Below, one piece after another: positions 1 through 64,000 of a stretch of DNA of 64,000 nucleotides. The DNA is taken from NCBI RefSeq assembly GCF_021533215.1, contig NZ_JAJNKA010000005.1, forward strand, positions 310,001 to 374,000, given 5' to 3'. The DNA is from Portibacter lacus. GTDB taxonomy: Bacteria > Bacteroidota > Bacteroidia > Chitinophagales > Saprospiraceae. The stretch's first letter is position 1, and each line of letters opens with the position of its first letter. The translations under genes were made by a program, and so were the position numbers. The notes beneath the pieces are model-generated. The model saw only the letters and a program-made list of their open reading frames with translations. It was not told where the DNA came from and did not search any database.

Positions 1-148
1 TAATTACCGCATCGACTGTATCGCCAGGCACTCCTCCTTGAAGAAAGTATACAGTTCCTTCCGGATCTCTACCGACACTCATTCCTTTGTCTGCAATTCC
101 CGAAATCTTAATATCTGATGCGGTCTTAGACCTTCTGTTTCTTCCCAT
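1..148 (-). CDS. rlmD: 23S rRNA (uracil-5-)-methyltransferase RlmD, N-terminal part (cut by window edge)
   Basis: The minus strand encodes an open 49-residue N-terminus starting at an ATG at 148 and running off the left edge. It begins MGRNRRSKTA and contains KISGIADKGMSVGRDPEGTV followed by GGVPGDTVDAV. This is the pattern of the N-terminal TRAM RNA-binding domain of RlmD/RumA-type enzymes, which methylate U1939 of 23S rRNA using S-adenosylmethionine. The catalytic methyltransferase domain lies outside the window, so a related TrmA/RumA paralogue cannot be excluded. The start codon follows the stop codon of the upstream OmpA-family gene with no spacing, which suggests co-transcription and translational coupling. 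Confidence 0.72.
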   Translation of the reverse strand, partial: MGRNRRSKTASDIKISGIADKGMSVGRDPEGTVYFLQGGVPGDTVDAVI

Positions 149-2080
149 TTATTCTTTTATTATGAATGTAGTACGACGATTAATTTTTCTACCCTCTTCT
201 GTTTCGTTGCTACTAATAGGTTCTGTTTCGCCGTATCCCACAAAGGTAAGCCGATCTTTCGAAATTCCTTTTTGAATCAAATAATTGTTGACAGCTTTCG
301 CCCTGTTTTCTGATAATTGTTGATTGTCATCGTCATTACCCACATTGTCGGTATGACCTTGGATTTCGATTTGTATGTTAACATTCTCTTCTAATAAATT
401 CGCAAGTTGATCCAGTTCAAAAAAAGATTCCTTTTCTAGTTCGTATGATCCGGTAGCAAATAAAACGTTTTTCAGAATTACGGGTTCTGGATCTTCAGCC
501 TGCTTTTCTTCTATTTTCTTCAAGTAAACATCAATTTCAAAGGCGGTTTCTGCAGTGTTCAAAGCTTCTAATTCGAATCGTTCAGAATAGAAATAATAGT
601 TTTTCTTGTCAATGTTTAAACTGTAATTTTCCCCAAGTGGTAGTACAATCAATAAACTTGCATCTTTTCCTGTATTCAGGGTTTCACGCGTGTTATCATC
701 TGAAGATTGTAGACGCACGATGGCCTCAAGCGGAAGTTTCGTCTCTGCGTCAAAAACTCGAATACTAAGAAACCCGACTGGATTAGATCGAACAGCTTCG
801 GGCAATTCGAAGGTATAAAGATCACTTTGAACTTGATCGAATCTTATTTTTCCGTTTCCTCTGGAGTAGTAAGCTGTTTTTCCATCGAGACTTACGATCA
901 TTGCACCTTCGTGGTCTTCAGTATTGATAGGATATCCAAGATTCTCTGGTTCTGACCATGTACTGTCAGCAAGTAATTCACTTTTGAACAAGTCAAAGCT
1001 TCCCATTCCTGGATGTCCTTCTGATTTGAAATATAAAGTTTTTCCATCAGGGTGAAAAAAGGGCGATTCTTCTCTGTAGGGTGTATTAATCACTGCACTT
1101 AGGTTCTCAGGAATGGTCCATTTCCCATCCTTGTTTTTTCTAGTCCACCACAGATCACTATCTCCTTTTCCTCCCGGCCTCTTGCTGACGAAAATAATTG
1201 TTTTTCCATCTGCGGAGATGTTAGGCTGAGTATCCCAAGACTTGCTATTGATGGCATCAAAATAGACAGGTTTCGACCAAGAGTTTTCATTCTTGAAGGA
1301 AACATAAATATTACAACCTCTTACATTGTTTTGTTGGCTATTCGAGCAATAGGTGAATAAGATCGTTTTTCCATCTGCAGAAATATTATGAGCACCCTCA
1401 TTTTCAAGTGTATTCAGGTTAGGAAGCAACCTTGCTTCTTGCCACATTCCGTTGGTATCTTTCTCTGTATAATAAATATCTTCTTGGCTCTTGGTTATTC
1501 TTGTGAAGAAGAGTCTTCTACCATCTGCTGTTAATGACGGTGAATATTCAGATAATTTAGGTTGATTGATCTCAGCAGGAAGTATTTCAGGAGTGAAAGG
1601 AACTGGGTTTTTTAAGGCTTCTTCCCTAAAGTCAAAATCCCTAATTTTCTTTTCTACCTCTTTTACATATTCTGGTTTAAGGCGGTCGGCGTTATCTAAG
1701 AATTTCCGAAAGTATAGACTCGCTTGCGCATTATCTTTCTGGGCTTCATAGCATAGTGCAAGTGCTTGGAGGACTTTAGGACTATAGGTTGAATCTAAGT
1801 TAAATGCTTTCTCAAAATTATGGATTGCAGCATCATAATCTTTTAGATCATATTGAATGCCGCCGAGTAGCAGATAAGCATCTATAAACTGAGGTTCCTT
1901 AGCAATTGCTGAATTAAGCTTTTTAATAGCTTTTTCTGGCTTTTGATTTTGGACACAGTCTTGTGCCTTATTATAAAGCTTAATTACGCCTTTTGTAGCA
2001 TTATTTTTAGTAATTATCTCTTGACCGGAGAGAAAAATTGACATAAATAAAAAGGAAAACAGAAATACAACTCTTACCAT
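149..2080 (-). CDS. OmpA-family outer-membrane protein with TPR and PD40 (WD40-like) repeats
   Basis: The 643-residue protein starts with a Sec signal peptide (hydrophobic stretch ending near SGQ, residue 20). TPR-like helical repeats follow at roughly 27-145. PD40/TolB-type propeller motifs (PSLTADGRRLFFTR, NISADGKTILFTY, SADGKTIIFVSKR, HPDGKTLYFKS) span about 180-410, and a small beta-sandwich region spans about 435-530. A C-terminal OmpA peptidoglycan-binding domain covers about 540-643, with IQGHTDNVG and ENRAKAV carrying the Asp/Arg expected to hold diaminopimelate. This architecture is common in Bacteroidota and links the outer membrane to the cell wall; the ligand of the propeller is unknown. 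It sits directly upstream of rlmD with no gap and 32 bp downstream of the TPR gene. Confidence 0.88.
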   Translation of the reverse strand: MVRVVFLFSFLFMSIFLSGQEIITKNNATKGVIKLYNKAQDCVQNQKPEKAIKKLNSAIAKEPQFIDAYLLLGGIQYDLKDYDAAIHNFEKAFNLDSTYSPKVLQALALCYEAQKDNAQASLYFRKFLDNADRLKPEYVKEVEKKIRDFDFREEALKNPVPFTPEILPAEINQPKLSEYSPSLTADGRRLFFTRITKSQEDIYYTEKDTNGMWQEARLLPNLNTLENEGAHNISADGKTILFTYCSNSQQNNVRGCNIYVSFKNENSWSKPVYFDAINSKSWDTQPNISADGKTIIFVSKRPGGKGDSDLWWTRKNKDGKWTIPENLSAVINTPYREESPFFHPDGKTLYFKSEGHPGMGSFDLFKSELLADSTWSEPENLGYPINTEDHEGAMIVSLDGKTAYYSRGNGKIRFDQVQSDLYTFELPEAVRSNPVGFLSIRVFDAETKLPLEAIVRLQSSDDNTRETLNTGKDASLLIVLPLGENYSLNIDKKNYYFYSERFELEALNTAETAFEIDVYLKKIEEKQAEDPEPVILKNVLFATGSYELEKESFFELDQLANLLEENVNIQIEIQGHTDNVGNDDDNQQLSENRAKAVNNYLIQKGISKDRLTFVGYGETEPISSNETEEGRKINRRTTFIIKE

Positions 2081-2112
2081 ACTTTTATAAACGACGACAA
2101 CCCTATAAAATG

Positions 2113-3132
2113 TTATATTAATTGGGCAACGAGTTTATCTGCATTTTTGAAACCGAGTTCTTTAGCCATTTTGATATCCTTAATCGAACCATTTTTCCCA
2201 GCCTTTTTCTTAGCAAGTCCACGGTAGAAATATTTCTCGCTTTCAGGAGTTTTATCAAACTTAGAAACGTCCACTAATGAGGCATCGAATGCTTTAATCG
2301 CTTCTTCGTTTTCGCCCATCTCGATTAAGACTCGTCCATATTGATACTGAGCATAGGATTTCCAGTGAATATTCGGATTATCTTTCTCGAACTTTCTGTT
2401 GCTGAATAACTTAAGGTCAAAAGCTGCCTTAGGAAATTGTTTCAGTTTAATGTGGCAATCAGCCTTAAGTCGACGAGCTTTCCAGTAAATATGCTGAAGT
2501 GCTATTGATTTTTTAGTTGCCATATCAAAATCTTCAGCTGCTAAATCATAATCTTCATTAATGATATGAACTTTTCCTCTTCCGTAGTATGCGGCAGGAT
2601 TCGTACCATCTATACCTATGCTTTTGTTATAGTCCCTTAAAGCATCATGATATTTCTTCAACATGAAATTAACCTTTGCACGTCTTTCGTATGCTTGGGC
2701 ATGTCGATCATATTTTTCTATGGCCTTTGTTAGTTGTTCTATGGCTTTTTGCTGTTCACCTTTGGCTTTCACCAGTTTTTTTCCTTTTTGGAAAAATTGA
2801 ACTACGGCTTTATCACTTTCTGGCTCTATATGTGTGTGAGCTAAGACCGTCCCTGTGTCTGTTAACCACCCATCGATGGATCCGGATATTGCAAATTGTG
2901 CACAATAACCGAGGATATCAATTGTGTTTTTAAATGACTTTTGGGTTACTTGTCCCACGAATCGTTTAAGATCCATATAATAACCGTCTTCAAAAAAGAT
3001 CTCTTCTTCTTTGAATAAAATATCATTCTTATGGTAGTTCTCCGTTCTATACGCAAACATCTTAACTACTTTATCGTAGCTTTTCTGGTTGCCAAATTCT
3101 AGTCTACCCTGAATAATAGATTTAATCCACAT
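2113..3132 (-). CDS. Cytoplasmic tetratricopeptide-repeat protein
   Basis: The 339-residue protein has no signal peptide or membrane segment. Residues 1 to about 100 form a domain I do not recognise. From about 105 to 330 there are several TPR units (for example AIEQLTKAIEKYDRHAQAYE, ALRDYNKSIGIDGTNPAAYY and a repeat with NEEAIKAFDAS), which normally build a protein-binding superhelix. The N-terminal half mentions no catalytic motif. The gene ends 32 bp before the OmpA/TPR/PD40 gene on the same strand, so the two may be co-transcribed, but no specific partner can be named. The function is unknown. Confidence 0.75.
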   Translation of the reverse strand: MWIKSIIQGRLEFGNQKSYDKVVKMFAYRTENYHKNDILFKEEEIFFEDGYYMDLKRFVGQVTQKSFKNTIDILGYCAQFAISGSIDGWLTDTGTVLAHTHIEPESDKAVVQFFQKGKKLVKAKGEQQKAIEQLTKAIEKYDRHAQAYERRAKVNFMLKKYHDALRDYNKSIGIDGTNPAAYYGRGKVHIINEDYDLAAEDFDMATKKSIALQHIYWKARRLKADCHIKLKQFPKAAFDLKLFSNRKFEKDNPNIHWKSYAQYQYGRVLIEMGENEEAIKAFDASLVDVSKFDKTPESEKYFYRGLAKKKAGKNGSIKDIKMAKELGFKNADKLVAQLI

Positions 3133-3255
3133 TAATCTAAAAATTTACTTTTTAAGCAATTAACAATGTAAGGTGTTAGTAACAAATGAAAAATCTCAAC
3201 ATGAGGGGAATGTAAAGGTCTTAAAAAAGATTGTAAATCAAAAGTTTATTGGCAA

Positions 3256-4278
3256 TTATGCCCAAACTTTACAACCTTCTGTGCAATTAGTGCATATTTC
3301 GATCTGATCTCGGCCCAATAAAATATCACTTCGGAAGTTTTGGTAGGCTTCACCTTGCCATAATTCTTTAAAGCTTTGTTTTTTCAAATCGCCTAATTTG
3401 AAAGTTGCATCTTTATCGAAACAGCAAGGGACTACGACTCCATCCCATGTAATTACACAAGAATTCCAGAGTTTCCAGCAATGGTTAAGTAATTCATTTT
3501 TCACTACGAATTTGCCGTCTTCGTTTTCACGGTATCGTGCATACTTATCGATCGTAGGAATTAAAGGGTTTCCATTTTCGTAGTCATAGACTTGAGCGGT
3601 TTTTAATTTCACTTCGTCTATTCCTATCTCTTTAGCAAGTTTGTATATTTCTGGAATCTGGTGTTCATTAGGTTTCACAACGAGAAACTGGAAAATGGTG
3701 TGTGGATGTTTCGCACCAAGTTTTTCTTTCCATTTCACAAGATTTCTAGCCCCAGCAAGTACATTTTTCAGGTTTCCTTCTTTTCGGTATTGCTCATAGA
3801 CCTCTTGAGTGGTTCCATCTACTGAAATAATAATTCGATCCAGTCCTGATTCGATTGTTTTCCGACAATTTTCATCATTAAGAAAATGACCGTTAGTAGA
3901 AGTAATGGTGTAGATGCCCTTCTGATTAGCATACTTTACCATGTCTAAGAATTTTGGATTAACGTAGGGTTCACCTTGAAAATAAAAGATGAGGTACATT
4001 AATTCCTTATACATTTCATCTATGGTATCTTTAAAGAAGTCTTCTTTTAGATTACCTGTAGGTCTTGAAAATGCACGCAATCCACTAGGACATTCTGGGC
4101 ATCTCAAGTTGCACGCTGTAGTTGGTTCTACCGAAATAGTGAAAGGCATTCCCCACTGAGTAGCCTTCCTAGTATATTTTGTATAGTAAAAAGAACTTAA
4201 TACTTGTGCGGCATTAAATAATTTTCGAGGAGTTAACTTGGTTAGAAATCTCTTAGTATCCTTTGCGTAAAAACTCAT
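3256..4278 (-). CDS. Radical SAM/SPASM-domain protein
   Basis: The 340-residue protein carries the radical SAM cluster motif CNLRCPEC (Cys56, Cys60, Cys63), which binds a 4Fe-4S cluster and cleaves S-adenosylmethionine. A SPASM-type C-terminal region follows, with cysteines in LNHCWKLWNSC, VVPCCFD and a final CTNCTEGC (residues 329-336), consistent with auxiliary iron-sulfur clusters. Proteins of this layout modify peptides, proteins or cofactors; the substrate here is unknown and no short precursor peptide is seen next to it. The start overlaps the end of the DinB-like gene by 4 bp (ATGA type), so the two are translated together. Confidence is high for the family and low for any specific role. 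Confidence 0.88.
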   Translation of the reverse strand: MSFYAKDTKRFLTKLTPRKLFNAAQVLSSFYYTKYTRKATQWGMPFTISVEPTTACNLRCPECPSGLRAFSRPTGNLKEDFFKDTIDEMYKELMYLIFYFQGEPYVNPKFLDMVKYANQKGIYTITSTNGHFLNDENCRKTIESGLDRIIISVDGTTQEVYEQYRKEGNLKNVLAGARNLVKWKEKLGAKHPHTIFQFLVVKPNEHQIPEIYKLAKEIGIDEVKLKTAQVYDYENGNPLIPTIDKYARYRENEDGKFVVKNELLNHCWKLWNSCVITWDGVVVPCCFDKDATFKLGDLKKQSFKELWQGEAYQNFRSDILLGRDQIEICTNCTEGCKVWA

Positions 4279-4796
4279 ACACCGTAGCGATCTTTTAGAA
4301 TATTGACATGATACTTACAATGACCAGAAATGAAGTAACCAAGCGTTCTTGCGGAAACAGAATATCCACTGGCAACTCCTATTTTATCAAGATCTTGTTT
4401 TCTTAGCATGCTAAATAATATAATATTTGCACTTCTTAAATGATCGAAGCATTGGATAAGTTCACTCAATGTTGTTTCATCTACATTCACTTCCGCCATA
4501 TATTCATCTTGATCGAATCCTGGAAGCTCCTGCGTTTCTCCTCGAGAGATAGCTAACGCTCTGTAGCTGAAAACCATTTCGGTGTCAATGATATGGAGTA
4601 GAACCTGCTTAACAGACCACTTTCCTTCTTGATATTGGTAGTTAGCCTTCTCTAGAGGTATTTTCTTAAATAGATCCAAGGCATATTTCTTCTCATTTCT
4701 CAGAGTAGGAAGAAGGTCTTTGTCTTCTAAAGTGTCTATATATCCTTTATAGAAAACGGGATATTCGTCGTCATTAGGTTTAAAATGGTATTTCAT
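4275..4796 (-). CDS. DinB-like (YfiT/DUF664 type) four-helix protein
   Basis: The 173-residue protein matches the DinB superfamily. It has an N-terminal arm, then the helical segment KWSVKQVLLHIIDTEMVFSY with the first metal-ligand His, and a C-terminal GHCKYHVNILKDRY segment with two more His residues. Together these give the three-histidine metal site typical of the family. Some members are thiol-dependent S-transferases (for example bacillithiol transferases) and others are uncharacterised. It is the first gene of a two-gene unit and overlaps the radical SAM gene by 4 bp. It is divergent from pth, with about 100 bp between them. Confidence 0.82.
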   Translation of the reverse strand: MKYHFKPNDDEYPVFYKGYIDTLEDKDLLPTLRNEKKYALDLFKKIPLEKANYQYQEGKWSVKQVLLHIIDTEMVFSYRALAISRGETQELPGFDQDEYMAEVNVDETTLSELIQCFDHLRSANIILFSMLRKQDLDKIGVASGYSVSARTLGYFISGHCKYHVNILKDRYGV

Positions 4797-4898
4797 ACAA
4801 CGAAGGTAACAACCATGTGATCAATTTCCTAATATCTCCAACCTTGGAACTCTTTGGTTTAATTATTGTGTTACCATCGTTTACAGATTACAGATGAT

Positions 4899-5516
4899 AT
4901 GTTTCAATTTATTAATAATTTCTTTAACCGAAAAAGAGAGCGTAAAAAGCCTGATCCGATGAAATATTTAGTAGTGGGCCTAGGAAATATGGGGCCAGAT
5001 TATGATGGTACGAGACACAATGTTGGCTTTGAAGTAGTGGATTATCTTGCAGAAAAATTTAATGTCCAGTTCAAGAACGATATGTTAGGTGACCTTGCAG
5101 AATTCAAACACAAGGGAAGGACTATTATCCTTTTAAAGCCTTCTACCTATATGAATAGAAGTGGAAAAGCGGTGAATTATTGGTTACAGAAAAAGAAAGT
5201 TAAGAACAGTAATCTATTGATCGTTCTTGATGATTTAAATCTGCCTTTCGGTCGGATTAAGATTAAACCAAAAGGAAAAAATGGTGGTCATAATGGCTTA
5301 AAAGATATCGACCAAATACTAGGTGGCAATCTATATGCAAGGCTAAGAGTAGGTATCGGAAGTGAATTTCATTCAGGACAACAAGTTAATTTTGTGCTAG
5401 GGAAGTGGGATTCAGGTGAGAAAAATCAGCTACCGGAGATTATTGAAAAATCAGCTAATGCTGCATTAAGCTTTACGACTATAGGGATTAATCACACCAT
5501 GAATGAGTACAACTAG
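4899..5516 (+). CDS. pth: Peptidyl-tRNA hydrolase with short basic N-terminal extension
   Basis: Pth cleaves the ester bond of peptidyl-tRNA released from stalled ribosomes. The sequence shows GLGNMGPDYDGTRHNVGFEV with the catalytic His, KPSTYMNRSGKAV, VLDDLNLPFGRIK with the key Asp, and KGKNGGHNGLKDI. The canonical domain begins at an internal Met (ATG at 4959). I start the gene at ATG 4899, which adds a 20-residue basic leader (MFQFINNFFNRKRERKKPDP), because similar basic or amphipathic leaders occur on Pth in other Bacteroidota. The 4959 start cannot be excluded, and an upstream TTG at 4866 is unlikely. The protein would be 205 residues, slightly longer than the usual 185-195. Confidence 0.93.
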   Translation: MFQFINNFFNRKRERKKPDPMKYLVVGLGNMGPDYDGTRHNVGFEVVDYLAEKFNVQFKNDMLGDLAEFKHKGRTIILLKPSTYMNRSGKAVNYWLQKKKVKNSNLLIVLDDLNLPFGRIKIKPKGKNGGHNGLKDIDQILGGNLYARLRVGIGSEFHSGQQVNFVLGKWDSGEKNQLPEIIEKSANAALSFTTIGINHTMNEYN

Positions 5517-5522
5517 GGATGT

Positions 5523-5850
5523 AATGATCTGATAGTATGACCTCCATTCATCCTATCCATGATCATGTTTTACTTTGCAACAACCACATTTTAAAAAAAG
5601 AAGGAGTTACAAATTCGAAGAACCCAAAAAACATTCATAGGCTCAGTGAAGCTGAAACAATGAAGTTTTTCTACTCAGAAGTACAATGATCTGATAGTAT
5701 GACCTTCAGTCATCCTATCAATGATCATGTTTTTACAACGTACCGATCACAAGAAACCAAGGCTATATAGAGTTACGAAATCAAATAACCCATAAAATAT
5801 TAATCGGCTCATTAAAGATGATGCGATGAAGTTTTTAAGCTATTTAAAAG
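5523..5850 (+). repeat. Two-copy imperfect direct repeat, each copy headed by a long hairpin
   Basis: This intergenic stretch (5517-5863) between convergent genes holds two related units of about 162 bp, starting at 5523 and 5685. Each starts AATGATCTGATAGTATGACC and carries further matching blocks (for example GAGTTAC, AACCCA, ATGAAGTTTTT). At each head is an imperfect hairpin, 5524-5566 and 5686-5728. Its arms are ATGATC/GATCAT, GATAG/CTATC and ATGA/TCAT. The stem is identical in both copies while the 7-nt loop differs (CCTCCAT against CCTTCAG). No ORF was recognised. It may act as a bidirectional terminator or be a REP-like mobile element. Confidence 0.7.
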
Positions 5851-5863
5851 TTATCAGACAGAA

Positions 5864-8800
5864 CTAGAAATCCATTCCGAAAGATAGATATAGTCGTGGT
5901 TTCTGAACGATTCTTGTTTCGACTCCCCAGCCATAATCTAATTTAACAAAGTAGCCGAAAAGTGAAGTTCGTGCACCAATACCATATCCGTAGATTAATG
6001 GATCTCTAAAGTATTTTACATTGACAACTACCGTCGGAGGACTCTCCAATGTCAAGGTATTGATGATATTTTCATCACTAAATGGAGTTAATCCATGCCA
6101 TGCCGCACCAGCATCAAAAAATGCTGTCAGTTGAAAATTACGGATCATTTTATACTTAACACGACCTGCACTTAACATGTTAAAAATAGGCAGACGAATT
6201 TCTGAATTAAATAAAGCGAAAGAGGTCCCATTTCTTGAGTTAAACCTGAATCCTCGCAAATTCGCAGCCACAGCGGTATAAGCATAATTGTTCTGCGGAG
6301 TAGGAGTGTCTTGTGCGAAAACAGGCCCCAGCCAACTCTCGACACCGCCTAAATAATAAAGTGTTCTTTCTGATCCGAAATTGGTAGCAGCAGCGAAACG
6401 ATTCGCCCATACACCATATTTTCCGATAGGAATGTAATGTCTAATATCTGTTCCCACTACAGTCATGAAAGCCTTGCTCAGATTGAATTCGATAGGAGGA
6501 CTTAAGTTAATATTCATACTATTCACTCCTTCTACATAAAACTTATATCTCGTTCCATTTTTGATATTGACATCAATATCGAAGGAGTTATCATATATAT
6601 ATTCTAATTTTAAACCTAGTCTTTGCCCAGTGATTTTCGGAGCTTCGAGATTCGCTTGCTCACTCACGAGGTCGAAAAAGTTGTCTGTTCTATAAGTTAA
6701 ACTTGCGCGAACACTTGTGAAAAAATCAAATGGGTAGCGCAGTTGATACATCGCAATAGTGGTATTCTTCTGCGTACTTAGATTAGGATTCGCAAAGAAT
6801 TCAGGACGCTCGGCAATCGCTCGTCTATAGAGCGCATATCTTTTGTCTATCCTTTTCTTTTTATCATCAAAAGTTAGAAAAGCTTCAGATCCATTTAGTG
6901 AAGTGGGAAGTCGAATTCCTCCTTCGAAAGCATAATCTTCAAAGATGTCTTTAACATTTGCCTTTACCAAATAGCCGAACGGCTGGTGCTGATAAGATTC
7001 TTGTCGATCTCCTGCATAGCTATCTAATCCTTCGAATAATACACTATTATCCATTCTGGAAACGACATCATCTATACGGAACCTTAACCTTGCTGCTGTT
7101 GCTCTACTGTTTACAAACTTGACAATGTTATTCTTAGCTTTTTCTTGAATAAGAGGCTTTGTTGCAGTCTGAGGAGAAAAAATATTGAAGTCTAAAGTTG
7201 GTTCTTCAGATTTTGCTTTCTCGTTGAATTCGGTCTGGAAATAATATTCAGGATCTATAAAACGACTACTCTCTATATGGACAACATCAGGCTCGTTATC
7301 ATTAATATTTACATCAACTTTCTTTAATCCTTTAGCAACTCTTTTGAATTCTGTGACAGCTGGATTTTCTACTTTTGAAAAATCAATACTATCTCTAACG
7401 ATTGCATCTTTTCTGCCATATCGTTCTACATATAAGTACTTGCCCTTTTCACCATCATGCTCCGAAATGTTACTAAGCTCATTCGAATTATAATAAGCTT
7501 GTGGCAGAACACCTAGTTCTTCTATCTGTGCAATTTTTCTATTGACGATTCCACTTCCGCCTGATAAGTAGGCTATTTTATTACCAGATAAAGCGATAGG
7601 CTGACGATCATTTTCACCTGGTGTCTTACTAATCCGATAGAGCTTATAATCACTGGAATCAATTGCTAAGAAAAACACATCGAATTTGGCGATAGGAAGA
7701 ATGGTATCTAGTTTTCGGTCTATGATGTAATCATCAGTCCTGTTTGACGAAAAAAGGATTCCTTTCTTACCAAGGAGAGTAGCACTTTTAACATCTAGAT
7801 CATCATAAAAATCATTGATAATCCGAGTAGACTGCCTATTTCTAATGTTGTATAAATAAAGATCGGAGAATCCATCTGTAGTAGCTGAAATAATCATTTC
7901 TTCCTGATTTATATAATCTGCACTATAAACCCTACGGTATTCAGGTGCGAAAAGATCATTAATAACTTCATCTGTTTCTAGATTAATTCTCTTTTGATAG
8001 ACGATGTCTCTTTTCTCATATATGAGAGAAATTTCACTTCCACTTTCAGACCAAGAAACGACAGGATAATCATAATCGGTGATCTCGAAAGGGTTTTTCT
8101 TTCCTACTTTCAGCACTGAAAATTGAGCATCTTCTTGAAAATCATAAACGAACACTCTGTATTTTCCGATTCTATTCTCCACAAAAGATGCATAATTCCC
8201 ATCAGCGCTGATTTTGATATCTGAAATTTCAGAGCGTTTCGCAATCTTTGCTTTTAGAACATCTTCGGCATCTATGGGATTCAATTTAGGATTGAGATCT
8301 TTATATTGCTGTAAATAATATGCATACCAGTCTTCTCTTAATTGTTTAAAAGGAACGCCGATCACATAGATAAACGCCGCTTCCATATTTCGATTAATTC
8401 TAGTAAGATATAACAGATTCGAAATTGAAGATTTACCATAGGTATCTCCTATAAATTTCCAGAATGAATGTCCAGCGAGTTGTGGGTGGTCTTTGCTTAA
8501 GCGTTTGAAATTTTTATATTTTCGCTTTTCACGGGTCAGGTAATGCCTTAGATTATCGTCTGCGGTTTCATCCCACTCAGTTTCTACATATTTACTTATT
8601 CCTTGCCTATACCATTCAGGAACATTAAACATAACGGCATTCTGAACAATTTCTTGAAAAGAATTTCCGTAGAGCATTGAATTAATGAAAACTTCAGCAA
8701 CTCCTTGGCGAATTTGTTTTCTAAGGTTGTTGTGGTTACCATCGAAGTAAACAAATACCTTATTATTAGCCACCTTAGTTCTTCCAGCAACCGTTATAAA

Positions 8801-9127
8801 AGTTTCTTCTAGGCCAATGTTACTCATCTTTAAATCCGTAAGATCTGAGTAAACAATAATCTCAATCTTATCATTCATTCTATGTTCTAGAATTTCCTGG
8901 ATTTCGTTAAAGTCCATTTCGGCTAACTGCAGTGTGGGAACACCTACGAATTTTCCGCGATCGTACCAATAGGTTTTGAAATTCTGAGTTTCATAAACCC
9001 ACCAATATTTAAAATTGTTGTGATACTGAACTCTGTTCTTACCAAAAGTAGTGTTAATGCTCTGCCCAGATAAAATAGGCATGCAGAAACAAGCAAGTAG
9101 TAATATGAGTATCGGTTTTTTAACCAT
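5864..9127 (-). CDS. TolB-like outer-membrane protein: peptidase-MA-like domain, beta-propeller and C-terminal beta-barrel
   Basis: The 1087-residue protein begins with a signal peptide (cleavage near SGQS, residue 22). Residues about 30-290 resemble the gluzincin-like (peptidase MA) domain of a Bacteroidota family often labelled TolB-like. Where an active HExxH would stand there is RQGVAEVFINS, so the zinc site looks lost. Residues about 295-560 contain propeller blades (DIKISADGNYASFVEN, YPVVSWSESGSEISLIY). The C-terminal third (about 700-1087) is rich in alternating beta-strands with aromatic residues and ends YLSFGMDF, the usual C-terminal signature of an outer-membrane barrel. The role is unknown; it is probably an outer-membrane assembly or surface protein. 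It is convergent with pth. Confidence 0.8.
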   Translation of the reverse strand: MVKKPILILLLACFCMPILSGQSINTTFGKNRVQYHNNFKYWWVYETQNFKTYWYDRGKFVGVPTLQLAEMDFNEIQEILEHRMNDKIEIIVYSDLTDLKMSNIGLEETFITVAGRTKVANNKVFVYFDGNHNNLRKQIRQGVAEVFINSMLYGNSFQEIVQNAVMFNVPEWYRQGISKYVETEWDETADDNLRHYLTREKRKYKNFKRLSKDHPQLAGHSFWKFIGDTYGKSSISNLLYLTRINRNMEAAFIYVIGVPFKQLREDWYAYYLQQYKDLNPKLNPIDAEDVLKAKIAKRSEISDIKISADGNYASFVENRIGKYRVFVYDFQEDAQFSVLKVGKKNPFEITDYDYPVVSWSESGSEISLIYEKRDIVYQKRINLETDEVINDLFAPEYRRVYSADYINQEEMIISATTDGFSDLYLYNIRNRQSTRIINDFYDDLDVKSATLLGKKGILFSSNRTDDYIIDRKLDTILPIAKFDVFFLAIDSSDYKLYRISKTPGENDRQPIALSGNKIAYLSGGSGIVNRKIAQIEELGVLPQAYYNSNELSNISEHDGEKGKYLYVERYGRKDAIVRDSIDFSKVENPAVTEFKRVAKGLKKVDVNINDNEPDVVHIESSRFIDPEYYFQTEFNEKAKSEEPTLDFNIFSPQTATKPLIQEKAKNNIVKFVNSRATAARLRFRIDDVVSRMDNSVLFEGLDSYAGDRQESYQHQPFGYLVKANVKDIFEDYAFEGGIRLPTSLNGSEAFLTFDDKKKRIDKRYALYRRAIAERPEFFANPNLSTQKNTTIAMYQLRYPFDFFTSVRASLTYRTDNFFDLVSEQANLEAPKITGQRLGLKLEYIYDNSFDIDVNIKNGTRYKFYVEGVNSMNINLSPPIEFNLSKAFMTVVGTDIRHYIPIGKYGVWANRFAAATNFGSERTLYYLGGVESWLGPVFAQDTPTPQNNYAYTAVAANLRGFRFNSRNGTSFALFNSEIRLPIFNMLSAGRVKYKMIRNFQLTAFFDAGAAWHGLTPFSDENIINTLTLESPPTVVVNVKYFRDPLIYGYGIGARTSLFGYFVKLDYGWGVETRIVQKPRLYLSFGMDF

Positions 9128-9265
9128 TCTATCTACAATTTACAAATAATTAGCTGTTCATAAAGCAACATAAATTAGTTAAAATATGTTTTAATGTTTT
9201 ATTAACAAAATGTGCAATTATTTCACAGTATATTCGCACACTTTTTAAAAAAAAGCAACTTTAAA

Positions 9266-9904
9266 ATGCACTTAGGCATATTTACATTTAATCCATTTCA
9301 AGAGAATACATATGTATTATACGATGAAACAGGTGAATGTGTTATACTAGATCCTGGTTGTTCTAATGTAAAAGAACAAAAAATATTGGATGATTTCATT
9401 TCTTCTAATGAACTAACCCCCGTAAGACTTATTAATACACACTGTCATATAGACCATATACTGGGTAATAAGTATGTAAGTGAAAAGTATAAATTAGGAT
9501 TAGAAATTCACAAAGGGGAATTGGAAACGTTGAAGAGTGGTGTTCTTGTGGGGAATGCATATGGAATTCCATATGAAGAATCTCCAGATCCAATTTCATT
9601 TATAGAAGACGGCGATAAGATTGTCTTTGGAAACACATCATTGGAAACTTTATTTACACCAGGACATTCTCCCGCAAGTATTTCGTTCTTAAATAGAGAA
9701 ACGAACATTTTAATAGCTGGAGATGTACTATTTAGGGAAAGTATCGGGAGAACTGATCTTCCAGGTGGCAGCACAGATACTTTATTAAAGAGTATAAAAG
9801 AAAGATTATTTACTCTGCCAGATGAGACTCAAGTTTTTTCTGGACATGGACCTAAAACAACAATAGGTCACGAAAGAGTTAATAATCCGTTCTTAAGGAA
9901 TTAA
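9266..9904 (+). CDS. Metallo-beta-lactamase-fold hydrolase (glyoxalase II-like)
   Basis: The 212-residue protein has the binuclear metal motif THCHIDH (THxHxDH), a further metal-ligand region at TPGHSPAS, GDVLFRESIGRTDLPGG with the bridging Asp, and the terminal FSGHGPKTTIGHE with the last His. This set and the length match the small YcbL/glyoxalase II-like branch of the family, which hydrolyses thioesters such as S-lactoylglutathione or related compounds. I chose the ATG at 9266 (MHLGIFTFNPFQENTYV) because the conserved fold starts there; an upstream GTG at 9212 adds 18 unrelated residues. The specific substrate is not determined. Confidence 0.9.
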   Translation: MHLGIFTFNPFQENTYVLYDETGECVILDPGCSNVKEQKILDDFISSNELTPVRLINTHCHIDHILGNKYVSEKYKLGLEIHKGELETLKSGVLVGNAYGIPYEESPDPISFIEDGDKIVFGNTSLETLFTPGHSPASISFLNRETNILIAGDVLFRESIGRTDLPGGSTDTLLKSIKERLFTLPDETQVFSGHGPKTTIGHERVNNPFLRN

Positions 9905-9944
9905 TACAATAACAAAACGTTTTAAATAATAAAATAATTTAGAT

Positions 9945-11201
9945 ATGAAACTTAATTTAATGAAGCAATTTTTTCTTTTAGCAGGGTTTGCTTTCTTGCT
10001 TACATCATGTGATCCAGATATTATAGATCCTATAGGTGTGGCTGATCCAACGGTATCAGTAAGTGGTATTCCAAGTGGTGAAATTGCTGCAGGATCAACT
10101 TTTACAGTTACTGTGACGGCATCTCCTTCTACAGAGAATACACTTAAAGCAGTTGAATTTACTGCAAACAATACAAAGATTGCATTTGCAGACATTAATG
10201 TTGATGGTACTGGAACATCAGCGAATCCAATTTTACTTTTCGGAGACGATAAAAATGGTTTTACTTGGGTGGTAGATATCGTTGCTCAAAGTGACGCGAG
10301 TACTGTTGAATATGCAGTTATCGTTTCTGATGATGGAAATAACGAAGATTCTTTCGAATTTGATGTAACGACTGGAGTTACTGCACCGTCGATCTCATTA
10401 AGTGGTGATATGGATGTAGAATTAGAGCCAGGAACTACTTTTTCTTTTACAGCTAGTTTAGGTCAAGGTACTTATCCTCTTGCATCGATCGCTGTATACG
10501 CAGGAGATGATTTAGTTACTGACTTAGATAGACTTGCATATGGTGAATTATCTAACAAGTTTGATAACAACCCATATTTGTTAGCAGAGTCTGAAAAAGA
10601 TGGTGGTGATATTACACTTTATCTTAAAGTTCAAGAAACTTCAGAATCTATTGCATACAGATATGTATTAACAGATGAAGAAGGGAATTCTGCTGATGCT
10701 ACGATAAATGTAACTACTATAACCAATGTTGATGAAATCCAAGGAGTATTATTTAACTCTGCGGGACCTGTAGGAACAGGAGGGTTAGACTTAGACACTG
10801 GAGAGAGCACAGGATCTTCGGATGCTAAAGCTGAGATTAGAGATCAAGGTGTTGATTTTAATCAACCAGCAGAAACTAACTGGAGACAGCAGATTTCTGG
10901 TGTAAATGGTAGTGTAATTAAATACTTAGTACCAGGAACAAATGGATTATCAGAAGATTTCACATATGATGGAGTTTCTTCTAAAGCGACACTTGCAACT
11001 TTATTTGATGCTGGTGTAGATTTCACAGAAACTAATGCTAGTGGAACATTAACTAGTAATGTTGTAAAAGAAGGAGATTTATTTATTGTAAGAAATGGAG
11101 ATAACGACTATCTAATCATTGTTAAAGAAGTAAATATTATCCCTACTTTCGAACAAACAGATAGTAATGGAGATAATTATGTTCTTGACATCAAAAGTTA
11201 A
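9945..11201 (+). CDS. Secreted lipoprotein with tandem Ig-like/beta-sandwich domains
   Basis: The 418-residue protein has a lipoprotein signal (AFLLTSCDPD, lipobox LTSC) followed by an acidic, Asp/Thr-rich mature region. At least two related beta-sandwich units can be seen: one at about 35-140 beginning PTVSVSGIPSGEIAAGSTFT, and one at about 145-250 beginning PSISLSGDMDVELEPGTTFS. A distinct C-terminal part contains GPVGTGGLDLDTGES. The repeated start pattern suggests duplicated PKD/Ig-like domains. An internal Met five codons in (9960) is an alternative start. It is probably surface-exposed; no enzymatic motif or specific role is seen. A strong terminator follows at 11229. Confidence 0.75.
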   Translation: MKLNLMKQFFLLAGFAFLLTSCDPDIIDPIGVADPTVSVSGIPSGEIAAGSTFTVTVTASPSTENTLKAVEFTANNTKIAFADINVDGTGTSANPILLFGDDKNGFTWVVDIVAQSDASTVEYAVIVSDDGNNEDSFEFDVTTGVTAPSISLSGDMDVELEPGTTFSFTASLGQGTYPLASIAVYAGDDLVTDLDRLAYGELSNKFDNNPYLLAESEKDGGDITLYLKVQETSESIAYRYVLTDEEGNSADATINVTTITNVDEIQGVLFNSAGPVGTGGLDLDTGESTGSSDAKAEIRDQGVDFNQPAETNWRQQISGVNGSVIKYLVPGTNGLSEDFTYDGVSSKATLATLFDAGVDFTETNASGTLTSNVVKEGDLFIVRNGDNDYLIIVKEVNIIPTFEQTDSNGDNYVLDIKS

Positions 11202-11228
11202 GAAATAAATAAAAAAGATTTGATTAAG

Positions 11229-11260
11229 AAGCCGGCCAGATTACTGAGCCGGCTTTTTTT
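11229..11260 (+). terminator. Rho-independent terminator after the lipoprotein gene
   Basis: AAGCCGGC and GCCGGCTT form a perfect 8-bp GC-rich stem around an 11-nt loop and run straight into seven or more T residues. It lies 28 bp after the stop codon of the lipoprotein gene and ahead of nadA, so nadA needs its own promoter. Confidence 0.93.
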
Positions 11261-11321
11261 ATTTAATTTGTGAACCTAATTCATACGGAGAGTCGTTATA
11301 ATATTGACATAAAAAAAGAAA

Positions 11322-12332
11322 ATGGCAGATACATTAGAAGCAGCAAAAGGAAATATTAGCAAGAAAGGGTTTTTAGATATGGAAGTGGATCCAACTTTAG
11401 ATCTTGTGGCTGAAATAGAGAAATTGAAAAAGGAGAAAAATGCTATTATCCTAGCCCATTACTATCAAGAATCAGAAATTCAAGATGTTGCAGATTATAT
11501 AGGTGATTCCTTAGGATTATCACAGCAAGCGGCGAAGACTGAAGCTGATATGATTGTATTTGCTGGAGTTCATTTTATGGCGGAAACGGCTAAGATGCTT
11601 TCTCCTTCTAAAAAAGTGGTATTACCTGATCTAAAAGCAGGTTGTTCTTTAGCGGATTCATGTCCACCGCACTTGTTTAGGAAGTTTAAAGAAAAATATC
11701 CAGACCATGTTGTTGTTTCGTACATTAACTGTACAGCAGAACTGAAAACGCTAACAGATATTTGCTGCACCTCTTCGAATGCAGAACATGTTATTAATAG
11801 TATCCCGAAAGATAAAGGCATTATTTTCGCGCCCGATAGAAACTTAGGAGCTTACTTAATTAAGAAAACAGGCAGAGACCTTGTTCTATGGAATGGGACT
11901 TGTATGGTTCACGAGATTTTTTCTAATGAAAAGATCACCAAACTTCAAGTTAGATTTCCTAAAGCAAAATTGATTGCCCACCCTGAATGTGAATCTCACA
12001 TCCTAGACAAAGCTGATTTTATCGGTTCTACGAGTGGATTATTAAAATACACAAAGGAATCAGAGTATACTGAATTCATTGTCGCTACAGAAAGTGGAAT
12101 TATTCACCAGATGGAGCTAGCTTCACCTTCGAAGACCTTCATTCCAGCTCCTCCGAATAATGACAACTGTGCTTGTAACGAGTGTCCATATATGAGGTTG
12201 AATACGATGGAGAAATTATACTTAGCGATGAAATATGAGCAGCCAGAAATAATTCTTGAAGATTGGATCATCGAGCAAGGTGTTGCATCTATAGATCGAA
12301 TGTTAGAAATAAGTGCGAAGGCTGGTTTGTAG
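11322..12332 (+). CDS. nadA: Quinolinate synthase NadA
   Basis: NadA condenses iminoaspartate with dihydroxyacetone phosphate to quinolinate, the precursor of NAD. The 336-residue protein shows [20 protein letters not shown] at the N-terminus, [16 protein letters not shown] with a cluster Cys, [10 protein letters not shown], and [12 protein letters not shown] near the C-terminus, which together supply ligands for the 4Fe-4S cluster. Length and motif order are typical. nadB and nadC are not adjacent, so the pathway genes must be elsewhere. The gene is flanked by a terminator upstream and by the sulfatase gene 122 bp downstream. Confidence 0.97.
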
Positions 12333-12454
12333 TTTAGATATTATCCTAGATTGACTTCAGATGATTAGTGACTTGACGGTTTATCAGGTCATATTGGTCA
12401 ATTTTAATACTTTCGAAAATTAAGCTTACTTTAGATTTACACAAGAAATCCACT

Positions 12455-13909
12455 ATGTTAAATCTAAGATCAGTAAGCCTATTCGTAATTCAGCTAATCC
12501 TGTTAAGTAGTTGTACTAATACTTCTAATAGTAGTTCAGAAAAAAACATAACGGAAGACCGACCGAATATAATCTATATTCTCGCTGATGACTTAGGATA
12601 TGGAGACCTGAGTTTTACTGGGCAACAACATTTTAGTACACCTAACATTGACAAATTAGCTAAAGGTGGAATGTTTTTCACACAACATTATGCGGGTGCA
12701 ACCGTATGTGCTCCATCTCGTTCTGCTTTAATGACAGGATTGCATACTGGTCACACTTATATTCGTGGTAATAAAGGTGTAAAACCAGAAGGTCAGTATC
12801 CTATAGATGATGAGGCGCTTACAGTAGCGGAAATATTGAAAAAAGGTGGCTATGTAACTGGAGCATTTGGAAAGTGGGGCTTAGGGCCAGTGCAATCAGA
12901 AGGCGATCCTAATCGACAAGGAATTGACCAGTTTTTTGGGTATAATTGCCAGACATTGGCCCATAATTACTATCCTTTTCATCTTTGGGATAATCAAAAT
13001 AAAGTAATATTAGAAGATAATTCAGGAGATAGTCAAACGACATATGCACCGGAAGTTATCCATCAAAATGCACTTTCATTCATTGAAAAAAATAGAGACA
13101 CTAGCTTTTTTATGTTTTACCCTTCGGTAATTCCTCACGCAGAATTATTAGCGCCTTCAGCGGAAGTAGAACCATTTATAGGAAAAGTGGGTCAAGAAAA
13201 ACCATATAAAGGTACAGAAGATGGTCCTCGATATAGATTAGGAGGTTATGGTTCTCAAGAACTACCACACGCAACATTTGCTGCTATGGTTACGATACTA
13301 GACAAGCAAGTAGGCGATGTAATAAATAAGCTAGAGCAGCTGGGAATTGCTGAGAATACCTTGATCATCTTCACGTCAGATAATGGTCCACACAAGGAAG
13401 GAGGAGCGGATCCAGATTTTTTTAATAGCAATGGTCCATTTAAAGGATATAAAAGAGATTTATACGAAGGAGGGATTCGGGTGCCCACTATAGCTTATTG
13501 GCCTAAGAAGATTAAAGCTGGAACTAAAAGTGATCATATATCAGCTTTTTGGGATTTCTTACCGACAGCTTGTGATATTGCGAATCAACCTAAGCCTAAG
13601 AACATAGATGGAATCTCTTTTTTACCTTCCATGTTAGGAGAAGAGCAAAAAACTCATGATTATCTTTATTGGGAATTCCACGAACAGGGCGGTAAGCAGG
13701 CTGTAAGAATGGGAAAGTGGAAGGGTATTAAATTGAAAATGGCAAATAACTTTGACGCACCGATTGCGCTGTATAACCTGGAAATGGACCTAAGAGAAGA
13801 GAACGATGTTTCTGCAAATAATCCGCAGATAGTTGAAGAGATGAAACGTATAATGAAAAAAGAGCACGAGCAATCTGAAGTGTTTTCATTTGCCTTCGAA
13901 TCATCATAA
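12455..13909 (+). CDS. Exported S1-family sulfatase (arylsulfatase-type)
   Basis: The 484-residue protein has a lipoprotein-type signal (ILLSSC, Cys20). The metal-binding ADDLGYGD segment is at about 44-51. The sulfatase signature VCAPSRSALMTG has Cys85, the residue expected to be oxidised to formylglycine, and there is a GKWGLG segment and TSDNGPH. Length and motifs fit arylsulfatases of family S1, which remove sulfate esters from glycans or small aromatic compounds in the periplasm or at the surface; the substrate cannot be assigned. The gene opens a six-gene co-directional cassette and is separated by 98 bp from the haem-dehydrogenase gene. The maturase that makes formylglycine is not in the window. 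Confidence 0.9.
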   Translation: MLNLRSVSLFVIQLILLSSCTNTSNSSSEKNITEDRPNIIYILADDLGYGDLSFTGQQHFSTPNIDKLAKGGMFFTQHYAGATVCAPSRSALMTGLHTGHTYIRGNKGVKPEGQYPIDDEALTVAEILKKGGYVTGAFGKWGLGPVQSEGDPNRQGIDQFFGYNCQTLAHNYYPFHLWDNQNKVILEDNSGDSQTTYAPEVIHQNALSFIEKNRDTSFFMFYPSVIPHAELLAPSAEVEPFIGKVGQEKPYKGTEDGPRYRLGGYGSQELPHATFAAMVTILDKQVGDVINKLEQLGIAENTLIIFTSDNGPHKEGGADPDFFNSNGPFKGYKRDLYEGGIRVPTIAYWPKKIKAGTKSDHISAFWDFLPTACDIANQPKPKNIDGISFLPSMLGEEQKTHDYLYWEFHEQGGKQAVRMGKWKGIKLKMANNFDAPIALYNLEMDLREENDVSANNPQIVEEMKRIMKKEHEQSEVFSFAFESS

Positions 13910-14007
13910 TAAGCATGGGCATTGCGTTTCATTCCATTTATTATTCCATATTTTAGAACATTGATCATGCAAATTTTCCTAATTAATGGCTACATTCGGA
14001 AGTTTAC

Positions 14008-16671
14008 ATGAAAACTTTCAAGTCCAAACCCAGATTTATGCCAGCTTTAAAATTGTCCTTTTTTCTGTTACTCATCATTTTATTAAATATCCAATGCGAA
14101 GAAAAACCCGTTCCAACACCAATTACGGATAAAATTTTGATGGACAGTATATCTATTCCTGAGGGATTTGTGATTGAAAAATTATATACACCTAGCGATC
14201 ACGAACAAGGTTCTTGGGTGAGCATCACAAAAGATGATACAGGTCGATTTTACGCTTCTGATCAATTTGGAAAGATATACAAAGTAACGGTGCCCGACAC
14301 CATTAATCAACTTGATAGCGTCGATGTAGAATTACTAGATCTTAATATTGGTCAGGCTCAGGGCTTGCTTTGGCACCGTAATGTTTTGTACGCTTTAGTT
14401 AATTCAATGATCGACAAAAATATTCTGATAAATAGTGGTTTTTACAAAATTACAGATGAAAATGGAGATGGAGAATTTGATAAGGTTGATTCTATCAGGA
14501 TGTTTCCTGGTGAACATGGAGAGCACGGTCCACATAATATATTGCTAGGGCCAGATGAGGAGTCACTCTATATGGTTTTTGGAAACATGGTTGTTGTTCA
14601 TGATGACATGAAAAGTTATGTCCCTAAAGTATGGGAGGAGGATAACCTCTTACCCATTATCAAAGATCCAAGTGGCCATGTTAATGAGATAACTGTTCCA
14701 GGTGGTTGGGTTGCAAGGACTGACCTGGAAGGAAAAGAATGGGAGATTATTAGTGTGGGAATGCGGAATACGTATGACATCGCTTTTAACCAAGATGACG
14801 AACTCTTTGGATTCGATTCTGATATGGAATATGATATTGGAATGCCGTGGTATAGACCGATCAGATTAACACATCTGACTAAAGGATCAGAGTTTGGGTG
14901 GAGAAAAGGAACTGGAAAATTTAGAGATTCTTATCCCGACAACTTGCCAGGAATTGCGAACCTTGGTCAAGGATCTCCGACGGGACTTATGAATGGAGAA
15001 GGACTTAGATTCCCTGCCTATTATCAAAATGGGTTATTTCTATTTGATTGGAGTTATGGAACGATGTATTTCGCCAGTTTAACACCGAATGGAAGCAGTT
15101 ATAGTGCAAAAGTAGAGCAATTTTTATCTGGAGTTCCACTGCCATTAACGAACGGTATTATCGGAGACGATGGTGCTATGTATTTCTGCACGGGAGGTAG
15201 AGATTTAAGTTCGGGCTTTTATAAATTGACCTACGAAGGTGAATTACCTCATGAAGTCATTGCAATAGAACCGAATAGAAAAGGTGTTAAAGAAAGAAAA
15301 TTGAGAAATGAATTAGAAATGCTTCAGGTAGAAAAAGCACCCGAAAAGCTAAATTTTATTATCAAGAATCTAGATCATAAAGATCGATTTATCAGGTTTT
15401 CTGCTCGAACTGCGCTTGAAAATCAAGACTATGCACTATGGAAAAACAATATTGATGGAAGGAATTCTTTTCACAAGTCAATTGCATACGCGATAGCAAT
15501 GGCTAGACAAGGTGAAGATAGTGATAGATTAAAGGCTGCAAAAAAGTTAATAGAAACAGATTATGCTAAGTTGTCAGATTCCGAGAAGATTGATATTACC
15601 AGGGCGATCGAATTACAATTAATCAGAATGGATGCTCCACTTCCTAATGATGTTCGAGAAGAAATAGCAGCATTCTTAAGACCATTCTACTTGGAAAGTA
15701 CTGATGTGCTCAATAAAGAACTATGCAAGGTCTTAAGTTATCTTCAGGATGGTGATATCATCGAGGCTACCTTGGAAAGGATGGAGGTTGATTCCGTCTC
15801 TGCTAATCAAAAAGCAATTTATTTATCCGAAGATATTACTAAGCGTAGTGAAATGTATGGCAAAGATGTTGAGAAAATGCTCTCTAATATGCCTAATCCA
15901 CAAAACATTAGCTATGCGTTATCACTAAGTGAATTAAAGGAAGGGTGGACACCTGAACTTAGAAAACGATACTTCAACTGGTTTTATAAAGCGCTAAAAA
16001 AATCTGGAGGACATTCATACATCCAATTCATAAGGACTATTCAAGAAAACGCGCTCAAGAATGTTCCAGTGGAGGACCGTCAATATTTTGAGGCTTTAGC
16101 GAGTGAAGCATTTGATGAAGCGAATGATATCATGAAAGATGTGGTTCAGCCTAAGGGACCAGGACAAAACTGGACAGTAGAGAATGTCGTGAATGCTTAT
16201 GCTAAGAATATAAAAGGTGTGGACCATAAACGTGGTGAGAATTTATTCAAAGCATCTCTATGCGCTAGTTGCCATAGTGTAAATGGACTTGGGCGAAATA
16301 CAGGACCAGAGTTAACCAGAGTAGGCACTCGATTTTCGTTAACCGATCTGGCCACTGCGATCGTGAGTCCGTCGGCTACCATTTCTGACCGGTTTCAATT
16401 TACGGAATTTCATTTAACAGATGATAGAACAGTTGCAGGGTTGATTACAAAGGAAAATGATTACGAATACATTTTAGCCACGAATGCTTTTTCACCTGAG
16501 TTAAAAACGAGTATCAGAAAGAAGAATGTCATCAGTCAAAACAAAGCTTCCTATTCTTCTATGCCTCCAGGCTTGTTGAACAGGCTTAACGAGAAAGAAC
16601 TGAGTGATTTAATAGCTTACTTAATGGCTGGTGGAAATGAGCAAAATAGAATTTATAGAAATAGTAAGTGA
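14008..16671 (+). CDS. PVC-type haem-binding dehydrogenase (propeller plus C-terminal cytochrome c)
   Basis: The 887-residue exported protein has a hydrophobic leader ending near residue 30 (IQCEEK, a possible non-canonical lipobox). Residues about 45-430 resemble a soluble glucose/sorbosone dehydrogenase-like propeller (for example VGMRNTYDIAFN, EFGWRKGTGKF). A helical middle region spans about 440-740. A c-type cytochrome domain has CASCH (Cys752, Cys755, His756) followed by GRNTGPELTRVGTRFS, typical of the putative haem-binding domain first noted in Planctomycetes and Verrucomicrobia. It probably oxidises a substrate outside the cytoplasm and passes electrons to its own haem. Its neighbours encode a second haem protein and a DUF1501 protein, the usual company of this family. 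Confidence 0.85.
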   Translation: MKTFKSKPRFMPALKLSFFLLLIILLNIQCEEKPVPTPITDKILMDSISIPEGFVIEKLYTPSDHEQGSWVSITKDDTGRFYASDQFGKIYKVTVPDTINQLDSVDVELLDLNIGQAQGLLWHRNVLYALVNSMIDKNILINSGFYKITDENGDGEFDKVDSIRMFPGEHGEHGPHNILLGPDEESLYMVFGNMVVVHDDMKSYVPKVWEEDNLLPIIKDPSGHVNEITVPGGWVARTDLEGKEWEIISVGMRNTYDIAFNQDDELFGFDSDMEYDIGMPWYRPIRLTHLTKGSEFGWRKGTGKFRDSYPDNLPGIANLGQGSPTGLMNGEGLRFPAYYQNGLFLFDWSYGTMYFASLTPNGSSYSAKVEQFLSGVPLPLTNGIIGDDGAMYFCTGGRDLSSGFYKLTYEGELPHEVIAIEPNRKGVKERKLRNELEMLQVEKAPEKLNFIIKNLDHKDRFIRFSARTALENQDYALWKNNIDGRNSFHKSIAYAIAMARQGEDSDRLKAAKKLIETDYAKLSDSEKIDITRAIELQLIRMDAPLPNDVREEIAAFLRPFYLESTDVLNKELCKVLSYLQDGDIIEATLERMEVDSVSANQKAIYLSEDITKRSEMYGKDVEKMLSNMPNPQNISYALSLSELKEGWTPELRKRYFNWFYKALKKSGGHSYIQFIRTIQENALKNVPVEDRQYFEALASEAFDEANDIMKDVVQPKGPGQNWTVENVVNAYAKNIKGVDHKRGENLFKASLCASCHSVNGLGRNTGPELTRVGTRFSLTDLATAIVSPSATISDRFQFTEFHLTDDRTVAGLITKENDYEYILATNAFSPELKTSIRKKNVISQNKASYSSMPPGLLNRLNEKELSDLIAYLMAGGNEQNRIYRNSK

Positions 16672-16752
16672 TCGCGCGGTATAGATTTTTTAATTTTTTA
16701 ATTTCGAAATGTAAGAACATGTATTTATCAAATGAATATCGAGTAGTTTAAT

Positions 16753-19578
16753 ATGGATTCAATATTTCAAATCTTAGGTCGGTTGCATCCTCTAATGGTC
16801 CATTTTCCTATTGGCTTGCTTATCATTGCCTTAGTGTTTGAAATATTTACGCTGAAAGGAAAGCGCAAAAGTCTTCGAGATGGAATTACTTTATTGGTTT
16901 ACTTTGGAACTGCAGCAGCAATCTGCTCGTCGATCTTTGGATATATTTTAAATGTAAATGAGGCTTATGGAGGAGAACTTGTGCTTCAACATCAAAAGTT
17001 GGGCATTGCTACAAGTATTCTTTCTAGCATAACCGCACTTTTAATCTACTTTTCCGCTAAGAATAATTATGAAAAGCTGCTCTGGTATAGGATCATGCTA
17101 TTATTAACCGTCGTTTCTGTATCCATAACGGGTCATCTAGGTGCTAGTCTTACACATGGTGAAAATTATATTTTCGAATCTTTAGGTGAAGATGATGAAA
17201 ACTATGACCTAGAAAAATTAAGTGCTACCCTTGCAGAATTAAACGGTCTGGATTCTTTATCCGAATCCCAACAGGAAAATCTTAACCTTGATGTCAGAGC
17301 CATTTTAGCACATAATTGCTACCAATGTCATAGTGAATATAAAATGAAGGGCGAGTTAGCTTTGGACAGTAAGGAAGCTGTTTTCAAAGGTGGAGAAAGT
17401 GGAAAAGTCATTGTTTCTGGGTTGCCTAACGAAAGCGAACTATACAAAAGAATAACCCTTCCTTCTAATCATAAGGACGTCATGCCTAAGAAAGGCAAAA
17501 CGCTTAAAAAATCAGAAATTGAGCTCATCCAACTTTGGATTACACATGGTGCTTATTGGTCGGATCGTGCGGTGAAAGTTTTTGATGAAGCACCATTGGC
17601 ATTGAGTAAGCCGAACTTACCTGCAGAGCGTAAAGAGTCCCATCCTGTAGATAAAATAATGGGTCAATATTTCGAGGAGAATAATATAACTTGGCCCGAA
17701 GTTATTGACGATAGAGCTTTTATTCGACGAACTTACTTGGATCTTTTAGGTCTCTTGCCTAGTCCTGAAGAGGTAGCCGAGTTCATATCGGACACTCGCC
17801 CTGCTAAGCGCGAACAACTTATAGAAGAATTGCTCCTTGATCAAAAGAATTACACAGAGCACTGGCTTAGCTTCTGGAACGATTTATTAAGAAATGATTA
17901 CAGCGGTCCTGGATTTATAACCGGAGGCAGAAAGCAGATCACTGATTGGCTATATGCTTCATTAATGGATAATAAATCCTATGATCAGATGATGAAAGAG
18001 TTGGTTAATCCTAGTAAAGAATCGGAGGGATTTATCAAAGGCATTCAATGGCGTGGAGTGGTCAATGCTAGCCAAAGAACTGAAATGCAAGCGGCTCAGA
18101 ACATTGGACAGTCCTTAATGGGTGTCAATGTTAAATGCGCTTCCTGTCACAACAGTTTCGTTATTAATGTCACCTTAAAGCAGGCCTATGGATTTGCCTC
18201 CATATTTGCGGATACTTTAATGGAACTTAATCGATGTGATAAACCAACTGGCGTATTGTCAAAAGTTAGTTTCTTGTATGGAGAGCTCGGTTCTGTAGAT
18301 GCACCAACAGTGGATGAACGCCTAGAACTATTGTCTGAAGTAATGGTAAAACCAGAAAATGGACGATTGTACAGAACATTCACTAACAGAATTTGGAAAA
18401 TCTTGCTAGGTAGAGGAATAGTGGAACCCGTAGATGAAATGGACAACCCGCCATGGAATGAAGACTTGCTGGACTGGTTAGCATCGGATTTCATAGATTC
18501 TGGTACAGATATTAAGCACTTGCTTAGAACGATCATGACTTCTAAGACCTATCAATTAAAAGCTTCAAAATATAAGTCTCAAGAGGAGTTAAAGATTGGC
18601 ACTTATGTGTTTAATGGTCCTGTAATGAGAAGAATGAGTGCTGAACAATTCTCAGATGGAATCAGCCAGGTTATTTCACCGATGTTCTATGGAGTTGCTT
18701 ATGATCCCAATGATGAAGGACTTTCAGCAAGACGTATCTGGCATCGGGAAATCAAGTTTGACCGAGACGTTTTGCCCGAACCAGGAAAAAGATATTTCAG
18801 ACATCAATTTGAATTATCCAACAAAGAAATTATTAGTGCTAGAGCTTTAATTTCTGTGGATCATTCCTTCGTTTTATACATTAATGGTCAGCGAATTGCA
18901 GAAGGTCAAGATTGGCGAAAGGTTCATAAGGTAGATGTCTTAGAATATGTGAAACCAGGAAAAAACCTGATCGCCATAGAGGCAACAAATGAGGGAAATT
19001 TAGCGAATCCTGCGGGTGTACTTTTCGCAATGAAAATCGAAAATGAAGCTGAACATCTGATAGAGGCTAACACTTCTTGGATAAGTACAGACCAAGTCCC
19101 TAATCCATCTTGGACCAGTATAGATTACGATGCGAAGGACTGGAAAAATGTGAAAAATTACGGATCTAATAATTGGGACAAGTTATTGGATTTCAAATTC
19201 GAAGAAGATTATAACACATTTACTCGGGCAAGCTTAGTCAAGCAACATCCGTTTCTGAAAGCCTTAGGCAGACCAAGTAGAGAAAATGTAGCCACCAGTA
19301 GAGAAAGTCAAGCTACATTACTTCAAGCACTAGAGTTGACTAATGGAGAGTTCCTAAGTGCAACCTTAGAGGAAGGCGCGGAAAAGTGGCTAGATGAATA
19401 TGGAGAAGATGCTGAATTAATTGTTGAGCAATTATTCCAGAAGGTATTGTCTAGAAGTCCCACCGCTTCGGAGAAAAAAACCATGTTGAATGCGCTCGGA
19501 GATCAACCTAATAAGGAATCCATACAAGACCTTTTTTGGACAATTTTAATGCTGCCTGAATTTCAATTTATAAGTTAA
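16753..19578 (+). CDS. Membrane-anchored DUF2231/PSCyt1/DUF1549/DUF1553 cytochrome protein
   Basis: The 941-residue protein starts with about four transmembrane helices (residues about 10-140, DUF2231-like, including HPLMVHFPIGLLIIALVFE). A Planctomycete-type cytochrome domain PSCyt1 follows, with CYQCH (residues 189-193). A DUF1549 region (DDRAFIRRTYLDLLGLLPSP onward) contains a second CxxCH, CASCH at 462-466, and DUF1553-like sequence runs to the C-terminus. Between about 650 and 810 there is an inserted beta-rich segment resembling a jelly-roll or glycan-binding module (FVLYINGQRIAEG, VKPGKNLIAIEATNEG). The function is unknown; two haem sites and the membrane anchor suggest electron transfer at the inner membrane. 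It is followed 8 bp later by the DUF1501 gene, its usual partner. Confidence 0.83.
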   Translation: MDSIFQILGRLHPLMVHFPIGLLIIALVFEIFTLKGKRKSLRDGITLLVYFGTAAAICSSIFGYILNVNEAYGGELVLQHQKLGIATSILSSITALLIYFSAKNNYEKLLWYRIMLLLTVVSVSITGHLGASLTHGENYIFESLGEDDENYDLEKLSATLAELNGLDSLSESQQENLNLDVRAILAHNCYQCHSEYKMKGELALDSKEAVFKGGESGKVIVSGLPNESELYKRITLPSNHKDVMPKKGKTLKKSEIELIQLWITHGAYWSDRAVKVFDEAPLALSKPNLPAERKESHPVDKIMGQYFEENNITWPEVIDDRAFIRRTYLDLLGLLPSPEEVAEFISDTRPAKREQLIEELLLDQKNYTEHWLSFWNDLLRNDYSGPGFITGGRKQITDWLYASLMDNKSYDQMMKELVNPSKESEGFIKGIQWRGVVNASQRTEMQAAQNIGQSLMGVNVKCASCHNSFVINVTLKQAYGFASIFADTLMELNRCDKPTGVLSKVSFLYGELGSVDAPTVDERLELLSEVMVKPENGRLYRTFTNRIWKILLGRGIVEPVDEMDNPPWNEDLLDWLASDFIDSGTDIKHLLRTIMTSKTYQLKASKYKSQEELKIGTYVFNGPVMRRMSAEQFSDGISQVISPMFYGVAYDPNDEGLSARRIWHREIKFDRDVLPEPGKRYFRHQFELSNKEIISARALISVDHSFVLYINGQRIAEGQDWRKVHKVDVLEYVKPGKNLIAIEATNEGNLANPAGVLFAMKIENEAEHLIEANTSWISTDQVPNPSWTSIDYDAKDWKNVKNYGSNNWDKLLDFKFEEDYNTFTRASLVKQHPFLKALGRPSRENVATSRESQATLLQALELTNGEFLSATLEEGAEKWLDEYGEDAELIVEQLFQKVLSRSPTASEKKTMLNALGDQPNKESIQDLFWTILMLPEFQFIS

Positions 19579-19586
19579 CCGTAACC

Positions 19587-21020
19587 ATGGAATCAAAATA
19601 TAACAAAACGAGGAGGGATTTCTTAAAAGAGATGAGTGCGGCGAGTCTTGCAGCGGCGGCAGTGAGTATTCCTGGAGTAAGCTTTTTAAGCTCTTGTGAT
19701 AGCCCTGCTAAGATGGCTGCTTCAGCAGATACCGTGATTCTATTATGGATGGCAGGAGGAATGGCACATACGGAAACCTTTGACCCTAAGGCATATATTC
19801 CTTATTCTAAAGGAATAGAGAGTAAGAAAGTTTTAAGTACCTTCCCTAAGGTTCCTACCATCGTCGATGATTTGTATTTTTCAGAAGGACTTGAAGATAT
19901 CGGAAGCGTGATGGATAAGGGAGCCATTATTCGATCATATAAGTCAGGTGATCTCGGACACATTCTTCATACAAGACATCAATATCATTGGCACACATGC
20001 TATGAACCACCACAAACGGTGCAAGCACCACATATCGGAGCTTGGATCGCAAAAGAACTTGGACCAGCGAATCCAGTTATTCCACCTTTTATTTCCATCG
20101 GGCAAAGATTTACAGTTGGTGAAGCGGACGAATTAAAAGCATTTCACTCTGCAGGTTTTCTTGGATCTGAGTACGGTCCCTTCTTAATCCCAGATCCGAG
20201 CTCAGGTCTTGAGAGTGTTAGACCTCCGAAAGGAATGTCTCTGAAAAGATTCGAAGCGAGATATAAATTGTATAAAGAATTAGCCAGTAAGAATGAGACA
20301 TTGGGCAAAGGAAGTGATTACCAGCGAGAATCATTATCTAGGTCAATGGAACAATCTTACCGCTTATTGAATTCTCCTGAATCTAAGGTGTTTGACCTAT
20401 CGCAAGAAAGCAAAGAAGTATATGATAGTTATAACACAGGAAGATTTGGCTTGGGTTGTTTACTTGCTAAAAGATTAGCTCAGAATGGTGGTCGATTTAT
20501 AAGTGTATCCACTGAATATGAGCCATTTTTAGGTTGGGACACACATGAAAATGGTCATCTGAGAGCGAAAAAGATGAAGCAGTATATAGATCGGCCTATT
20601 GCCAATTTAATAAGAGATCTTGATCAGTCTGGACACCTCGATAAAACACTTATCATTCTTGCGAGTGAATTTAGTAGAGATGCTATTTTAGAGGGAAGAC
20701 CGGGCGAAAAAGTTAAAGATCAGGTCAATCAACCAGATGTGATCGAAGATGAAAAGTTTTATGGAATGCACAGACACTTTACAGATGGTAGTTCAATCTT
20801 GATGTGGGGAGGAGGCATCAAAAAAGGGCTGGTTTATGGCAAAACAGCAGATGAAAGGCCATGTTCTTCCATCGAGAATACGGTAGTTATCGATCAAGTT
20901 CACCAGTCCATATATCATGCGCTCGGAATACACCCAGAGACGAATTATAAAATAGAAGGAAGGCCGTTTTACACAACTCCAGATGGCCACGGAGAAGCCA
21001 TTTTAGATTTATTCACATAG
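19587..21020 (+). CDS. DUF1501 family protein (Tat-exported, alkaline-phosphatase-like fold)
   Basis: The 477-residue protein has a twin-arginine leader (TRRDFLKEMS) followed by a hydrophobic stretch and a lipobox-like FLSSC, so it is probably exported folded through Tat and lipidated. The mature part (VILLWMAGGMAHTETFDP at the start; STEYEPFLGWDTHENGH and LIILASEFSRDAILEG later) matches DUF1501, a family related to sulfatases and phosphatases and almost always encoded beside DUF1549/DUF1553 proteins. The biochemical role has not been established. It follows the DUF1549 gene by 8 bp and precedes the DUF1080-DUF6807 gene by 33 bp, so co-transcription is very likely. Confidence 0.88.
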   Translation: MESKYNKTRRDFLKEMSAASLAAAAVSIPGVSFLSSCDSPAKMAASADTVILLWMAGGMAHTETFDPKAYIPYSKGIESKKVLSTFPKVPTIVDDLYFSEGLEDIGSVMDKGAIIRSYKSGDLGHILHTRHQYHWHTCYEPPQTVQAPHIGAWIAKELGPANPVIPPFISIGQRFTVGEADELKAFHSAGFLGSEYGPFLIPDPSSGLESVRPPKGMSLKRFEARYKLYKELASKNETLGKGSDYQRESLSRSMEQSYRLLNSPESKVFDLSQESKEVYDSYNTGRFGLGCLLAKRLAQNGGRFISVSTEYEPFLGWDTHENGHLRAKKMKQYIDRPIANLIRDLDQSGHLDKTLIILASEFSRDAILEGRPGEKVKDQVNQPDVIEDEKFYGMHRHFTDGSSILMWGGGIKKGLVYGKTADERPCSSIENTVVIDQVHQSIYHALGIHPETNYKIEGRPFYTTPDGHGEAILDLFT

Positions 21021-21053
21021 ATACTGAGCCATTTTAATTAAATAGAAAACCAA

Positions 21054-22646
21054 ATGTTTAAAAACTTATTAATTCTAGGACTCGGACTTGTATTGGCTTT
21101 GAATTGTTCAGCACAGTCGGACCTGAAGTTTACCGACTTATTGAACGAGAGCAATCTCGATTCTTGGGATGTACCTGAAGACAACATTTGGTGGTCCATA
21201 GCGGATGGAGTCCTGAATGTAAAAAGCGGACCGAAGAAAAAAGGCTCCATTCTCTGGACGAAAAATACTTACCTAAACTTTGTGATTGAAACTGATTTCT
21301 TGATGGGAGATGGCACAGTAGATTCTGGAATCTTTCTAAGAAGTGAAAAACAACAAGTCCAAATAGGCGAATCAGGTTCTTTGAAGCGAGACATGACAGG
21401 TTCCGTATATATCCCAGGAAAGGGCTATCCAGTAGAAGCTGCTAGAATAAGTGAAATATTGAAGCGAAATGATTGGAATTCGATGAAGGTTATGGTTCTT
21501 GGAAATATATACACCATCTGGGTTAATGAACAGGAAGTTCTGAAGTATGAGTCAGCAGAAACCATAGCAGAAGGACCTATAGGCTTGCAACTGCACCCGG
21601 ATAGAACAATGGAAATCAGTTTTAGAAATTTAAGAATAGCTGAACTACCAAAATCTACATTAGAAGCTAAAATTATGGAGAATAGGATTCAATTAATTCC
21701 TAACAATCAAGAGAAGAAAGTGGATGTTTTTATAGATGGTCAATTTTTCACTTCTTACATTTATCCTAATACGATTAAGAAACCAGTGCTTTATCCATTG
21801 ATTACACCAGAAGGCACAAGAATTACAAGAAATTATCCTTTAGAACCTTCAGCTGGCGAAAGAGTGGATCATCCACACCATGTCGGACTATGGTTTAACT
21901 ATGGTGATGTGAATGGATTAGATTTTTGGAACAATTCAGATGCTATTAAGGAAGAAAAACGATCTGAATACGGGACTATACTTCATAAGTCTGTTAATCA
22001 AATTACGAGTGGTGATGAAGCAGCGTCGCTTGAAGTTACTATGGAGTGGGTTTCACCAGAAGGTAAAGTTCTGATAAAAGAAGACACAAAATTTATTTTT
22101 AAGGGGGAAAATAAAGAATATTCAATCGACAGAATAACTAAATTGACAGCCTTAGAAGCAGTTGATTTCAAAGATAACAAAGAAGGCCTGATCGGAATTA
22201 GGGTGAATAGAGCGCTAGAGCATCCTTCAGATAAGCCTGAAATATTTTCGGACGCTAAGGGCCTCCCGACGAAAGTAGCCGTCTTAAATAATGAAGGTGT
22301 TAATGGAAATTATATCAATGCTGAAGGAATAGAAGGGAAAGCTGTATGGGGGAAAAGATCTAATTGGGTTAACTTAAGGTCGAAAATAGGAGCAGAAAGT
22401 TTATCCCTCGTGATACTTGACCATAAGCAAAATGTGGGCTACCCAACGTATTGGCATGCTAGAGGTTACGGCTTGTTTGCTGCGAATTCGCTAGGTCAAG
22501 CCGCATTTAGTAAAGGCGAAAACGAATTAAATTTTAAATTAAATAAGGGAGAAAGCACAACTTTCAAGCATCAGATCATTGTCGCTAGCAAAGAATTGAG
22601 GAAATCCGATATTGATTCCAGGTTTTTGGAATTTTCAATGAATTAA
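21054..22646 (+). CDS. DUF1080 (3-keto-disaccharide hydrolase-like) - DUF6807 (PmoA-like) fusion protein
   Basis: The 530-residue exported protein has a signal peptide ending near NCSAQS. Residues about 22-205 form a DUF1080 domain (FTDLLNESNLDSWDV, SGIFLRSEK, NDWNSMKVMVLGNIYTIWVN), a concanavalin-like fold linked to 3-keto-glycoside cleavage. Residues about 215-530 match the PmoA-like DUF6807 family (GERVDHPHHVGLWFNYGDVN, AVWGKRSNWVNLR, YPTYWHARGYGLFAANSLG). Both domains occur as separate proteins in glycan-degrading Bacteroidota and Planctomycetes. Here they are one polypeptide placed 25 bp upstream of a Gfo/Idh oxidoreductase, supporting a linked oxidation and elimination of sugars. The exact substrate is unknown. 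Confidence 0.85.
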   Translation: MFKNLLILGLGLVLALNCSAQSDLKFTDLLNESNLDSWDVPEDNIWWSIADGVLNVKSGPKKKGSILWTKNTYLNFVIETDFLMGDGTVDSGIFLRSEKQQVQIGESGSLKRDMTGSVYIPGKGYPVEAARISEILKRNDWNSMKVMVLGNIYTIWVNEQEVLKYESAETIAEGPIGLQLHPDRTMEISFRNLRIAELPKSTLEAKIMENRIQLIPNNQEKKVDVFIDGQFFTSYIYPNTIKKPVLYPLITPEGTRITRNYPLEPSAGERVDHPHHVGLWFNYGDVNGLDFWNNSDAIKEEKRSEYGTILHKSVNQITSGDEAASLEVTMEWVSPEGKVLIKEDTKFIFKGENKEYSIDRITKLTALEAVDFKDNKEGLIGIRVNRALEHPSDKPEIFSDAKGLPTKVAVLNNEGVNGNYINAEGIEGKAVWGKRSNWVNLRSKIGAESLSLVILDHKQNVGYPTYWHARGYGLFAANSLGQAAFSKGENELNFKLNKGESTTFKHQIIVASKELRKSDIDSRFLEFSMN

Positions 22647-22671
22647 TATACAACACATAAAAAATACAAGA

Positions 22672-24048
22672 ATGACTAATCGAAGAACTTTCATTAAAAA
22701 AACAACACTTGCTACAACAGGCGTTGTACTTGGATCATCCGTTATATCAGCAAAGTCATATAGGAATATTATTGGAGCAAATGACAGAGTTGTTCTGGGT
22801 TCAATAGGCATTAGAAGTCGAGGGTATGAATTATTAAAGAGTTTCACAAGTATGTACAATGATAACGTAGTCGTGAAAACGCTATGTGATGTAGATTCTG
22901 ATTTGTTTGCAGAGCGGTTAAAAATAGCTTCAAAGAACCAGAATGGCAATGTGCCGGGAACGGAAACAGATATGCGCCGAATGTTTGAGGATAAAGATAT
23001 AGATGCTGTTGTGAGTGCAGTTCCTAATCACTGGCATGCACTTTCTGCGATATGGGCGTGTCAGGCAGGTAAGCATGTTTATGTCGAAAAGCCAAGCTCA
23101 CATAATGTATGGGAAGGACGGAAGATGGTAGAAGCAGCCAGAAAGTATGATCGAGTTGTTCAAGTTGGCCTTCAGAATAGATCTATTCCGAATGTAATGC
23201 AAGCAATGGAATTCTTACATAGAGGTGGAATCGGTGAAGTCTTTATGGCAAGAGGAACATGTTTCAAACCTAGAGATTCTTTTGGAATATCAGCAGATAG
23301 TAAGCCACCAGCTAATTTGGATTATGATAAATGGTTAGGACCAGCATCTTATCGTGAATACAATGAAAAGCGGGGTCATTACAACTGGCATTGGCACTGG
23401 AATACGGGTAATGGAGATACAGGAAACCAAGGACCACACCAATTTGATATCGCAAGATGGGGATTGAATAAAAAAGTGCATCCTGTGAAAGTCCAGTCTA
23501 TGGGTGGCATATTCGGAATTTCACCACAAGAATGCTCTCAGGAAACACCGAATACGCAAACTTCCGTTTTCGAATATGAAGATGGAAAGATCCTAGAGTT
23601 TGAAACAAGAGGTCGATATACCAATGCCGAGGCACCATTAGGTGTGAAAATTGGTAATTTATTCTTTGGAACTGAAGGTTGGTTAGAAATTAATGGCTCT
23701 ACATGGAAGGCATATAAAGGCAAAGAAACAGAAGCCTTTGCTGGATCAGGAATGGCAGAAGGTGCTGAGGTCGGAGGAGATAGTTCATTTAGAACGGCGC
23801 CGGACAGTAAGGGACACTACGCTAACTTTATTGATAGTGTTCGGTCAGGAAATCGCTTTGATTTGAATTGTGATGTGGAAGTGGGGCATAGATCTACGGT
23901 ACTTCCTTTGATTGCTAATATTGCATATCGAGTGGGTGAAACCCTTAGATTCAATGGTGAATTTGAAGAATTTATCGACAACGAAGAGGCTGATTTGATG
24001 TTAACGAGAAAATATAGATATCCATATATAGTTCCGAAGAATGTCTAG
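22672..24048 (+). CDS. Tat-exported Gfo/Idh/MocA-family sugar oxidoreductase
   Basis: The 458-residue protein has a twin-arginine leader (TNRRTFIKKTTLATTG) and then an NAD(P)-binding Rossmann domain. The family motif EKPSSHNV is at about residue 140. A substrate-binding domain follows with WHWHWNTGNGDTGNQGPHQF, the His/Asn-rich active-site region. Members oxidise a sugar hydroxyl, often at C3, with a tightly bound cofactor when exported. It is the last gene of the six-gene cassette, directly after the DUF1080-DUF6807 gene. Together they could form and cleave 3-keto-glycosides; this is inference from family knowledge and gene order. Confidence 0.92.
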   Translation: MTNRRTFIKKTTLATTGVVLGSSVISAKSYRNIIGANDRVVLGSIGIRSRGYELLKSFTSMYNDNVVVKTLCDVDSDLFAERLKIASKNQNGNVPGTETDMRRMFEDKDIDAVVSAVPNHWHALSAIWACQAGKHVYVEKPSSHNVWEGRKMVEAARKYDRVVQVGLQNRSIPNVMQAMEFLHRGGIGEVFMARGTCFKPRDSFGISADSKPPANLDYDKWLGPASYREYNEKRGHYNWHWHWNTGNGDTGNQGPHQFDIARWGLNKKVHPVKVQSMGGIFGISPQECSQETPNTQTSVFEYEDGKILEFETRGRYTNAEAPLGVKIGNLFFGTEGWLEINGSTWKAYKGKETEAFAGSGMAEGAEVGGDSSFRTAPDSKGHYANFIDSVRSGNRFDLNCDVEVGHRSTVLPLIANIAYRVGETLRFNGEFEEFIDNEEADLMLTRKYRYPYIVPKNV

Positions 24049-24144
24049 GCTTTTTTTATGATAAGGTTCATGGATAATGACACATAAAAATTGAAATAAA
24101 TAAGCGACAGATATCTAGACAGAAATACTTCGACAGTTAGCATT

Positions 24145-24891
24145 CTAAAAATCGCACTCATGCCCATTCACCTTTAGCCATTTTTCGGCATTCTTGTAGT
24201 CAGGCATGATGTCAGATACGATTTTCCAGAAACGATGAGAGTGATTCATTTCTATTAAGTGAGCAAGTTCGTGAATGATGACGTAATCTTGAACTTCTAT
24301 GGGAGCAAATAATAGTCTTGTAGATAAATTGATGTTGGAGGAGGATGAACAAGAACCCCAGTTGGAGGTATTGTACTTAAGCCTTACACTTTTGATGTTC
24401 TTATTAAAATATTGATCATTGATAGCAAAAACTCTGCGCGTAATAATCGGAAGGTATACCTTAGCAACAACTCTACTGATTAAAACGGAAATTTCCCTGT
24501 ATGCTGAAGTTCCATCTGCATCTTTCGCGAGTTTGATCTGAATGGTGTCATCACCGAGATATTTTCCAGAATGACCGACATTGTTACTTTCGACCAATTT
24601 TACTGTAAAAGTGCGATCGTAGAGTGTGAATTGGTGTCCGTCGTGAATAGACTTGGTTTCGAATCTTTTTCGAAATCGATCTTCTATGAGAATCTTATCC
24701 TTTAGCCAAAGGTAGAATCGATCGATCTGTGCTTTCTCTTCTTTCTTATTGAGAAAGAGAGGAAGCCTCAATATGGCGTGCTTTTTCCCGAGGGATGCAC
24801 GGATTGAGTTCCTCCTCTCCTTGTATATTTTGACAGGGACATCCAGATCATCTACCTGGAGTAAATAGGTATTTTGTTTCGGTTTCCCCAA
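24145..24891 (-). CDS. YgjP-type (DUF45) zinc metallopeptidase-like protein
   Basis: The 248-residue protein has the zinc signature HELAHLIEMNHSHRFW (HExxH plus a downstream His) and the preceding NWGSCSSSSNINLSTRLLFA segment, diagnostic of the YgjP/M48-like DUF45 family. Some members are proposed to be UTP pyrophosphatases or regulatory proteases; the role here is not known. No signal peptide is seen. It is the last gene of the gpmI-lipoprotein-serC-ygjP run, with 6 bp between it and serC, and is convergent with the Gfo/Idh gene. Confidence 0.88.
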   Translation of the reverse strand: MGKPKQNTYLLQVDDLDVPVKIYKERRNSIRASLGKKHAILRLPLFLNKKEEKAQIDRFYLWLKDKILIEDRFRKRFETKSIHDGHQFTLYDRTFTVKLVESNNVGHSGKYLGDDTIQIKLAKDADGTSAYREISVLISRVVAKVYLPIITRRVFAINDQYFNKNIKSVRLKYNTSNWGSCSSSSNINLSTRLLFAPIEVQDYVIIHELAHLIEMNHSHRFWKIVSDIMPDYKNAEKWLKVNGHECDF

Positions 24892-24897
24892 TCGATA

Positions 24898-25968
24898 TTA
24901 TGTGTTTTTTTCTTCGAATTTCTTCATTACATCTACTAATGTCTGAACGCCTGCCTTAGGCATTGCATTGTATATAGATGCTCTAAATCCTCCTACAGAA
25001 CGGTGACCTTTCACACCCACACAACCAGCAGCAGCGCAGTCTTTCAAGAATTCCGCCTCTAACGCTTCATCTTTAAGCAAAAAGCAAACATTCATTCTAG
25101 ATCGATCTTCTTTCGCAGCAGTTCCTTCGAATAAAGAATTACGGTCGATTTCATTATATAGTAAATCAGATTTTTCGATGTTTTTCTTTTCCATTGCAGC
25201 AACACCACCATTTTTCTTGATCCACCTTAGTGTCAACATAGACACATAAATAGGATAAACTGGAGGCGTGTTAAATGAAGAATCTTTATCGATGTGTGTC
25301 TGATATTTTAACATCGTAGGTAGTGCTTTCTCTACTTTATTTAAAATATCCTTTTTAACGATAACTAAAGTTACACCTGATGGTCCTAAGTTTTTCTGTG
25401 CTCCTGCATAGATGATTGAAAACTTAGAAATATCTAATGGTCTACTAAATATATCAGATGACATGTCAGCTACGAAAGGAACATCTGTTTCTGGCCAGTT
25501 AAATATTTCAGTCCCAAAGATCGTATTGTTACTAGTCAGGTGCAGATATTTATAATCAGAAGGAATATCATAACCTGTAGGAATGTAGTTGTAATTTTTA
25601 TCTTTAGAAGATGCAACAACTTCAATTTCTCCGAACAGTTTAGCTTCTTTAATAGCCTTCGAAGACCATGCGCCTGTATCCAGATATCCAGCTTTATCTC
25701 CTTCGTTTAAAAGATTCATAGCAGTCATATAAAATTGAGAGCTTGCTCCACCCGAAAGGAAAAGTACTCCGTATTCATCCGAAACATTTAGCAATTCTCT
25801 TACTAAAGCTTCAGCTTCTTCTAGAACAGAAACAAACTCTTTAGATCTATGGGAAATTTCTAAAATAGATAGACCCATATCCCCAAAAGAGAGCGCAGAT
25901 TTACTTGCTTCTTCGATTACCTCTTGTGCCAAAATTGCTGGCCCGGCATAAAAATTAATTTTCTTCAT
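24898..25968 (-). CDS. serC: Phosphoserine aminotransferase SerC
   Basis: SerC converts 3-phosphohydroxypyruvate and glutamate to phosphoserine in serine biosynthesis. The 356-residue protein starts [20 protein letters not shown] and shows [26 protein letters not shown] and [19 protein letters not shown] with the pyridoxal-phosphate lysine, all typical of the family. Length is normal. It sits 16 bp after the lipoprotein gene and 6 bp before the ygjP-like gene. Placement near gpmI makes sense, because 3-phosphoglycerate feeds both glycolysis and serine synthesis. Confidence 0.97.
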
Positions 25969-25984
25969 GAAATTTTTTTAGTTT

Positions 25985-26500
25985 TTAATATTCAATCAGT
26001 ACCTCTTTCGTTAAATCCTGTGAATACTTATTTTCATCCTCCGATTTTAAATAAAATGACTTTTCGGGGGCAAATATAATAGTCTGTTTGCTTTCTGAAA
26101 GAATGCTCTTTTGCAATCCTGTTATTTCCAGATTAATAATGTCATCTCCACTTTTTTCAATGGTGATTTTTCTCGTGATTAAATCATCCTCTAAAGCAGT
26201 ATATGTGGTCGTATTATCTACGTTTTCCACTTTGTATTTGCCTGCAAGAGAAACTTTGTTGATGTTGTATTTTTTCATCATTTCTAATTCAGGCGTAATG
26301 TCATAGTTTTCTAAATGTTTAGACTCTTCTACACCATTTAACAATACCTTTTTCTCAACACTTGGTTGTATTTTTTGTTCGGCAGAAAGTCCAACTAAAT
26401 AGTTTTCAAGATCAAAGTAGCCTACACCTTGAGTTACGGCCTCTTCCGTAGTGCAAGAGATCATTTGAACCAAGATTAATATGTAGACTAAATATTTCAT
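25985..26500 (-). CDS. Small lipoprotein of unknown function
   Basis: The 171-residue protein has a clear lipoprotein signal (YILILVQMISCTTEE, Cys16). The mature part is predicted to be beta-rich, with the segments YDITPELEMMKKYNIN and KVENVDNTTTYTAL; no known domain was recognised. The start codon overlaps the stop of gpmI by 4 bp, so translation is coupled to a glycolytic gene. That pairing may only reflect operon economy. Confidence 0.72.
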   Translation of the reverse strand: MKYLVYILILVQMISCTTEEAVTQGVGYFDLENYLVGLSAEQKIQPSVEKKVLLNGVEESKHLENYDITPELEMMKKYNINKVSLAGKYKVENVDNTTTYTALEDDLITRKITIEKSGDDIINLEITGLQKSILSESKQTIIFAPEKSFYLKSEDENKYSQDLTKEVLIEY

Positions 26501-28011
26501 TTGATAAGATTAGTTCCTGTCATTTCTTTAGGAATATCAACTTCCATTATTGAAAGTAGGGTATTGGCGACATCGGCTAACTTTCCAGTTTCGATGGTTT
26601 TACCCTTACCGTGATTACTGACATAAAAAATAGGCACCATGTTTACCGTATGTGCTGTATTCGGTGTACCATCGTCATTAATCATATAATCGGAATTACC
26701 ATGATCAGCAATGATGATAAATTCATAGTCGTGTTTTAATCCTGTTTCTACAATTTGTCTAACGCAATCATCTACTTTTTCAGCAGCAACTTGCGCAGCT
26801 TTGAAATCTCCAGTATGTCCGACCATATCAGTGTTTGCAAAATTCAGGCAAACGAAGTCAGGAAGATTAGCATTGATTTCAGCTATAATTTTTGACTTTA
26901 CATCTTCTGCACTCATTTCAGGTTGTAGATCGTAGGTAGCAACCTTAGGAGATGGAACGAGAATTCGAGTTTCCCCAGCGAATTCTTTTTCGCGGCCACC
27001 CGAAAAGAAGAAAGTCACGTGTGGATACTTTTCTGTCTCAGCGATTCGTACTTGAGTCAATCCTGCATTAGCAACAACTTCACCCATGGTGTTCTTTAAG
27101 TTGTCTTTCGTAAAGAGAACTTTAATATTCTTGAAATTAGCATCATAAGTGGTCATGGTCCCGTATTCCAAGTCCAGTTTTTTCATTCCGAATTCAGGAT
27201 GATCTTTTTGGGTAAGAACCTCTGTGATTTGTCTAGGTCGGTCTGTTCTATAGTTGAAAAAGATCACAACATCGCCATCTTTAATTTGAGTGTCATTAAC
27301 CTTAATAGCGGGCATGAACTCATCGGTTTTGCCGTTTTTGTACTCTTCTGCTACCAGGCTAACTGGATCATCAGTAGTGAAATCTGCTATGCCTTTAACA
27401 ATTAAATCATAAGCTTTCTGAGTTCTTTCCCAGCGTGTATCTCTATCCATTGCATAATATCTTCCGATAATGCTGGCAAGTTTAGGGTTTTTTAGGTCAA
27501 TGTATTTTAGTAATTCACGCAGATAACCCTCTCCTGCTTTAGGATCAGTATCTCTACCGTCTAGAAAAGCATGAATAAAGACTTTCTCTAATCCGTATTT
27601 CTCCGTAACGTCAATAAGTGCTTCTAGGTGCTTGATATGAGAATGTACTCCACCATCAGAAAGAAGCCCCATCAGATGGACGGTTTTATTATTCTTTTTC
27701 GCTGAGGTAAGAAGATTAACTAAAACTTCATTCTTTTCGAACTCACCATCTGCAATGGCTTTGTTGATTCTAGTGAAATCTTGATATACGACTCTACCTG
27801 CTCCGATATTTAAGTGACCGACCTCAGAATTACCCATTTGTCCTTCCGGAAGTCCAACATCCATCCCGAAGGTGACTAATTCAGCGTTCGGATAATCTTT
27901 GTATAGGGAATCAATAAATGGAGTATTGGCCTGCGCAATTGCGCTTACTTTTTCATTTTTGCCGTGCCCCCAACCGTCAAGTATTAAGAGGATCGCCTTT
28001 TTATTTGCCAT
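26497..28011 (-). CDS. gpmI: 2,3-bisphosphoglycerate-independent phosphoglycerate mutase GpmI
   Basis: GpmI interconverts 3- and 2-phosphoglycerate in glycolysis and gluconeogenesis with two metal ions. The 504-residue protein has ILLILDGWGHG at the N-terminus, GQMGNSEVGHLNIGAGRVV with the phosphorylated Ser, HAFLDGRDTDPKAG, and the metal-binding IIADHGNSDYM and NTAHTVN segments near the C-terminus. Length is typical. A TAATTTTG box at 28031-28038 lies 20 bp upstream on this strand and resembles the -7 element of Bacteroidota promoters, although no well-spaced -33 element was found. It heads the run gpmI-lipoprotein-serC-ygjP. Confidence 0.97.
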   Translation of the reverse strand: MANKKAILLILDGWGHGKNEKVSAIAQANTPFIDSLYKDYPNAELVTFGMDVGLPEGQMGNSEVGHLNIGAGRVVYQDFTRINKAIADGEFEKNEVLVNLLTSAKKNNKTVHLMGLLSDGGVHSHIKHLEALIDVTEKYGLEKVFIHAFLDGRDTDPKAGEGYLRELLKYIDLKNPKLASIIGRYYAMDRDTRWERTQKAYDLIVKGIADFTTDDPVSLVAEEYKNGKTDEFMPAIKVNDTQIKDGDVVIFFNYRTDRPRQITEVLTQKDHPEFGMKKLDLEYGTMTTYDANFKNIKVLFTKDNLKNTMGEVVANAGLTQVRIAETEKYPHVTFFFSGGREKEFAGETRILVPSPKVATYDLQPEMSAEDVKSKIIAEINANLPDFVCLNFANTDMVGHTGDFKAAQVAAEKVDDCVRQIVETGLKHDYEFIIIADHGNSDYMINDDGTPNTAHTVNMVPIFYVSNHGKGKTIETGKLADVANTLLSIMEVDIPKEMTGTNLIK

Positions 28012-28125
28012 ATCTGTTCTAATTAGAGTGCAAAATTAGTCATTTTCTATTCAATTATAGGAAGTAGTATGTGAAATTTGAACTAAGAAAGTGGTTTGAG
28101 ACGTTAAATATAAAAAAGACGGAAA

Positions 28126-28494
28126 ATGAAGAGACTTTTCTCTGTACTGGTATTTAGTTTATTGGTTAGTATGACCTTTGCTCAGAATAATTTATTCACT
28201 GCAATCGGAAGTTCAGATGTAGCTACATTAAGTAGTAAGTTTGGAAGTGATGTGGAGATCTGCATTGGAACGGAGCAAGATTTTTATTCTAAATCGAGTG
28301 CAACAAAAAGACTTGAGAAATTTTTTGCAGAGGTTCATCCGAAGACTTCAAAGTTTAAGCACAAAGGAAATAATAAGAATAAAACAAGTGAATACTCTGT
28401 AGGAACGATGACTTCTGAGAAAGGAAATTATCGAGTTTTTATCTACTATGAAGGAGAGAAGATCACTGGTTTGATGTTTAATAAGGATGAGTAA
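28126..28494 (+). CDS. DUF4783 family secreted protein
   Basis: The 122-residue protein has a Sec signal peptide (LVFSLLVSMTFAQ). It matches DUF4783, a small Bacteroidota family with an NTF2-like fold: VEICIGTEQDFYSKSSATKR, the FFAEVHPK segment, and TMTSEKGNYRVFIYYEG. The function is unknown; it is probably periplasmic. It stands alone on the plus strand, with a hairpin terminator immediately after its stop codon. Confidence 0.87.
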   Translation: MKRLFSVLVFSLLVSMTFAQNNLFTAIGSSDVATLSSKFGSDVEICIGTEQDFYSKSSATKRLEKFFAEVHPKTSKFKHKGNNKNKTSEYSVGTMTSEKGNYRVFIYYEGEKITGLMFNKDE

Positions 28495-28497
28495 CCG

Positions 28498-28534
28498 TTC
28501 CGCTGGCTAGCGGAAAAATGCCAGCGGGATTTTA
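28498..28534 (+). terminator. Hairpin after DUF4783 gene, with two mutually exclusive stems
   Basis: CCGCTGGC (28500-28507) pairs perfectly with GCCAGCGG (28520-28527) and is followed by GATTTTAG, a terminator-like arrangement 6 bp after the stop codon. An alternative stem TTCCGCT/AGCGGAA (28498-28504 with 28509-28515, loop GGCT) uses the same left arm and is followed by A residues. Only one can form at a time. Confidence 0.6.
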
Positions 28535-28660
28535 GGTTACGAACCTGAACGAACGAATCCGCTGCATAACGGATCGATTACGACAGTGCTCGAAGAGAGA
28601 GAACTGCGAAAGCAGCTGCGGATGCTGAACCCCGCAGGATGAGATGGCAAAGCGCTAACA
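28535..28660. other. Non-coding stretch ahead of the tandem repeat
   Basis: I find no supported gene here. It contains several short inverted elements (for example ATCCG/CGGAT near 28557-28574 and GCAGCTGC) and is visibly richer in G and C than the surroundings. It ends where the 230-bp repeat begins. Confidence 0.4.
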
Positions 28661-29500
28661 AACTAACTTTCCGACTGTTGACATCTTTTCTCGAACATTA
28701 CCAAATCACACAATCATAATATAGTATATCAAGTAACAATGTCGGTGCGCTGCACCTCTTTTTATCATTGATAGCTCTATTACAGACAAAGTCGGTCCTC
28801 TGGACCTTGATCAGGATGAGCAAGTGATTTCCAGAAAAGATCAATTTGGAAAATTAAGACATCGAATTTTGCGAAGTTAGGTCGATTACGAACTAACTTT
28901 CCGCCTTTTGACATCTTTTCTCGAACATTACCAAATCACACAATCATAATACAGTAAACCAAGTAACAATGCCGGTGCGCTGCACCTCTTTTTATCATTG
29001 ATAGCTCTATTACAGACAAAGTCGGTCCTCTGGACCTTATTCAGGATGAGTAAGTAAGTTTTAGAATAGATCAATTTGGAAAATTAAGACATCGAATTTT
29101 GCGAAGTTAGGTCGATTACGAACTAACTTTCCGCCTTTTGACATCTTTTCTCGAACATTACCAAATCACACAATCATAATACAGTATATCAAGTAACAAT
29201 GTCGGTGCGCTGCACCTCTTTTTATCATTGATAGCATTTATTACAGACAAAGTCGGTCCTCTGGACCTTGATCAGGATGAGCAAGTGATTTCCAGAATAG
29301 ATCAATTTGGAAAATTAAGACATCAAATTTTGCGAAGTTAGGTCGATTACAAACTAACTTTCCACCTGTGGACATCTTTTCTCGAACATTACCAAATCAC
29401 ACAATCATAATATAGTATATCAAGTAACAATGCCGGTGCGCTGCACCTCTTTTTATCATTGATAGCATTTATTACAGACAAAGTCGGTTCTCTGGATCTT
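28661..29500 (+). repeat. 230-bp tandem repeat, about 3.7 copies, each with two short hairpins
   Basis: Units start with AACTAACTTTCC at 28661, 28891, 29121 and 29352 (periods 230, 230, 231); the fourth stops near 29500. The copies are almost identical. Each unit carries hairpin 1, GGTGCGCTGCACC, followed by TCTTTTT. About 37 nt later comes hairpin 2, GGTCCTCTGGACC, followed by TT; in copy 1 they lie at 28744-28756 and 28794-28806. Both are preceded by GTCGG or GCCGG. No open reading frame of note was found. From memory, hairpin pairs of this style separated by ATTACAGAC-like sequence recur between genes in Bacteroidota genomes, but I could not check this. Confidence 0.92.
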
Positions 29501-29548
29501 AAACAACTTAAACAACTAATACCCATATATTATAGGCACCCATGAAGT

Positions 29549-30112
29549 TTACTCTTTTTTGCAATCTATTTTCCAAGTAGGATAAATAATGGATTCATCC
29601 AAGCTTACCCATTCTCCGATCCACTTATATCCTTTAGTAGAAATATCGTAGAAACTCAATCGAAAGTAGCCTTCTTGTCCATTAGGAGATTTCTGGTCTT
29701 TATACAGTATTATTTTTCCATCTTCCTTTTCATCATACCAAGTAGGAAGAGTTTGTGGTACACTACTTGTCGAGTAATAATGAACGTACCATTGAGCACT
29801 ATCTACATTGTATTGCCTGATACTGCCCGAATGTCTTCCATCTGCTTTGAGTGTTTCATCTTGGATGGCCATTCCGTTCATGATGTATTTCCAGGTCCAT
29901 GTCATATCTACAGGTTTGGCCCAGGTTTGATCCTGATTTCTAGAGGTTGACTTACAATTACATTTTCCAATTAATAAGTGGTAGTCTTTAATTTGTTCCG
30001 GGGCATCAAGATTTGGCTGACCGTATGGAAATGCTTCAGAACTGGTGTATTCGTACTGTGCATAAAGATGGGTTCCTGTGAAGAAGCTAATTAGTAATAA
30101 GATGACTTTCAT
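29549..30112 (-). CDS. Secreted protein of unknown function
   Basis: The 187-residue protein has a signal peptide (LLLISFFTGTHLYAQ). The mature part contains LLIGKCNCKSTS and then MTWTWKYIMNGMAIQDETL, a pattern that loosely recalls lipocalin-like DUF1579 proteins, in which a barrel opens with LxGxW. A later IGEWVSLDESIIYPTWK segment ends the protein. I cannot assign a function. It is a single gene on the minus strand, ending next to the 230-bp repeat array. Confidence 0.65.
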   Translation of the reverse strand: MKVILLLISFFTGTHLYAQYEYTSSEAFPYGQPNLDAPEQIKDYHLLIGKCNCKSTSRNQDQTWAKPVDMTWTWKYIMNGMAIQDETLKADGRHSGSIRQYNVDSAQWYVHYYSTSSVPQTLPTWYDEKEDGKIILYKDQKSPNGQEGYFRLSFYDISTKGYKWIGEWVSLDESIIYPTWKIDCKKE

Positions 30113-30214
30113 TTCTTAGGAGAGTTTGTCTATCTAAAGAACGAATAGATTGAGAATATGTATGATTAAATTAATTCCTGTTTCAATTATGCTTTTATTA
30201 TCTTGATTAATAAA

Positions 30215-30652
30215 ATGGTCGACATCGTTACCCAAGTAGAAATTGACAAACCTATTTCTTTGGTTTCTGCTTATGCATCAGATCCTGACAACACCACTTC
30301 CTGGTATGTAAATATTGATTCTATAGAATGGATAACACCAAAACCATTGCAAGTAGGTTCACTCCTCGCCTTTAAAGCAAGATTTCTTGGGAAAGACTTG
30401 TCCTATACTTATGAAGTTGTAGAAAGCATTCCTAATAAAAAGTTTGTTATGCGGACTGCGGATGGTCCATTTCCGATGGAAACAACCTATACTTGGGAGG
30501 CGCTATCAGCAGAGAAGACTAAAATGACTCTCAGAAACAGAGGGAATCCTACAGGATTTAAAGTATTTCTAGCTCCATTAATGAAAATGGCGATGCGTCG
30601 AGCTAATAACAATGACTTACAGAAGTTAAAGGAAATTTTAGAAAGTATATAG
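30215..30652 (+). CDS. SRPBCC/START-like lipid- or ligand-binding protein
   Basis: The 145-residue protein begins MVDIVTQVEIDKPISLVSAY, the typical first strand of polyketide-cyclase/SRPBCC proteins. It then shows TSWYVNIDSIEWITPKPLQV, a TYEVVESIPNKKFVMRT strand pair and a C-terminal helix (MRRANNNDLQKLKEILES). These proteins form a helix-grip pocket that binds hydrophobic ligands; the ligand is unknown. The ATG at 30215 is preferred over a TTG at 30203, which would add only four residues. Confidence 0.85.
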   Translation: MVDIVTQVEIDKPISLVSAYASDPDNTTSWYVNIDSIEWITPKPLQVGSLLAFKARFLGKDLSYTYEVVESIPNKKFVMRTADGPFPMETTYTWEALSAEKTKMTLRNRGNPTGFKVFLAPLMKMAMRRANNNDLQKLKEILESI

Positions 30653-30760
30653 TAATATTATGTCGAAGCTTAGGGATAAAGTCACGTAACTTATTCTAAC
30701 ATTGACCTAAAACCTAATATAATTAAGGAGTATAATAGGCCATCTAAATGTATATCAGTC

Positions 30761-31144
30761 TTAGTTTAAGATGATTTCTGGGTATTTTTCGATAAGAACT
30801 TCGTACGCTTTTTTAGGCTTTAGTCCTTCTACTTCCCTTAAGAATTCTTGAGTTCGTGAATGCTCAGTATTAAACTTAGGAACACCAGAAGTCTGTTGAT
30901 CAATAAAGGTTTTAATTTCTTCTTTAGACATCACAGCGATCATTTTCTTCTTCTGCTTGTCACTTTCATCGCTAGGTAATCGAGTTAAGAAAGGAGAGTC
31001 TTTATAACCTAACTCTTCTAGGTATGATGACATAAAGGCCTTATTCTCCTGAAATTTCTTTTCTGTTTCTGCATCATAAGTTATACAAGAGGTTAAAAAT
31101 ATGGGTAGGCAAATTATGAAGTAAAGTAAGATCTTAATTTTCAT
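30761..31144 (-). CDS. Small lipoprotein of unknown function
   Basis: The 127-residue protein starts MKIKILLYFIICLPIFLTSC with a clear lipobox (LTSC). The charged, mostly helical mature part contains TEKKFQENKAFMSSYLEEL and QEFLREVEGLKPKKAYEVL. No known domain was recognised. I start it at 31144, where the signal peptide begins; an upstream ATG at 31243 in the same frame would put 33 non-signal residues ahead of it. It is convergent with the SRPBCC gene. Confidence 0.65.
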   Translation of the reverse strand: MKIKILLYFIICLPIFLTSCITYDAETEKKFQENKAFMSSYLEELGYKDSPFLTRLPSDESDKQKKKMIAVMSKEEIKTFIDQQTSGVPKFNTEHSRTQEFLREVEGLKPKKAYEVLIEKYPEIILN

Positions 31145-31457
31145 GATAGTATATATTATTCTAGTATTAATTAATGGTCTTTGAATTAGAATGGTTCCTG
31201 GATAATTTTTATAATGAAGACATATTTGACTAAATGGATTCAATAATTATCACAATATTCTTCATAAATAATCTTTGATAATTAATATTATAAATAGAAA
31301 TGATACTTTTCTACTGTTTAATAATTGGGTTATGCACTTAACTAGGTGGCGCTTTCTTTAAGATATTTTTCATTGTATTTTCTTTTAATATTGAAGTTAT
31401 GAAAAATGACTGCAATAAATATTGACTAAAAAAAACTAATATTTTAATAAGAAAAAA
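31145..31457. other. AT-rich intergenic region between divergent genes
   Basis: These 313 bp separate a minus-strand lipoprotein gene from a plus-strand surface-protein gene and must hold both promoters. The region is very AT-rich with long A and T runs. I see no convincing TAnnTTTG box with a well-spaced TTG, no ORF and no strong hairpin. Confidence 0.4.
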
Positions 31458-32498
31458 ATGCGATCACTACTTTTATTTTCTCTGATCATGTTCTTTAATT
31501 CAATCAAAGCCCAGCAAGTAGGTATTAATAAAATTTATCCAGAACATACTTTGGATGTGCGATCAACGAACAATGTGGATCCTGCGGGTTTTAATCTTTC
31601 TAATCAAGACAAGTCCAAATATGTGCGCTTATTTAGCGGAAGCACAACGTATCCAGATCCTTCAATAGCTTGGAACCCTGATTATAACTTTGTGTTTGCA
31701 ACATATAACGACAATACACTTGCTTTTACTGAATATATGCGCATTTCGTCAGTGGGTGATGTGGGTATAGGGGTCGCAAACCCTGAAGCAAAGTTGGATA
31801 TTCTAGGTGGAGATTGGAATCTAGATGCTGGAAATGCGGGAGATTTTCGGATAGGCAACGCCACTTATAATTTCAGAATTGGTATTGCGACTGGAGGGGG
31901 TGGTGCAGGGATTACTAGAATGTATGCGAATAGCAATGATTTAATACTTGGAGCGAATGATACCCCTATATTGAAATTGAAGTCGAATGGCGAGTTATTA
32001 GCCCCTTTAATGACTAATAATATTATTGAAAGTGGTGGAAATAAATCGCTAATCACCAAAGAATATGCTGATGCAACATATGTTTTAGACGAAGTAAAGA
32101 CTAAAGAAATAATGATTCCTGCAGCCTCATTTAGTACACTAGGTTTGAATAATTATGTAATCTATGAAGGAATAGCATATGGTTCACCTTTAATAGCTCC
32201 GGTTGTTTTGCCTGTTGGTTCTATAATTACTGAGCTAAGCGCATATTTTTATGATTCTAATAATAATAATTTTAGCTGCACTTTTAATTTAAAAAATATT
32301 AATAGCAATTTTATTAGTTCTTTTTATACTATAAGCACAGATAATTCCACTAGTGGTCATAAAGTTATTACTTCTACGACAAATATTCAGATTACCTCTA
32401 ATTTTGCCTACTTTTTAACTGTGAAAGATATTGATGAGGGCGATGTTACCGGTTTTAATGGCCTTAAGGGTGTTAAAATAAAATATATAGAAAATTGA
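31458..32498 (+). CDS. Secreted surface-type protein of unknown function
   Basis: The 346-residue protein has a signal peptide (LLFSLIMFFNSIKAQ) and an N-terminal half with phrases typical of Bacteroidota secreted fibre-like or adhesin proteins: VGINKIYPEHTLDVRS, MRISSVGDVGIGVANPEAKL and LILGANDTPILKLKSNGELL. These Gly/Asn-rich lines resemble the shaft of phage tail fibres. The C-terminal part (from about residue 210) is a separate beta-rich domain. The DNA of that C-terminal part (about 32220-32420) is more AT-rich and Asn-rich than the first half, which may point to domain exchange. No neighbouring gene explains its role. Confidence 0.7.
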   Translation: MRSLLLFSLIMFFNSIKAQQVGINKIYPEHTLDVRSTNNVDPAGFNLSNQDKSKYVRLFSGSTTYPDPSIAWNPDYNFVFATYNDNTLAFTEYMRISSVGDVGIGVANPEAKLDILGGDWNLDAGNAGDFRIGNATYNFRIGIATGGGGAGITRMYANSNDLILGANDTPILKLKSNGELLAPLMTNNIIESGGNKSLITKEYADATYVLDEVKTKEIMIPAASFSTLGLNNYVIYEGIAYGSPLIAPVVLPVGSIITELSAYFYDSNNNNFSCTFNLKNINSNFISSFYTISTDNSTSGHKVITSTTNIQITSNFAYFLTVKDIDEGDVTGFNGLKGVKIKYIEN

Positions 32499-32649
32499 TG
32501 GAGCGTGTATTATGTTTTAATAAAACTGCTGGAAATATAGTATGAAATCTTTATAAAAATTTAGTGCTTGGAGATATCGAAGAAATATGATCTTTTAATA
32601 TTGAAATTTTATTTACGATCATGAGGTCTAGTTTTATATATAGAAATTC

Positions 32650-33426
32650 TTATTTTAAATTATCTTTCTCTAAAATTCCTTCACCGAATAATGCATAATC
32701 ATATTTGACTGGATCTTGCGGATCGAACCTTTGCAAGTGTTCTGTGATTTCTATAACGGCTTGCCAGTCTCTTTGCTTACGAGTGAGTAAGCCGTAGTGT
32801 CTAGCAACTCGTTCTACATGAACATCCAATGGAATCTTCAAAGCGGACATTGGGATATCATCCCATAAACCGAAATCTACTCCATTATTATCCTTTCGAA
32901 CCATCCATCTGAAAAACATATTTAGTCGTTTACAAGTTGATTTTCTAGCTGGAGAAGCGACATGTTTTTGAGTACGTCTTAGCGCAAATTCATCATCAAA
33001 GAAGAACTCATTGAATCCAGAGAACATTTCTTCGATTTGATTTTCATCTGTTTTTCGGAATTGAGTAAATGCCTGTTCTAGTGATTCGTATTTCGAATAT
33101 AATTTCCTGAAGAAGTGTATAAAATACAAGGTATCATCACCGTTAAAAGTCCGATGCTTGAATGTTTCGAAAGGTTCGAGGTCGCTTTCCTTATGATTCA
33201 TGATGAAATCGTACGGATGTCCTCCCATCATGTCAACTAACAAGTTAGATTTGTTAATGATGGTTACCCGTTGTCCCCAGGAAAGCATAGCAACCCAGAA
33301 ACCTATGATTTCAATGTCTTGTTTAAGAGAAAATTTGTGAGGAATAGAAATCGGATCTTTATCAATGAAAGTAGGGCAATTGAATTGCTCTACTTTCATG
33401 TCAAAATGTTCTTTTAATTTCAGCAA
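32650..33426 (-). CDS. TIGR02757 family protein (DUF2400)
   Basis: The 258-residue protein matches TIGR02757/DUF2400: FIDKDPISIPHKFSLKQDIE, a FWVAMLSWGQRVTIINKSN block, MFFRWMVRKDNNGVDFGLWD and the PLDVHVERVARHYGLLTRKQ segment. The last two resemble the helix-hairpin-helix and catalytic-loop region of HhH-GPD DNA glycosylases, so a nucleic-acid role is plausible but unproven. It begins 4 bp after infB ends, making it the fourth gene of the rimP-nusA-infB operon. Confidence 0.87.
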   Translation of the reverse strand: MLKLKEHFDMKVEQFNCPTFIDKDPISIPHKFSLKQDIEIIGFWVAMLSWGQRVTIINKSNLLVDMMGGHPYDFIMNHKESDLEPFETFKHRTFNGDDTLYFIHFFRKLYSKYESLEQAFTQFRKTDENQIEEMFSGFNEFFFDDEFALRRTQKHVASPARKSTCKRLNMFFRWMVRKDNNGVDFGLWDDIPMSALKIPLDVHVERVARHYGLLTRKQRDWQAVIEITEHLQRFDPQDPVKYDYALFGEGILEKDNLK

Positions 33427-33430
33427 TGTA

Positions 33431-36304
33431 TTAATCCAGCGTTTGTCTGATTTCTACGATTTCGTAAACTTCGATAGTATCGCCTTCTTTAATATCATTA
33501 TAATTCTTAATCGTAATACCACATTCCAGTCCTTTCTTAACTTCTTTCACATCGTCTTTGAAACGCTTCAATGAGCTAATTTCACCAACTGTTCCTGGCT
33601 TGGTAGGATATACAACTATTCCGTTTCGTATAATTCTGATCTTAGAGTTTCTAGAAATAGAACCATCTTGAACAATACAACCCGCAATGGTACCAATCTT
33701 AGAAATTTTATAGGTTTCTCTAACATCAACCTGGCCAGTGATTTTCTCTTCTTGAGTCGGTTCTAACATACCTTCTATGGCAGCTCTAATCGTATCAATG
33801 GCTTCATAAATTACAGAGTAAGTCTTGATTTCTACACCTTCTTTTTCGGCAAGGTTTCTTGCGCCCATAGATGGTCTAACTTGGAAACCGATGATGATGG
33901 CATCTGATGCAGATGCTAATAATACATCCGATTCGATTATCTGACCTACACCTTTATGTATGATATTAACCTGAACGGTTTCTATTGATTGTTTCTGTAA
34001 TGAATCCGCTAACGCCTCGATAGATCCATCCACATCCCCTTTAATAATAAGGTTCAGTTCTTTAAATGTTCCTAATGCTAATCTTCTTCCGATCTCATCT
34101 AAACTAATACGCTTACTAGCTCTATTGGTTTGTTCTCTCTTAATCTGACCTCTTCTAGAGGCGATCTGTCTTGCTTCTTGTTCAGAATCAGCAACTTTAA
34201 ATTTCTCACCTGCTTGAGGTGCTCCACTAAGTCCTAGAACCAATACTGGCTGAGAAGGTCCAGCTTTTTTAACTCGCTTTCCTTTCTCATTAAACATGGC
34301 CTTCACTTTTCCAGAGTGTTCTCCAGAAACGATAGGATCTCCTATTTCTAGCGTTCCATTTTGAACTAGAATTTTTGTAACATATCCACGACCTTTATCC
34401 AAAGATGCTTCTATTACGGTACCTACAGCTTCTCTATTAGGATTAGCTTTAAGTTCTAGTAGTTCAGATTCTAGAACTATTTTTTCTAATAATTTATCAA
34501 TATTCAGACCTGTTTTAGCAGAGATATCTTGAGATTGGTACTTACCACCCCATTCTTCTACTAATAGATTCATTCCTGAAAGTTCTTGCTTAATTCTATC
34601 TGGAGATGCACCTGGTTTATCAATCTTATTGATTGCAAAGATCATCGGTACTCCGGCTGCTTGAGAGTGACTAATGGCCTCTTTTGTTTGAGGCATTATG
34701 TTATCATCCGCTGCAATTATAATAACAGATACATCTGTAACTTTCGCACCCCTAGCCCTCATCGCTGTAAAGGCTTCGTGACCTGGTGTATCTAAGAATG
34801 TTACTTTATCTCTTCCTTCTCCGACTCTTACTTCATAGGCTCCGATATGCTGTGTGATACCACCGGCTTCACCGTCAGCAACACTCGCGTTTCGGATAAA
34901 ATCCAGTAAAGATGTTTTACCATGATCCACGTGACCCATTACGGTTACAATCGGAGCTCTTGGTACAAGATCTGCTGGATCATCTGCAACTTCTTCGAAG
35001 TCGTCATCCTCTTCTACTGCTGAGATAAATTCAATTTCTTTATTAAATTCATCAGCTAACAATTCAATAATTTCAGCATCAAGTCGCTGATTAATAGAGA
35101 CAATTACTCCAAGATTCATACATGTTGTAATAACATCTGTTACACCAACATCCATCAAGTTTGCGAATTCAGAGACAGAAATAAATTCAGTCAATTGAAT
35201 TTTTTCAGTTACGCCTTCTAAATCTTTAACTTCTTGTTTTTCTCTTTTATCTTCTCTATTATCTCTTCTTATTTTCTGGCGTTTGTTCTTTCCACGATTG
35301 GAAAGTCTAGCCATTGTTGCTTTGATTTTATCTTCTATCTCTTTTTGAGAAACTTCTTTAATCTCATCTTCTCTTTTGCCTTTAGAACCACCACTTCTAT
35401 TCGAGTTAGAGTTTCTATTTCCACCTCTGTTATTGCTTCCGCCGCTGTTACTTCCGCTTCCGCTTCCTTGAGACTGGAAGTTTTTAGCTGGTACCTTTTT
35501 ACGTTTACGCTTTCTCTTGTTGGCGTCTGTAGAATTAGCAGATTGTCCTTTTTTATCGTCCGTATCTTTCTTCTTAGGACGATTCATTTCTTTTAGCTTA
35601 GCAGCATCGATCTTACCAAGGATTTTTGGTCCTTTTAAAGTAGGTGCATTCGCTCGTATCAATTTATTTTCTTCTGCGGGAGCTGGTTTTACAGCCTCAT
35701 CAGAAGTTTTCGAAGTTTCTTCAACTTTTTCCTTTACTACAGGCTTTTCTTCCTTAACGACAGTTGGTTCTTCTTTCTTTTCAGCTACAGGCTCCTCTTT
35801 TTTCACTTCTGGCTCTTCTTTCTTCACCACAGGTTCTTCTGCCTTTGGTTTAGGTTTTTTCTGAGCATCCAGATCAATCTTGCCGATTACTTTAAGCTGA
35901 TGAGGTCTGTTAGATTCAACTTCTGCTTCTGCAGGGGTTTTCACTTCCTCTTTTACATCTTCTACCACTTCAGGTTCCACCACAGGAACTTCTTTTTCTT
36001 CTACTACAGGCTCTTCTTTCTTAGCCACAGGCTCTTCTACCTTAGGAGTAGAAACTGGTGGTTTTGAGAAAAGTTTCGGTTTCTCATCTTCGGGTTTAAT
36101 CCTAGTTCCTATAACTAGTTTATCCGCTTTTTCTTTTTCGGCAATAGAATTACTGAACTGCTTTAGCAGCTGGTCGTACATTTCATCCGAAACCTTGGAT
36201 GTGGGCTTATTATCGATTTCAAAACCCGCCTTATGCAGGTGTTCTACGATCGTTGCCGTTCCGACATTTAATTCTTTTGCTATTTTAACCAGACGTCTAG
36301 CCAT
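33431..36304 (-). CDS. infB: Translation initiation factor IF-2
   Basis: IF-2 brings initiator fMet-tRNA to the 30S subunit and promotes subunit joining with GTP hydrolysis. The 957-residue protein has an N-terminal IF2-N domain, then a long low-complexity Lys/Glu/Pro/Val-rich linker (about 75-350) with repeated KKEEPV-like units and a Gly/Asn/Ser-rich stretch. A second IF2-N-like segment follows at about 370-430. The G domain has [12 protein letters not shown] (about 455), [12 protein letters not shown] and NKIDKPG, with the C-terminal translation-factor domains after it. It lies in the conserved rimP-nusA-infB order. Confidence 0.98.
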
Positions 36305-36340
36305 GCAGTCTAAATATATTTTTATTTACGAAGTAAAGAC

Positions 36341-37576
36341 TTATTCTTCAAACTCAGATGCCAATATTTTCAGGACATCGTCTACTGTTTCTTCTTCTAA
36401 GTCTGTTCTTCTTGTTAATTCTTCTTTACTTAAATTTAGGACACTTCTTGCAGAATCACATCCTATAGACTTCAATGAGTCTATTACCCATGATTCGATT
36501 TCATCAGAAAATTCGTCCAAATCTACATCATCTACTTCTAATTCATCAGAATCTCTATAAACATCTATTTCATAACCAGTTAATTTACCAGCTAATTTAA
36601 TGTTCGATCCTCCTTTTCCTATTGCTAATGAAACTTGATCAGGCTTTAAAAATACAGCCGCAGTCATAGTTTCGTTATTTAACTCTATGTTCGTAACCTT
36701 TGCTGGAGTTAATGATCTCTGAATAAATAGTATACTGTTATTGGTAAAGTTAACAATATCTATATTCTCATTTTTCAATTCTCTAACAATACCGTGAATT
36801 CTAGAACCTTTCATTCCGACACACGCTCCTACTGGATCTATTCTATCATCGTAAGACTCTACAGCTACTTTCGCACGCTCACCAGGAATTCTAACAATTT
36901 TCTTAACTGTAATTAATCCATCTTCTATTTCTGGTACTTCTTGCTCTAGTAGTTTTTCTAAGAAAACACTATCCGTTCTAGACATAATAACAACTGGATT
37001 GTTGTTCTTCATATCTACTCTACTGATAACTCCTTTCACCATATCACCTTTTCTGAAAAAATCTCCTTTAATCATTTCAGATCTTGGTAGGATTAATTCA
37101 TTTCCAGTAACATCATCCACGATTAAAATTTCTCTTTTCAATATTTGATGAACTTCACCAAGTATTAAATCACCAACTCTATCAGAATATCTTTTAAAGA
37201 TCTCATCTTTCTCTAATTCCATAATTCTAGAGATCAGTGTCTGTCTTGCAGCCATAATTGATCTTCGTCCGAATTCCTCAAGCGTTAATTGCTCATAACA
37301 CTCTTCCCCTACTTCATAATCTTCATCAATACTTAATGCCTCTGAAATTGAAATCTGCGATCTGTCATCCGTAACCTCACCATCTGGTGCGATTTCTCGA
37401 ACACGCCACATCTCTAAATCACCATTGGTCGTATTTACAATGACGTCGTAATTTTCATCTGAACCGTACTTCTTTCGGATCAAAGTTCTAAATACATCCT
37501 CTAATACCCTCACCATGGTGGGTCTATCTATATTCTTACTTCCCTTAAATTCGGAAAAAGTTTCAACCAAATTCAT
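36341..37576 (-). CDS. nusA: Transcription termination/antitermination factor NusA
   Basis: NusA binds RNA polymerase and modulates pausing, termination and antitermination. The 411-residue protein has the N-terminal polymerase-binding domain, an S1 domain (about 130-200, LILGEVHQILKREILIVDD) and two KH domains (GACVGMKGSRIHGIVRELKN at about 250 and DQVSLAIGKGGSNIKLAGKL at about 315). A short acidic tail plus a helix-hairpin-helix-like end (SIGCDSARSVLNLSKEELTR) completes it. The long C-terminal repeats of E. coli NusA are absent, as is usual in this phylum. It lies between rimP and infB with gaps of 12 and 36 bp. Confidence 0.97.
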   Translation of the reverse strand: MNLVETFSEFKGSKNIDRPTMVRVLEDVFRTLIRKKYGSDENYDVIVNTTNGDLEMWRVREIAPDGEVTDDRSQISISEALSIDEDYEVGEECYEQLTLEEFGRRSIMAARQTLISRIMELEKDEIFKRYSDRVGDLILGEVHQILKREILIVDDVTGNELILPRSEMIKGDFFRKGDMVKGVISRVDMKNNNPVVIMSRTDSVFLEKLLEQEVPEIEDGLITVKKIVRIPGERAKVAVESYDDRIDPVGACVGMKGSRIHGIVRELKNENIDIVNFTNNSILFIQRSLTPAKVTNIELNNETMTAAVFLKPDQVSLAIGKGGSNIKLAGKLTGYEIDVYRDSDELEVDDVDLDEFSDEIESWVIDSLKSIGCDSARSVLNLSKEELTRRTDLEEETVDDVLKILASEFEE

Positions 37577-37588
37577 ATTGCAAATATT

Positions 37589-38062
37589 TTAAAAACTGAC
37601 TTTTACAATTATTTTTTCAATCTCCTCATCTTTAATTGGATGAAGGATCGTCTTCTTTATATTCTTTTTTCCTTGCTTTTCTTTCACCTCATATTCTAAT
37701 TCGACTCCCTCTTCGTTTGCATCTTTCAGCAAACCTTTAACTTTCTTCCCATCTTCCTTTAATGTAACTTCAACAGTCCGTCCAATGTTCTTGATATACT
37801 GTCTTTTGAATTTTAAAGGCTTTCCTATTCCTGGCGATGAAACTTCTAAAAGGTACTTTTCTCCAAAAACTTGTGTCTCGTCAAAGTGACTTTCCAGAAA
37901 TCTACTAATTTTTCGGCACTTATTAAAGCCCATGTCAGAATCACTATCCACAAACACTAAAATTTTGCTTCCACTGACACTAAGTTCAGTAACAAAACAA
38001 TCTTCTAATTCACTTTCCTGGAAATACGCTTCTAAAAGCTGGATAATCTGTTCTTCTTTCAA
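37589..38062 (-). CDS. rimP: Ribosome maturation factor RimP
   Basis: RimP helps assemble the 30S subunit. The 157-residue protein shows VFVDSDSDMGFNKCRKISRF and LLEVSSPGIGKPLKFKRQY with the conserved SSPG-PL motif, typical of the family. The only in-frame start that fits the family is a TTG at 38062; no in-frame ATG or GTG lies between it and the promoter. It is the first gene of rimP-nusA-infB-TIGR02757. A near-consensus promoter (38127-38156) and a perfect 10-bp hairpin (38084-38112) lie upstream, so the operon is probably controlled by attenuation. Confidence 0.94.
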   Translation of the reverse strand: MKEEQIIQLLEAYFQESELEDCFVTELSVSGSKILVFVDSDSDMGFNKCRKISRFLESHFDETQVFGEKYLLEVSSPGIGKPLKFKRQYIKNIGRTVEVTLKEDGKKVKGLLKDANEEGVELEYEVKEKQGKKNIKKTILHPIKDEEIEKIIVKVSF

Positions 38063-38083
38063 ATCAAATATTCTTATAAATGA

Positions 38084-38112
38084 AAAGAGGGAATCATTTA
38101 TGTTCCCTCTTT
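38084..38112 (-). promoter_or_regulatory. Terminator-like hairpin in the rimP-nusA-infB leader
   Basis: AAAGAGGGAA pairs perfectly with TTCCCTCTTT around a 9-nt loop. On the minus strand, which is transcribed here, the stem is followed by TCATTTAT, a modest U-rich tract. It begins a few nucleotides after the expected transcription start and ends 22 nt before the rimP TTG codon. In E. coli this operon is autoregulated by NusA, so an attenuator in this position is reasonable; the actual effect is inferred. Confidence 0.6.
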
Positions 38113-38126
38113 CCTCAAAAGCAGTG

Positions 38127-38156
38127 CAAATATACTTAATTTCATTTAATATTCAA
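38127..38156 (-). promoter_or_regulatory. Bacteroidota-type promoter of rimP-nusA-infB
   Basis: On the minus strand ATTG (TTG at 38154-38156) is followed after exactly 19 bp by TATATTTG (38127-38134). This fits the TTG-N19-TAnnTTTG consensus of the primary Bacteroidota sigma factor. Transcription should start about 6-8 bp downstream, close to 38120, just ahead of the leader hairpin. Confidence 0.65.
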
Positions 38157-38395
38157 TGCTTTTTATTAAATGAGTTGTAAATGTTAAAATAAAGGGTCTA
38201 AGAACCACAATTGTATTTTCAGGTGTATATCCATTTATGGAATCTATTTCTATTTTTTTAAGGTCATTATTCTGTGTTTTTAATCAAAAATTCACTTAGT
38301 CATTTTGAACTTTATAGCCAATTTTTGATTTGATAGTGCACCCTGTTGAATCATTATCAAATCTAAACTAGTTAACTTATAAAATTACATCACTT
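38157..38395. other. Intergenic region between rimP promoter and mscS
   Basis: Together with the rimP leader this makes a 333-bp gap between divergent genes. This half is AT-rich and holds the mscS upstream region. I see no ORF, and no promoter box for mscS good enough to call. Confidence 0.4.
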
Positions 38396-39292
38396 ATGGA
38401 CAGTTGGTCTGAGACACTTAATTTAATCCAAACAAAACTAAGCTTGTGGGCTGATAAACTTGTTTTATCTATTCCTAACATCACCCTAGTGCTTATAGTA
38501 TTAGTCCTGGGAATATGGGTTATTAGGTTAGCTAAAGGAAGAGTAAATAAAATTAGCCAAAAGTTCTCTTCGAATGTAGCTCTGGGTCAGCTGATTTCTA
38601 ATGTCATCAGCGCACTACTTTATATTTCACTTCTAGTACTGATTCTATCTATTCTTGGTCTTTCTAAGTCCGTTACAACAGTACTGGCCTCTGCAGGAGT
38701 TATGGGATTAGCAGTTGGTCTGGCATTGCAAGACCCACTGATGAACTTATTTTCTGGAGTAATCATGAGTGTGAAATCTACTTTTAAAATTGGGGATTTC
38801 ATAGAAACAAATGGTCATGTGGGTTCCGTTCAAGCGATAACATTGAGAAATACCATGCTCAGAACCTTAACAGGGGAAGAAGTAAGTATTCCGAATAAAA
38901 TGGTGCTACAGAATCCTGTGAAAAATATGTCTACGAATGGCATCCGTCGTGCGGAAATATTATGTGGAATTTCATATGGTGACGATTTAAGAAAAGTAAA
39001 GGAAATTGCAATGAACTCCGTTGCTGATTTAGCATATCAAGGTGTACCAAGACCTGTTGAGTTTATTTTTCTAAGCTTTGGTGATAGTTCTATTAATTTC
39101 CAACTCAGATTCTGGACTAATCCGGAGAATGTATGGCAGTTTCTAGAAGCGAAAAGTGAAGGTATAATCAGACTGAAGCAAGCGTTTGATGATGCGGATA
39201 TCAGCATTCCTTTCCCGATAAGAACATTAGATTTCGGAGTAAAAGGTGGAACTGAATTAATAGAAATGATTCCTGAGGAGAAACAATCTTAA
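38396..39292 (+). CDS. Small-conductance mechanosensitive channel (MscS family)
   Basis: MscS channels open under membrane tension and release solutes during hypo-osmotic shock. The 298-residue protein has three predicted membrane helices (about 25-45, 65-85 and 90-120). The third carries VMGLAVGLALQDPLMNLFSG, the Gly/Ala-rich pore helix. The cytoplasmic vestibule follows (FKIGDFIETNGHVGSVQAIT, TGEEVSIPNKMVLQNPVKN). Length matches the simple MscS form. It stands alone on the plus strand; an AT-rich inverted repeat (AAACTAAA/TTTAGTTT) overlaps its stop codon and could aid termination. Confidence 0.95.
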   Translation: MDSWSETLNLIQTKLSLWADKLVLSIPNITLVLIVLVLGIWVIRLAKGRVNKISQKFSSNVALGQLISNVISALLYISLLVLILSILGLSKSVTTVLASAGVMGLAVGLALQDPLMNLFSGVIMSVKSTFKIGDFIETNGHVGSVQAITLRNTMLRTLTGEEVSIPNKMVLQNPVKNMSTNGIRRAEILCGISYGDDLRKVKEIAMNSVADLAYQGVPRPVEFIFLSFGDSSINFQLRFWTNPENVWQFLEAKSEGIIRLKQAFDDADISIPFPIRTLDFGVKGGTELIEMIPEEKQS

Positions 39293-39439
39293 ACTAAATT
39301 TTAGTTTTATAGGTTTAGCATTTTTTTAACATAAAATAGCTTATCAATTAGGGATAATAGTGGAGTATAATGTCAATTAGAGTAGATAAGATTTAAGGTA
39401 ATAAAATTAAGTATAGGTTTTAACTTTAATTGGCTATTG

Positions 39440-40507
39440 TTAAATATTGCTCAGCGATTTCCGAAAAATACCCCAGATCGTCATCAAAAGTCCGGCAATA
39501 ATTGGCCCGAGTACAAACCCAGTTACTCCGAAAAAACTAAGGCCTCCGAGCGTACTCAGCAAGATTAGTAAATCAGGCATTTGTGTATCTTTTCCTACGA
39601 GGTGAGGACGCAATAAATTATCTATAGTACCGACGATCGCAGCCCCCCAAATCGTTAATCCAATAGCCGAAACGACCTCACCAGTAATGAATAAATAGAT
39701 TACCGCTGGAACCCACACGATTCCACTTCCTATGCTTGGAATAACGGACATGGCTGCTGCAATGGCTCCCCAAAAGGCTGCGCCCCGAATGCCGATTACC
39801 CAGAAGGCTAACCCGACCAGTGTGCCTTGCAACAAACCAATAAATAATGCTCCTTTTAAGGTAGCTCGGGTAACAGATAATCCTTGATTTATTAATTGTT
39901 GGAAATCATCTTGATTTAATGGAACGTAGTCAAATGTTTGCTCTACTAATTTCTCTCCTTTAATCAAGAAATAATACAAGGCATATAATAGAATGAATAA
40001 ATTCAGGAAAAACACGAATGTCCCTTGAGTAAGTGCGGTTAGATTACTAACTAATATATTTCCAGCCCGCCCAGCTAACTCGCTTACCTTTTCAAACAAT
40101 TGGACTTTGTACGGTTCTAATTCATTCGAAAATGGTAACCAATTTGGGAGCCGATGGTCGGGGCTCGCTGAGTTTTTTAATTGCTCTTGTACAAGTGGTC
40201 CGAATTCTTCTGAAACATAAATAGCTTCATTCACAATTAAGCTAATCATAAATATAGAAGGAATAATGATGACCAATAAGACAAGACTCAGGACGATAAT
40301 AGATGCAAGGGAACTACGCCCTTTTAGCTTTCTTAAAACCCACTTGTAAAACGGATAAAGGAGACCACTAATAATCGCCGCTAAAAAAACGGCTAGAATA
40401 TAATCCCAGATGATTGTTAAAAATAGGATCGTAGTAACGATGAGTAAAAAAGGTATGAAAAACTTCTTGTAATTACTTTCTGTAATATCCTTTGACATAA
40501 GACCCAA
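39440..40507 (-). CDS. AI-2E family transporter (PerM/YdiK-like)
   Basis: The 355-residue membrane protein has about seven or eight hydrophobic segments arranged as in the AI-2E (UPF0118) family: an N-terminal helical pair, a soluble loop at about 95-150, then a C-terminal helical block. Typical segments are FIGLLQGTLVGLAFWVIG and AIAAAMSVIPSIGSGIVWVP, and a late GLSFFGVTGFVLGPIIAGLL. Members export various small molecules or act as Na+/H+ antiporters; the name does not prove an autoinducer role. It is adjacent to a broken cardiolipin synthase on the same strand. Confidence 0.92.
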   Translation of the reverse strand: MGLMSKDITESNYKKFFIPFLLIVTTILFLTIIWDYILAVFLAAIISGLLYPFYKWVLRKLKGRSSLASIIVLSLVLLVIIIPSIFMISLIVNEAIYVSEEFGPLVQEQLKNSASPDHRLPNWLPFSNELEPYKVQLFEKVSELAGRAGNILVSNLTALTQGTFVFFLNLFILLYALYYFLIKGEKLVEQTFDYVPLNQDDFQQLINQGLSVTRATLKGALFIGLLQGTLVGLAFWVIGIRGAAFWGAIAAAMSVIPSIGSGIVWVPAVIYLFITGEVVSAIGLTIWGAAIVGTIDNLLRPHLVGKDTQMPDLLILLSTLGGLSFFGVTGFVLGPIIAGLLMTIWGIFRKSLSNI

Positions 40508-40681
40508 TTTTGGTGAAAATATTAAATAATCAGAAGCACATAACCCGCTTTCCTATCTGAAACGTTGCATAAATTTAAAACAATAAATAAACATTCTTGA
40601 TGAGATCGGTCTAAGGTTGTCCTGATCTTTGTCATTTAACTCAACTCACGGATCATTCTTATGGTACTATAGCTATCAGCA

Positions 40682-41170
40682 TTAAAGGATAGGGCTGAAT
40701 ATTTTCCCAAGTCCCTCTTTGACCTTGTCGCTCCTCGGCCGTAGGAGGTATTCTTGTAAATTCAGTTGGTCACTTTTTGTACAATCATCCAGAAAGAAAG
40801 TCTTTAATTGACGAGCGATGCTCGAGTTGTAGATTACAGCGTTCACCTCAAAGTTTTGCTCGAAACTTCTAACATCTAGATTAGCAGTACCGACAGAAGA
40901 TACAGAATCATCTGCTACAATGGTTTTACTGTGCATAAAACTATCTTTATAGAGATAAATTTGTACTCCAGCTTCTAACATCTCTTGAAAATAGGATCTA
41001 ATACTCCATTTCACAACAATGTTATCAGATTTTTCTGGGATCATTATTCGAACATCGACGCCGCTTAAAGCAGCTAGCGTTTTAGTTGGTCGTCTCCCAT
41101 AAACAAAACATTGACAATGAAAACAAACCCAATAATAGAATATAATGCGTACCAGAAGGTGTAGATCATT
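40682..41170 (-). pseudogene. cls: Cardiolipin synthase pseudogene (internal deletion plus frameshift)
   Basis: The minus strand keeps both ends of a cardiolipin synthase. From ATG 41170 it encodes MIYTFWYALYSIIGFVFIVN, the first membrane helix, then VLFMG. The hallmark RRPTKTLA follows only in another frame (one base appears missing after ATGGG near 41099), and the original frame stops soon after. RRPTKTLA is joined directly to ALSGVDVRIMIPEKSD, which belongs to the C-terminal half. The second HKD motif HSKTIVADDSVSSVGTANLD and the normal C-terminus (GLGKIFSPIL) are intact. Roughly 320 residues, including the first HKD motif, are missing, so the gene cannot encode an active enzyme. Confidence 0.88.
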
Positions 41171-41308
41171 TCAATATTAGATTAAGTTCGAATTAAATAA
41201 TAAACATCAAGTTTTCGGTTAGTGTAAGAATTAAGTCGCTGATTTTTAGGTCAATTTTTTTATCGAGATAATAGAGAGATCACTCCAAGAATAATGGTTA
41301 GCTCATTA

Positions 41309-42307
41309 TTAAATATCCTTAGTCTTTCCTCCTTTTGTTATGCCGAAATGAGCAGCCCCAAACAATACGGATTTAGGATTTAAAATGATGGTTAAATCTA
41401 CACTTCGCAATAAAGGTTCTAGCCGCCCTCCTCTAAAAAAGTATTGTAAAAATAAGCTTTCGTAGTGATCGTTCCATATTTTCGGAATAATACCTCCACC
41501 GATAAACAAGCCACCAGTTGCCTTAAACTTTAAGACTAAATTGGCTGATTCAATGGCAAGATACCTTGTGAACAAATCCATAGTAGCTACTGCAATATGC
41601 TCTCCAGCCACAGCAGCCTTGCTTAAGTTAGCTGCAACATCACCATCTAATAAGCTGAGCTCCATATCTTTATCTAATTGGTATTCAGAAGAAGTCCTTA
41701 GAAAGTCGAAAATATTAGCAATTCCCATTCCAGAGACCAGTCGCTCCCAACTTACACGCCCGAATCTATGCTGAAGGAAAATAAGAAGATTTACATCGGT
41801 ATTATCTCTAGGTGAAAAGTCACAGTGACCGCCTTCAGACGCAAAAGGATGAAAATCGTTTCCATCCCAGTACATTCCAGCTTCTCCAAGTCCCGTACCT
41901 GGAGAAATGATCGCTGCATTACCCTTCATTCTATTTTCTGCTTTGTAAAAGGTAAGTAAATCCGAGGATTTCATGAACGGAACTCCAAATGCAGAAGCCT
42001 CCAGATCATTCATTAGATAAATAGACTTTACACCGGTCGCCTTAATGATTTGGTCTTTCTGTACTTTCCACGAGACATTTGTTAATTGAGCTTCATCATT
42101 AATCACGGGACCGGCTAGCGCAATACTTATCGATTCAATGTTGCTCATATCGGGACTAAAATCTAGGAGTACTTCCTCTAGTCCTGCTACTTGCTGAGTA
42201 TGATATTTTTTTTCCTTGATAAATGCTATCGGTGAGTGCCCAGTTTTAGAGAGAAGTGCGATGTGGGTTTTAGTTCCTCCGACATCAAGTGCAAGATGTT
42301 GTACCAT
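41309..42307 (-). CDS. glk: Glucokinase (Glk, PF02685 type)
   Basis: Glucokinase phosphorylates glucose with ATP. The 332-residue protein starts with the phosphate-binding LALDVGGTKTHIALL and has SIYLMNDLEASAFGVPF with the catalytic Asp. AAIISPGTGLGEAGMYW and FASEGGHCDFSPR (glucose-binding Glu-Gly-Gly-His) follow, and a late TGGLFIGGGIIPKIW completes the set. These place it in the Glk rather than the ROK branch. A 31-bp palindrome lies 39 bp upstream. The nearest upstream genes are the glycan locus, so it could phosphorylate glucose released by the GH31 enzyme; this is inference. Confidence 0.93.
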   Translation of the reverse strand: MVQHLALDVGGTKTHIALLSKTGHSPIAFIKEKKYHTQQVAGLEEVLLDFSPDMSNIESISIALAGPVINDEAQLTNVSWKVQKDQIIKATGVKSIYLMNDLEASAFGVPFMKSSDLLTFYKAENRMKGNAAIISPGTGLGEAGMYWDGNDFHPFASEGGHCDFSPRDNTDVNLLIFLQHRFGRVSWERLVSGMGIANIFDFLRTSSEYQLDKDMELSLLDGDVAANLSKAAVAGEHIAVATMDLFTRYLAIESANLVLKFKATGGLFIGGGIIPKIWNDHYESLFLQYFFRGGRLEPLLRSVDLTIILNPKSVLFGAAHFGITKGGKTKDI

Positions 42308-42781
42308 ATTTTTTGATAAAAAAAGAAATCAATTAGTTAAGGCGATTTTATAAAACATTAGCAATGTTTTATAAAACCTGTAAAGCAATATTAATATTTC
42401 CAACTAAAGTAATCAATTCATTTGTTTATTAATTAAAACAATCATTAAGTAAGTTTACGTTGAATATTTATTATGTGGTTATATATAATACTTGTAAGTT
42501 AGTAAAGTAGACTCCTTTTTAGGCTAATTGAAGTCATTGATTAAAATGATAGGAATTAGAATTGTTGAGTAAAACATAAAGGTCTTAATCAATTCGGCAC
42601 TTTTGATAAGAGCCATATAGATGAAATATTTGAGATAGGATACAATGCTTGTCGATTAAAAATGGAAGCTTTTTTCAAGGAAAAGTAGTCTAATCTTTTC
42701 TTTAGAATTCTAAGTAAAGAAAATATACGCCACAACAGATCTCTCTTATCTGAAGTGACGCATTATTTTATAATTTATAAA
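42308..42781. other. 474-bp intergenic region between GH31 and glk
   Basis: The region contains the palindrome at 42346-42376 near glk and is otherwise AT-rich without an ORF. Close to the GH31 stop there is a short TTATAATTTATAA palindrome (about 42767-42780). It must hold the end of the glycan operon transcript and the glk promoter; I could not call either precisely. Confidence 0.4.
42346..42376. promoter_or_regulatory. 31-bp palindrome upstream of glk (operator candidate)
   Basis: TTTTATAAAACATT and AATGTTTTATAAAA are perfect 14-bp inverted repeats separated by AGC, and each arm itself contains the palindrome TTTTATAAAA. It lies 39 bp upstream of the glk start codon. The arms are too AT-rich for a good terminator, and such symmetric sites usually bind a dimeric or tetrameric repressor; the regulator is not identified. 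Confidence 0.6.
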
Positions 42782-44872
42782 TTACCTCCAATTTTCACTG
42801 GCTTGCAGTTTTTTCAAATCTGGTTTTACGCGTGCAATTTCAAGAGACTCTTCGTATAATTTATTGAGGTCTCCTAATACTAAAGTCGATCCTTTTCTCT
42901 TAAAAATGGGCATTTTGTGCAATGGCGTATCTACGGTGATATACTTTCCACCTTCATGTTCTTCGCCACTCCATGCATCTACCCATGTTTCTCCTGCTGG
43001 CAAGAATAATTTATGCATTGTCTTTCCTGATTCCCATATCGCTGAAACTAATAAGTCATCACCGAACAGATAGGTTTGCCAATCTTCCCAACTCTCTTTT
43101 TGATCTGGATATTCTAGAAACAAAGGACGAGCGATAGGCGTACCAGTAGATCTAGCAATCTTTGCCATTTCAGAAACATAAGGAACGATCTTCATTCTCA
43201 ATTTCGAGTATAACCTCCATGTTGCAATTAACTCGGCATCATAGGCAGGTGCCTCCGGATTATTCCAAAAACCTTTATTGTTAGTTGGGCCGGTTTCCAT
43301 AATAGGAGAAAAGCAACCGAAAGCGAGCCATCTTTTGCAAGTTTCTTGTGAAAAGTCACCCCAATAACCTCCGATATCAGAGCCCCATACAGGATAACCC
43401 ATGACGGAACACCGCTGGAGTGCAATAATTGCAGACCTCAATCCTTCTGGTTTTCCATTGGTATCGCCAGCCCACATGCTTCCATATTTAGCACTACCTG
43501 TATACTGGGCTCTTGGAAATAAAACAAAATCATCACCTAGAACAGGAGCAACAGCATTGTACGTTGCCTCTACATATTGTCTTGGGTAATCATTGAAGTT
43601 TTCTCGATAAGTCGTTCCGGCATGTGTTTTTAAATGAAGAGAATCTAGTAACTTCTCGCCATCAGCACGATCGAGCTTGAAGCCTTTAACACCCATTTTC
43701 GCTAACTTTCCAGGACCATTTTCTCCCCACCACTTAGCTGCTTCAGGATTGGTGAAATCCATGAGAACTTGTCTGGAGTCTTTCCATCGGTTACTTTTTA
43801 GTTCATAATTATTTTCTTCTGCATAATCTGCCATTTTTCCCATAACGAATGGTCCGATCCAAAGCATTAATTCTATGTTTTTGCCATTGAGCCAAGAGAT
43901 CATTTTCTCTGGCATAGGCAATCGTTCTTCGTCGAATTCATAGTCATCAAACCCTCGAACTCCTGGTCCCCATGGTCGATCTATCCAGTGTGCAGTACAT
44001 GGAATATCATAGGCTTCCATCATCAGTACATCTTCTACTATATCTGTATTATAGGGAGCTGTTTTTACAGTACCATCATAATATTGACCTGCATTAAAAT
44101 GTTCGTCTCTCCATCTCCATGGGCCTAGCGCCCAAGCTGGTGGAACCAATGATGGTCCAGTTTCTAACGCATGTTGCTGTACCAGTTCCATAGGCGATCC
44201 TTGGTATAGTTTGTATTCCAGTTTGGGACCTTCCCAACTTAAAGCCACCACATTTTCATGCTTCTTACAAAAGTCTAAAACACCAGGCCAAGTGCCTTGG
44301 ACAAAAAGTCCATAACCTTCTGAAGAAATATAGAAGGGTGCATAGGCTGAAACTGTTGGCTTTAGATGCATTTCCACTCTTTCACCTCTGAGGTTCATTC
44401 CTGTAGTAATGTCATCTTTCCATGATTCATTCTGAGATCCATCGACTACCCGTTCGAAAATACCAGTGAAGTATTCCTCGGACTGAGCATTAAGATTGAG
44501 TAACCATTCATTGTGTGCGGTAGGTGGTGTTAGATGTTGAATAGATATTACAGGGTCTTTCTTACTGAGGTCAATGGTCATCTCTACACCTTGATCTGAC
44601 TGATCCCATGACAAAGTATACTTACCAGCTGTCTCAGAGATAGTTGGTTCGCCAGTAAGCCATTGTATTTCGCCATTCATCCGATATCCGATACTACCGA
44701 AATCTTTAGATGGGCTAATGAATTTCATGGAATGTCCCTTTTCTAGATTTATGCTAACCTGAGGAAATTGCTGGGCATCTAATTCTACATTAATCTTTTT
44801 CTCTTCTGTATTGCAAGATGCAATGATGAAAACGAATAAGCATAAAAATGCTCCTTTAAAAATGTTAATCAT
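42782..44872 (-). CDS. Exported glycoside hydrolase family 31 enzyme
   Basis: The 696-residue lipoprotein (FVFIIASCNTEE, lipobox ASC) has a GH31 N-terminal beta-sandwich and a TIM barrel. The barrel contains KGFKLDRADGEKL, where the first Asp of KLD is the expected nucleophile, and GSMWAGDT with the acid/base Asp. PVWGSDIGGYWG and a C-terminal IARPLFLEYPDQKESWEDW segment follow. GH31 enzymes are retaining alpha-glycosidases (alpha-glucosidase, alpha-xylosidase, sulfoquinovosidase and others). Specificity cannot be read safely. It is the last gene of the seven-gene glycan operon, 10 bp after the GH105 gene. Confidence 0.92.
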   Translation of the reverse strand: MINIFKGAFLCLFVFIIASCNTEEKKINVELDAQQFPQVSINLEKGHSMKFISPSKDFGSIGYRMNGEIQWLTGEPTISETAGKYTLSWDQSDQGVEMTIDLSKKDPVISIQHLTPPTAHNEWLLNLNAQSEEYFTGIFERVVDGSQNESWKDDITTGMNLRGERVEMHLKPTVSAYAPFYISSEGYGLFVQGTWPGVLDFCKKHENVVALSWEGPKLEYKLYQGSPMELVQQHALETGPSLVPPAWALGPWRWRDEHFNAGQYYDGTVKTAPYNTDIVEDVLMMEAYDIPCTAHWIDRPWGPGVRGFDDYEFDEERLPMPEKMISWLNGKNIELMLWIGPFVMGKMADYAEENNYELKSNRWKDSRQVLMDFTNPEAAKWWGENGPGKLAKMGVKGFKLDRADGEKLLDSLHLKTHAGTTYRENFNDYPRQYVEATYNAVAPVLGDDFVLFPRAQYTGSAKYGSMWAGDTNGKPEGLRSAIIALQRCSVMGYPVWGSDIGGYWGDFSQETCKRWLAFGCFSPIMETGPTNNKGFWNNPEAPAYDAELIATWRLYSKLRMKIVPYVSEMAKIARSTGTPIARPLFLEYPDQKESWEDWQTYLFGDDLLVSAIWESGKTMHKLFLPAGETWVDAWSGEEHEGGKYITVDTPLHKMPIFKRKGSTLVLGDLNKLYEESLEIARVKPDLKKLQASENWR

Positions 44873-44882
44873 ATGTTTTGTT

Positions 44883-46022
44883 TTAATGCGCTAGTTGATG
44901 TATTTCGTAACCTGCGAGCAAAAATGCTCCAAGTCCATAGTCTTCAAAATCTGGTATTTTATCATAACTTAATGGTTGACCTTCTTTAGGCTCTTTTCCG
45001 GTACTCTGAAGATATCCTAGAAACCCGTTAGGATGGACTGCTTTATTAACCATTGCGTTCCAGCCATTCAGTGCAACTGGAAGGAATTTCTTTCGGTCTA
45101 TTAATCCATTGTTAATGGCGTATGTAATTCCGTGGACGAACATGGCTGTTCCCGATGTTTCTGGTCCTCCGAAATTTGTTGGATCATGAAGACTAACATT
45201 CCAGAAACCATCAGATCTTTGTACTTTGGCTAGCGCTTCACACATGCTAATCAAATCTGATTCGTACTCTTTTCGGTGTGGTTCATCCTCAGGAATAAGT
45301 TCTAGAACCCGCACCAGAGCCATAACGACCCAACCGTTTCCTCTCGACCAGTAACAATCTTCACCATTAGGTTCATTGTAAGGCGGATCGAAATCTCCAT
45401 CTCTCCACCAAAGTCCATCTTCTGGATTGTACAATCCGTTAGCGCCCATTTTATTCTTAGTATATGCATACATTTCATACATTCTCTCGTAGTAGGCGTC
45501 GTCCTTATAGAGACTACCTAACTGAGCGAAGATGGGCATGCCCATTTGTATGGCATCTATCCAGGTCCAATCATCTATTTTGTCTGTATTCATCATACTG
45601 TCGATAGAGGCTTTAATGAATTTTATTTTATGTGGTGCTGGATCTATTTTATATAGGTCAATGTAGGTCTGTCCTGCGCATTGATTGTCCGCATTTCTAG
45701 TATAAGTGTCTCCATCTCTTAGGTTCCATTTATGAAATTCAGCCCAGTCATAAGCATATTGATAATATTCTTTTTTGGGGTTAATCTTATGCAGTGCCAT
45801 TAACCCTTCATAGTAAACTGCCCGTGTCCAGATGTTGCTAGCACGAGGCTTATTGGTTACGATGATCTTTCCTACATCCGGCCATTTATCCATGAAATAT
45901 TGGTTAGTAAGTTCCATTACTTCTAATGTTTTGTCCTTCGGAGGCAAGGTGGGCGCGACCGTTTTACAAGAACTCAAGACTAGCAGACAAGCTAAACCAA
46001 TAGAGTGCATTATGTATTTCAT
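44883..46022 (-). CDS. Unsaturated rhamnogalacturonyl/uronyl hydrolase, GH105
   Basis: The 379-residue lipoprotein (LLVLSSCKTV) has the (alpha/alpha)6-barrel signature of GH105. The relevant segments are DNQCAGQTYIDLY, TWIDAIQMGMPIFAQ with the catalytic Asp, WSRGNGWVVMALVRVLE, and SGTAMFVHGITYAIN. GH105 enzymes hydrate the 4,5-unsaturated uronic acid left at the non-reducing end by polysaccharide lyases and so free the next sugar, usually rhamnose. This fits the neighbouring lyase and rhamnosidase genes. It lies 20 bp after the six-hairpin gene. Confidence 0.93.
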   Translation of the reverse strand: MKYIMHSIGLACLLVLSSCKTVAPTLPPKDKTLEVMELTNQYFMDKWPDVGKIIVTNKPRASNIWTRAVYYEGLMALHKINPKKEYYQYAYDWAEFHKWNLRDGDTYTRNADNQCAGQTYIDLYKIDPAPHKIKFIKASIDSMMNTDKIDDWTWIDAIQMGMPIFAQLGSLYKDDAYYERMYEMYAYTKNKMGANGLYNPEDGLWWRDGDFDPPYNEPNGEDCYWSRGNGWVVMALVRVLELIPEDEPHRKEYESDLISMCEALAKVQRSDGFWNVSLHDPTNFGGPETSGTAMFVHGITYAINNGLIDRKKFLPVALNGWNAMVNKAVHPNGFLGYLQSTGKEPKEGQPLSYDKIPDFEDYGLGAFLLAGYEIHQLAH

Positions 46023-46042
46023 ATTTTTAAATTATTAAGTCT

Positions 46043-48175
46043 TTATAACATAGGTTTTAGGTCCTCCCAGATCACGTTCCAACTTCCATCTTGAGGGAAA
46101 CCAGGATTTGAAACTTTAGGTCCATCTTCCCATCCGGCAGCCATCATCGCAACGGCAGTTAACAAAGCACCATTTCCAGGAAGGTAAAGTCGTAATCGAT
46201 TATCTTGGTAATTATGACCATTGACCAAGTAGGTGTTTTTAGGCGTGTCAATGAAAAGCGCATTAATGGCCTGATCTTGCTTTCCTAACCGAGCACCACA
46301 CATGGCAAGCATAGGATAGTCCCATCCCCAAGTTGTCTTCCAGTTCCATTCGGACATCACTTCATCGAATGTTGCGGCCATAACATTGACATCCATTCTA
46401 TCTACTAATGGCATGACGCCGAGAGCTCCAGTTACAATGGGGTGATCTCTTCGGTTTTCTATATCGGTATAAGCTTCGTCTGCTCCATCGCAAGGAAGAT
46501 ATAAGCCATCTCTTACAGAGAACGGAGCGAGTCCTTGGATCACTTCTTCCCACTTCGGATTTGCTTCCTCGCCTCTTCTTCGCTTCCATTCTTGAGCAAC
46601 ACTTAATGCATATTCCCAGTAAACGGATTCAAAGATCGGATCATTGGTTTTGTCTGCATGGAATATTTCTTGTGCTGGAATAATGGGTTGGCAAAGATGA
46701 TAGTTACCATCAGCGGTATATTTCTGAGCAAATGAGGCCATGAAATCAGCAGTTTCAAAAACGATATCAGCATATTTATCTAAGGCAGAAGGGTCATTTC
46801 GATATGCTAATTCTGCAAGATATATTGGATGTGGTTGTTGCCAAATTAAGAATTCTCCTACACTAGAAGGACTACTTATGCCTTTATTAGCAGTCATCTT
46901 AGGCCATCTCACACCGTCAAAATTTTGGCGTTGAGCCCTATTTCTTGCTTCTGTCATGATATCATTATACCATGGAAGTGATTTTTCCATTAATTCCGTT
47001 CGGTTCCAGTATGCAAAGTGAACACCATGCCACCAATGCATTTCTAGATGGAATTTCCCATACCAGCTATTCATGGTCAGTCCCGTTTCTTGAGGTGGAT
47101 AGTTTCCAGAACAATTGACTTTGGTCAAGTATTGAGAAAGAATAACTCGACGTTCTAATTCTGGAGCTCGAGCATCGGTACACTTAGAGAAATCCATAAA
47201 ACCTCCATTGCTCCAGAAGGATGGCCAAGTGGTTTCGTTTTCCTCTTTTATGATTGCAAAATTCGAAGGTTCTTCAATAGGGTTGGTCTGAGAAAAACGG
47301 ATAGTACATGCTAACTGATTCGCATTAGGACCCGCTGAAATTTCATAGCGGTGTGCTGCTTTTTCGGTAATGGTGGCGTTTCCTTCCCAGGATCCATTGA
47401 CATAGTAAGAATCTTTGTCTAAGTCTCTTTTAATTTTAAAGCTGGAGTTCTTTGGTTTGGTTAAAACAGAACGATGCTTTTCTGGATGATCCCAGTCATA
47501 ACCCGGGCAGACATGACACTCTTTCCCAAATGGAAAGTCGAGTTTTACTTTAAGTTGTCCAGAGCGAAGTAAGTTTGATTCTACGCTAAAGGAAACTTCA
47601 TCGTTTTCTTGACCACTGTATGTAATGACCTCTACTTTCTCACCATTCACTTCGTAGGTAGATGTTAACTTTCCAGTCCATAAATCGAGCTCTTGTTTAG
47701 GGTTTTTAATAGCGTCAATGTTCAGTAAGTTTCCCTTGTTATCATAGAAATTAAACCCAATGATTCCCAAGTGAAGCCGGTGTGGATTCTGTCTAATCCA
47801 ATTCGTTACTTTTTGTTTTCGGCCTTCTTTATGTTGAATAGCAATGGGAATTTCAAGGTCGTTACAAGACTCATAAGTTTTCAATATTTCATCATAGCGA
47901 TATTCATCAGGGTTCGGGGTCGTATGCCATCCCCATTCAGACAATGTACCCAGTGAAACTCCATTTTCATAGAAGTCGTGGAAGCTTTGGAGACCTGTGA
48001 TATCAGCTGTAAACGCAAATTCACCATTTCCTACTGTCAAGGAACCTAAGGTGTCGACGGCCGTTAATTTCACATTGTTCCGTAGGACTACACGTTCTCG
48101 GTCTATTTTTGCATCAGGCAGATAAAGGCTAGAGGCGAATATGAATATAAGAAGGATGTATTTTAGTGTTTTCAT
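46043..48175 (-). CDS. Exported six-hairpin glycosidase-like protein, family unassigned
   Basis: The 710-residue protein has a signal peptide (ILLIFIFASSLYLPDA) and an N-terminal beta-sandwich (about 25-330). A helical C-terminal region follows, with KFHLEMHWWHGVHFAYWNRT (about 385), EFLIWQQPHPIYLAELAYR, and NWKTTWGWDYPMLAMCGARL. The two-domain layout and the HWWHG and WQQPHP lines recall GH65/GH95-like (alpha/alpha)6 enzymes, but I cannot place it in a family. Position between GH106 and GH105 suggests it acts on the same rhamnose- and uronate-containing glycan. A candidate catalytic acid is the Glu of LEMHWWHG; this is a guess from sequence alone. Confidence 0.7.
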   Translation of the reverse strand: MKTLKYILLIFIFASSLYLPDAKIDRERVVLRNNVKLTAVDTLGSLTVGNGEFAFTADITGLQSFHDFYENGVSLGTLSEWGWHTTPNPDEYRYDEILKTYESCNDLEIPIAIQHKEGRKQKVTNWIRQNPHRLHLGIIGFNFYDNKGNLLNIDAIKNPKQELDLWTGKLTSTYEVNGEKVEVITYSGQENDEVSFSVESNLLRSGQLKVKLDFPFGKECHVCPGYDWDHPEKHRSVLTKPKNSSFKIKRDLDKDSYYVNGSWEGNATITEKAAHRYEISAGPNANQLACTIRFSQTNPIEEPSNFAIIKEENETTWPSFWSNGGFMDFSKCTDARAPELERRVILSQYLTKVNCSGNYPPQETGLTMNSWYGKFHLEMHWWHGVHFAYWNRTELMEKSLPWYNDIMTEARNRAQRQNFDGVRWPKMTANKGISSPSSVGEFLIWQQPHPIYLAELAYRNDPSALDKYADIVFETADFMASFAQKYTADGNYHLCQPIIPAQEIFHADKTNDPIFESVYWEYALSVAQEWKRRRGEEANPKWEEVIQGLAPFSVRDGLYLPCDGADEAYTDIENRRDHPIVTGALGVMPLVDRMDVNVMAATFDEVMSEWNWKTTWGWDYPMLAMCGARLGKQDQAINALFIDTPKNTYLVNGHNYQDNRLRLYLPGNGALLTAVAMMAAGWEDGPKVSNPGFPQDGSWNVIWEDLKPML

Positions 48176-48211
48176 CTTTTAATAAGGTATTACATTTTCA
48201 TTAATTTCAAG

Positions 48212-51100
48212 TTATTTCGGGGTAGAGTGGTATAGTGATTTAATAGTCACCGGTCCTGCTAATCCTGATGGAAGAAAGTCCCATTTAGCGGCGCTAAAGA
48301 TCCTCATAGGCCCAAAGTTTTCACGGAGTCTCGGAGGAAAGTTGGTATTATAGAATCTTTTCCAGAAGACGTTATTTTGATCGAGGTGAATAATACGATT
48401 CGCCATTTTATTAGCAACTTCTATTTCTAGGGTGTTCTTTTTCTTCAGCAATGAAGATGGAATAATACAAGTATATTCTGGTCCAACAAGAGTACTAAAT
48501 AACTGTCCGTTGATGCGAATACTTGCGGTTTCTCCCACATCTCCTAGCTCTAAAACCCAAGCATCTGCTTTTGCTTTTGGCTTTTTAAATGTTGTTGTAT
48601 AGGTTGCGATACCAGAAAAATGGTCATAATCTATTCCTTCTGCTTCTGTCCAGTATATCGGATGATCTGTTTTTATTTGCTGTGGGAGTGTTGGTCCGCC
48701 TTCTTTAAAAGTAATGAGCCATGGTTTGTTAAATTCAATGGATTCGTTACCGGTAGCATAATAGTGCCATGCTGGAATTCCGTTTTTTTGATTGCTTAAT
48801 CTAAATATAATTCCTTCGCCTATTGCTATCTTAGTATAAACCTCTGTTCCATTCTTCGACTTTCGGATGCTGCCGAGACCGGCCTGTCCCGTCATCGGAT
48901 CCATGATTACAATTTCATTTGCTGGACCAGCAAGGTTTAACCAACCTTCGAAGTTTTCGGAGGAGTAATTCGTAACGAAATAATATGCCTCTTGATTAAT
49001 TTCTCTGCGAATGAACTGTAGACCATGATTCCTAATGTTTTCGGATCGAACTTGAAGATTATCCAGTGCTGAACTCACATCTGAGCTTATGGAAACTTTA
49101 GACCATGAAGACTTATCATTTGTTAGTCTGGCTAACTGTTCTTGCCTTTTCTCTAGATCGTAAATTCCAGGAAGGTCATGAGGAAAGTTGTTTTCGAAAA
49201 CGATATTTGCCCCTTTAGCGGCTAGCTTTTTTAATTTTTCCAGTGTTGCTAGTGGCATGAATTGCGTTTCTGGAATAACGATCGCTTGATAGTGATTACC
49301 TGAAGAATTGATGCTGCCACTAAAAGTTAAATTTAAAATTTGATCATCAGAAATGAAGTCTAATTCATAGCCGTCATCTATCAGCTGATTAGCCAGCTTA
49401 CCAAAGTTAGAATCATCTACATCAGAGCCATGTCCATCGAAATGGGCAAGCAGTTCAGAATGTGGCGCTCCATAAACATCAAATGCTGGGAAATATAGTA
49501 ATACATCATTATCTGGCTTTCCTGATTGTAGAACTGACTGGGTTCTTGAAATGTATTGATTCAGCGTTGCAGCATGTTTCCACATCGGATTTCTATCATT
49601 CATATGAATCGCCGCATAGAATAATCTGCCTGGCCAGACATCTTCATCTGGAGAATAAGCAGTACCATGATAGACAACATGGTTCACACCGTTAACCAGA
49701 TAATTGTCTATGTTTTGCTTGAGGTCAGAAAGTCCAGAAAGGAAGTGTTCGTTTAACCAGGTTGCAGCTTCCGAAGCAGCTAGCTTCTTGCCACTTACGT
49801 GGGCTGCTGAAGAAGCAAATTTTATTCTTAGCGGCTGTGTTCCTTCTGCTTCTGGAATATCGGAAGCTGCATATAAGTCAAGTATATTGCCTGGTGATCC
49901 ATGTGATTGATTCCTGACGGTTGCATTATTTTCATGTGCCCATTTAGCCCAATCTTTTGTAAAGGTTTCAAGAATGAGGTCGTTAAATGTTTGCCTATAG
50001 TCACTGATTACTCTATTTCTTGTTTCTTGATCTTGATATTCTTCATCGAGCAATGCAGGAAGGTAGTCGGTTAAATCATAGCCTCTATTTTCTTTAAAGT
50101 AGGAAAGTAATTTCGGTGTCCAGTTGGATTGTCCTTTTGCATCGTCAACTTCATAGCTGTCATTGAAAAAAGCACGGAGGCTACTGATTTCATTACCTTT
50201 AAAAGCTTTATCGAAAAAATCTAAATAATCATTAATTGCTTCGTGTGAGAAGTGGTCGATTACATTTCCTTCTCCACCTGGTGCTGCCCTCTCGACCATT
50301 TTTCCATGGTACCCTTGAAAGATTGCATACAATTTCCATGTTCCTGCTGGCGCCACCCAATCTAATTGCCCAGATTTATTAACACGCGATGTTAGATCTT
50401 GTATCTCTCCAGAATCATTATAAGCGATAAGTGAAATAAGAGGAAGTGACTCTTCGAAGCGAATTTGGTCAAAAGCCATCTTCTGAAGATTAGGATTAGT
50501 CTCTATAGGATCTATTATATCGTCAAGTGTAATATCTATTTTTTGATTAGTGACTTCTTCCTCTGTAACTTGAGTAATTCGCTTTCCTGTTTTTTCAGAG
50601 TATTCATAGTAATCTATGGCAGCATTACCCACTCTTCTGAAAATCGGTTCTTGGATTAATTCTACTTTCTCAATAAGTTTTTCGCCTTCCTTCACTGAAA
50701 ATACGCGGTGTGCGAGGTATTTAGGGCTATGTTCCTTTTCTACCCAAGGTCCTCCAAAAGGCCAACCCGTTCCTGTTGCAAGATCAACTTGTAGTCCAAG
50801 TCTTTCTGACTCTTCTAAAGAAAAGACGAATAAATCCATCCACTCCTGGGATAGAAAATCGACGAATTTTGCTTCTTCACCAATCACTCCGAAGATGGGT
50901 GTTAATTCGACACCTCCTAATCCTGCTTTCTGAAAACTTTCTAGTTCTTTAGTTATTCCCTCCTTGGTCACACTGTTTCCGTGCCACCACCAGCGACTCC
51001 AGGGTTTGGTTTCGGAACTTTCTTCAGGCCAAACGTTTTGCGCCGATAGTAAAAAAGGTGATATCGATAAGAATAACAGGAAAAGGATTGTTCGCTTCAT
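48212..51100 (-). CDS. Alpha-L-rhamnosidase, GH106
   Basis: The 962-residue exported protein (signal peptide ending near LSAQN) matches GH106, which removes terminal alpha-L-rhamnose from rhamnogalacturonan-type glycans. N-terminal features are KPWSRWWWHGNSVTKEGITK, GGVELTPIFG and VDLATGTGWPFGGPWV. The middle has the barrel segments FNDSYEVDDAKGQSNWT and AASDIPEAEGTQ with conserved acidic residues. The C-terminus carries beta-sandwich modules (LGDVGETASIRINGQLF). Length fits the family. It lies 36 bp upstream of the six-hairpin gene and 53 bp after the lyase gene in the same operon. Confidence 0.92.
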   Translation of the reverse strand: MKRTILFLLFLSISPFLLSAQNVWPEESSETKPWSRWWWHGNSVTKEGITKELESFQKAGLGGVELTPIFGVIGEEAKFVDFLSQEWMDLFVFSLEESERLGLQVDLATGTGWPFGGPWVEKEHSPKYLAHRVFSVKEGEKLIEKVELIQEPIFRRVGNAAIDYYEYSEKTGKRITQVTEEEVTNQKIDITLDDIIDPIETNPNLQKMAFDQIRFEESLPLISLIAYNDSGEIQDLTSRVNKSGQLDWVAPAGTWKLYAIFQGYHGKMVERAAPGGEGNVIDHFSHEAINDYLDFFDKAFKGNEISSLRAFFNDSYEVDDAKGQSNWTPKLLSYFKENRGYDLTDYLPALLDEEYQDQETRNRVISDYRQTFNDLILETFTKDWAKWAHENNATVRNQSHGSPGNILDLYAASDIPEAEGTQPLRIKFASSAAHVSGKKLAASEAATWLNEHFLSGLSDLKQNIDNYLVNGVNHVVYHGTAYSPDEDVWPGRLFYAAIHMNDRNPMWKHAATLNQYISRTQSVLQSGKPDNDVLLYFPAFDVYGAPHSELLAHFDGHGSDVDDSNFGKLANQLIDDGYELDFISDDQILNLTFSGSINSSGNHYQAIVIPETQFMPLATLEKLKKLAAKGANIVFENNFPHDLPGIYDLEKRQEQLARLTNDKSSWSKVSISSDVSSALDNLQVRSENIRNHGLQFIRREINQEAYYFVTNYSSENFEGWLNLAGPANEIVIMDPMTGQAGLGSIRKSKNGTEVYTKIAIGEGIIFRLSNQKNGIPAWHYYATGNESIEFNKPWLITFKEGGPTLPQQIKTDHPIYWTEAEGIDYDHFSGIATYTTTFKKPKAKADAWVLELGDVGETASIRINGQLFSTLVGPEYTCIIPSSLLKKKNTLEIEVANKMANRIIHLDQNNVFWKRFYNTNFPPRLRENFGPMRIFSAAKWDFLPSGLAGPVTIKSLYHSTPK

Positions 51101-51153
51101 AAAGTGGGTCTTTTAATTTGATAAATGATTCATTCTGAACAAATTAGTAAATA

Positions 51154-52374
51154 TTATTGGGCTGAGGGTTCTATTTCTACTGCGTATATTTGTACAGTTC
51201 CATCGAAATTAGCTCTGAAAATTATCGATTGGCCATCTGGAGAAAAGTGAACATTAGGTTCTAGTTTATATCCGTGATGTTTCATGTTGACTAATTTCTG
51301 TGATTCTAGAGTATCACCACTTGGTGTGAACAAGTAAATCCACATTCCATCTTTCGCTTTTGCGACTTGCCCAGAATCTCCACCATCACCGCAGAAAAGT
51401 TTCTGATCGGGTGAGATATTAAAGTGAATCGACCATTCATTTCTATCTAGTTCATACTTTTTCATGCGATTACTTTCTACGTCATATGCTGCTAGATAGA
51501 AGGTTTCACCACGGGGAATTTGCAAATCATAGTAAATGGTCTTTCCATCCCAACTCCAAAATTCATGTCCTGCTATTTCGCGATAAACAGTTCGTTCGTG
51601 TACTTTTTCAACATTGTTTGTTTTTAAATTGACATTCCATATCCGATCGACTTTGTGCCATGGTCCTTCGTGGCAGAACATCAGTACATCTGGATCAGTG
51701 GTGGAAAATTGGATATGACCCAACCATGTGTTTTCAGCATGAATTTCTTTCAATTCACCATTATCAACATTTACCGAAAATAAAGTGTGTGGTAACTTAG
51801 CGTCGAAAATTCTGTCAAAGAATTCTCCTTTCGATGGATGATTTTTTAAAATGGTATCCTTTTCAGGCGAAGCCCACGTTCCAGCTAGAAGTGTTTCATC
51901 AGCGTTCAATGTGGATATAGAAGCTTTGAAGTTGTCTGGAAAGACGAAAACTTTTTTGGTTTCTTTAGTATCGATATGTGTGGTAAAGATGGTGTCTTTA
52001 ATTTGATAGAAAACAACTCTTCTTTTGCGTCCAACGATCTCACCGCGCTTTTTACCTTCATGGGTTGTGAGTTGACGGGATTCATTTGTTTTCAGATTTA
52101 ATGAGAATAGTTGATTATTGCCTTCTACAGCACCGTAATAAATCATCAGATCATCCTTTCCATCTTTAGATTTAAGAAATGGATTGTTGTGAAAATAGAA
52201 ACTTCTATTGCCTTCTCCATTGGTGAGTCGTTTAATCTTGTGATGAGTAGACGCGTCGATCCATTCGGTTACGGAAGCGGTATTCACACCGGTTTCTATT
52301 ACTGGTGTTTGTCCATTACAAGCAAAGGTTATGGATGCAAATAGAAGAATTAAAGTGAGAAGTTTATTGATCAT
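51154..52374 (-). CDS. Oligogalacturonate lyase-like protein, PL22
   Basis: The 406-residue protein has a signal peptide (LLFASITFACNGQ, possibly a lipoprotein) and a seven-bladed propeller typical of PL22. It shows SFYFHNNPFL, GHIQFSTTDPDVLMFCHEGP with the likely catalytic and metal-site histidines, REIAGHEFWSWDGKTIYYD, and MKHHGYKLEPNVHFSPDG. PL22 enzymes split oligogalacturonides by beta-elimination, leaving unsaturated uronates of the kind GH105 removes. An exported member may act on a related uronate linkage. It is separated from susD by a 147-bp gap holding a long hairpin. Confidence 0.88.
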   Translation of the reverse strand: MINKLLTLILLFASITFACNGQTPVIETGVNTASVTEWIDASTHHKIKRLTNGEGNRSFYFHNNPFLKSKDGKDDLMIYYGAVEGNNQLFSLNLKTNESRQLTTHEGKKRGEIVGRKRRVVFYQIKDTIFTTHIDTKETKKVFVFPDNFKASISTLNADETLLAGTWASPEKDTILKNHPSKGEFFDRIFDAKLPHTLFSVNVDNGELKEIHAENTWLGHIQFSTTDPDVLMFCHEGPWHKVDRIWNVNLKTNNVEKVHERTVYREIAGHEFWSWDGKTIYYDLQIPRGETFYLAAYDVESNRMKKYELDRNEWSIHFNISPDQKLFCGDGGDSGQVAKAKDGMWIYLFTPSGDTLESQKLVNMKHHGYKLEPNVHFSPDGQSIIFRANFDGTVQIYAVEIEPSAQ

Positions 52375-52422
52375 CTTAAAAAGAATTTGGTGTTAATTTA
52401 TTAAGATTCTGATAGTGAAATA

Positions 52423-52501
52423 AAATCTCCCATTTATAGACAAATCTAGCGCACATCACGTGGAATTAGCGCTAGATTTGTCAGTAAATGAAAGGAGATT
52501 T
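52423..52501 (-). terminator. Long intercistronic hairpin between susD and the PL22 gene
   Basis: A perfect 14-bp inverted repeat GACAAATCTAGCGC/GCGCTAGATTTGTC (52439-52452 and 52469-52482) encloses a 16-nt loop. It is extended by CATTTA/TAAATG and AAATCTCC/GGAGATTT, giving 28 pairs with small bulges. On the transcribed minus strand the outer arm is followed by TATTTCA, a weak U-rich run. It lies after susD and before the enzyme genes, so it probably causes partial termination or protects the susCD message, raising SusC/SusD relative to the enzymes. Confidence 0.82.
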
Positions 52502-52521
52502 TTACACTTAAAATCTACGGA

Positions 52522-54036
52522 TTACTTATAACCTTGGTTTTGTGTGTATAAGCCTTTTTTCACATCAATTTGCTTTTGAGGTATTGGGTAAATGATGAAG
52601 TCTGCTTTAATTTCTTCCAGTTTTTCAGCACTATCTTCCGTGTTTTTGAAGTTTTGCATTACCTCTAGTACTTTTCCTGTTCGCACCAATGCATCCCATC
52701 TTAGGTTTTCACCAGCGAATTCCTTTCTTCTCTCAGCTAGTAAAACGTCTAAATTGATATCTGAAATTGGGTCTAGTCCAGCTCTAGCTCGAACATTGTT
52801 TACAATATCATCTACATCAGACTGAGAACCTGAAGCACCTTGTAAAATGCATTCTGCCTTCATCATTAAGACATCTGTATATCTGAGAATTGGATAATTT
52901 AATGACCAATCAAATCGGTCACCTCCAGCAAAGTCCTTATCCATAAATTTGTCATAAAATTTAGCATCAATTGTGTCACCCGAGTCTCCCACGTAGTTGA
53001 GTTGGAATGTAGGTTCCACTCTTAAGTCGGCATCATCGTATGAATTTAAAAGATCTTCTGAAATTCTTTTAGAACCGTCGCCAGGATTACCACCTGCAAA
53101 TGGTAAGTTGACTCTTGCCCAGCCTTCGTCATAATATTCTGTAGGGTAGTAACCACCAGCACCTACACCACCACTGATGAACTGAAGATCCCATACGATT
53201 TCAGAATTTCCTTCATTGTTATAGTCGAAAATAGATTCGAAATCGTCAACCATGGAAAATTGACCACTATTAATGATCTCATTAAGAAGTGTTAACGCTT
53301 TATCATATTCACCGGAAGCTACACAAGGTCCATTAGGATGAAGTTTAGGCCCAGACTTCGTGAGGTATACTTTAGCAAGAATACCTCTAGCAGCCATAGA
53401 AGTTGCTCTACCTTGATCTGCACCAGAAAATGATGCAGGTAGGTTAGCAATTGCAAATTCTAAATCTGAAATGATCAAGTTATAAACATCAGTTACAGGG
53501 GATCGTCCTATTTCCAGCGCTTCTGTAGGAGAAACGAACTTGTCGAATATAGGCACATCTCCGAACCACTTTACCAAATCAAAGTATAAGAATGCTCTAA
53601 TGAATCGAGCCTCTGCTTCATATTGTGCTTTCAAACCTGCCGGGCTGATAACACCACCATTTTCTACCAATTGGTCTAAGATCGTATTGCACCTCATAAT
53701 ACCGTTATAAGCTATATTCCAGATATTATTAATGGTACCTAAAGTTGCAAGTGTAGAAGAGAAATTGTTAATCGCATTCCAGTCTCTAACACCCGATTGT
53801 CCAGGTGAGTAGATATTATCTGAACGAGATTCGTCTAATATCACATAGTAGCTTGGGTAATCTTGGCTTCCTGTGACTCCTAATGATGCATATACACCAT
53901 TTATTCCCTGCGTAAAAGCATTCGTGTTTTCAAAGAAACCATTACTACCCACCTGAGATATCGGTGCTAGATTAAGCTCTTTTTCACAGGAAACTAAAAC
54001 AACAAAGGAAAATATAATTAATATAAATTTTTTCAT
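52522..54036 (-). CDS. susD: SusD/RagB family glycan-binding outer-membrane lipoprotein
   Basis: The 504-residue lipoprotein (IIFSFVVLVSCEKE, Cys17) is the surface lid partner of the SusC-type transporter. It shows the family pattern: the N-terminal NAFTQGINGVYASLGV, TPR-like helices with AEARFIRAFLYFDLVKWFGD (about 140-160), PVTDVYNLIISDLEFAIANL and GRATSMAARGILAKVYLTKS. The C-terminal part has NYPILRYTDVLMMKAEC and LLAERRKEFAGENLRWDALV. The glycan specificity cannot be read directly but follows from the rhamnose and uronate enzymes downstream. It begins 17 bp after susC ends. Confidence 0.97.
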   Translation of the reverse strand: MKKFILIIFSFVVLVSCEKELNLAPISQVGSNGFFENTNAFTQGINGVYASLGVTGSQDYPSYYVILDESRSDNIYSPGQSGVRDWNAINNFSSTLATLGTINNIWNIAYNGIMRCNTILDQLVENGGVISPAGLKAQYEAEARFIRAFLYFDLVKWFGDVPIFDKFVSPTEALEIGRSPVTDVYNLIISDLEFAIANLPASFSGADQGRATSMAARGILAKVYLTKSGPKLHPNGPCVASGEYDKALTLLNEIINSGQFSMVDDFESIFDYNNEGNSEIVWDLQFISGGVGAGGYYPTEYYDEGWARVNLPFAGGNPGDGSKRISEDLLNSYDDADLRVEPTFQLNYVGDSGDTIDAKFYDKFMDKDFAGGDRFDWSLNYPILRYTDVLMMKAECILQGASGSQSDVDDIVNNVRARAGLDPISDINLDVLLAERRKEFAGENLRWDALVRTGKVLEVMQNFKNTEDSAEKLEEIKADFIIYPIPQKQIDVKKGLYTQNQGYK

Positions 54037-54053
54037 TTTGATTCTGTTAAAAA

Positions 54054-57000
54054 TTAGAAAGTAAAATTGAGTCCTCCAACTAGTGATTTGGAAAGTGGAA
54101 AAGCTCCATAATCATCACCACTATTGTTTACAGCTTCTGGATTGAATCCACCTGCATACTTATCAGCGCCGAAGAAATTTTCTGCATTGACATAAATTCT
54201 AGCGGAAGAAATTCCTTTTATGTTGATGACATCACCTAAGTTGTATCCGAGTGTAATATTTCGTACTCTCCAATAATCGTTATCGTATAGCCAATCTGTG
54301 TTCTTGATTCTGCCGAAAGATGAATTAGCTTTTCCTCGTAGTCCAGCACCTGGATCTTCAGGTGAACGCCATCGATCTCTATGCAATCCTAAAGTATTTT
54401 CAACGGGACCCATTCCTGTTCTATCTAATCCTCTTCCGAAAGTAGAGTAAATTTTACCTCCCCACTGGCCTTGAAGTAGCACACCTAGATCAAAACCTGC
54501 AAATTTGAAAGTATTATTTATTCCCCAAGTGTAGTCAGGATTAGGATGTCCAGATAATATTCTGTCGTCTGGAGTTATCACACCATCACCATCTGCATCA
54601 AAGTACTTAGGATCTCCTTCCACTTGCTTTCCATATAAAGCAGCACCATTCTCAATGTCAGATGCCGATAATATCCCTTCTTGTTGAACTACATATAAGC
54701 TATACATTGGCTCGCCTACCATCAATATATTATGGTTGATGTCAAATGCACCTCCGAGAATAGGAGTGTTTTCTGGTCCTAATTGTAGAACCTCATTTGT
54801 GTTATGACTAAGATTCACGCTTGTAGACCAAGAGAATTTACCAGTTAAGTTTCTAGTTGTCAATTCCACTTCCCAGCCCTTGTTAAGCACTTCTCCGATA
54901 TTCGTTAATGCAGATGAAAACCCTACAGCTGTTGGGATTGGTATTTTCAATAATAGATCTGAATTCCTCTTTGTATAGTAATCAAAAGACGCATAAACTC
55001 TATTGTTAAACAATCCTAGATCAAATCCAACGTCAATTGTTTCCGACTTTTCCCAACCTAATCTAGAGTTAGCGAAATTACTAGGAACTTGACCTGACGC
55101 CAGTGAATTCCCGAAGGAGTAATTATCGAAACCAAGTATAGAAACATGAGAATAGTCACCGATTCCGTTATTTCCAGAAATTCCCCAACTACCTCTAATT
55201 TTCAAGCTGCTAATAGCGTCTACTTGTTTCAAAAAGGCTTCCTCAGAGATTCTCCATCCTGCAGAAATAGATGGGAATACACCCCATTTTGTATCTGGTC
55301 CGAAACGAGAAGATCCATCTCTTCTTAAAGAACCAGATAATAAGTACTTATCTGCAAAATTGTACTGTAATCTTCCAAAGAAAGAGATTAAAGTGTTCTG
55401 CGTTTCTGTTGTATTTGTACCACCAGGGTTAATGTTAGCGGCATTAAGTGTAGTGATGACATCTGAATTGAACCCTCCAGAAACACCTATTCTGAATGCG
55501 TCGAATTTAGAGGTGTTATAAGATGTTCCGATGATGGTATTTACATTATGAGCACCACCAAATGTTCTATCGAAAGACAATGTGTTTTCGCTTACGAATG
55601 TCTGTCTTTTATACCCAGAGAATCCTCCTCCAGATGTTCTATTTCTAGTCACCCATGCCGGAGTGTATGATTTTCTGGATTGATCCACGTTGTCTAAATT
55701 GAAGGAAGTTTTAAAGTTTAATCCTTCTGCCAATTCTAGCTTACCGAAAACAGTACCGATGGTTCTGAATATTTTCGAATCACCTATGGTATTCTCTACA
55801 ACACGTACCGGACTTGATCTAGAACTACCCCATGTATAGGGAGTGTTGTTTCCTACATTTACGTCAAGTCCTACAGACTCTTCAGAAACTGGAACCATTC
55901 CAGCAGCAATATGCATTTGCTGATCCTTTCCTTCTACACCAGGATTACTTGCAATCGAGTAGGAAGGTGCAATATTAATTCCTATAGTAAGCCTATCGCT
56001 TGCAGTAACTTCCATATTAGCTCTGGCAGAAAATTGCTTGTAACCAACACCGATAGCAATTCCTTCAGAGTCTAAGTAGTCACCTGATACAAAGTACTTT
56101 GCGTATTTGTTTCCACCTTGAGCGGAAAGACTATAATTCTGTAATGCACCTCTTCTGAAAAGCTCATCCTGCCAGTCTATGTATACCAGTCCTGGGTGTC
56201 CTGGTTGTGCCCATCGATCATCTTTAATGAAATTTCTATTAAATCCTCCCAAGATAGCCTCCCTTTCAGCTGACGACTGACTTGCTGTTCGTCCTTCAGC
56301 GGAATTAACCCAAGCGTAGTCTATCATTTCTGATGCTCTATCTACCCACTCTTCGGCAGACAACACATCTAGTTTTTTAGCGGTTTCATTAAAACCATAA
56401 CTAACATTAAGGTTGATTTTAGCTTTTCCGTCGCCACCTTTTTTTGTGGTAATTAGTACAACTCCATTAGATGCTCTTGATCCATAAATTGCGGCAGAAG
56501 CTGCATCCTTTAGAACCTGAATAGATTCTATGTCGTTCGGATTGATGTTGTCCAATGGGTTACCAGTTCCGAATCCACCACTGGAACTCTGTGAAGAAAC
56601 TTCTAATGGAAATCCGTCGATAACATAAAGAGGTTCGTTATTCGCACCTATCGATCCCGTTCCTCTAACTTGGATACTGAAACCAGCTCCAGGTAGTCCA
56701 CTGGTCTGTTTCACTCGAACTCCAGCTAGTTGGCCAACTAATGCTTGATCTATTCTATTAATGGGACGTTCATCAATTTTTTCAGCAGAATAACTGGCAA
56801 TTGCACCTGTAACATCTGCTCTTTTCTGTGTTCCGTAACCAATCACAATGACTTCATCTATGATCTGTCCCAGATCAAGAGAAGCGGAGACGTTCGAAAC
56901 ACCGTCAATTGAAATAATTTTATTCGCATATCCAGTATAGGATATTTCCAATGATTTAGAATCTTCGGGTACAGACAAGGTGAATGAACCGTCAATTTCT

Positions 57001-57188
57001 GTAATCGTACCTATCGAAGTATTTGGAACTAAAACATTTGCTCCGATAAGAGGCAGATTATCTTTACTGTCTGTTATTACACCAGTAATAGTTCGCTGAG
57101 CAAAAGTCGACTGAAACATCAAAAGCATGGCGAAAAAAGACCATAAATAGCGGGTACGCCTCTTGATGTATTTAGGAAAAAGCTTCAT
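54054..57188 (-). CDS. susC: SusC/RagA family TonB-dependent glycan transporter
   Basis: The 1044-residue outer-membrane protein has a signal peptide (FAMLLMFQSTFAQ). A carboxypeptidase-regulatory-like domain sits at about 32-115 (TGVITDSKDNLPLIGANVLV, GSFTLSVPED). The TonB-box/plug region contains DEVIVIGYGTQKRADVTGAI and YVIDGFPL plus ASAAIYGSRASNGVVLITTK, followed by a 22-strand barrel ending GGLNFTF. It imports oligosaccharides with SusD and TonB energy. No FecR/STN signalling extension is present, so no anti-sigma link is apparent. It is the first gene of the minus-strand glycan operon. Confidence 0.97.
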   Translation of the reverse strand: MKLFPKYIKRRTRYLWSFFAMLLMFQSTFAQRTITGVITDSKDNLPLIGANVLVPNTSIGTITEIDGSFTLSVPEDSKSLEISYTGYANKIISIDGVSNVSASLDLGQIIDEVIVIGYGTQKRADVTGAIASYSAEKIDERPINRIDQALVGQLAGVRVKQTSGLPGAGFSIQVRGTGSIGANNEPLYVIDGFPLEVSSQSSSGGFGTGNPLDNINPNDIESIQVLKDAASAAIYGSRASNGVVLITTKKGGDGKAKINLNVSYGFNETAKKLDVLSAEEWVDRASEMIDYAWVNSAEGRTASQSSAEREAILGGFNRNFIKDDRWAQPGHPGLVYIDWQDELFRRGALQNYSLSAQGGNKYAKYFVSGDYLDSEGIAIGVGYKQFSARANMEVTASDRLTIGINIAPSYSIASNPGVEGKDQQMHIAAGMVPVSEESVGLDVNVGNNTPYTWGSSRSSPVRVVENTIGDSKIFRTIGTVFGKLELAEGLNFKTSFNLDNVDQSRKSYTPAWVTRNRTSGGGFSGYKRQTFVSENTLSFDRTFGGAHNVNTIIGTSYNTSKFDAFRIGVSGGFNSDVITTLNAANINPGGTNTTETQNTLISFFGRLQYNFADKYLLSGSLRRDGSSRFGPDTKWGVFPSISAGWRISEEAFLKQVDAISSLKIRGSWGISGNNGIGDYSHVSILGFDNYSFGNSLASGQVPSNFANSRLGWEKSETIDVGFDLGLFNNRVYASFDYYTKRNSDLLLKIPIPTAVGFSSALTNIGEVLNKGWEVELTTRNLTGKFSWSTSVNLSHNTNEVLQLGPENTPILGGAFDINHNILMVGEPMYSLYVVQQEGILSASDIENGAALYGKQVEGDPKYFDADGDGVITPDDRILSGHPNPDYTWGINNTFKFAGFDLGVLLQGQWGGKIYSTFGRGLDRTGMGPVENTLGLHRDRWRSPEDPGAGLRGKANSSFGRIKNTDWLYDNDYWRVRNITLGYNLGDVINIKGISSARIYVNAENFFGADKYAGGFNPEAVNNSGDDYGAFPLSKSLVGGLNFTF

Positions 57189-57532
57189 GATTTAGAAAGT
57201 TTTAATTTAAAGTAATGAAGTAATCTTTCGATTCTTCTGAGTTAAAGAAATCTACTACTATAAAGATTATCTTTTCCTTTGGCCTTTAAATCTTTCCAAA
57301 AGCAACAATAATTTCGAATTACTTCCCCTTTACAGTAATATATTTGTGATAAATTTAAAGGGCAAAAAATTATAAACCGTTCTGCACTGTTATGAAGAGT
57401 TAAAATATCAGGAGAATTTTTATTGACTTGAAATAAAGAATGACGGGACTTTAAGAAGGGTGACTCTTCAATAAAAATGTTTTAAAAATTCTTGTTTTTG
57501 AGTGAATTTTTAGTCTTTTTTTAGAAAAATAT
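57189..57532. other. Upstream region of susC (344 bp)
   Basis: This AT-rich gap between susC and the regulator gene must contain the main promoter of the glycan operon and any operator. I looked for CAAAnnTA (the reverse-complement -7 box) with a spaced CAA and found no clean match. There is no ORF and no strong hairpin beyond a small GAAGGGTGACTCTTC element at 57456-57470. Confidence 0.45.
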
Positions 57533-58564
57533 TTAAAGAGAAGCTCTGTATTTTACATGGAAAGGATTAGGAATATGAGCCTTGGTTTTTGTCTTAATAA
57601 ATGAAGCTGCAGTCTTTCCTAATAGCTCGAAATCAGTTGAAATTGTGGTTATTCCATCTAGTAAAATCTCTTTTAGCAAAGTTTCATTGTAGGAAATAAT
57701 CCCTATTTGCTTTCCAATAGTCAGATTTTGTTCCCTGCATCTCTTGATCAACTGGACTAAATCATCCTCCATAAGGTTGATGTATGCATCGCCCTCATTG
57801 ATGTCGTCAGTGTTTACATCATTGATAATTGAATACTTGAAAGCAAATTCATCGCAGAACTTTTGAAAGCCATTTTTGATAGATTCTGGATGGTAGGTGT
57901 AATTAGGAAAGATTAATTTCAGACGCTCATAATTGGATAATTTTTCGATCATTTCCGTGAGTACTTGATATAAATCTTTCTCGAAATCTTGGTAAACCGA
58001 AGCATATTCTCCTGTTAATCCATCTATTTTTTTATCTAGAATGATCAATTTTGATTTAGGAATTTCATTGATGACTTCTATTGCGCTGTTTCCTCCTTCT
58101 AGAAAATGAGAAATGATAACAAAGTGAGTATAATCGGATTCCTCTTTCTCTTGGAGTATTCTCTTAAAGAGCTTGAAATCGTTGTTGTAAATGTAAAAAT
58201 CTATTGCAGCTTGTTCACCGAGCTCCATAGAGAAGGCATCGTATATAATTTTTTTGTGAGCACTTAATTTGTTAAACAAAAGCAGAACTCGTGGGCCAGT
58301 AGAAATATCATTAGTCATCACATAGTAGCCTTTACCTGGAACACTTTTGATAATTTTGTTAGCTTTTAAATAGTCGTAAGCTTTGACTATCGTATCTCGA
58401 GAAATATCAAATTCAATTAAAATTTTATTTACAGACGGGAGCTTGTCGTCAATTTTTAACTTTTCTTGCTGTATCGAATTCGTGATAGAACTGATGATTT
58501 GCCTATACTTTGGTGTTTTAGAATATTCATCAATAATTATTAATTCAGCAGAATCTTTGCTCAT
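57533..58564 (-). CDS. GntR-family regulator with periplasmic-binding-protein-like sugar domain
   Basis: The 343-residue protein has an N-terminal winged helix (about 10-80: KYRQIISSITNSIQQEKLKI, LPSVNKILIEFDISRDTIVK, GKGYYV). A LacI/PBP1-like ligand-binding domain follows (about 95-343: VLLLFNKLSAHKKIIYDAFS, HFVIISHFLEGG, GIISYNETLLKEILLDGITT). Regulators of this type bind a sugar and release or grip DNA. It is divergent from the rhamnose catabolic operon, with a 115-bp shared region, and is the only regulator between that operon and the glycan locus, so L-rhamnose or a product is the likely effector. A TAATTTTG box at 58579-58586 on this strand could be its -7 element. Confidence 0.9.
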   Translation of the reverse strand: MSKDSAELIIIDEYSKTPKYRQIISSITNSIQQEKLKIDDKLPSVNKILIEFDISRDTIVKAYDYLKANKIIKSVPGKGYYVMTNDISTGPRVLLLFNKLSAHKKIIYDAFSMELGEQAAIDFYIYNNDFKLFKRILQEKEESDYTHFVIISHFLEGGNSAIEVINEIPKSKLIILDKKIDGLTGEYASVYQDFEKDLYQVLTEMIEKLSNYERLKLIFPNYTYHPESIKNGFQKFCDEFAFKYSIINDVNTDDINEGDAYINLMEDDLVQLIKRCREQNLTIGKQIGIISYNETLLKEILLDGITTISTDFELLGKTAASFIKTKTKAHIPNPFHVKYRASL

Positions 58565-58679
58565 AAAATACTATTTTTCAAAATTATTACTTGTGTATGC
58601 AGAATAGCACAGAACACTACGGTGATTTTGGTTTTATATATTTACGATCCAACTTCGCAATTATTTTACTAATTAGTTA

Positions 58680-60782
58680 ATGAATATGATAAAAACTTTT
58701 AAATACGTCAATTATCTGTGGGATGATTCCAAAGCAGATAAATTAGGCGATGACCAAGTCGGTTTATTCCTTTATAGATCTAATATATTAGGTGCTGACC
58801 TAAGAATTACCAATTATGGAGGTGGGAATACAAGCTGTAAGACAATTGAAATAGATCCTTTAACTGGAAAGGATACGGAGGTAATGTGGGTGAAGGGCTC
58901 TGGTGGAGACATCGGTACTTTGAAAAGAAAAGGTATAGCTGGACTTTACGTAGATAGGCTGCGGTCTCTTAAAAACAGATACAAAGGTTTAGACCAAGAA
59001 GATGAGATGGTTGGTCTTTTCTACCATTGCATTTATGACCTACAATCCGCAGCGCCGTCTATCGATACGCCATTACATGGAATGCTACCTTTCAAGCACA
59101 TAGATCACTTGCATCCTGATGCGCTAATCGCCATTGCAGCTGCAAAAGATGGAGAAGCAATTACGAAAGAGATATGGGGAGATACGATGGGCTGGGTGCC
59201 TTGGCAACGGCCAGGATTTGACCTCGGTTTACAATTAGAAGAATGCCTAGCAAAGAATCCTGGAATACGGGGAATTATCTTAGGAAGTCACGGTCTATTT
59301 ACTTGGGGAGATACTTCTTATGAATGTTACATGAATTCGCTGGAGGTTATCGAACAAGCATCAGCATACATTGAAAAAAAGATTGCTGAGAATGGACATG
59401 TTTTCGGAGGTAAGAAATTAGATTCTTTACCATCAGAACAGAGAAGTGCTCAGGCTGCTAAAATGGCTCCGATCCTCAGAGGATTGTGTTCAAGTGAAGC
59501 ACCTATGATCGGGCATTTTACAGATGATAAAAACGTTTTAGAATTTATCAACAGTCACGATTTAGAAAGGTTAGCACCACTCGGAACATCGTGTCCAGAT
59601 CACTTTCTTAGAACGAAGATTATGCCTTTAGTGCTGGATCTTCCTGCTGACATGGACTTAGCAGATGGTGGAATGGTAAGAACCAAATTAGAAGATGCCT
59701 TCCAAGCTTACCGATCTTCTTATGCTGAATACTATGAGACTTGTAAGAAAAGCAACAGCCCAGCAATGAGAGATCCGAATCCAGTCATCATTTTGTGGCC
59801 TGGAGTTGGTCTGTTTTCATTTTCTAAAAACAAGCAAACAGCAAGAGTCGCTTCTGAATTTTATATCAATGCGATTAATGTGATGAGAGGTGCTGAAGCT
59901 ATTTCCGAATATACAGCACTACCGCGACAAGAAGCATTTGACATAGAATATTGGTTACTAGAGGAGGCGAAACTAAAACGAATGCCTGCTGAGAAACCAT
60001 TAAGTCGAAAAATAGCGCTGATAACAGGTGGCGGCGGTGGAATAGGGAAAGCTATCGGTGAAAAGTTGATCGAGCAAGGCGCGAATGTGGTTTTCACTGA
60101 CTTAAGTTTGGATTCCATTAATGGATCTGTAAAGGAGATAGGGTCAGATACGGCTATTTCTCTGTCTTGTAATGTGACTTCTGAAAGTGATATTAAAAAT
60201 GTTATGGATCAGACGTGCCTTGCATATGGAGGACTGGACATCATCGTTCATTCAGCAGGACTTGCTATTTCTAAGTCCCTTACGGATACGCAAAATGTAG
60301 ACTGGGATTTACTTCAAGATGTTTTGGTTAAAGGTCAATTTATGCTGGCTAAACATGGAATGGAGATTCTCAGAAAGCAAAAAATGGGCGGAAACATTGT
60401 AAATATTGCTAGTAAAAACGGCTTAGTAGCTGGTCCGAATAACGTAGCTTATGGAACTGCTAAAGCTGCACAACAGCACATGTCTAGATTACTAGCAGCG
60501 GAATTAGGCGAAGAAAAAGTACGAGTTAATACAGTTAATCCAGATGGAGTAATTATTGGATCTAAAATATGGGAAGGTGAATGGGCCGAAGGAAGAGCGA
60601 AAGCATATGGAATAACAGTAGATGAATTGCCAGCGCATTATGCTAAGCGTAATCTGCTCAATGAAATTATACGACCAGATGATATTGCTGATGCAGTCTT
60701 TGCGTTAGTGGGTATTCTGAAGAAAAGCACAGGTAATACGATCAATGTAGACGGAGGAATGGCGAATGCATTCGTCCGATAA
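58680..60782 (+). CDS. rhaEW: Bifunctional rhamnulose-1-phosphate aldolase / L-lactaldehyde dehydrogenase
   Basis: The 700-residue protein fuses two enzymes. Residues 1 to about 420 form a class II aldolase domain with a zinc site in HGMLPFKHIDHLHPDALIAI and LGSHGLFTWGDTSYE. It cleaves rhamnulose-1-phosphate to dihydroxyacetone phosphate and L-lactaldehyde. Residues about 440-700 form a short-chain dehydrogenase with the NAD-binding ALITGGGGGIGKAIG and the catalytic YGTAKAAQQHM (YxxxK); it oxidises L-lactaldehyde to lactate. The same fusion is known as RhaEW (YuxG) in Bacillus. It heads the plus-strand rhamnose operon, divergent from the GntR gene. Confidence 0.94.
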   Translation: MNMIKTFKYVNYLWDDSKADKLGDDQVGLFLYRSNILGADLRITNYGGGNTSCKTIEIDPLTGKDTEVMWVKGSGGDIGTLKRKGIAGLYVDRLRSLKNRYKGLDQEDEMVGLFYHCIYDLQSAAPSIDTPLHGMLPFKHIDHLHPDALIAIAAAKDGEAITKEIWGDTMGWVPWQRPGFDLGLQLEECLAKNPGIRGIILGSHGLFTWGDTSYECYMNSLEVIEQASAYIEKKIAENGHVFGGKKLDSLPSEQRSAQAAKMAPILRGLCSSEAPMIGHFTDDKNVLEFINSHDLERLAPLGTSCPDHFLRTKIMPLVLDLPADMDLADGGMVRTKLEDAFQAYRSSYAEYYETCKKSNSPAMRDPNPVIILWPGVGLFSFSKNKQTARVASEFYINAINVMRGAEAISEYTALPRQEAFDIEYWLLEEAKLKRMPAEKPLSRKIALITGGGGGIGKAIGEKLIEQGANVVFTDLSLDSINGSVKEIGSDTAISLSCNVTSESDIKNVMDQTCLAYGGLDIIVHSAGLAISKSLTDTQNVDWDLLQDVLVKGQFMLAKHGMEILRKQKMGGNIVNIASKNGLVAGPNNVAYGTAKAAQQHMSRLLAAELGEEKVRVNTVNPDGVIIGSKIWEGEWAEGRAKAYGITVDELPAHYAKRNLLNEIIRPDDIADAVFALVGILKKSTGNTINVDGGMANAFVR

Positions 60783-60805
60783 ATAAGCAAGGAAGCAGTT
60801 AATTC

Positions 60806-60919
60806 ATGGATCAACTTGATCAGTTGTTCTCGATGGTCAATGAATTGACTAAATCCTTGAATGCGCGCTTACCAAATATTGAATTGAAAATTAAGAATCC
60901 GAAAAATGAAAATCGATAA
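60806..60919 (+). CDS. Possible 37-residue small protein in the rhamnose operon
   Basis: An ATG at 60806 opens a 37-codon frame (MDQLDQLFSMVNELTKSLNA, then a Lys/Asn-rich end) that stops at 60917-60919, 14 bp inside the start of rhaI in another frame. The predicted peptide is amphipathic and charged with no signal peptide. The overlap with the rhaI start would couple their translation, and 23 bp separates it from the end of rhaEW. I do not recognise it. It could equally be a chance frame in the 123-bp gap. Confidence 0.3.
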   Translation: MDQLDQLFSMVNELTKSLNARLPNIELKIKNPKNENR

Positions 60920-62189
60920 GAGCAGATTGGAAGAATTGAACCAAAGCAAAGAATGGTTACACTCTGGAACGTTGAATGGTTTATTAGATAACTTGGCAAG
61001 TCAGAACATTGACGGGCAGGCAATCATCGAACAATTATCAAAATTCCAAGTGGCGATTCCGTCATGGGCGCTTGGTGCTGGAGGAACTCGATTCGGGAGA
61101 TATAACTTCGGTGGCGAACCATCTAATCTGGAGCAAAAAATATATGATGTAGGGATTATCCATAGCTTAACAGGATCTGCAGGTGCTATTTCACTGCATA
61201 TTCCTTGGGATATTCCTTCAGATGCTCAAGCCATCAAAGAATTAGCGAGTGACTTAGATATTAAATTTGATGCGGTTAATAGCAATACTTTCCAAGACCA
61301 AAAAGGACAAAAGCATAGTTACAAATTTGGGTCGCTGTGTAATGAATCCAGTGAATCAAGAAATCAAGCCGTAGCGCATAACATTGAAGTAATCAAGATA
61401 GGAGAACAACTTGGTTCTAAGTCCATAACGGTATGGCTTGCAGACGGGAGTAGTTTTCCAGGGCAGATGAATTTTAGAAGGGCACTTGATCATACGAGTG
61501 ATTCTCTGAAAAGGATATATGCTGAGATGCCTTCGGACTGGAGCATGTTCATTGAATATAAACCATATGAACCTCATTTTTACCATACCGTGATTCAAGA
61601 TTGGGGGACTTCTTTTATGTTAGCGAATGAATGTGGAGATCGAGCTTACACCTTGGTAGACCTAGGGCATCATCTGCCGAATACCAATATTGAACACATT
61701 GTTTCTACATTGATGTATAAAGGAAAGCTAGGTGGTTTTCATTTTAATGATAGCAAGTATGGAGATGATGACCTAACGGTCGGCTCTATAAAACCATACC
61801 AGTTGTTTTTGATATTTAATGAATTGGTATTCGGAATGCTTAATAATAATGCAGAAAATCCGGATTTGTCGTGGATGATCGATGCGAGCCATAATTTGAA
61901 AGATCCATTGGAAGATTTGATGGAATCGTTGGATGCCATCTTAATAGCTTATGCGCAAGCTTTATTAGTCGACCAAGCATTGCTTAAGGAAGCACAACAG
62001 AATCACGATGTTTCTTATTGCCAGCAGATTCTTCAGAATGCATTCAGAACGGATGTAAGACCTTTAGTTAGACAGGCTCGGATAAATAATAACGCTGCAT
62101 CCAATCCAATAGAAGCTTATAGGAAATTAAAGGTGAGAAAAACCTTAATCGATGAGAGAGGAATGGACGTTACTGCAACTGGATTATAA
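60906..62189 (+). CDS. rhaI: L-rhamnose isomerase, RhaI (Pseudomonas stutzeri) type
   Basis: RhaI converts L-rhamnose to L-rhamnulose. The 427-residue protein matches the P. stutzeri-type isomerase rather than E. coli RhaA. It shows FQVAIPSWALGAGGTRFGRY, SLHIPWDIP, FDAVNSNTFQDQKGQKHSYK, LADGSSFPGQMNFRRALDH, FIEYKPYEPHFYHTVIQDWG, DLGHHLPNTNIEHIV and KLGGFHFNDSKYGDDDL. The Glu, Asp and His residues in these lines bind the metal pair. Length is typical. It follows rhaEW by 123 bp (through a possible small ORF) and shares one base with the start of the kinase gene (TAATG). Confidence 0.94.
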   Translation: MKIDKSRLEELNQSKEWLHSGTLNGLLDNLASQNIDGQAIIEQLSKFQVAIPSWALGAGGTRFGRYNFGGEPSNLEQKIYDVGIIHSLTGSAGAISLHIPWDIPSDAQAIKELASDLDIKFDAVNSNTFQDQKGQKHSYKFGSLCNESSESRNQAVAHNIEVIKIGEQLGSKSITVWLADGSSFPGQMNFRRALDHTSDSLKRIYAEMPSDWSMFIEYKPYEPHFYHTVIQDWGTSFMLANECGDRAYTLVDLGHHLPNTNIEHIVSTLMYKGKLGGFHFNDSKYGDDDLTVGSIKPYQLFLIFNELVFGMLNNNAENPDLSWMIDASHNLKDPLEDLMESLDAILIAYAQALLVDQALLKEAQQNHDVSYCQQILQNAFRTDVRPLVRQARINNNAASNPIEAYRKLKVRKTLIDERGMDVTATGL

Positions 62190-63544
62190 TGACGAAGGTA
62201 ACTGCTATATTTGATATTGGGAAGACGAATAAGAAGTTCTTCTTGTTTGACCAGAGGTATCAAGAGGTTTATCGAGACTATATAACTTTTCCTGAGATAG
62301 TCGATGAAGATGGACATCCTACGGACAACTTAGCAGCCATTACGGAATGGATCAAGTCGATGTTTGAACAAATCAAGGATTCTCAAAAATTTGACATAAA
62401 GGCAATTAATTTTTCCACTTATGGCGCTTCACTCGTTCATCTAGACCGCAATGGTGAACCGATAGCTCCTTTATATAATTACACGAAAGAATTTCCAGAA
62501 GACCTGAAAGAACAATTCTTCGCAAAATATGGTCCTGAAGAAAAATTTGAATTAGAAACAGCTTCTCCTTATTCAGGATTTCTCAATTCTGGACTCCAGT
62601 TGTACTGGCTTAAATATACGAAGCCTGAAGTTTTCCAAAAGATTAAATTTTCACTTCATTTACCTCAGTACATAAGCTACTTATTTACGGATATACCTTT
62701 ATCTGATTACACTAGTTTAGGGTGTCACACAGGTTTGTGGGATTTTTCGAAAAAGGACTATCATAGATGGGTGTATGAAGAAGAGATCGATAGATTATTG
62801 CCACCACTTGTTACCGCGGATACCAGTTTGAATACTAATTATTTTGGTCGCCAATTTAAAATTGGTGTAGGAATTCATGATTCTTCCTCTGCGATGCTGC
62901 CATACATCATGAGTCAGAAGTCAAAATTTACCCTATTATCCACGGGAACCTGGAGTGTAGCATTAACTCCAGGAAATGACGAGCCGTTTTCAAAAGCAGA
63001 CTTAGCTGTGGATAGTTTGAATTACATGAGAATAGATGGCAAGCCAGTTAGAGCAAGCAGGCTTTTTCTGGGTAATGAGTATAAGGTTCAAGTACAAAAG
63101 CTAAGTGCATATTTTAATAAAGAATACGGCTATCATAGAGATGTGAAATTTGACGATGCATTATACGATCAACTTACAAAGAAAAATAAACGTCAATTTC
63201 ACTTTGAGAGTATTCCCAATTTTTCTACAATAGAAAGTACGAATTATCAATCGATGGTTTCATTCGAGGAAGGTTTTCATCAGTTAATGATAGAGTTGAT
63301 GGAGCACCAATTAATTGCTTTGTCTGCTGCAATAGGAAGCAAAGAAATTAAGAAGCTATTTGTGGATGGAGGCTTTGCAGATAATGATATTTTCATCAAT
63401 CTGCTGAGCATGCATTATCCCGAACTTAAAATTAGGACGACGAAGTCTCCCTTGGGCTCTGCTCTAGGCGCTGCGATGGTGATTTCTGATAAAGAGATCC
63501 CTGGTAAATTTTTAAAAAAGCATTACAAGTTGAAGAAAATATAA
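62189..63544 (+). CDS. FGGY-family carbohydrate kinase, probable L-rhamnulokinase
   Basis: The 451-residue protein has the FGGY/ASKHA pattern. IFDIGKTNKKFFLFD is the phosphate-1 region, INFSTYGASLVHLD and IGVGIHDSSSAMLPYI follow, and TLLSTGTWSVALTPG and FVDGGFADNDIFINLL complete the ATP-binding fold. In this operon it should phosphorylate L-rhamnulose for the aldolase. The sequence alone does not prove the substrate; other FGGY kinases such as L-fuculokinase look similar, so I give no symbol. It overlaps the stop of rhaI by one base, a strong sign of coupled translation, and precedes the permease gene by 88 bp. Confidence 0.9.
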   Translation: MTKVTAIFDIGKTNKKFFLFDQRYQEVYRDYITFPEIVDEDGHPTDNLAAITEWIKSMFEQIKDSQKFDIKAINFSTYGASLVHLDRNGEPIAPLYNYTKEFPEDLKEQFFAKYGPEEKFELETASPYSGFLNSGLQLYWLKYTKPEVFQKIKFSLHLPQYISYLFTDIPLSDYTSLGCHTGLWDFSKKDYHRWVYEEEIDRLLPPLVTADTSLNTNYFGRQFKIGVGIHDSSSAMLPYIMSQKSKFTLLSTGTWSVALTPGNDEPFSKADLAVDSLNYMRIDGKPVRASRLFLGNEYKVQVQKLSAYFNKEYGYHRDVKFDDALYDQLTKKNKRQFHFESIPNFSTIESTNYQSMVSFEEGFHQLMIELMEHQLIALSAAIGSKEIKKLFVDGGFADNDIFINLLSMHYPELKIRTTKSPLGSALGAAMVISDKEIPGKFLKKHYKLKKI

Positions 63545-63632
63545 CAGACCATTCTGATTAATTGTAGAATGCGAGTTAGAGTTTAATCCTGGAAAAATTA
63601 AAGCATAATCTTGAAAATAACATCAAAACGAA

Positions 63633-64000
63633 ATGACAACAGATACAAGTAAAGCGATAGTAGCTACCGAAGAATACGAAAGAGAAAGAGTGCCGGAATC
63701 CAAATTAAAATCCTGGAAATCATTCCTTGGAATGTATGCTGGTGAGCATGCTGCGGGAACTGAATTTGTCATTGGACCTTTGTTTTTGACGACGGGAGTA
63801 AGTGCATTTGATTTACTGGTTGGTCTGTTTCTCGGTAATTTGATGGCGGTAATTTGTTGGAGATTTTTAACGGCAAAAATCGCTGTTGATCAGCGGCTAA
63901 CCTTGTATTATAAGCTGGAGAAGATATGTGGAAAGAACCTGGTAACTTTTTATAATATTGCGAATGGGATACTGTTCTGTTTCCTTGCAGGGTCAATGAT
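63633..64000 (+). CDS. Purine-cytosine-permease-like transporter (cut by window end), candidate rhamnose permease
   Basis: From ATG 63633 the frame stays open to the right edge (about 122 residues). It begins MTTDTSKAIVATEEYERERV and then shows WKSFLGMYAGEHAAGTEFVI and LTTGVSAFDLLVGLFLGNLM, with hydrophobic membrane segments and a charged loop. The MYAGEHAAGTEF line and the helix order fit the nucleobase:cation symporter-1/purine-cytosine permease fold. In a rhamnose operon it is a candidate L-rhamnose transporter, which is inference from position. The rest of the gene is outside the window. Confidence 0.82.
   Translation, partial: MTTDTSKAIVATEEYERERVPESKLKSWKSFLGMYAGEHAAGTEFVIGPLFLTTGVSAFDLLVGLFLGNLMAVICWRFLTAKIAVDQRLTLYYKLEKICGKNLVTFYNIANGILFCFLAGSM

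Follow-up and report, generated by a model that had tools for sequence, protein, structure and literature searches.

In Bacteroides, the genes BT2157–BT2160 constitute a 3-keto-glycoside pathway (family names after NCBIfam). In the available text of PMC9007349, BT2157 is termed a 3-ketotrehalose hydrolase. The same text describes lactose use in Caulobacter, with a periplasmic dehydrogenase, LacABC, and a DUF1080 hydrolase for which periplasmic cleavage of the 3-keto product is proposed.

Other related genes are best described from PVC bacteria. In Rhodopirellula baltica, PSCyt2 and PSD1 domains are present in 41 copies each (PMC2754498, available part). A "DUF1501 module" of PVC bacteria is attributed to Kamneva et al. 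2012 in the accessible sections of PMC4452313 and PMC4960237. PSCyt and DUF1501 genes are described as having no known function in the portions at hand of PMC5615132, PMC4452313 and PMC5122149. No tested function of DUF1501, PSCyt or DUF6807 is given in the available text of PMC5615132, PMC9007349, PMC5673643, PMC3597751, PMC2754498, PMC5122149, PMC8857213, PMC10971088, PMC4452313, PMC4982196, PMC4960237 and PMC11495043, a set of sources with few subscription papers.

The locus analysed here is a block of six genes (g1–g6) in a window of 64,000 nucleotides from Portibacter lacus, the whole stretch of DNA under analysis. The block is a new combination of known families, with the following features.

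12455..13909, + strand: g1, putative exported S1-type sulfatase with a lipobox-like leader (PF00884, 187 bits; SGSH_C)
14008..16671, + strand: g2, putative PVC-type haem protein with a C-terminal cytochrome c domain (Pfam) and a single CxxCH at 752
16753..19578, + strand: g3, membrane protein with DUF2231, PSCyt1, PSCyt2 (DUF1549) and PSD1 (DUF1553) by Pfam, and two CxxCH motifs
18781..19179, + strand: CBM67-like putative sugar-binding domain in g3, residues 677–809 (phmmer, Foldseek)
19587..21020, + strand: g4, DUF1501 protein, Tat-exported to judge by eye from its leader (PF07394, 241 bits)
21054..22646, + strand: g5, fusion of 3keto-disac_hyd (DUF1080, PF06439) and DUF6807 (PF14100, 256 bits), exported to judge by eye from its leader
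22672..24048, + strand: g6, Gfo/Idh/MocA oxidoreductase, Tat-exported to judge by eye from its leader (PF01408, GFO_IDH_MocA; PF19051)

The block shares with the Caulobacter system an exported dehydrogenase beside a DUF1080 hydrolase, here predicted from sequence. It differs in containing a putative PVC-type and a PSCyt haem protein, a sulfatase, DUF1501 and DUF6807, and in lacking a GMC dehydrogenase: for one with a small subunit of the gluconate-2-dehydrogenase type, no Pfam match was seen in g1–g6. A Gfo/Idh dehydrogenase and a DUF1080 protein are common to the block and BT2157–BT2160, whereas g6 reaches 150 of the 750 bits required and the block adds haem proteins, DUF1501 and a DUF1080-DUF6807 fusion. 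The PSCyt/PSD genes of PVC bacteria (PMC5615132 and PMC2754498, available parts) resemble g3 in their PSCyt and PSD domains, in sugar-binding domains, that of g3 being putative, and in sulfatase neighbours. Unlike them, g3 belongs to a Bacteroidota subfamily that has an N-terminal DUF2231 membrane part and has spread between Bacteroidota families. The g3–g4 pair can be likened to the "DUF1501 module", at the level of the description available, as a conserved, exported and uncharacterised genomic cluster around DUF1501. In DUF1800-DUF1501 pairs (PMC5122149, available part), DUF1501 also adjoins a large partner in a predicted common operon, but the partner of g4 is PSCyt2/PSD1, not DUF1800. Finally, SusC/SusD polysaccharide utilisation loci share with the block exported glycan processing in Bacteroidota, predicted in the case of the block, which itself has no SusC/SusD or GH.

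Layout and Site of the Block

All six ORFs lie on the + strand, and the gaps between consecutive genes are 98, 81, 8, 33 and 25 bp. An earlier note, made from the sequence, had described six co-directional genes with these gaps and domains, and ORF coordinates and Pfam bear this out. The six genes fill exactly the interval between NadA and YgjP. In the sister species Portibacter marinus, this site contains two other ORFs instead. Because of this exact occupancy and the different content in P. marinus, the block is considered more than a product of chance.

Each gene also appears to have an export signal, Tat leader or membrane anchor, as had been proposed. The signals were judged by eye from the translations. 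RR-x-F Tat leaders are seen in g4 and g6, a lipobox-like Cys in g1 and g4, and hydrophobic leaders in g2 and g5, while membrane-length helices are found at the start of g3 in its structure model. None of the six genes is a SusC/SusD or GH gene (Pfam). Their absence, claimed by the earlier note, is correct for the block itself. At a distance of 18.7 kb beyond it, however, a locus of rhamnose type begins, which has SusC/SusD, GH106, GH88 and GH31.

Composition gives no sign of recent foreign DNA: GC is 0.378–0.409 in g1–g6 and 0.342–0.413 in 14 other genes of the window. That the GC of the block falls inside the range of its neighbours was counted against the reading favoured below. Promoter and terminator matches are no commoner than in shuffles (42 vs 44.3; 10 vs 9.3).

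Domains of the Six Proteins

The gene content and domain homologies given here are observed directly. In g1, C-A-P-S-R is recognised by eye, a Cys-type motif fitting Cys-x-P-S-R, which we take to be the S1 sulfatase motif. Its nearest solved structure is 7ana (403.6 bits), named N-acetylgalactosamine-6-sulfatase, and the next is 7an1, an arylsulfatase. The GalNAc-sulfatase name was counted against the favoured reading.

The haem domain of g2 is above the TIGR02603 cut-off (82.4 vs 68.15 bits), while its N-terminal part, probably a propeller, is far under the cut-off of TIGR02604, "PVC-type" (36.8 vs 122.2 bits; NCBIfam). Both models match 23/23 members of the g2 family at E<=0.001; HEAT_2 is found in 3/23 and DUF7133 in 4/23. 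A PQQ sugar dehydrogenase is not claimed: GSDH matched one of the 23 members (E 0.005). Of the 106 PDB matches for g2, 60 were listed, and none of these 60 is titled as a propeller enzyme.

In g3, the CxxCH motifs at 189 and 462 are both conserved in relatives, and the DUF2231 part has five invariant His. The CBM67-like domain matches the alpha-L-rhamnosidase 3w5m and a Pleurotus lectin by phmmer, and these are also the best Foldseek matches. The Foldseek matches include complexes with rhamnose and also with melibiose and GalNAc. CBM67 is presumably an L-rhamnose-binding family, in which D, W and N residues are assumed to contact the ligand (cf. the SaRha78A CBM). D703, W721 and N746 are jointly conserved in 58/61 rows having this domain. 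The residue after D703 is H in this g3; relatives mostly carry N, D or H there. The domain is missing from 17/78 g3 rows, which was counted against the favoured reading, as was the fact that the matching lectin has also been solved with the galactose-type ligands melibiose and GalNAc. As to a possible relationship between PSCyt2/PSD1 and DUF1800, the DUF1800 score of g3 is below the Pfam cut-off (22.1 vs 26.1), and hhalign of g3 with three DUF1800 proteins from P. lacus detected no homology (probability 0.4%).

The fold model of g4 resembles the alkaline-phosphatase superfamily, although the model is weak (pLDDT 56.6; Foldseek TM-scores <=0.37). The 50 Foldseek matches listed of 497 are chains of this superfamily by title, a classification which is our own assumption. 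Besides sulfatases, the listed matches of this weak model include LtaP, LtaS, YejM and PbgA. DUF1501 may thus resemble a hydrolase-superfamily fold rather than a redox enzyme; this appearance was weighed against the favoured reading. One scan found no viral relative of g4. Of the 11 DUF1501 matches in this genome, eight follow a PSCyt2 match and three a DUF1800 match, all on the same strand and at a distance of <=2.4 kb. Conversely, 8/8 PSCyt2 matches have a DUF1501 match <=2.4 kb downstream.

The DUF1080 domain of g5 covers residues 26–195 (PF06439, 97.8 bits). Fusion of DUF1080 to DUF6807 is seen in 0/26 other DUF6807 loci examined. The best NCBIfam model for g6 is BT_2158_fam, glycoside 3-dehydrogenase, at 150.5 bits, below the cut-off of 750, and the BT_2159 equivalog model gives 31 bits where 650 are required. 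The nearest solved structure of g6 is 8tdf, titled "Dehydrogenase". Gfo enzymes use nicotinamide cofactors. Such a cofactor has no evident route to haem, a point also set against the favoured reading.

Modules and Their Neighbourhoods

The earlier note suggested searching genomes for a conserved order of the six families, and named lack of joint conservation among the results that would speak against its proposal. By this yardstick the full set fails, though looser sets recur: DUF6807 is in the flanks of 0/80 g4 loci (the best 80 of 541 DUF1501 relatives; 58 of these loci extend to 20 kb, and the remainder are ended by contig ends). A conserved six-gene cassette is accordingly rejected on these 80 loci. 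The block is instead a local assembly of smaller modules known elsewhere, namely g3–g4, g2(–DUF1080) and DUF6807–Gfo/Idh.

A g3-type gene is beside g4 in 79 of the same best 80 loci. The pair is carried by Algibacter, Polaribacter, Winogradskyella and Maribacter; it is horizontally transferred and has spread between Bacteroidota families. The g4 tree contained 105 rows: the window, 83 g4 ORFs from L037–L116 and 21 loci from L012–L036, leaving out L013 (a copy of L037) and L016–L018. P. marinus has g3–g4 at another site, and no match to g2 or g5 at E 1e-40, the latter counted against the favoured reading.

Enrichment near g3–g4 was measured against 52 control regions of the same genomes. GH78/GH106/RhaT (17/40 vs 1/52) and sulfatases (16/40 vs 3/52) are enriched, and the sulfatase result is among the findings that favour the interpretation of the earlier note. 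No rhamnose marker (GH78, GH106, RhaT) is present in 58 of the 80 pair loci (best 80 of 541), which again was counted against the favoured reading. DUF1080 is weakly enriched (6/40 vs 2/52, p 0.066). PVC-type haem proteins are not enriched (3/40 vs 2/52), nor is Gfo/Idh (3/40 vs 9/52), which was rejected as a steady partner of the pair. These results for DUF1080, PVC-type haem proteins and Gfo/Idh were counted against the favoured reading, as was the 0/80 for DUF6807.

DUF1080 is directly downstream of the g2-type gene in 7/23 g2 loci. DUF6807 has Gfo/Idh within 6 kb in 18/25 loci, against 6/52 control regions with Gfo; this count excludes L149, which was chosen for its Gfo. These two associations are in line with the oxidative sugar cassette of the earlier note, while its link between Gfo/Idh and the haem pair is not borne out by the control regions. 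In L149, a DUF6807-DUF7133-cytochrome c fusion adjoins DUF6807 and Gfo, and in G394 (L141) KDH, DUF6807 and Gfo are three adjacent genes. The modules also meet one another. The order is g3–g4–g2–DUF1080 in L108 and L152, g3–g4–x–x–g2–DUF1080 in L077 and g2–g3–g4 in L151, with g2 <=2.2 kb from g3–g4 in all four, and in L052 DUF1080–Gfo immediately follows g3–g4.

Possible Function of the Block

The block might be a lineage-specific assembly of separate, reusable modules by which exported proteins break down sugars oxidatively. This is our tentative preference, held at slightly less than even chances. In its favour are the discrete site between NadA and YgjP, the constancy of the g3–g4 pair, the enriched rhamnose and sulfatase neighbours, the CBM67-like domain, the g2–DUF1080 and DUF6807–Gfo associations, the DUF6807-DUF7133-cytochrome c fusion and the looser sets, with LacABC plus DUF1080 in lactose use as a precedent. 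We infer every catalytic step, the electron path and the substrate. The g1 sulfatase would take sulfate off the sugar. The haem proteins g2 and g3 would then oxidise a sugar hydroxyl and pass electrons to the membrane, g3 as a di-haem PSCyt protein anchored via DUF2231, with DUF1501 g4 as partner. The DUF1080 domain of g5 could then cleave the 3-keto-glycoside. Tat-exported g6, with a bound nicotinamide cofactor, may make or reduce keto sugars together with DUF6807. The CBM67-like domain and the neighbourhoods of g3 relatives suggest as substrate a rhamnose-containing, often sulfated glycan. Of the scheme envisaged earlier, desulfation, oxidation and cleavage outside the cytoplasm, the part that finds support is exported sugar chemistry, as predicted from the haem proteins and the 3-keto-glycoside hydrolase domain.

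It is somewhat unlikely that the six genes are chance neighbours with no common pathway, brought together when a mobile g3–g4 inserted at a variable site next to exported genes of no relation to it. The full set occurs in no other locus examined (0/80, best 80 of 541 g4 relatives), and P. marinus, whose g3–g4 is elsewhere without g2 or g5, has other ORFs at this very site. The single strand, the gaps of 8–98 bp and the reunion of the same families in five other loci, in differing orders, speak against chance. It could also be considered that a nicotinamide-dependent 3-keto-glycoside pathway like that of BT2157/BT2158 in Bacteroides is made up of only g5–g6, together with g1, and that the haem genes act on another substrate. 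The resemblance of g6 to BT_2158_fam and 8tdf/8tdh, the adjacent KDH, DUF6807 and Gfo in G394, and the lack of Gfo enrichment near g3–g4 fit this. We consider it quite unlikely. Against it, DUF1080 directly follows g2-type genes in 7/23 loci, and the DUF6807-cytochrome c fusion indicates that haem proteins and such domains do meet.

Very unlikely is a role of g3–g4 in building or modifying a surface polymer or membrane, with DUF1501 as a transferase or hydrolase of the alkaline-phosphatase superfamily and PSCyt as its redox or sensing partner. The LtaP, LtaS, YejM and PbgA matches of the weak g4 model would agree with it. According to the available text of PMC5122149, chitin synthase genes accompany DUF1501-DUF1800 pairs, and according to that of PMC4452313 and PMC4960237 the "DUF1501 module" is preferentially in PVC species with internal membranes. 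The enriched neighbours of g3–g4, rhamnosidases and sulfatases, are however degradative.

Within the preferred reading of assembled modules, it can be speculated that g3–g4 (DUF2231-PSCyt-PSD1/DUF1501) is a transferable haem dehydrogenase, anchored in the membrane, that uses the CBM67-like domain to hold L-rhamnosyl residues and oxidises rhamnose glycans, sulfated ones included, extracytoplasmically, with electrons passing to the respiratory chain. This is unlikely as it stands, and was rated lower because of the galactose-type ligands of the matching lectin. If true, planctomycete-specific cytochromes and DUF1501 would gain their first substrate, and glycan loci that work by hydrolysis alone would have a counterpart that is oxidative in part. 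From the rhamnosidase-type binding domain, together with the enrichment of neighbours over control regions, a concrete candidate substrate emerges for a widespread cytochrome family. This rhamnose lead is the useful part, and it applies to the four genera named above as well as to P. lacus.

The coupling of g2 and DUF1080 points to a further route to 3-keto-glycosides, linked to haem, in addition to those via LacABC and Gfo. g2–DUF1080 is located behind SusC–SusD in L251, L254 and L257, and is followed by DUF4432 and a sugar-isomerase-like gene in L254 and L265. In L116, a Gdh3/GMC/SMP-30 set precedes g3–g4.

The Six-Gene Block and Its Genomic Site

The block consists of six genes on the + strand at 12455–24048, between NadA and YgjP:

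g1, S1-type sulfatase
g2, large protein with cytochrome c at the C-terminus, one CxxCH
g3, DUF2231-PSCyt1-PSCyt2-PSD1 protein, two CxxCH
g4, DUF1501 protein
g5, DUF1080-DUF6807 fusion
g6, Gfo/Idh oxidoreductase

ORFs, Pfam/NCBIfam matches and gaps agree with the earlier note on the presence and domain make-up of all six. Their Tat-type leaders, lipobox-like cysteines and leader helices are putative, having been identified by eye in the sequence.

The genome containing the window is 6.31 Mb. In Portibacter marinus (G064), from the same genus, the flanking genes are colinear with 48–95% identity (NadA 95%, YgjP 69%, SerC 82%), but the NadA-YgjP interval contains ORFs of 417 and 270 aa and none of the six genes. 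The six genes thus precisely fill one variable site. The P. marinus ORFs (L244 9809–11994) resemble GH16 and SDR proteins, by reading only. In P. marinus, g3-g4 are on a different contig, whose end falls within g3, and the upstream side is thus out of view. Neither g2 nor g5 has a match in that genome at E 1e-40, and its best Gfo match has 35% identity.

Distribution and Transfer of g3-g4

At E 1e-60, a phylum sample of 395 genomes has g4 relatives in 17 and a family sample of 100 has them in 12, each count including the genome of the window. The named loci examined are the best 80 of 541 relatives. In 79 of these 80, g3 adjoins g4; the remaining locus begins 147 bp before g4.

Among these best 80 of 541, g4 identity to Flavobacteriaceae is 79–86%. 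Within the own family it is 64–71% in 9 of the 11 other genomes, the exceptions being P. marinus (83%) and G427 (82%). NadA identity is 80–83% in three genomes of the own family (G158, G447, G407) and 57–62% in the 14 of 40 genomes carrying the pair that possess NadA. The g4 tree joins the window and P. marinus as a sister pair (SH-aLRT 100) nested in a mainly Flavobacteriaceae/Flammeovirgaceae clade. The own family requires seven changes on this tree, at least six of them by supported branches, a placement which points to horizontal transfer of g3-g4, most simply into the ancestor of both Portibacter genomes.

Genes around g3-g4

The ~20 kb pair loci of 40 genomes were set against arbitrarily chosen control stretches of 20 kb from the same genomes; 32 of the genomes supplied 52 stretches, and the other eight had no suitable one.

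Genes near g3-g4 in pair loci vs control stretches (p-values are a rough guide only because the pair loci are related)
GH78: 13/40 vs 0/52
GH106: 12/40 vs 0/52
RhaT: 7/40 vs 1/52
At least one of GH78/GH106/RhaT: 17/40 vs 1/52 (Fisher p 8e-7)
Sulfatase: 16/40 vs 3/52 (p 7e-5)
Tat-type propeller gene: 20/40 vs 0/52
SusC: 10/40 vs 5/52 (p 0.045)
Gfo, single-sequence search: 3/40 vs 5/52
Gfo, profile search: 3/40 vs 9/52
DUF1080, profile search: 6/40 vs 2/52 (p 0.066)
PVC-type haem, profile search: 3/40 vs 2/52

The profile searches for Gfo, DUF1080 and PVC-type haem show no clear enrichment. A rhamnose marker is present in 22 of the 80 loci (20/58 among long ones) and, as a point against the rhamnose link, missing in 58 of these best 80 of 541 across the available flanks. 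It needs six changes on the g4 tree and is therefore not one inherited event. No rhamnose marker lies within 10 kb of the window's own block. The general interest of the block is this rhamnose lead for PSCyt/DUF1501.

Other neighbors were also observed. A Tat-type six-bladed propeller gene (L091 11483–12583 and relatives) is near or directly behind g3-g4 in 29–30 of the best 80 of 541 loci; it is absent beside g4 in the window. Genes for gluconate-2-dehydrogenase subunit 3, GMC oxidoreductase and SMP-30 lactonase are immediately upstream of g3-g4 at L116 3795–7163. A molybdopterin oxidoreductase gene is closely upstream of g3 at L038 4337–6658 (Pfam), and L059 and L156 have a similar gene by reading only. 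Closely behind g4, pairs at L058 11772–14416 and L065 11780–14432 resemble 2Fe-2S and molybdenum hydroxylase subunits, by reading.

Putative Sugar-Binding Domain and Histidines of g3

Residues 678–809 of g3 resemble the N-terminal part of the Streptomyces rhamnosidase 3w5m (E 5e-12, whole sequence) and also match a Pleurotus lectin. With the AlphaFold model (pLDDT 76.9, alignment of 34 rows), the best Foldseek hits are the same rhamnosidase and lectin, including the complexes 3w5n (L-rhamnose) and 6kc2 (lectin-rhamnose). Four chains from three further alpha-L-rhamnosidases also match, and GH2-type enzymes score more weakly. D703, W721 and N746, which we take to align with the rhamnose/calcium site of 3w5m, are all retained in 58 of the 61 domain-bearing rows; the domain is absent from 17 of 78 g3 rows. 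Rhamnose is the favored ligand on sequence and model. A galactose-type ligand is also possible because the lectin is also listed with melibiose and GalNAc, besides glycerol. Five invariant histidines of DUF2231 (12, 17, 80, 128, 135) could hold b-type haem. Verrucomicrobia PSCyt genes with rhamnosidase-N-type domains within and sulfatases around have been described, with no function given in the sections consulted (PMC5615132).

Partners and Possible Fold of DUF1501

This genome has 11 DUF1501 hits, each on the same strand as, and at most 2.4 kb downstream of, a PSCyt2 (8/8) or DUF1800 (3/3) hit. The weak g4 model (pLDDT 56.6, pTM 0.65) finds LtaP and sulfatases leading the top 50 of 497 Foldseek matches, three of these 50 at E ≤ 0.001 and TM at most 0.37. 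Judged by titles, the top 50 are presumably alkaline-phosphatase-superfamily chains. As far as this model can suggest, the role of a metal hydrolase-like partner seems likelier for DUF1501 than that of a redox enzyme. The DUF1800-DUF1501 pair is on record (PMC5122149, in part), and two papers, in the portions consulted, refer to a "DUF1501 module" conserved in PVC bacteria and state that DUF1501 was uncharacterized as of 2015 (PMC4452313, PMC4960237).

Recombined Modules

A co-directional DUF1080 gene follows immediately in 7 of 23 g2-type loci (all 20 other places from the g2 search plus L077, L088 and L108), some of the seven from related genomes; L088 ends where this neighbor would be. For comparison, DUF1080 is anywhere in 2/52 control stretches. 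Pfam confirms it behind g2 in L077, L108, L152 and L254. The nearest g2 relative, in L077, shows 55–56% identity and is 2.2 kb from g4. The order SusC-SusD-g2-DUF1080 is seen in L251, L254 and L257. A recurrent catabolic set, g2-DUF1080-DUF4432-402–404 aa gene-AP_endonuc_2 (sugar-isomerase-like), is found at L254 8530–13053 and L265 8395–12584; its 402–404 aa protein has no Pfam match.

Gfo/Idh is within 6 kb in 18 of 25 other DUF6807 places vs 6/52 control stretches of 20 kb. L149, chosen for its Gfo and outside this count, has one too; there, a DUF6807-DUF7133-HEAT-cytochrome c fusion (4740–8630) adjoins another DUF6807 gene, Gfo and a sulfatase. In G394 (L141), separate genes for DUF1080, DUF6807 and Gfo stand side by side, with an Amidohydro_2 gene after them. 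The DUF1080-DUF6807 fusion is seen in the window alone among the DUF6807 loci examined. DUF6807 is in none of the best 80 of 541 g4 loci (58/80 flanks reach 20 kb), and the small number of Gfo genes in these loci show only distant sequence similarity.

Gene orders are as follows:
window: sulfatase-g2-g3-g4-(DUF1080-DUF6807)-Gfo
L108 and L152: g3-g4-g2-DUF1080
L077: g3-g4-two genes-g2-DUF1080
L151: g2-g3-g4
L052: g3-g4-DUF1080-Gfo

The exact set and order of the block are unique among the loci examined, and the kind of set recurs. The block is a new combination of known families. The earlier note read it as a cassette desulfating, oxidizing and cleaving a sulfated glycoside outside the cytoplasm. 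The g2-DUF1080 and DUF6807-Gfo associations and the sulfatases near g3-g4 support that interpretation in part; the exact six-gene set or order was found in no other locus examined.

Possible Function

The block is most likely an exported oxidative unit. g1 would desulfate the substrate, the haem proteins g2/g3 would oxidize it and pass electrons to the membrane, DUF1080 would cleave the keto-glycoside, and g6 would handle the keto sugar. The 3-keto group might be made by g2, g3 or g6, and g6 may act as an alternative to the haem proteins instead of being coupled to them. A precedent for the DUF1080 step is reported in the use of lactose through LacABC together with DUF1080 (PMC9007349).

Rhamnose-Type Locus in the Same Window

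A rhamnose-type locus is found at 42782–63544. Its 710-aa leader-bearing protein (46043–48175), encoded between GH88 and GH106, has no Pfam match at E 0.001. The locus also contains GH31, GH88, GH106, PL22-like, SusD, SusC and a GntR-type regulator, and continues with an aldolase-SDR fusion, a TIM-barrel isomerase-like gene (sub-threshold match) and, by reading only, a kinase-like gene.
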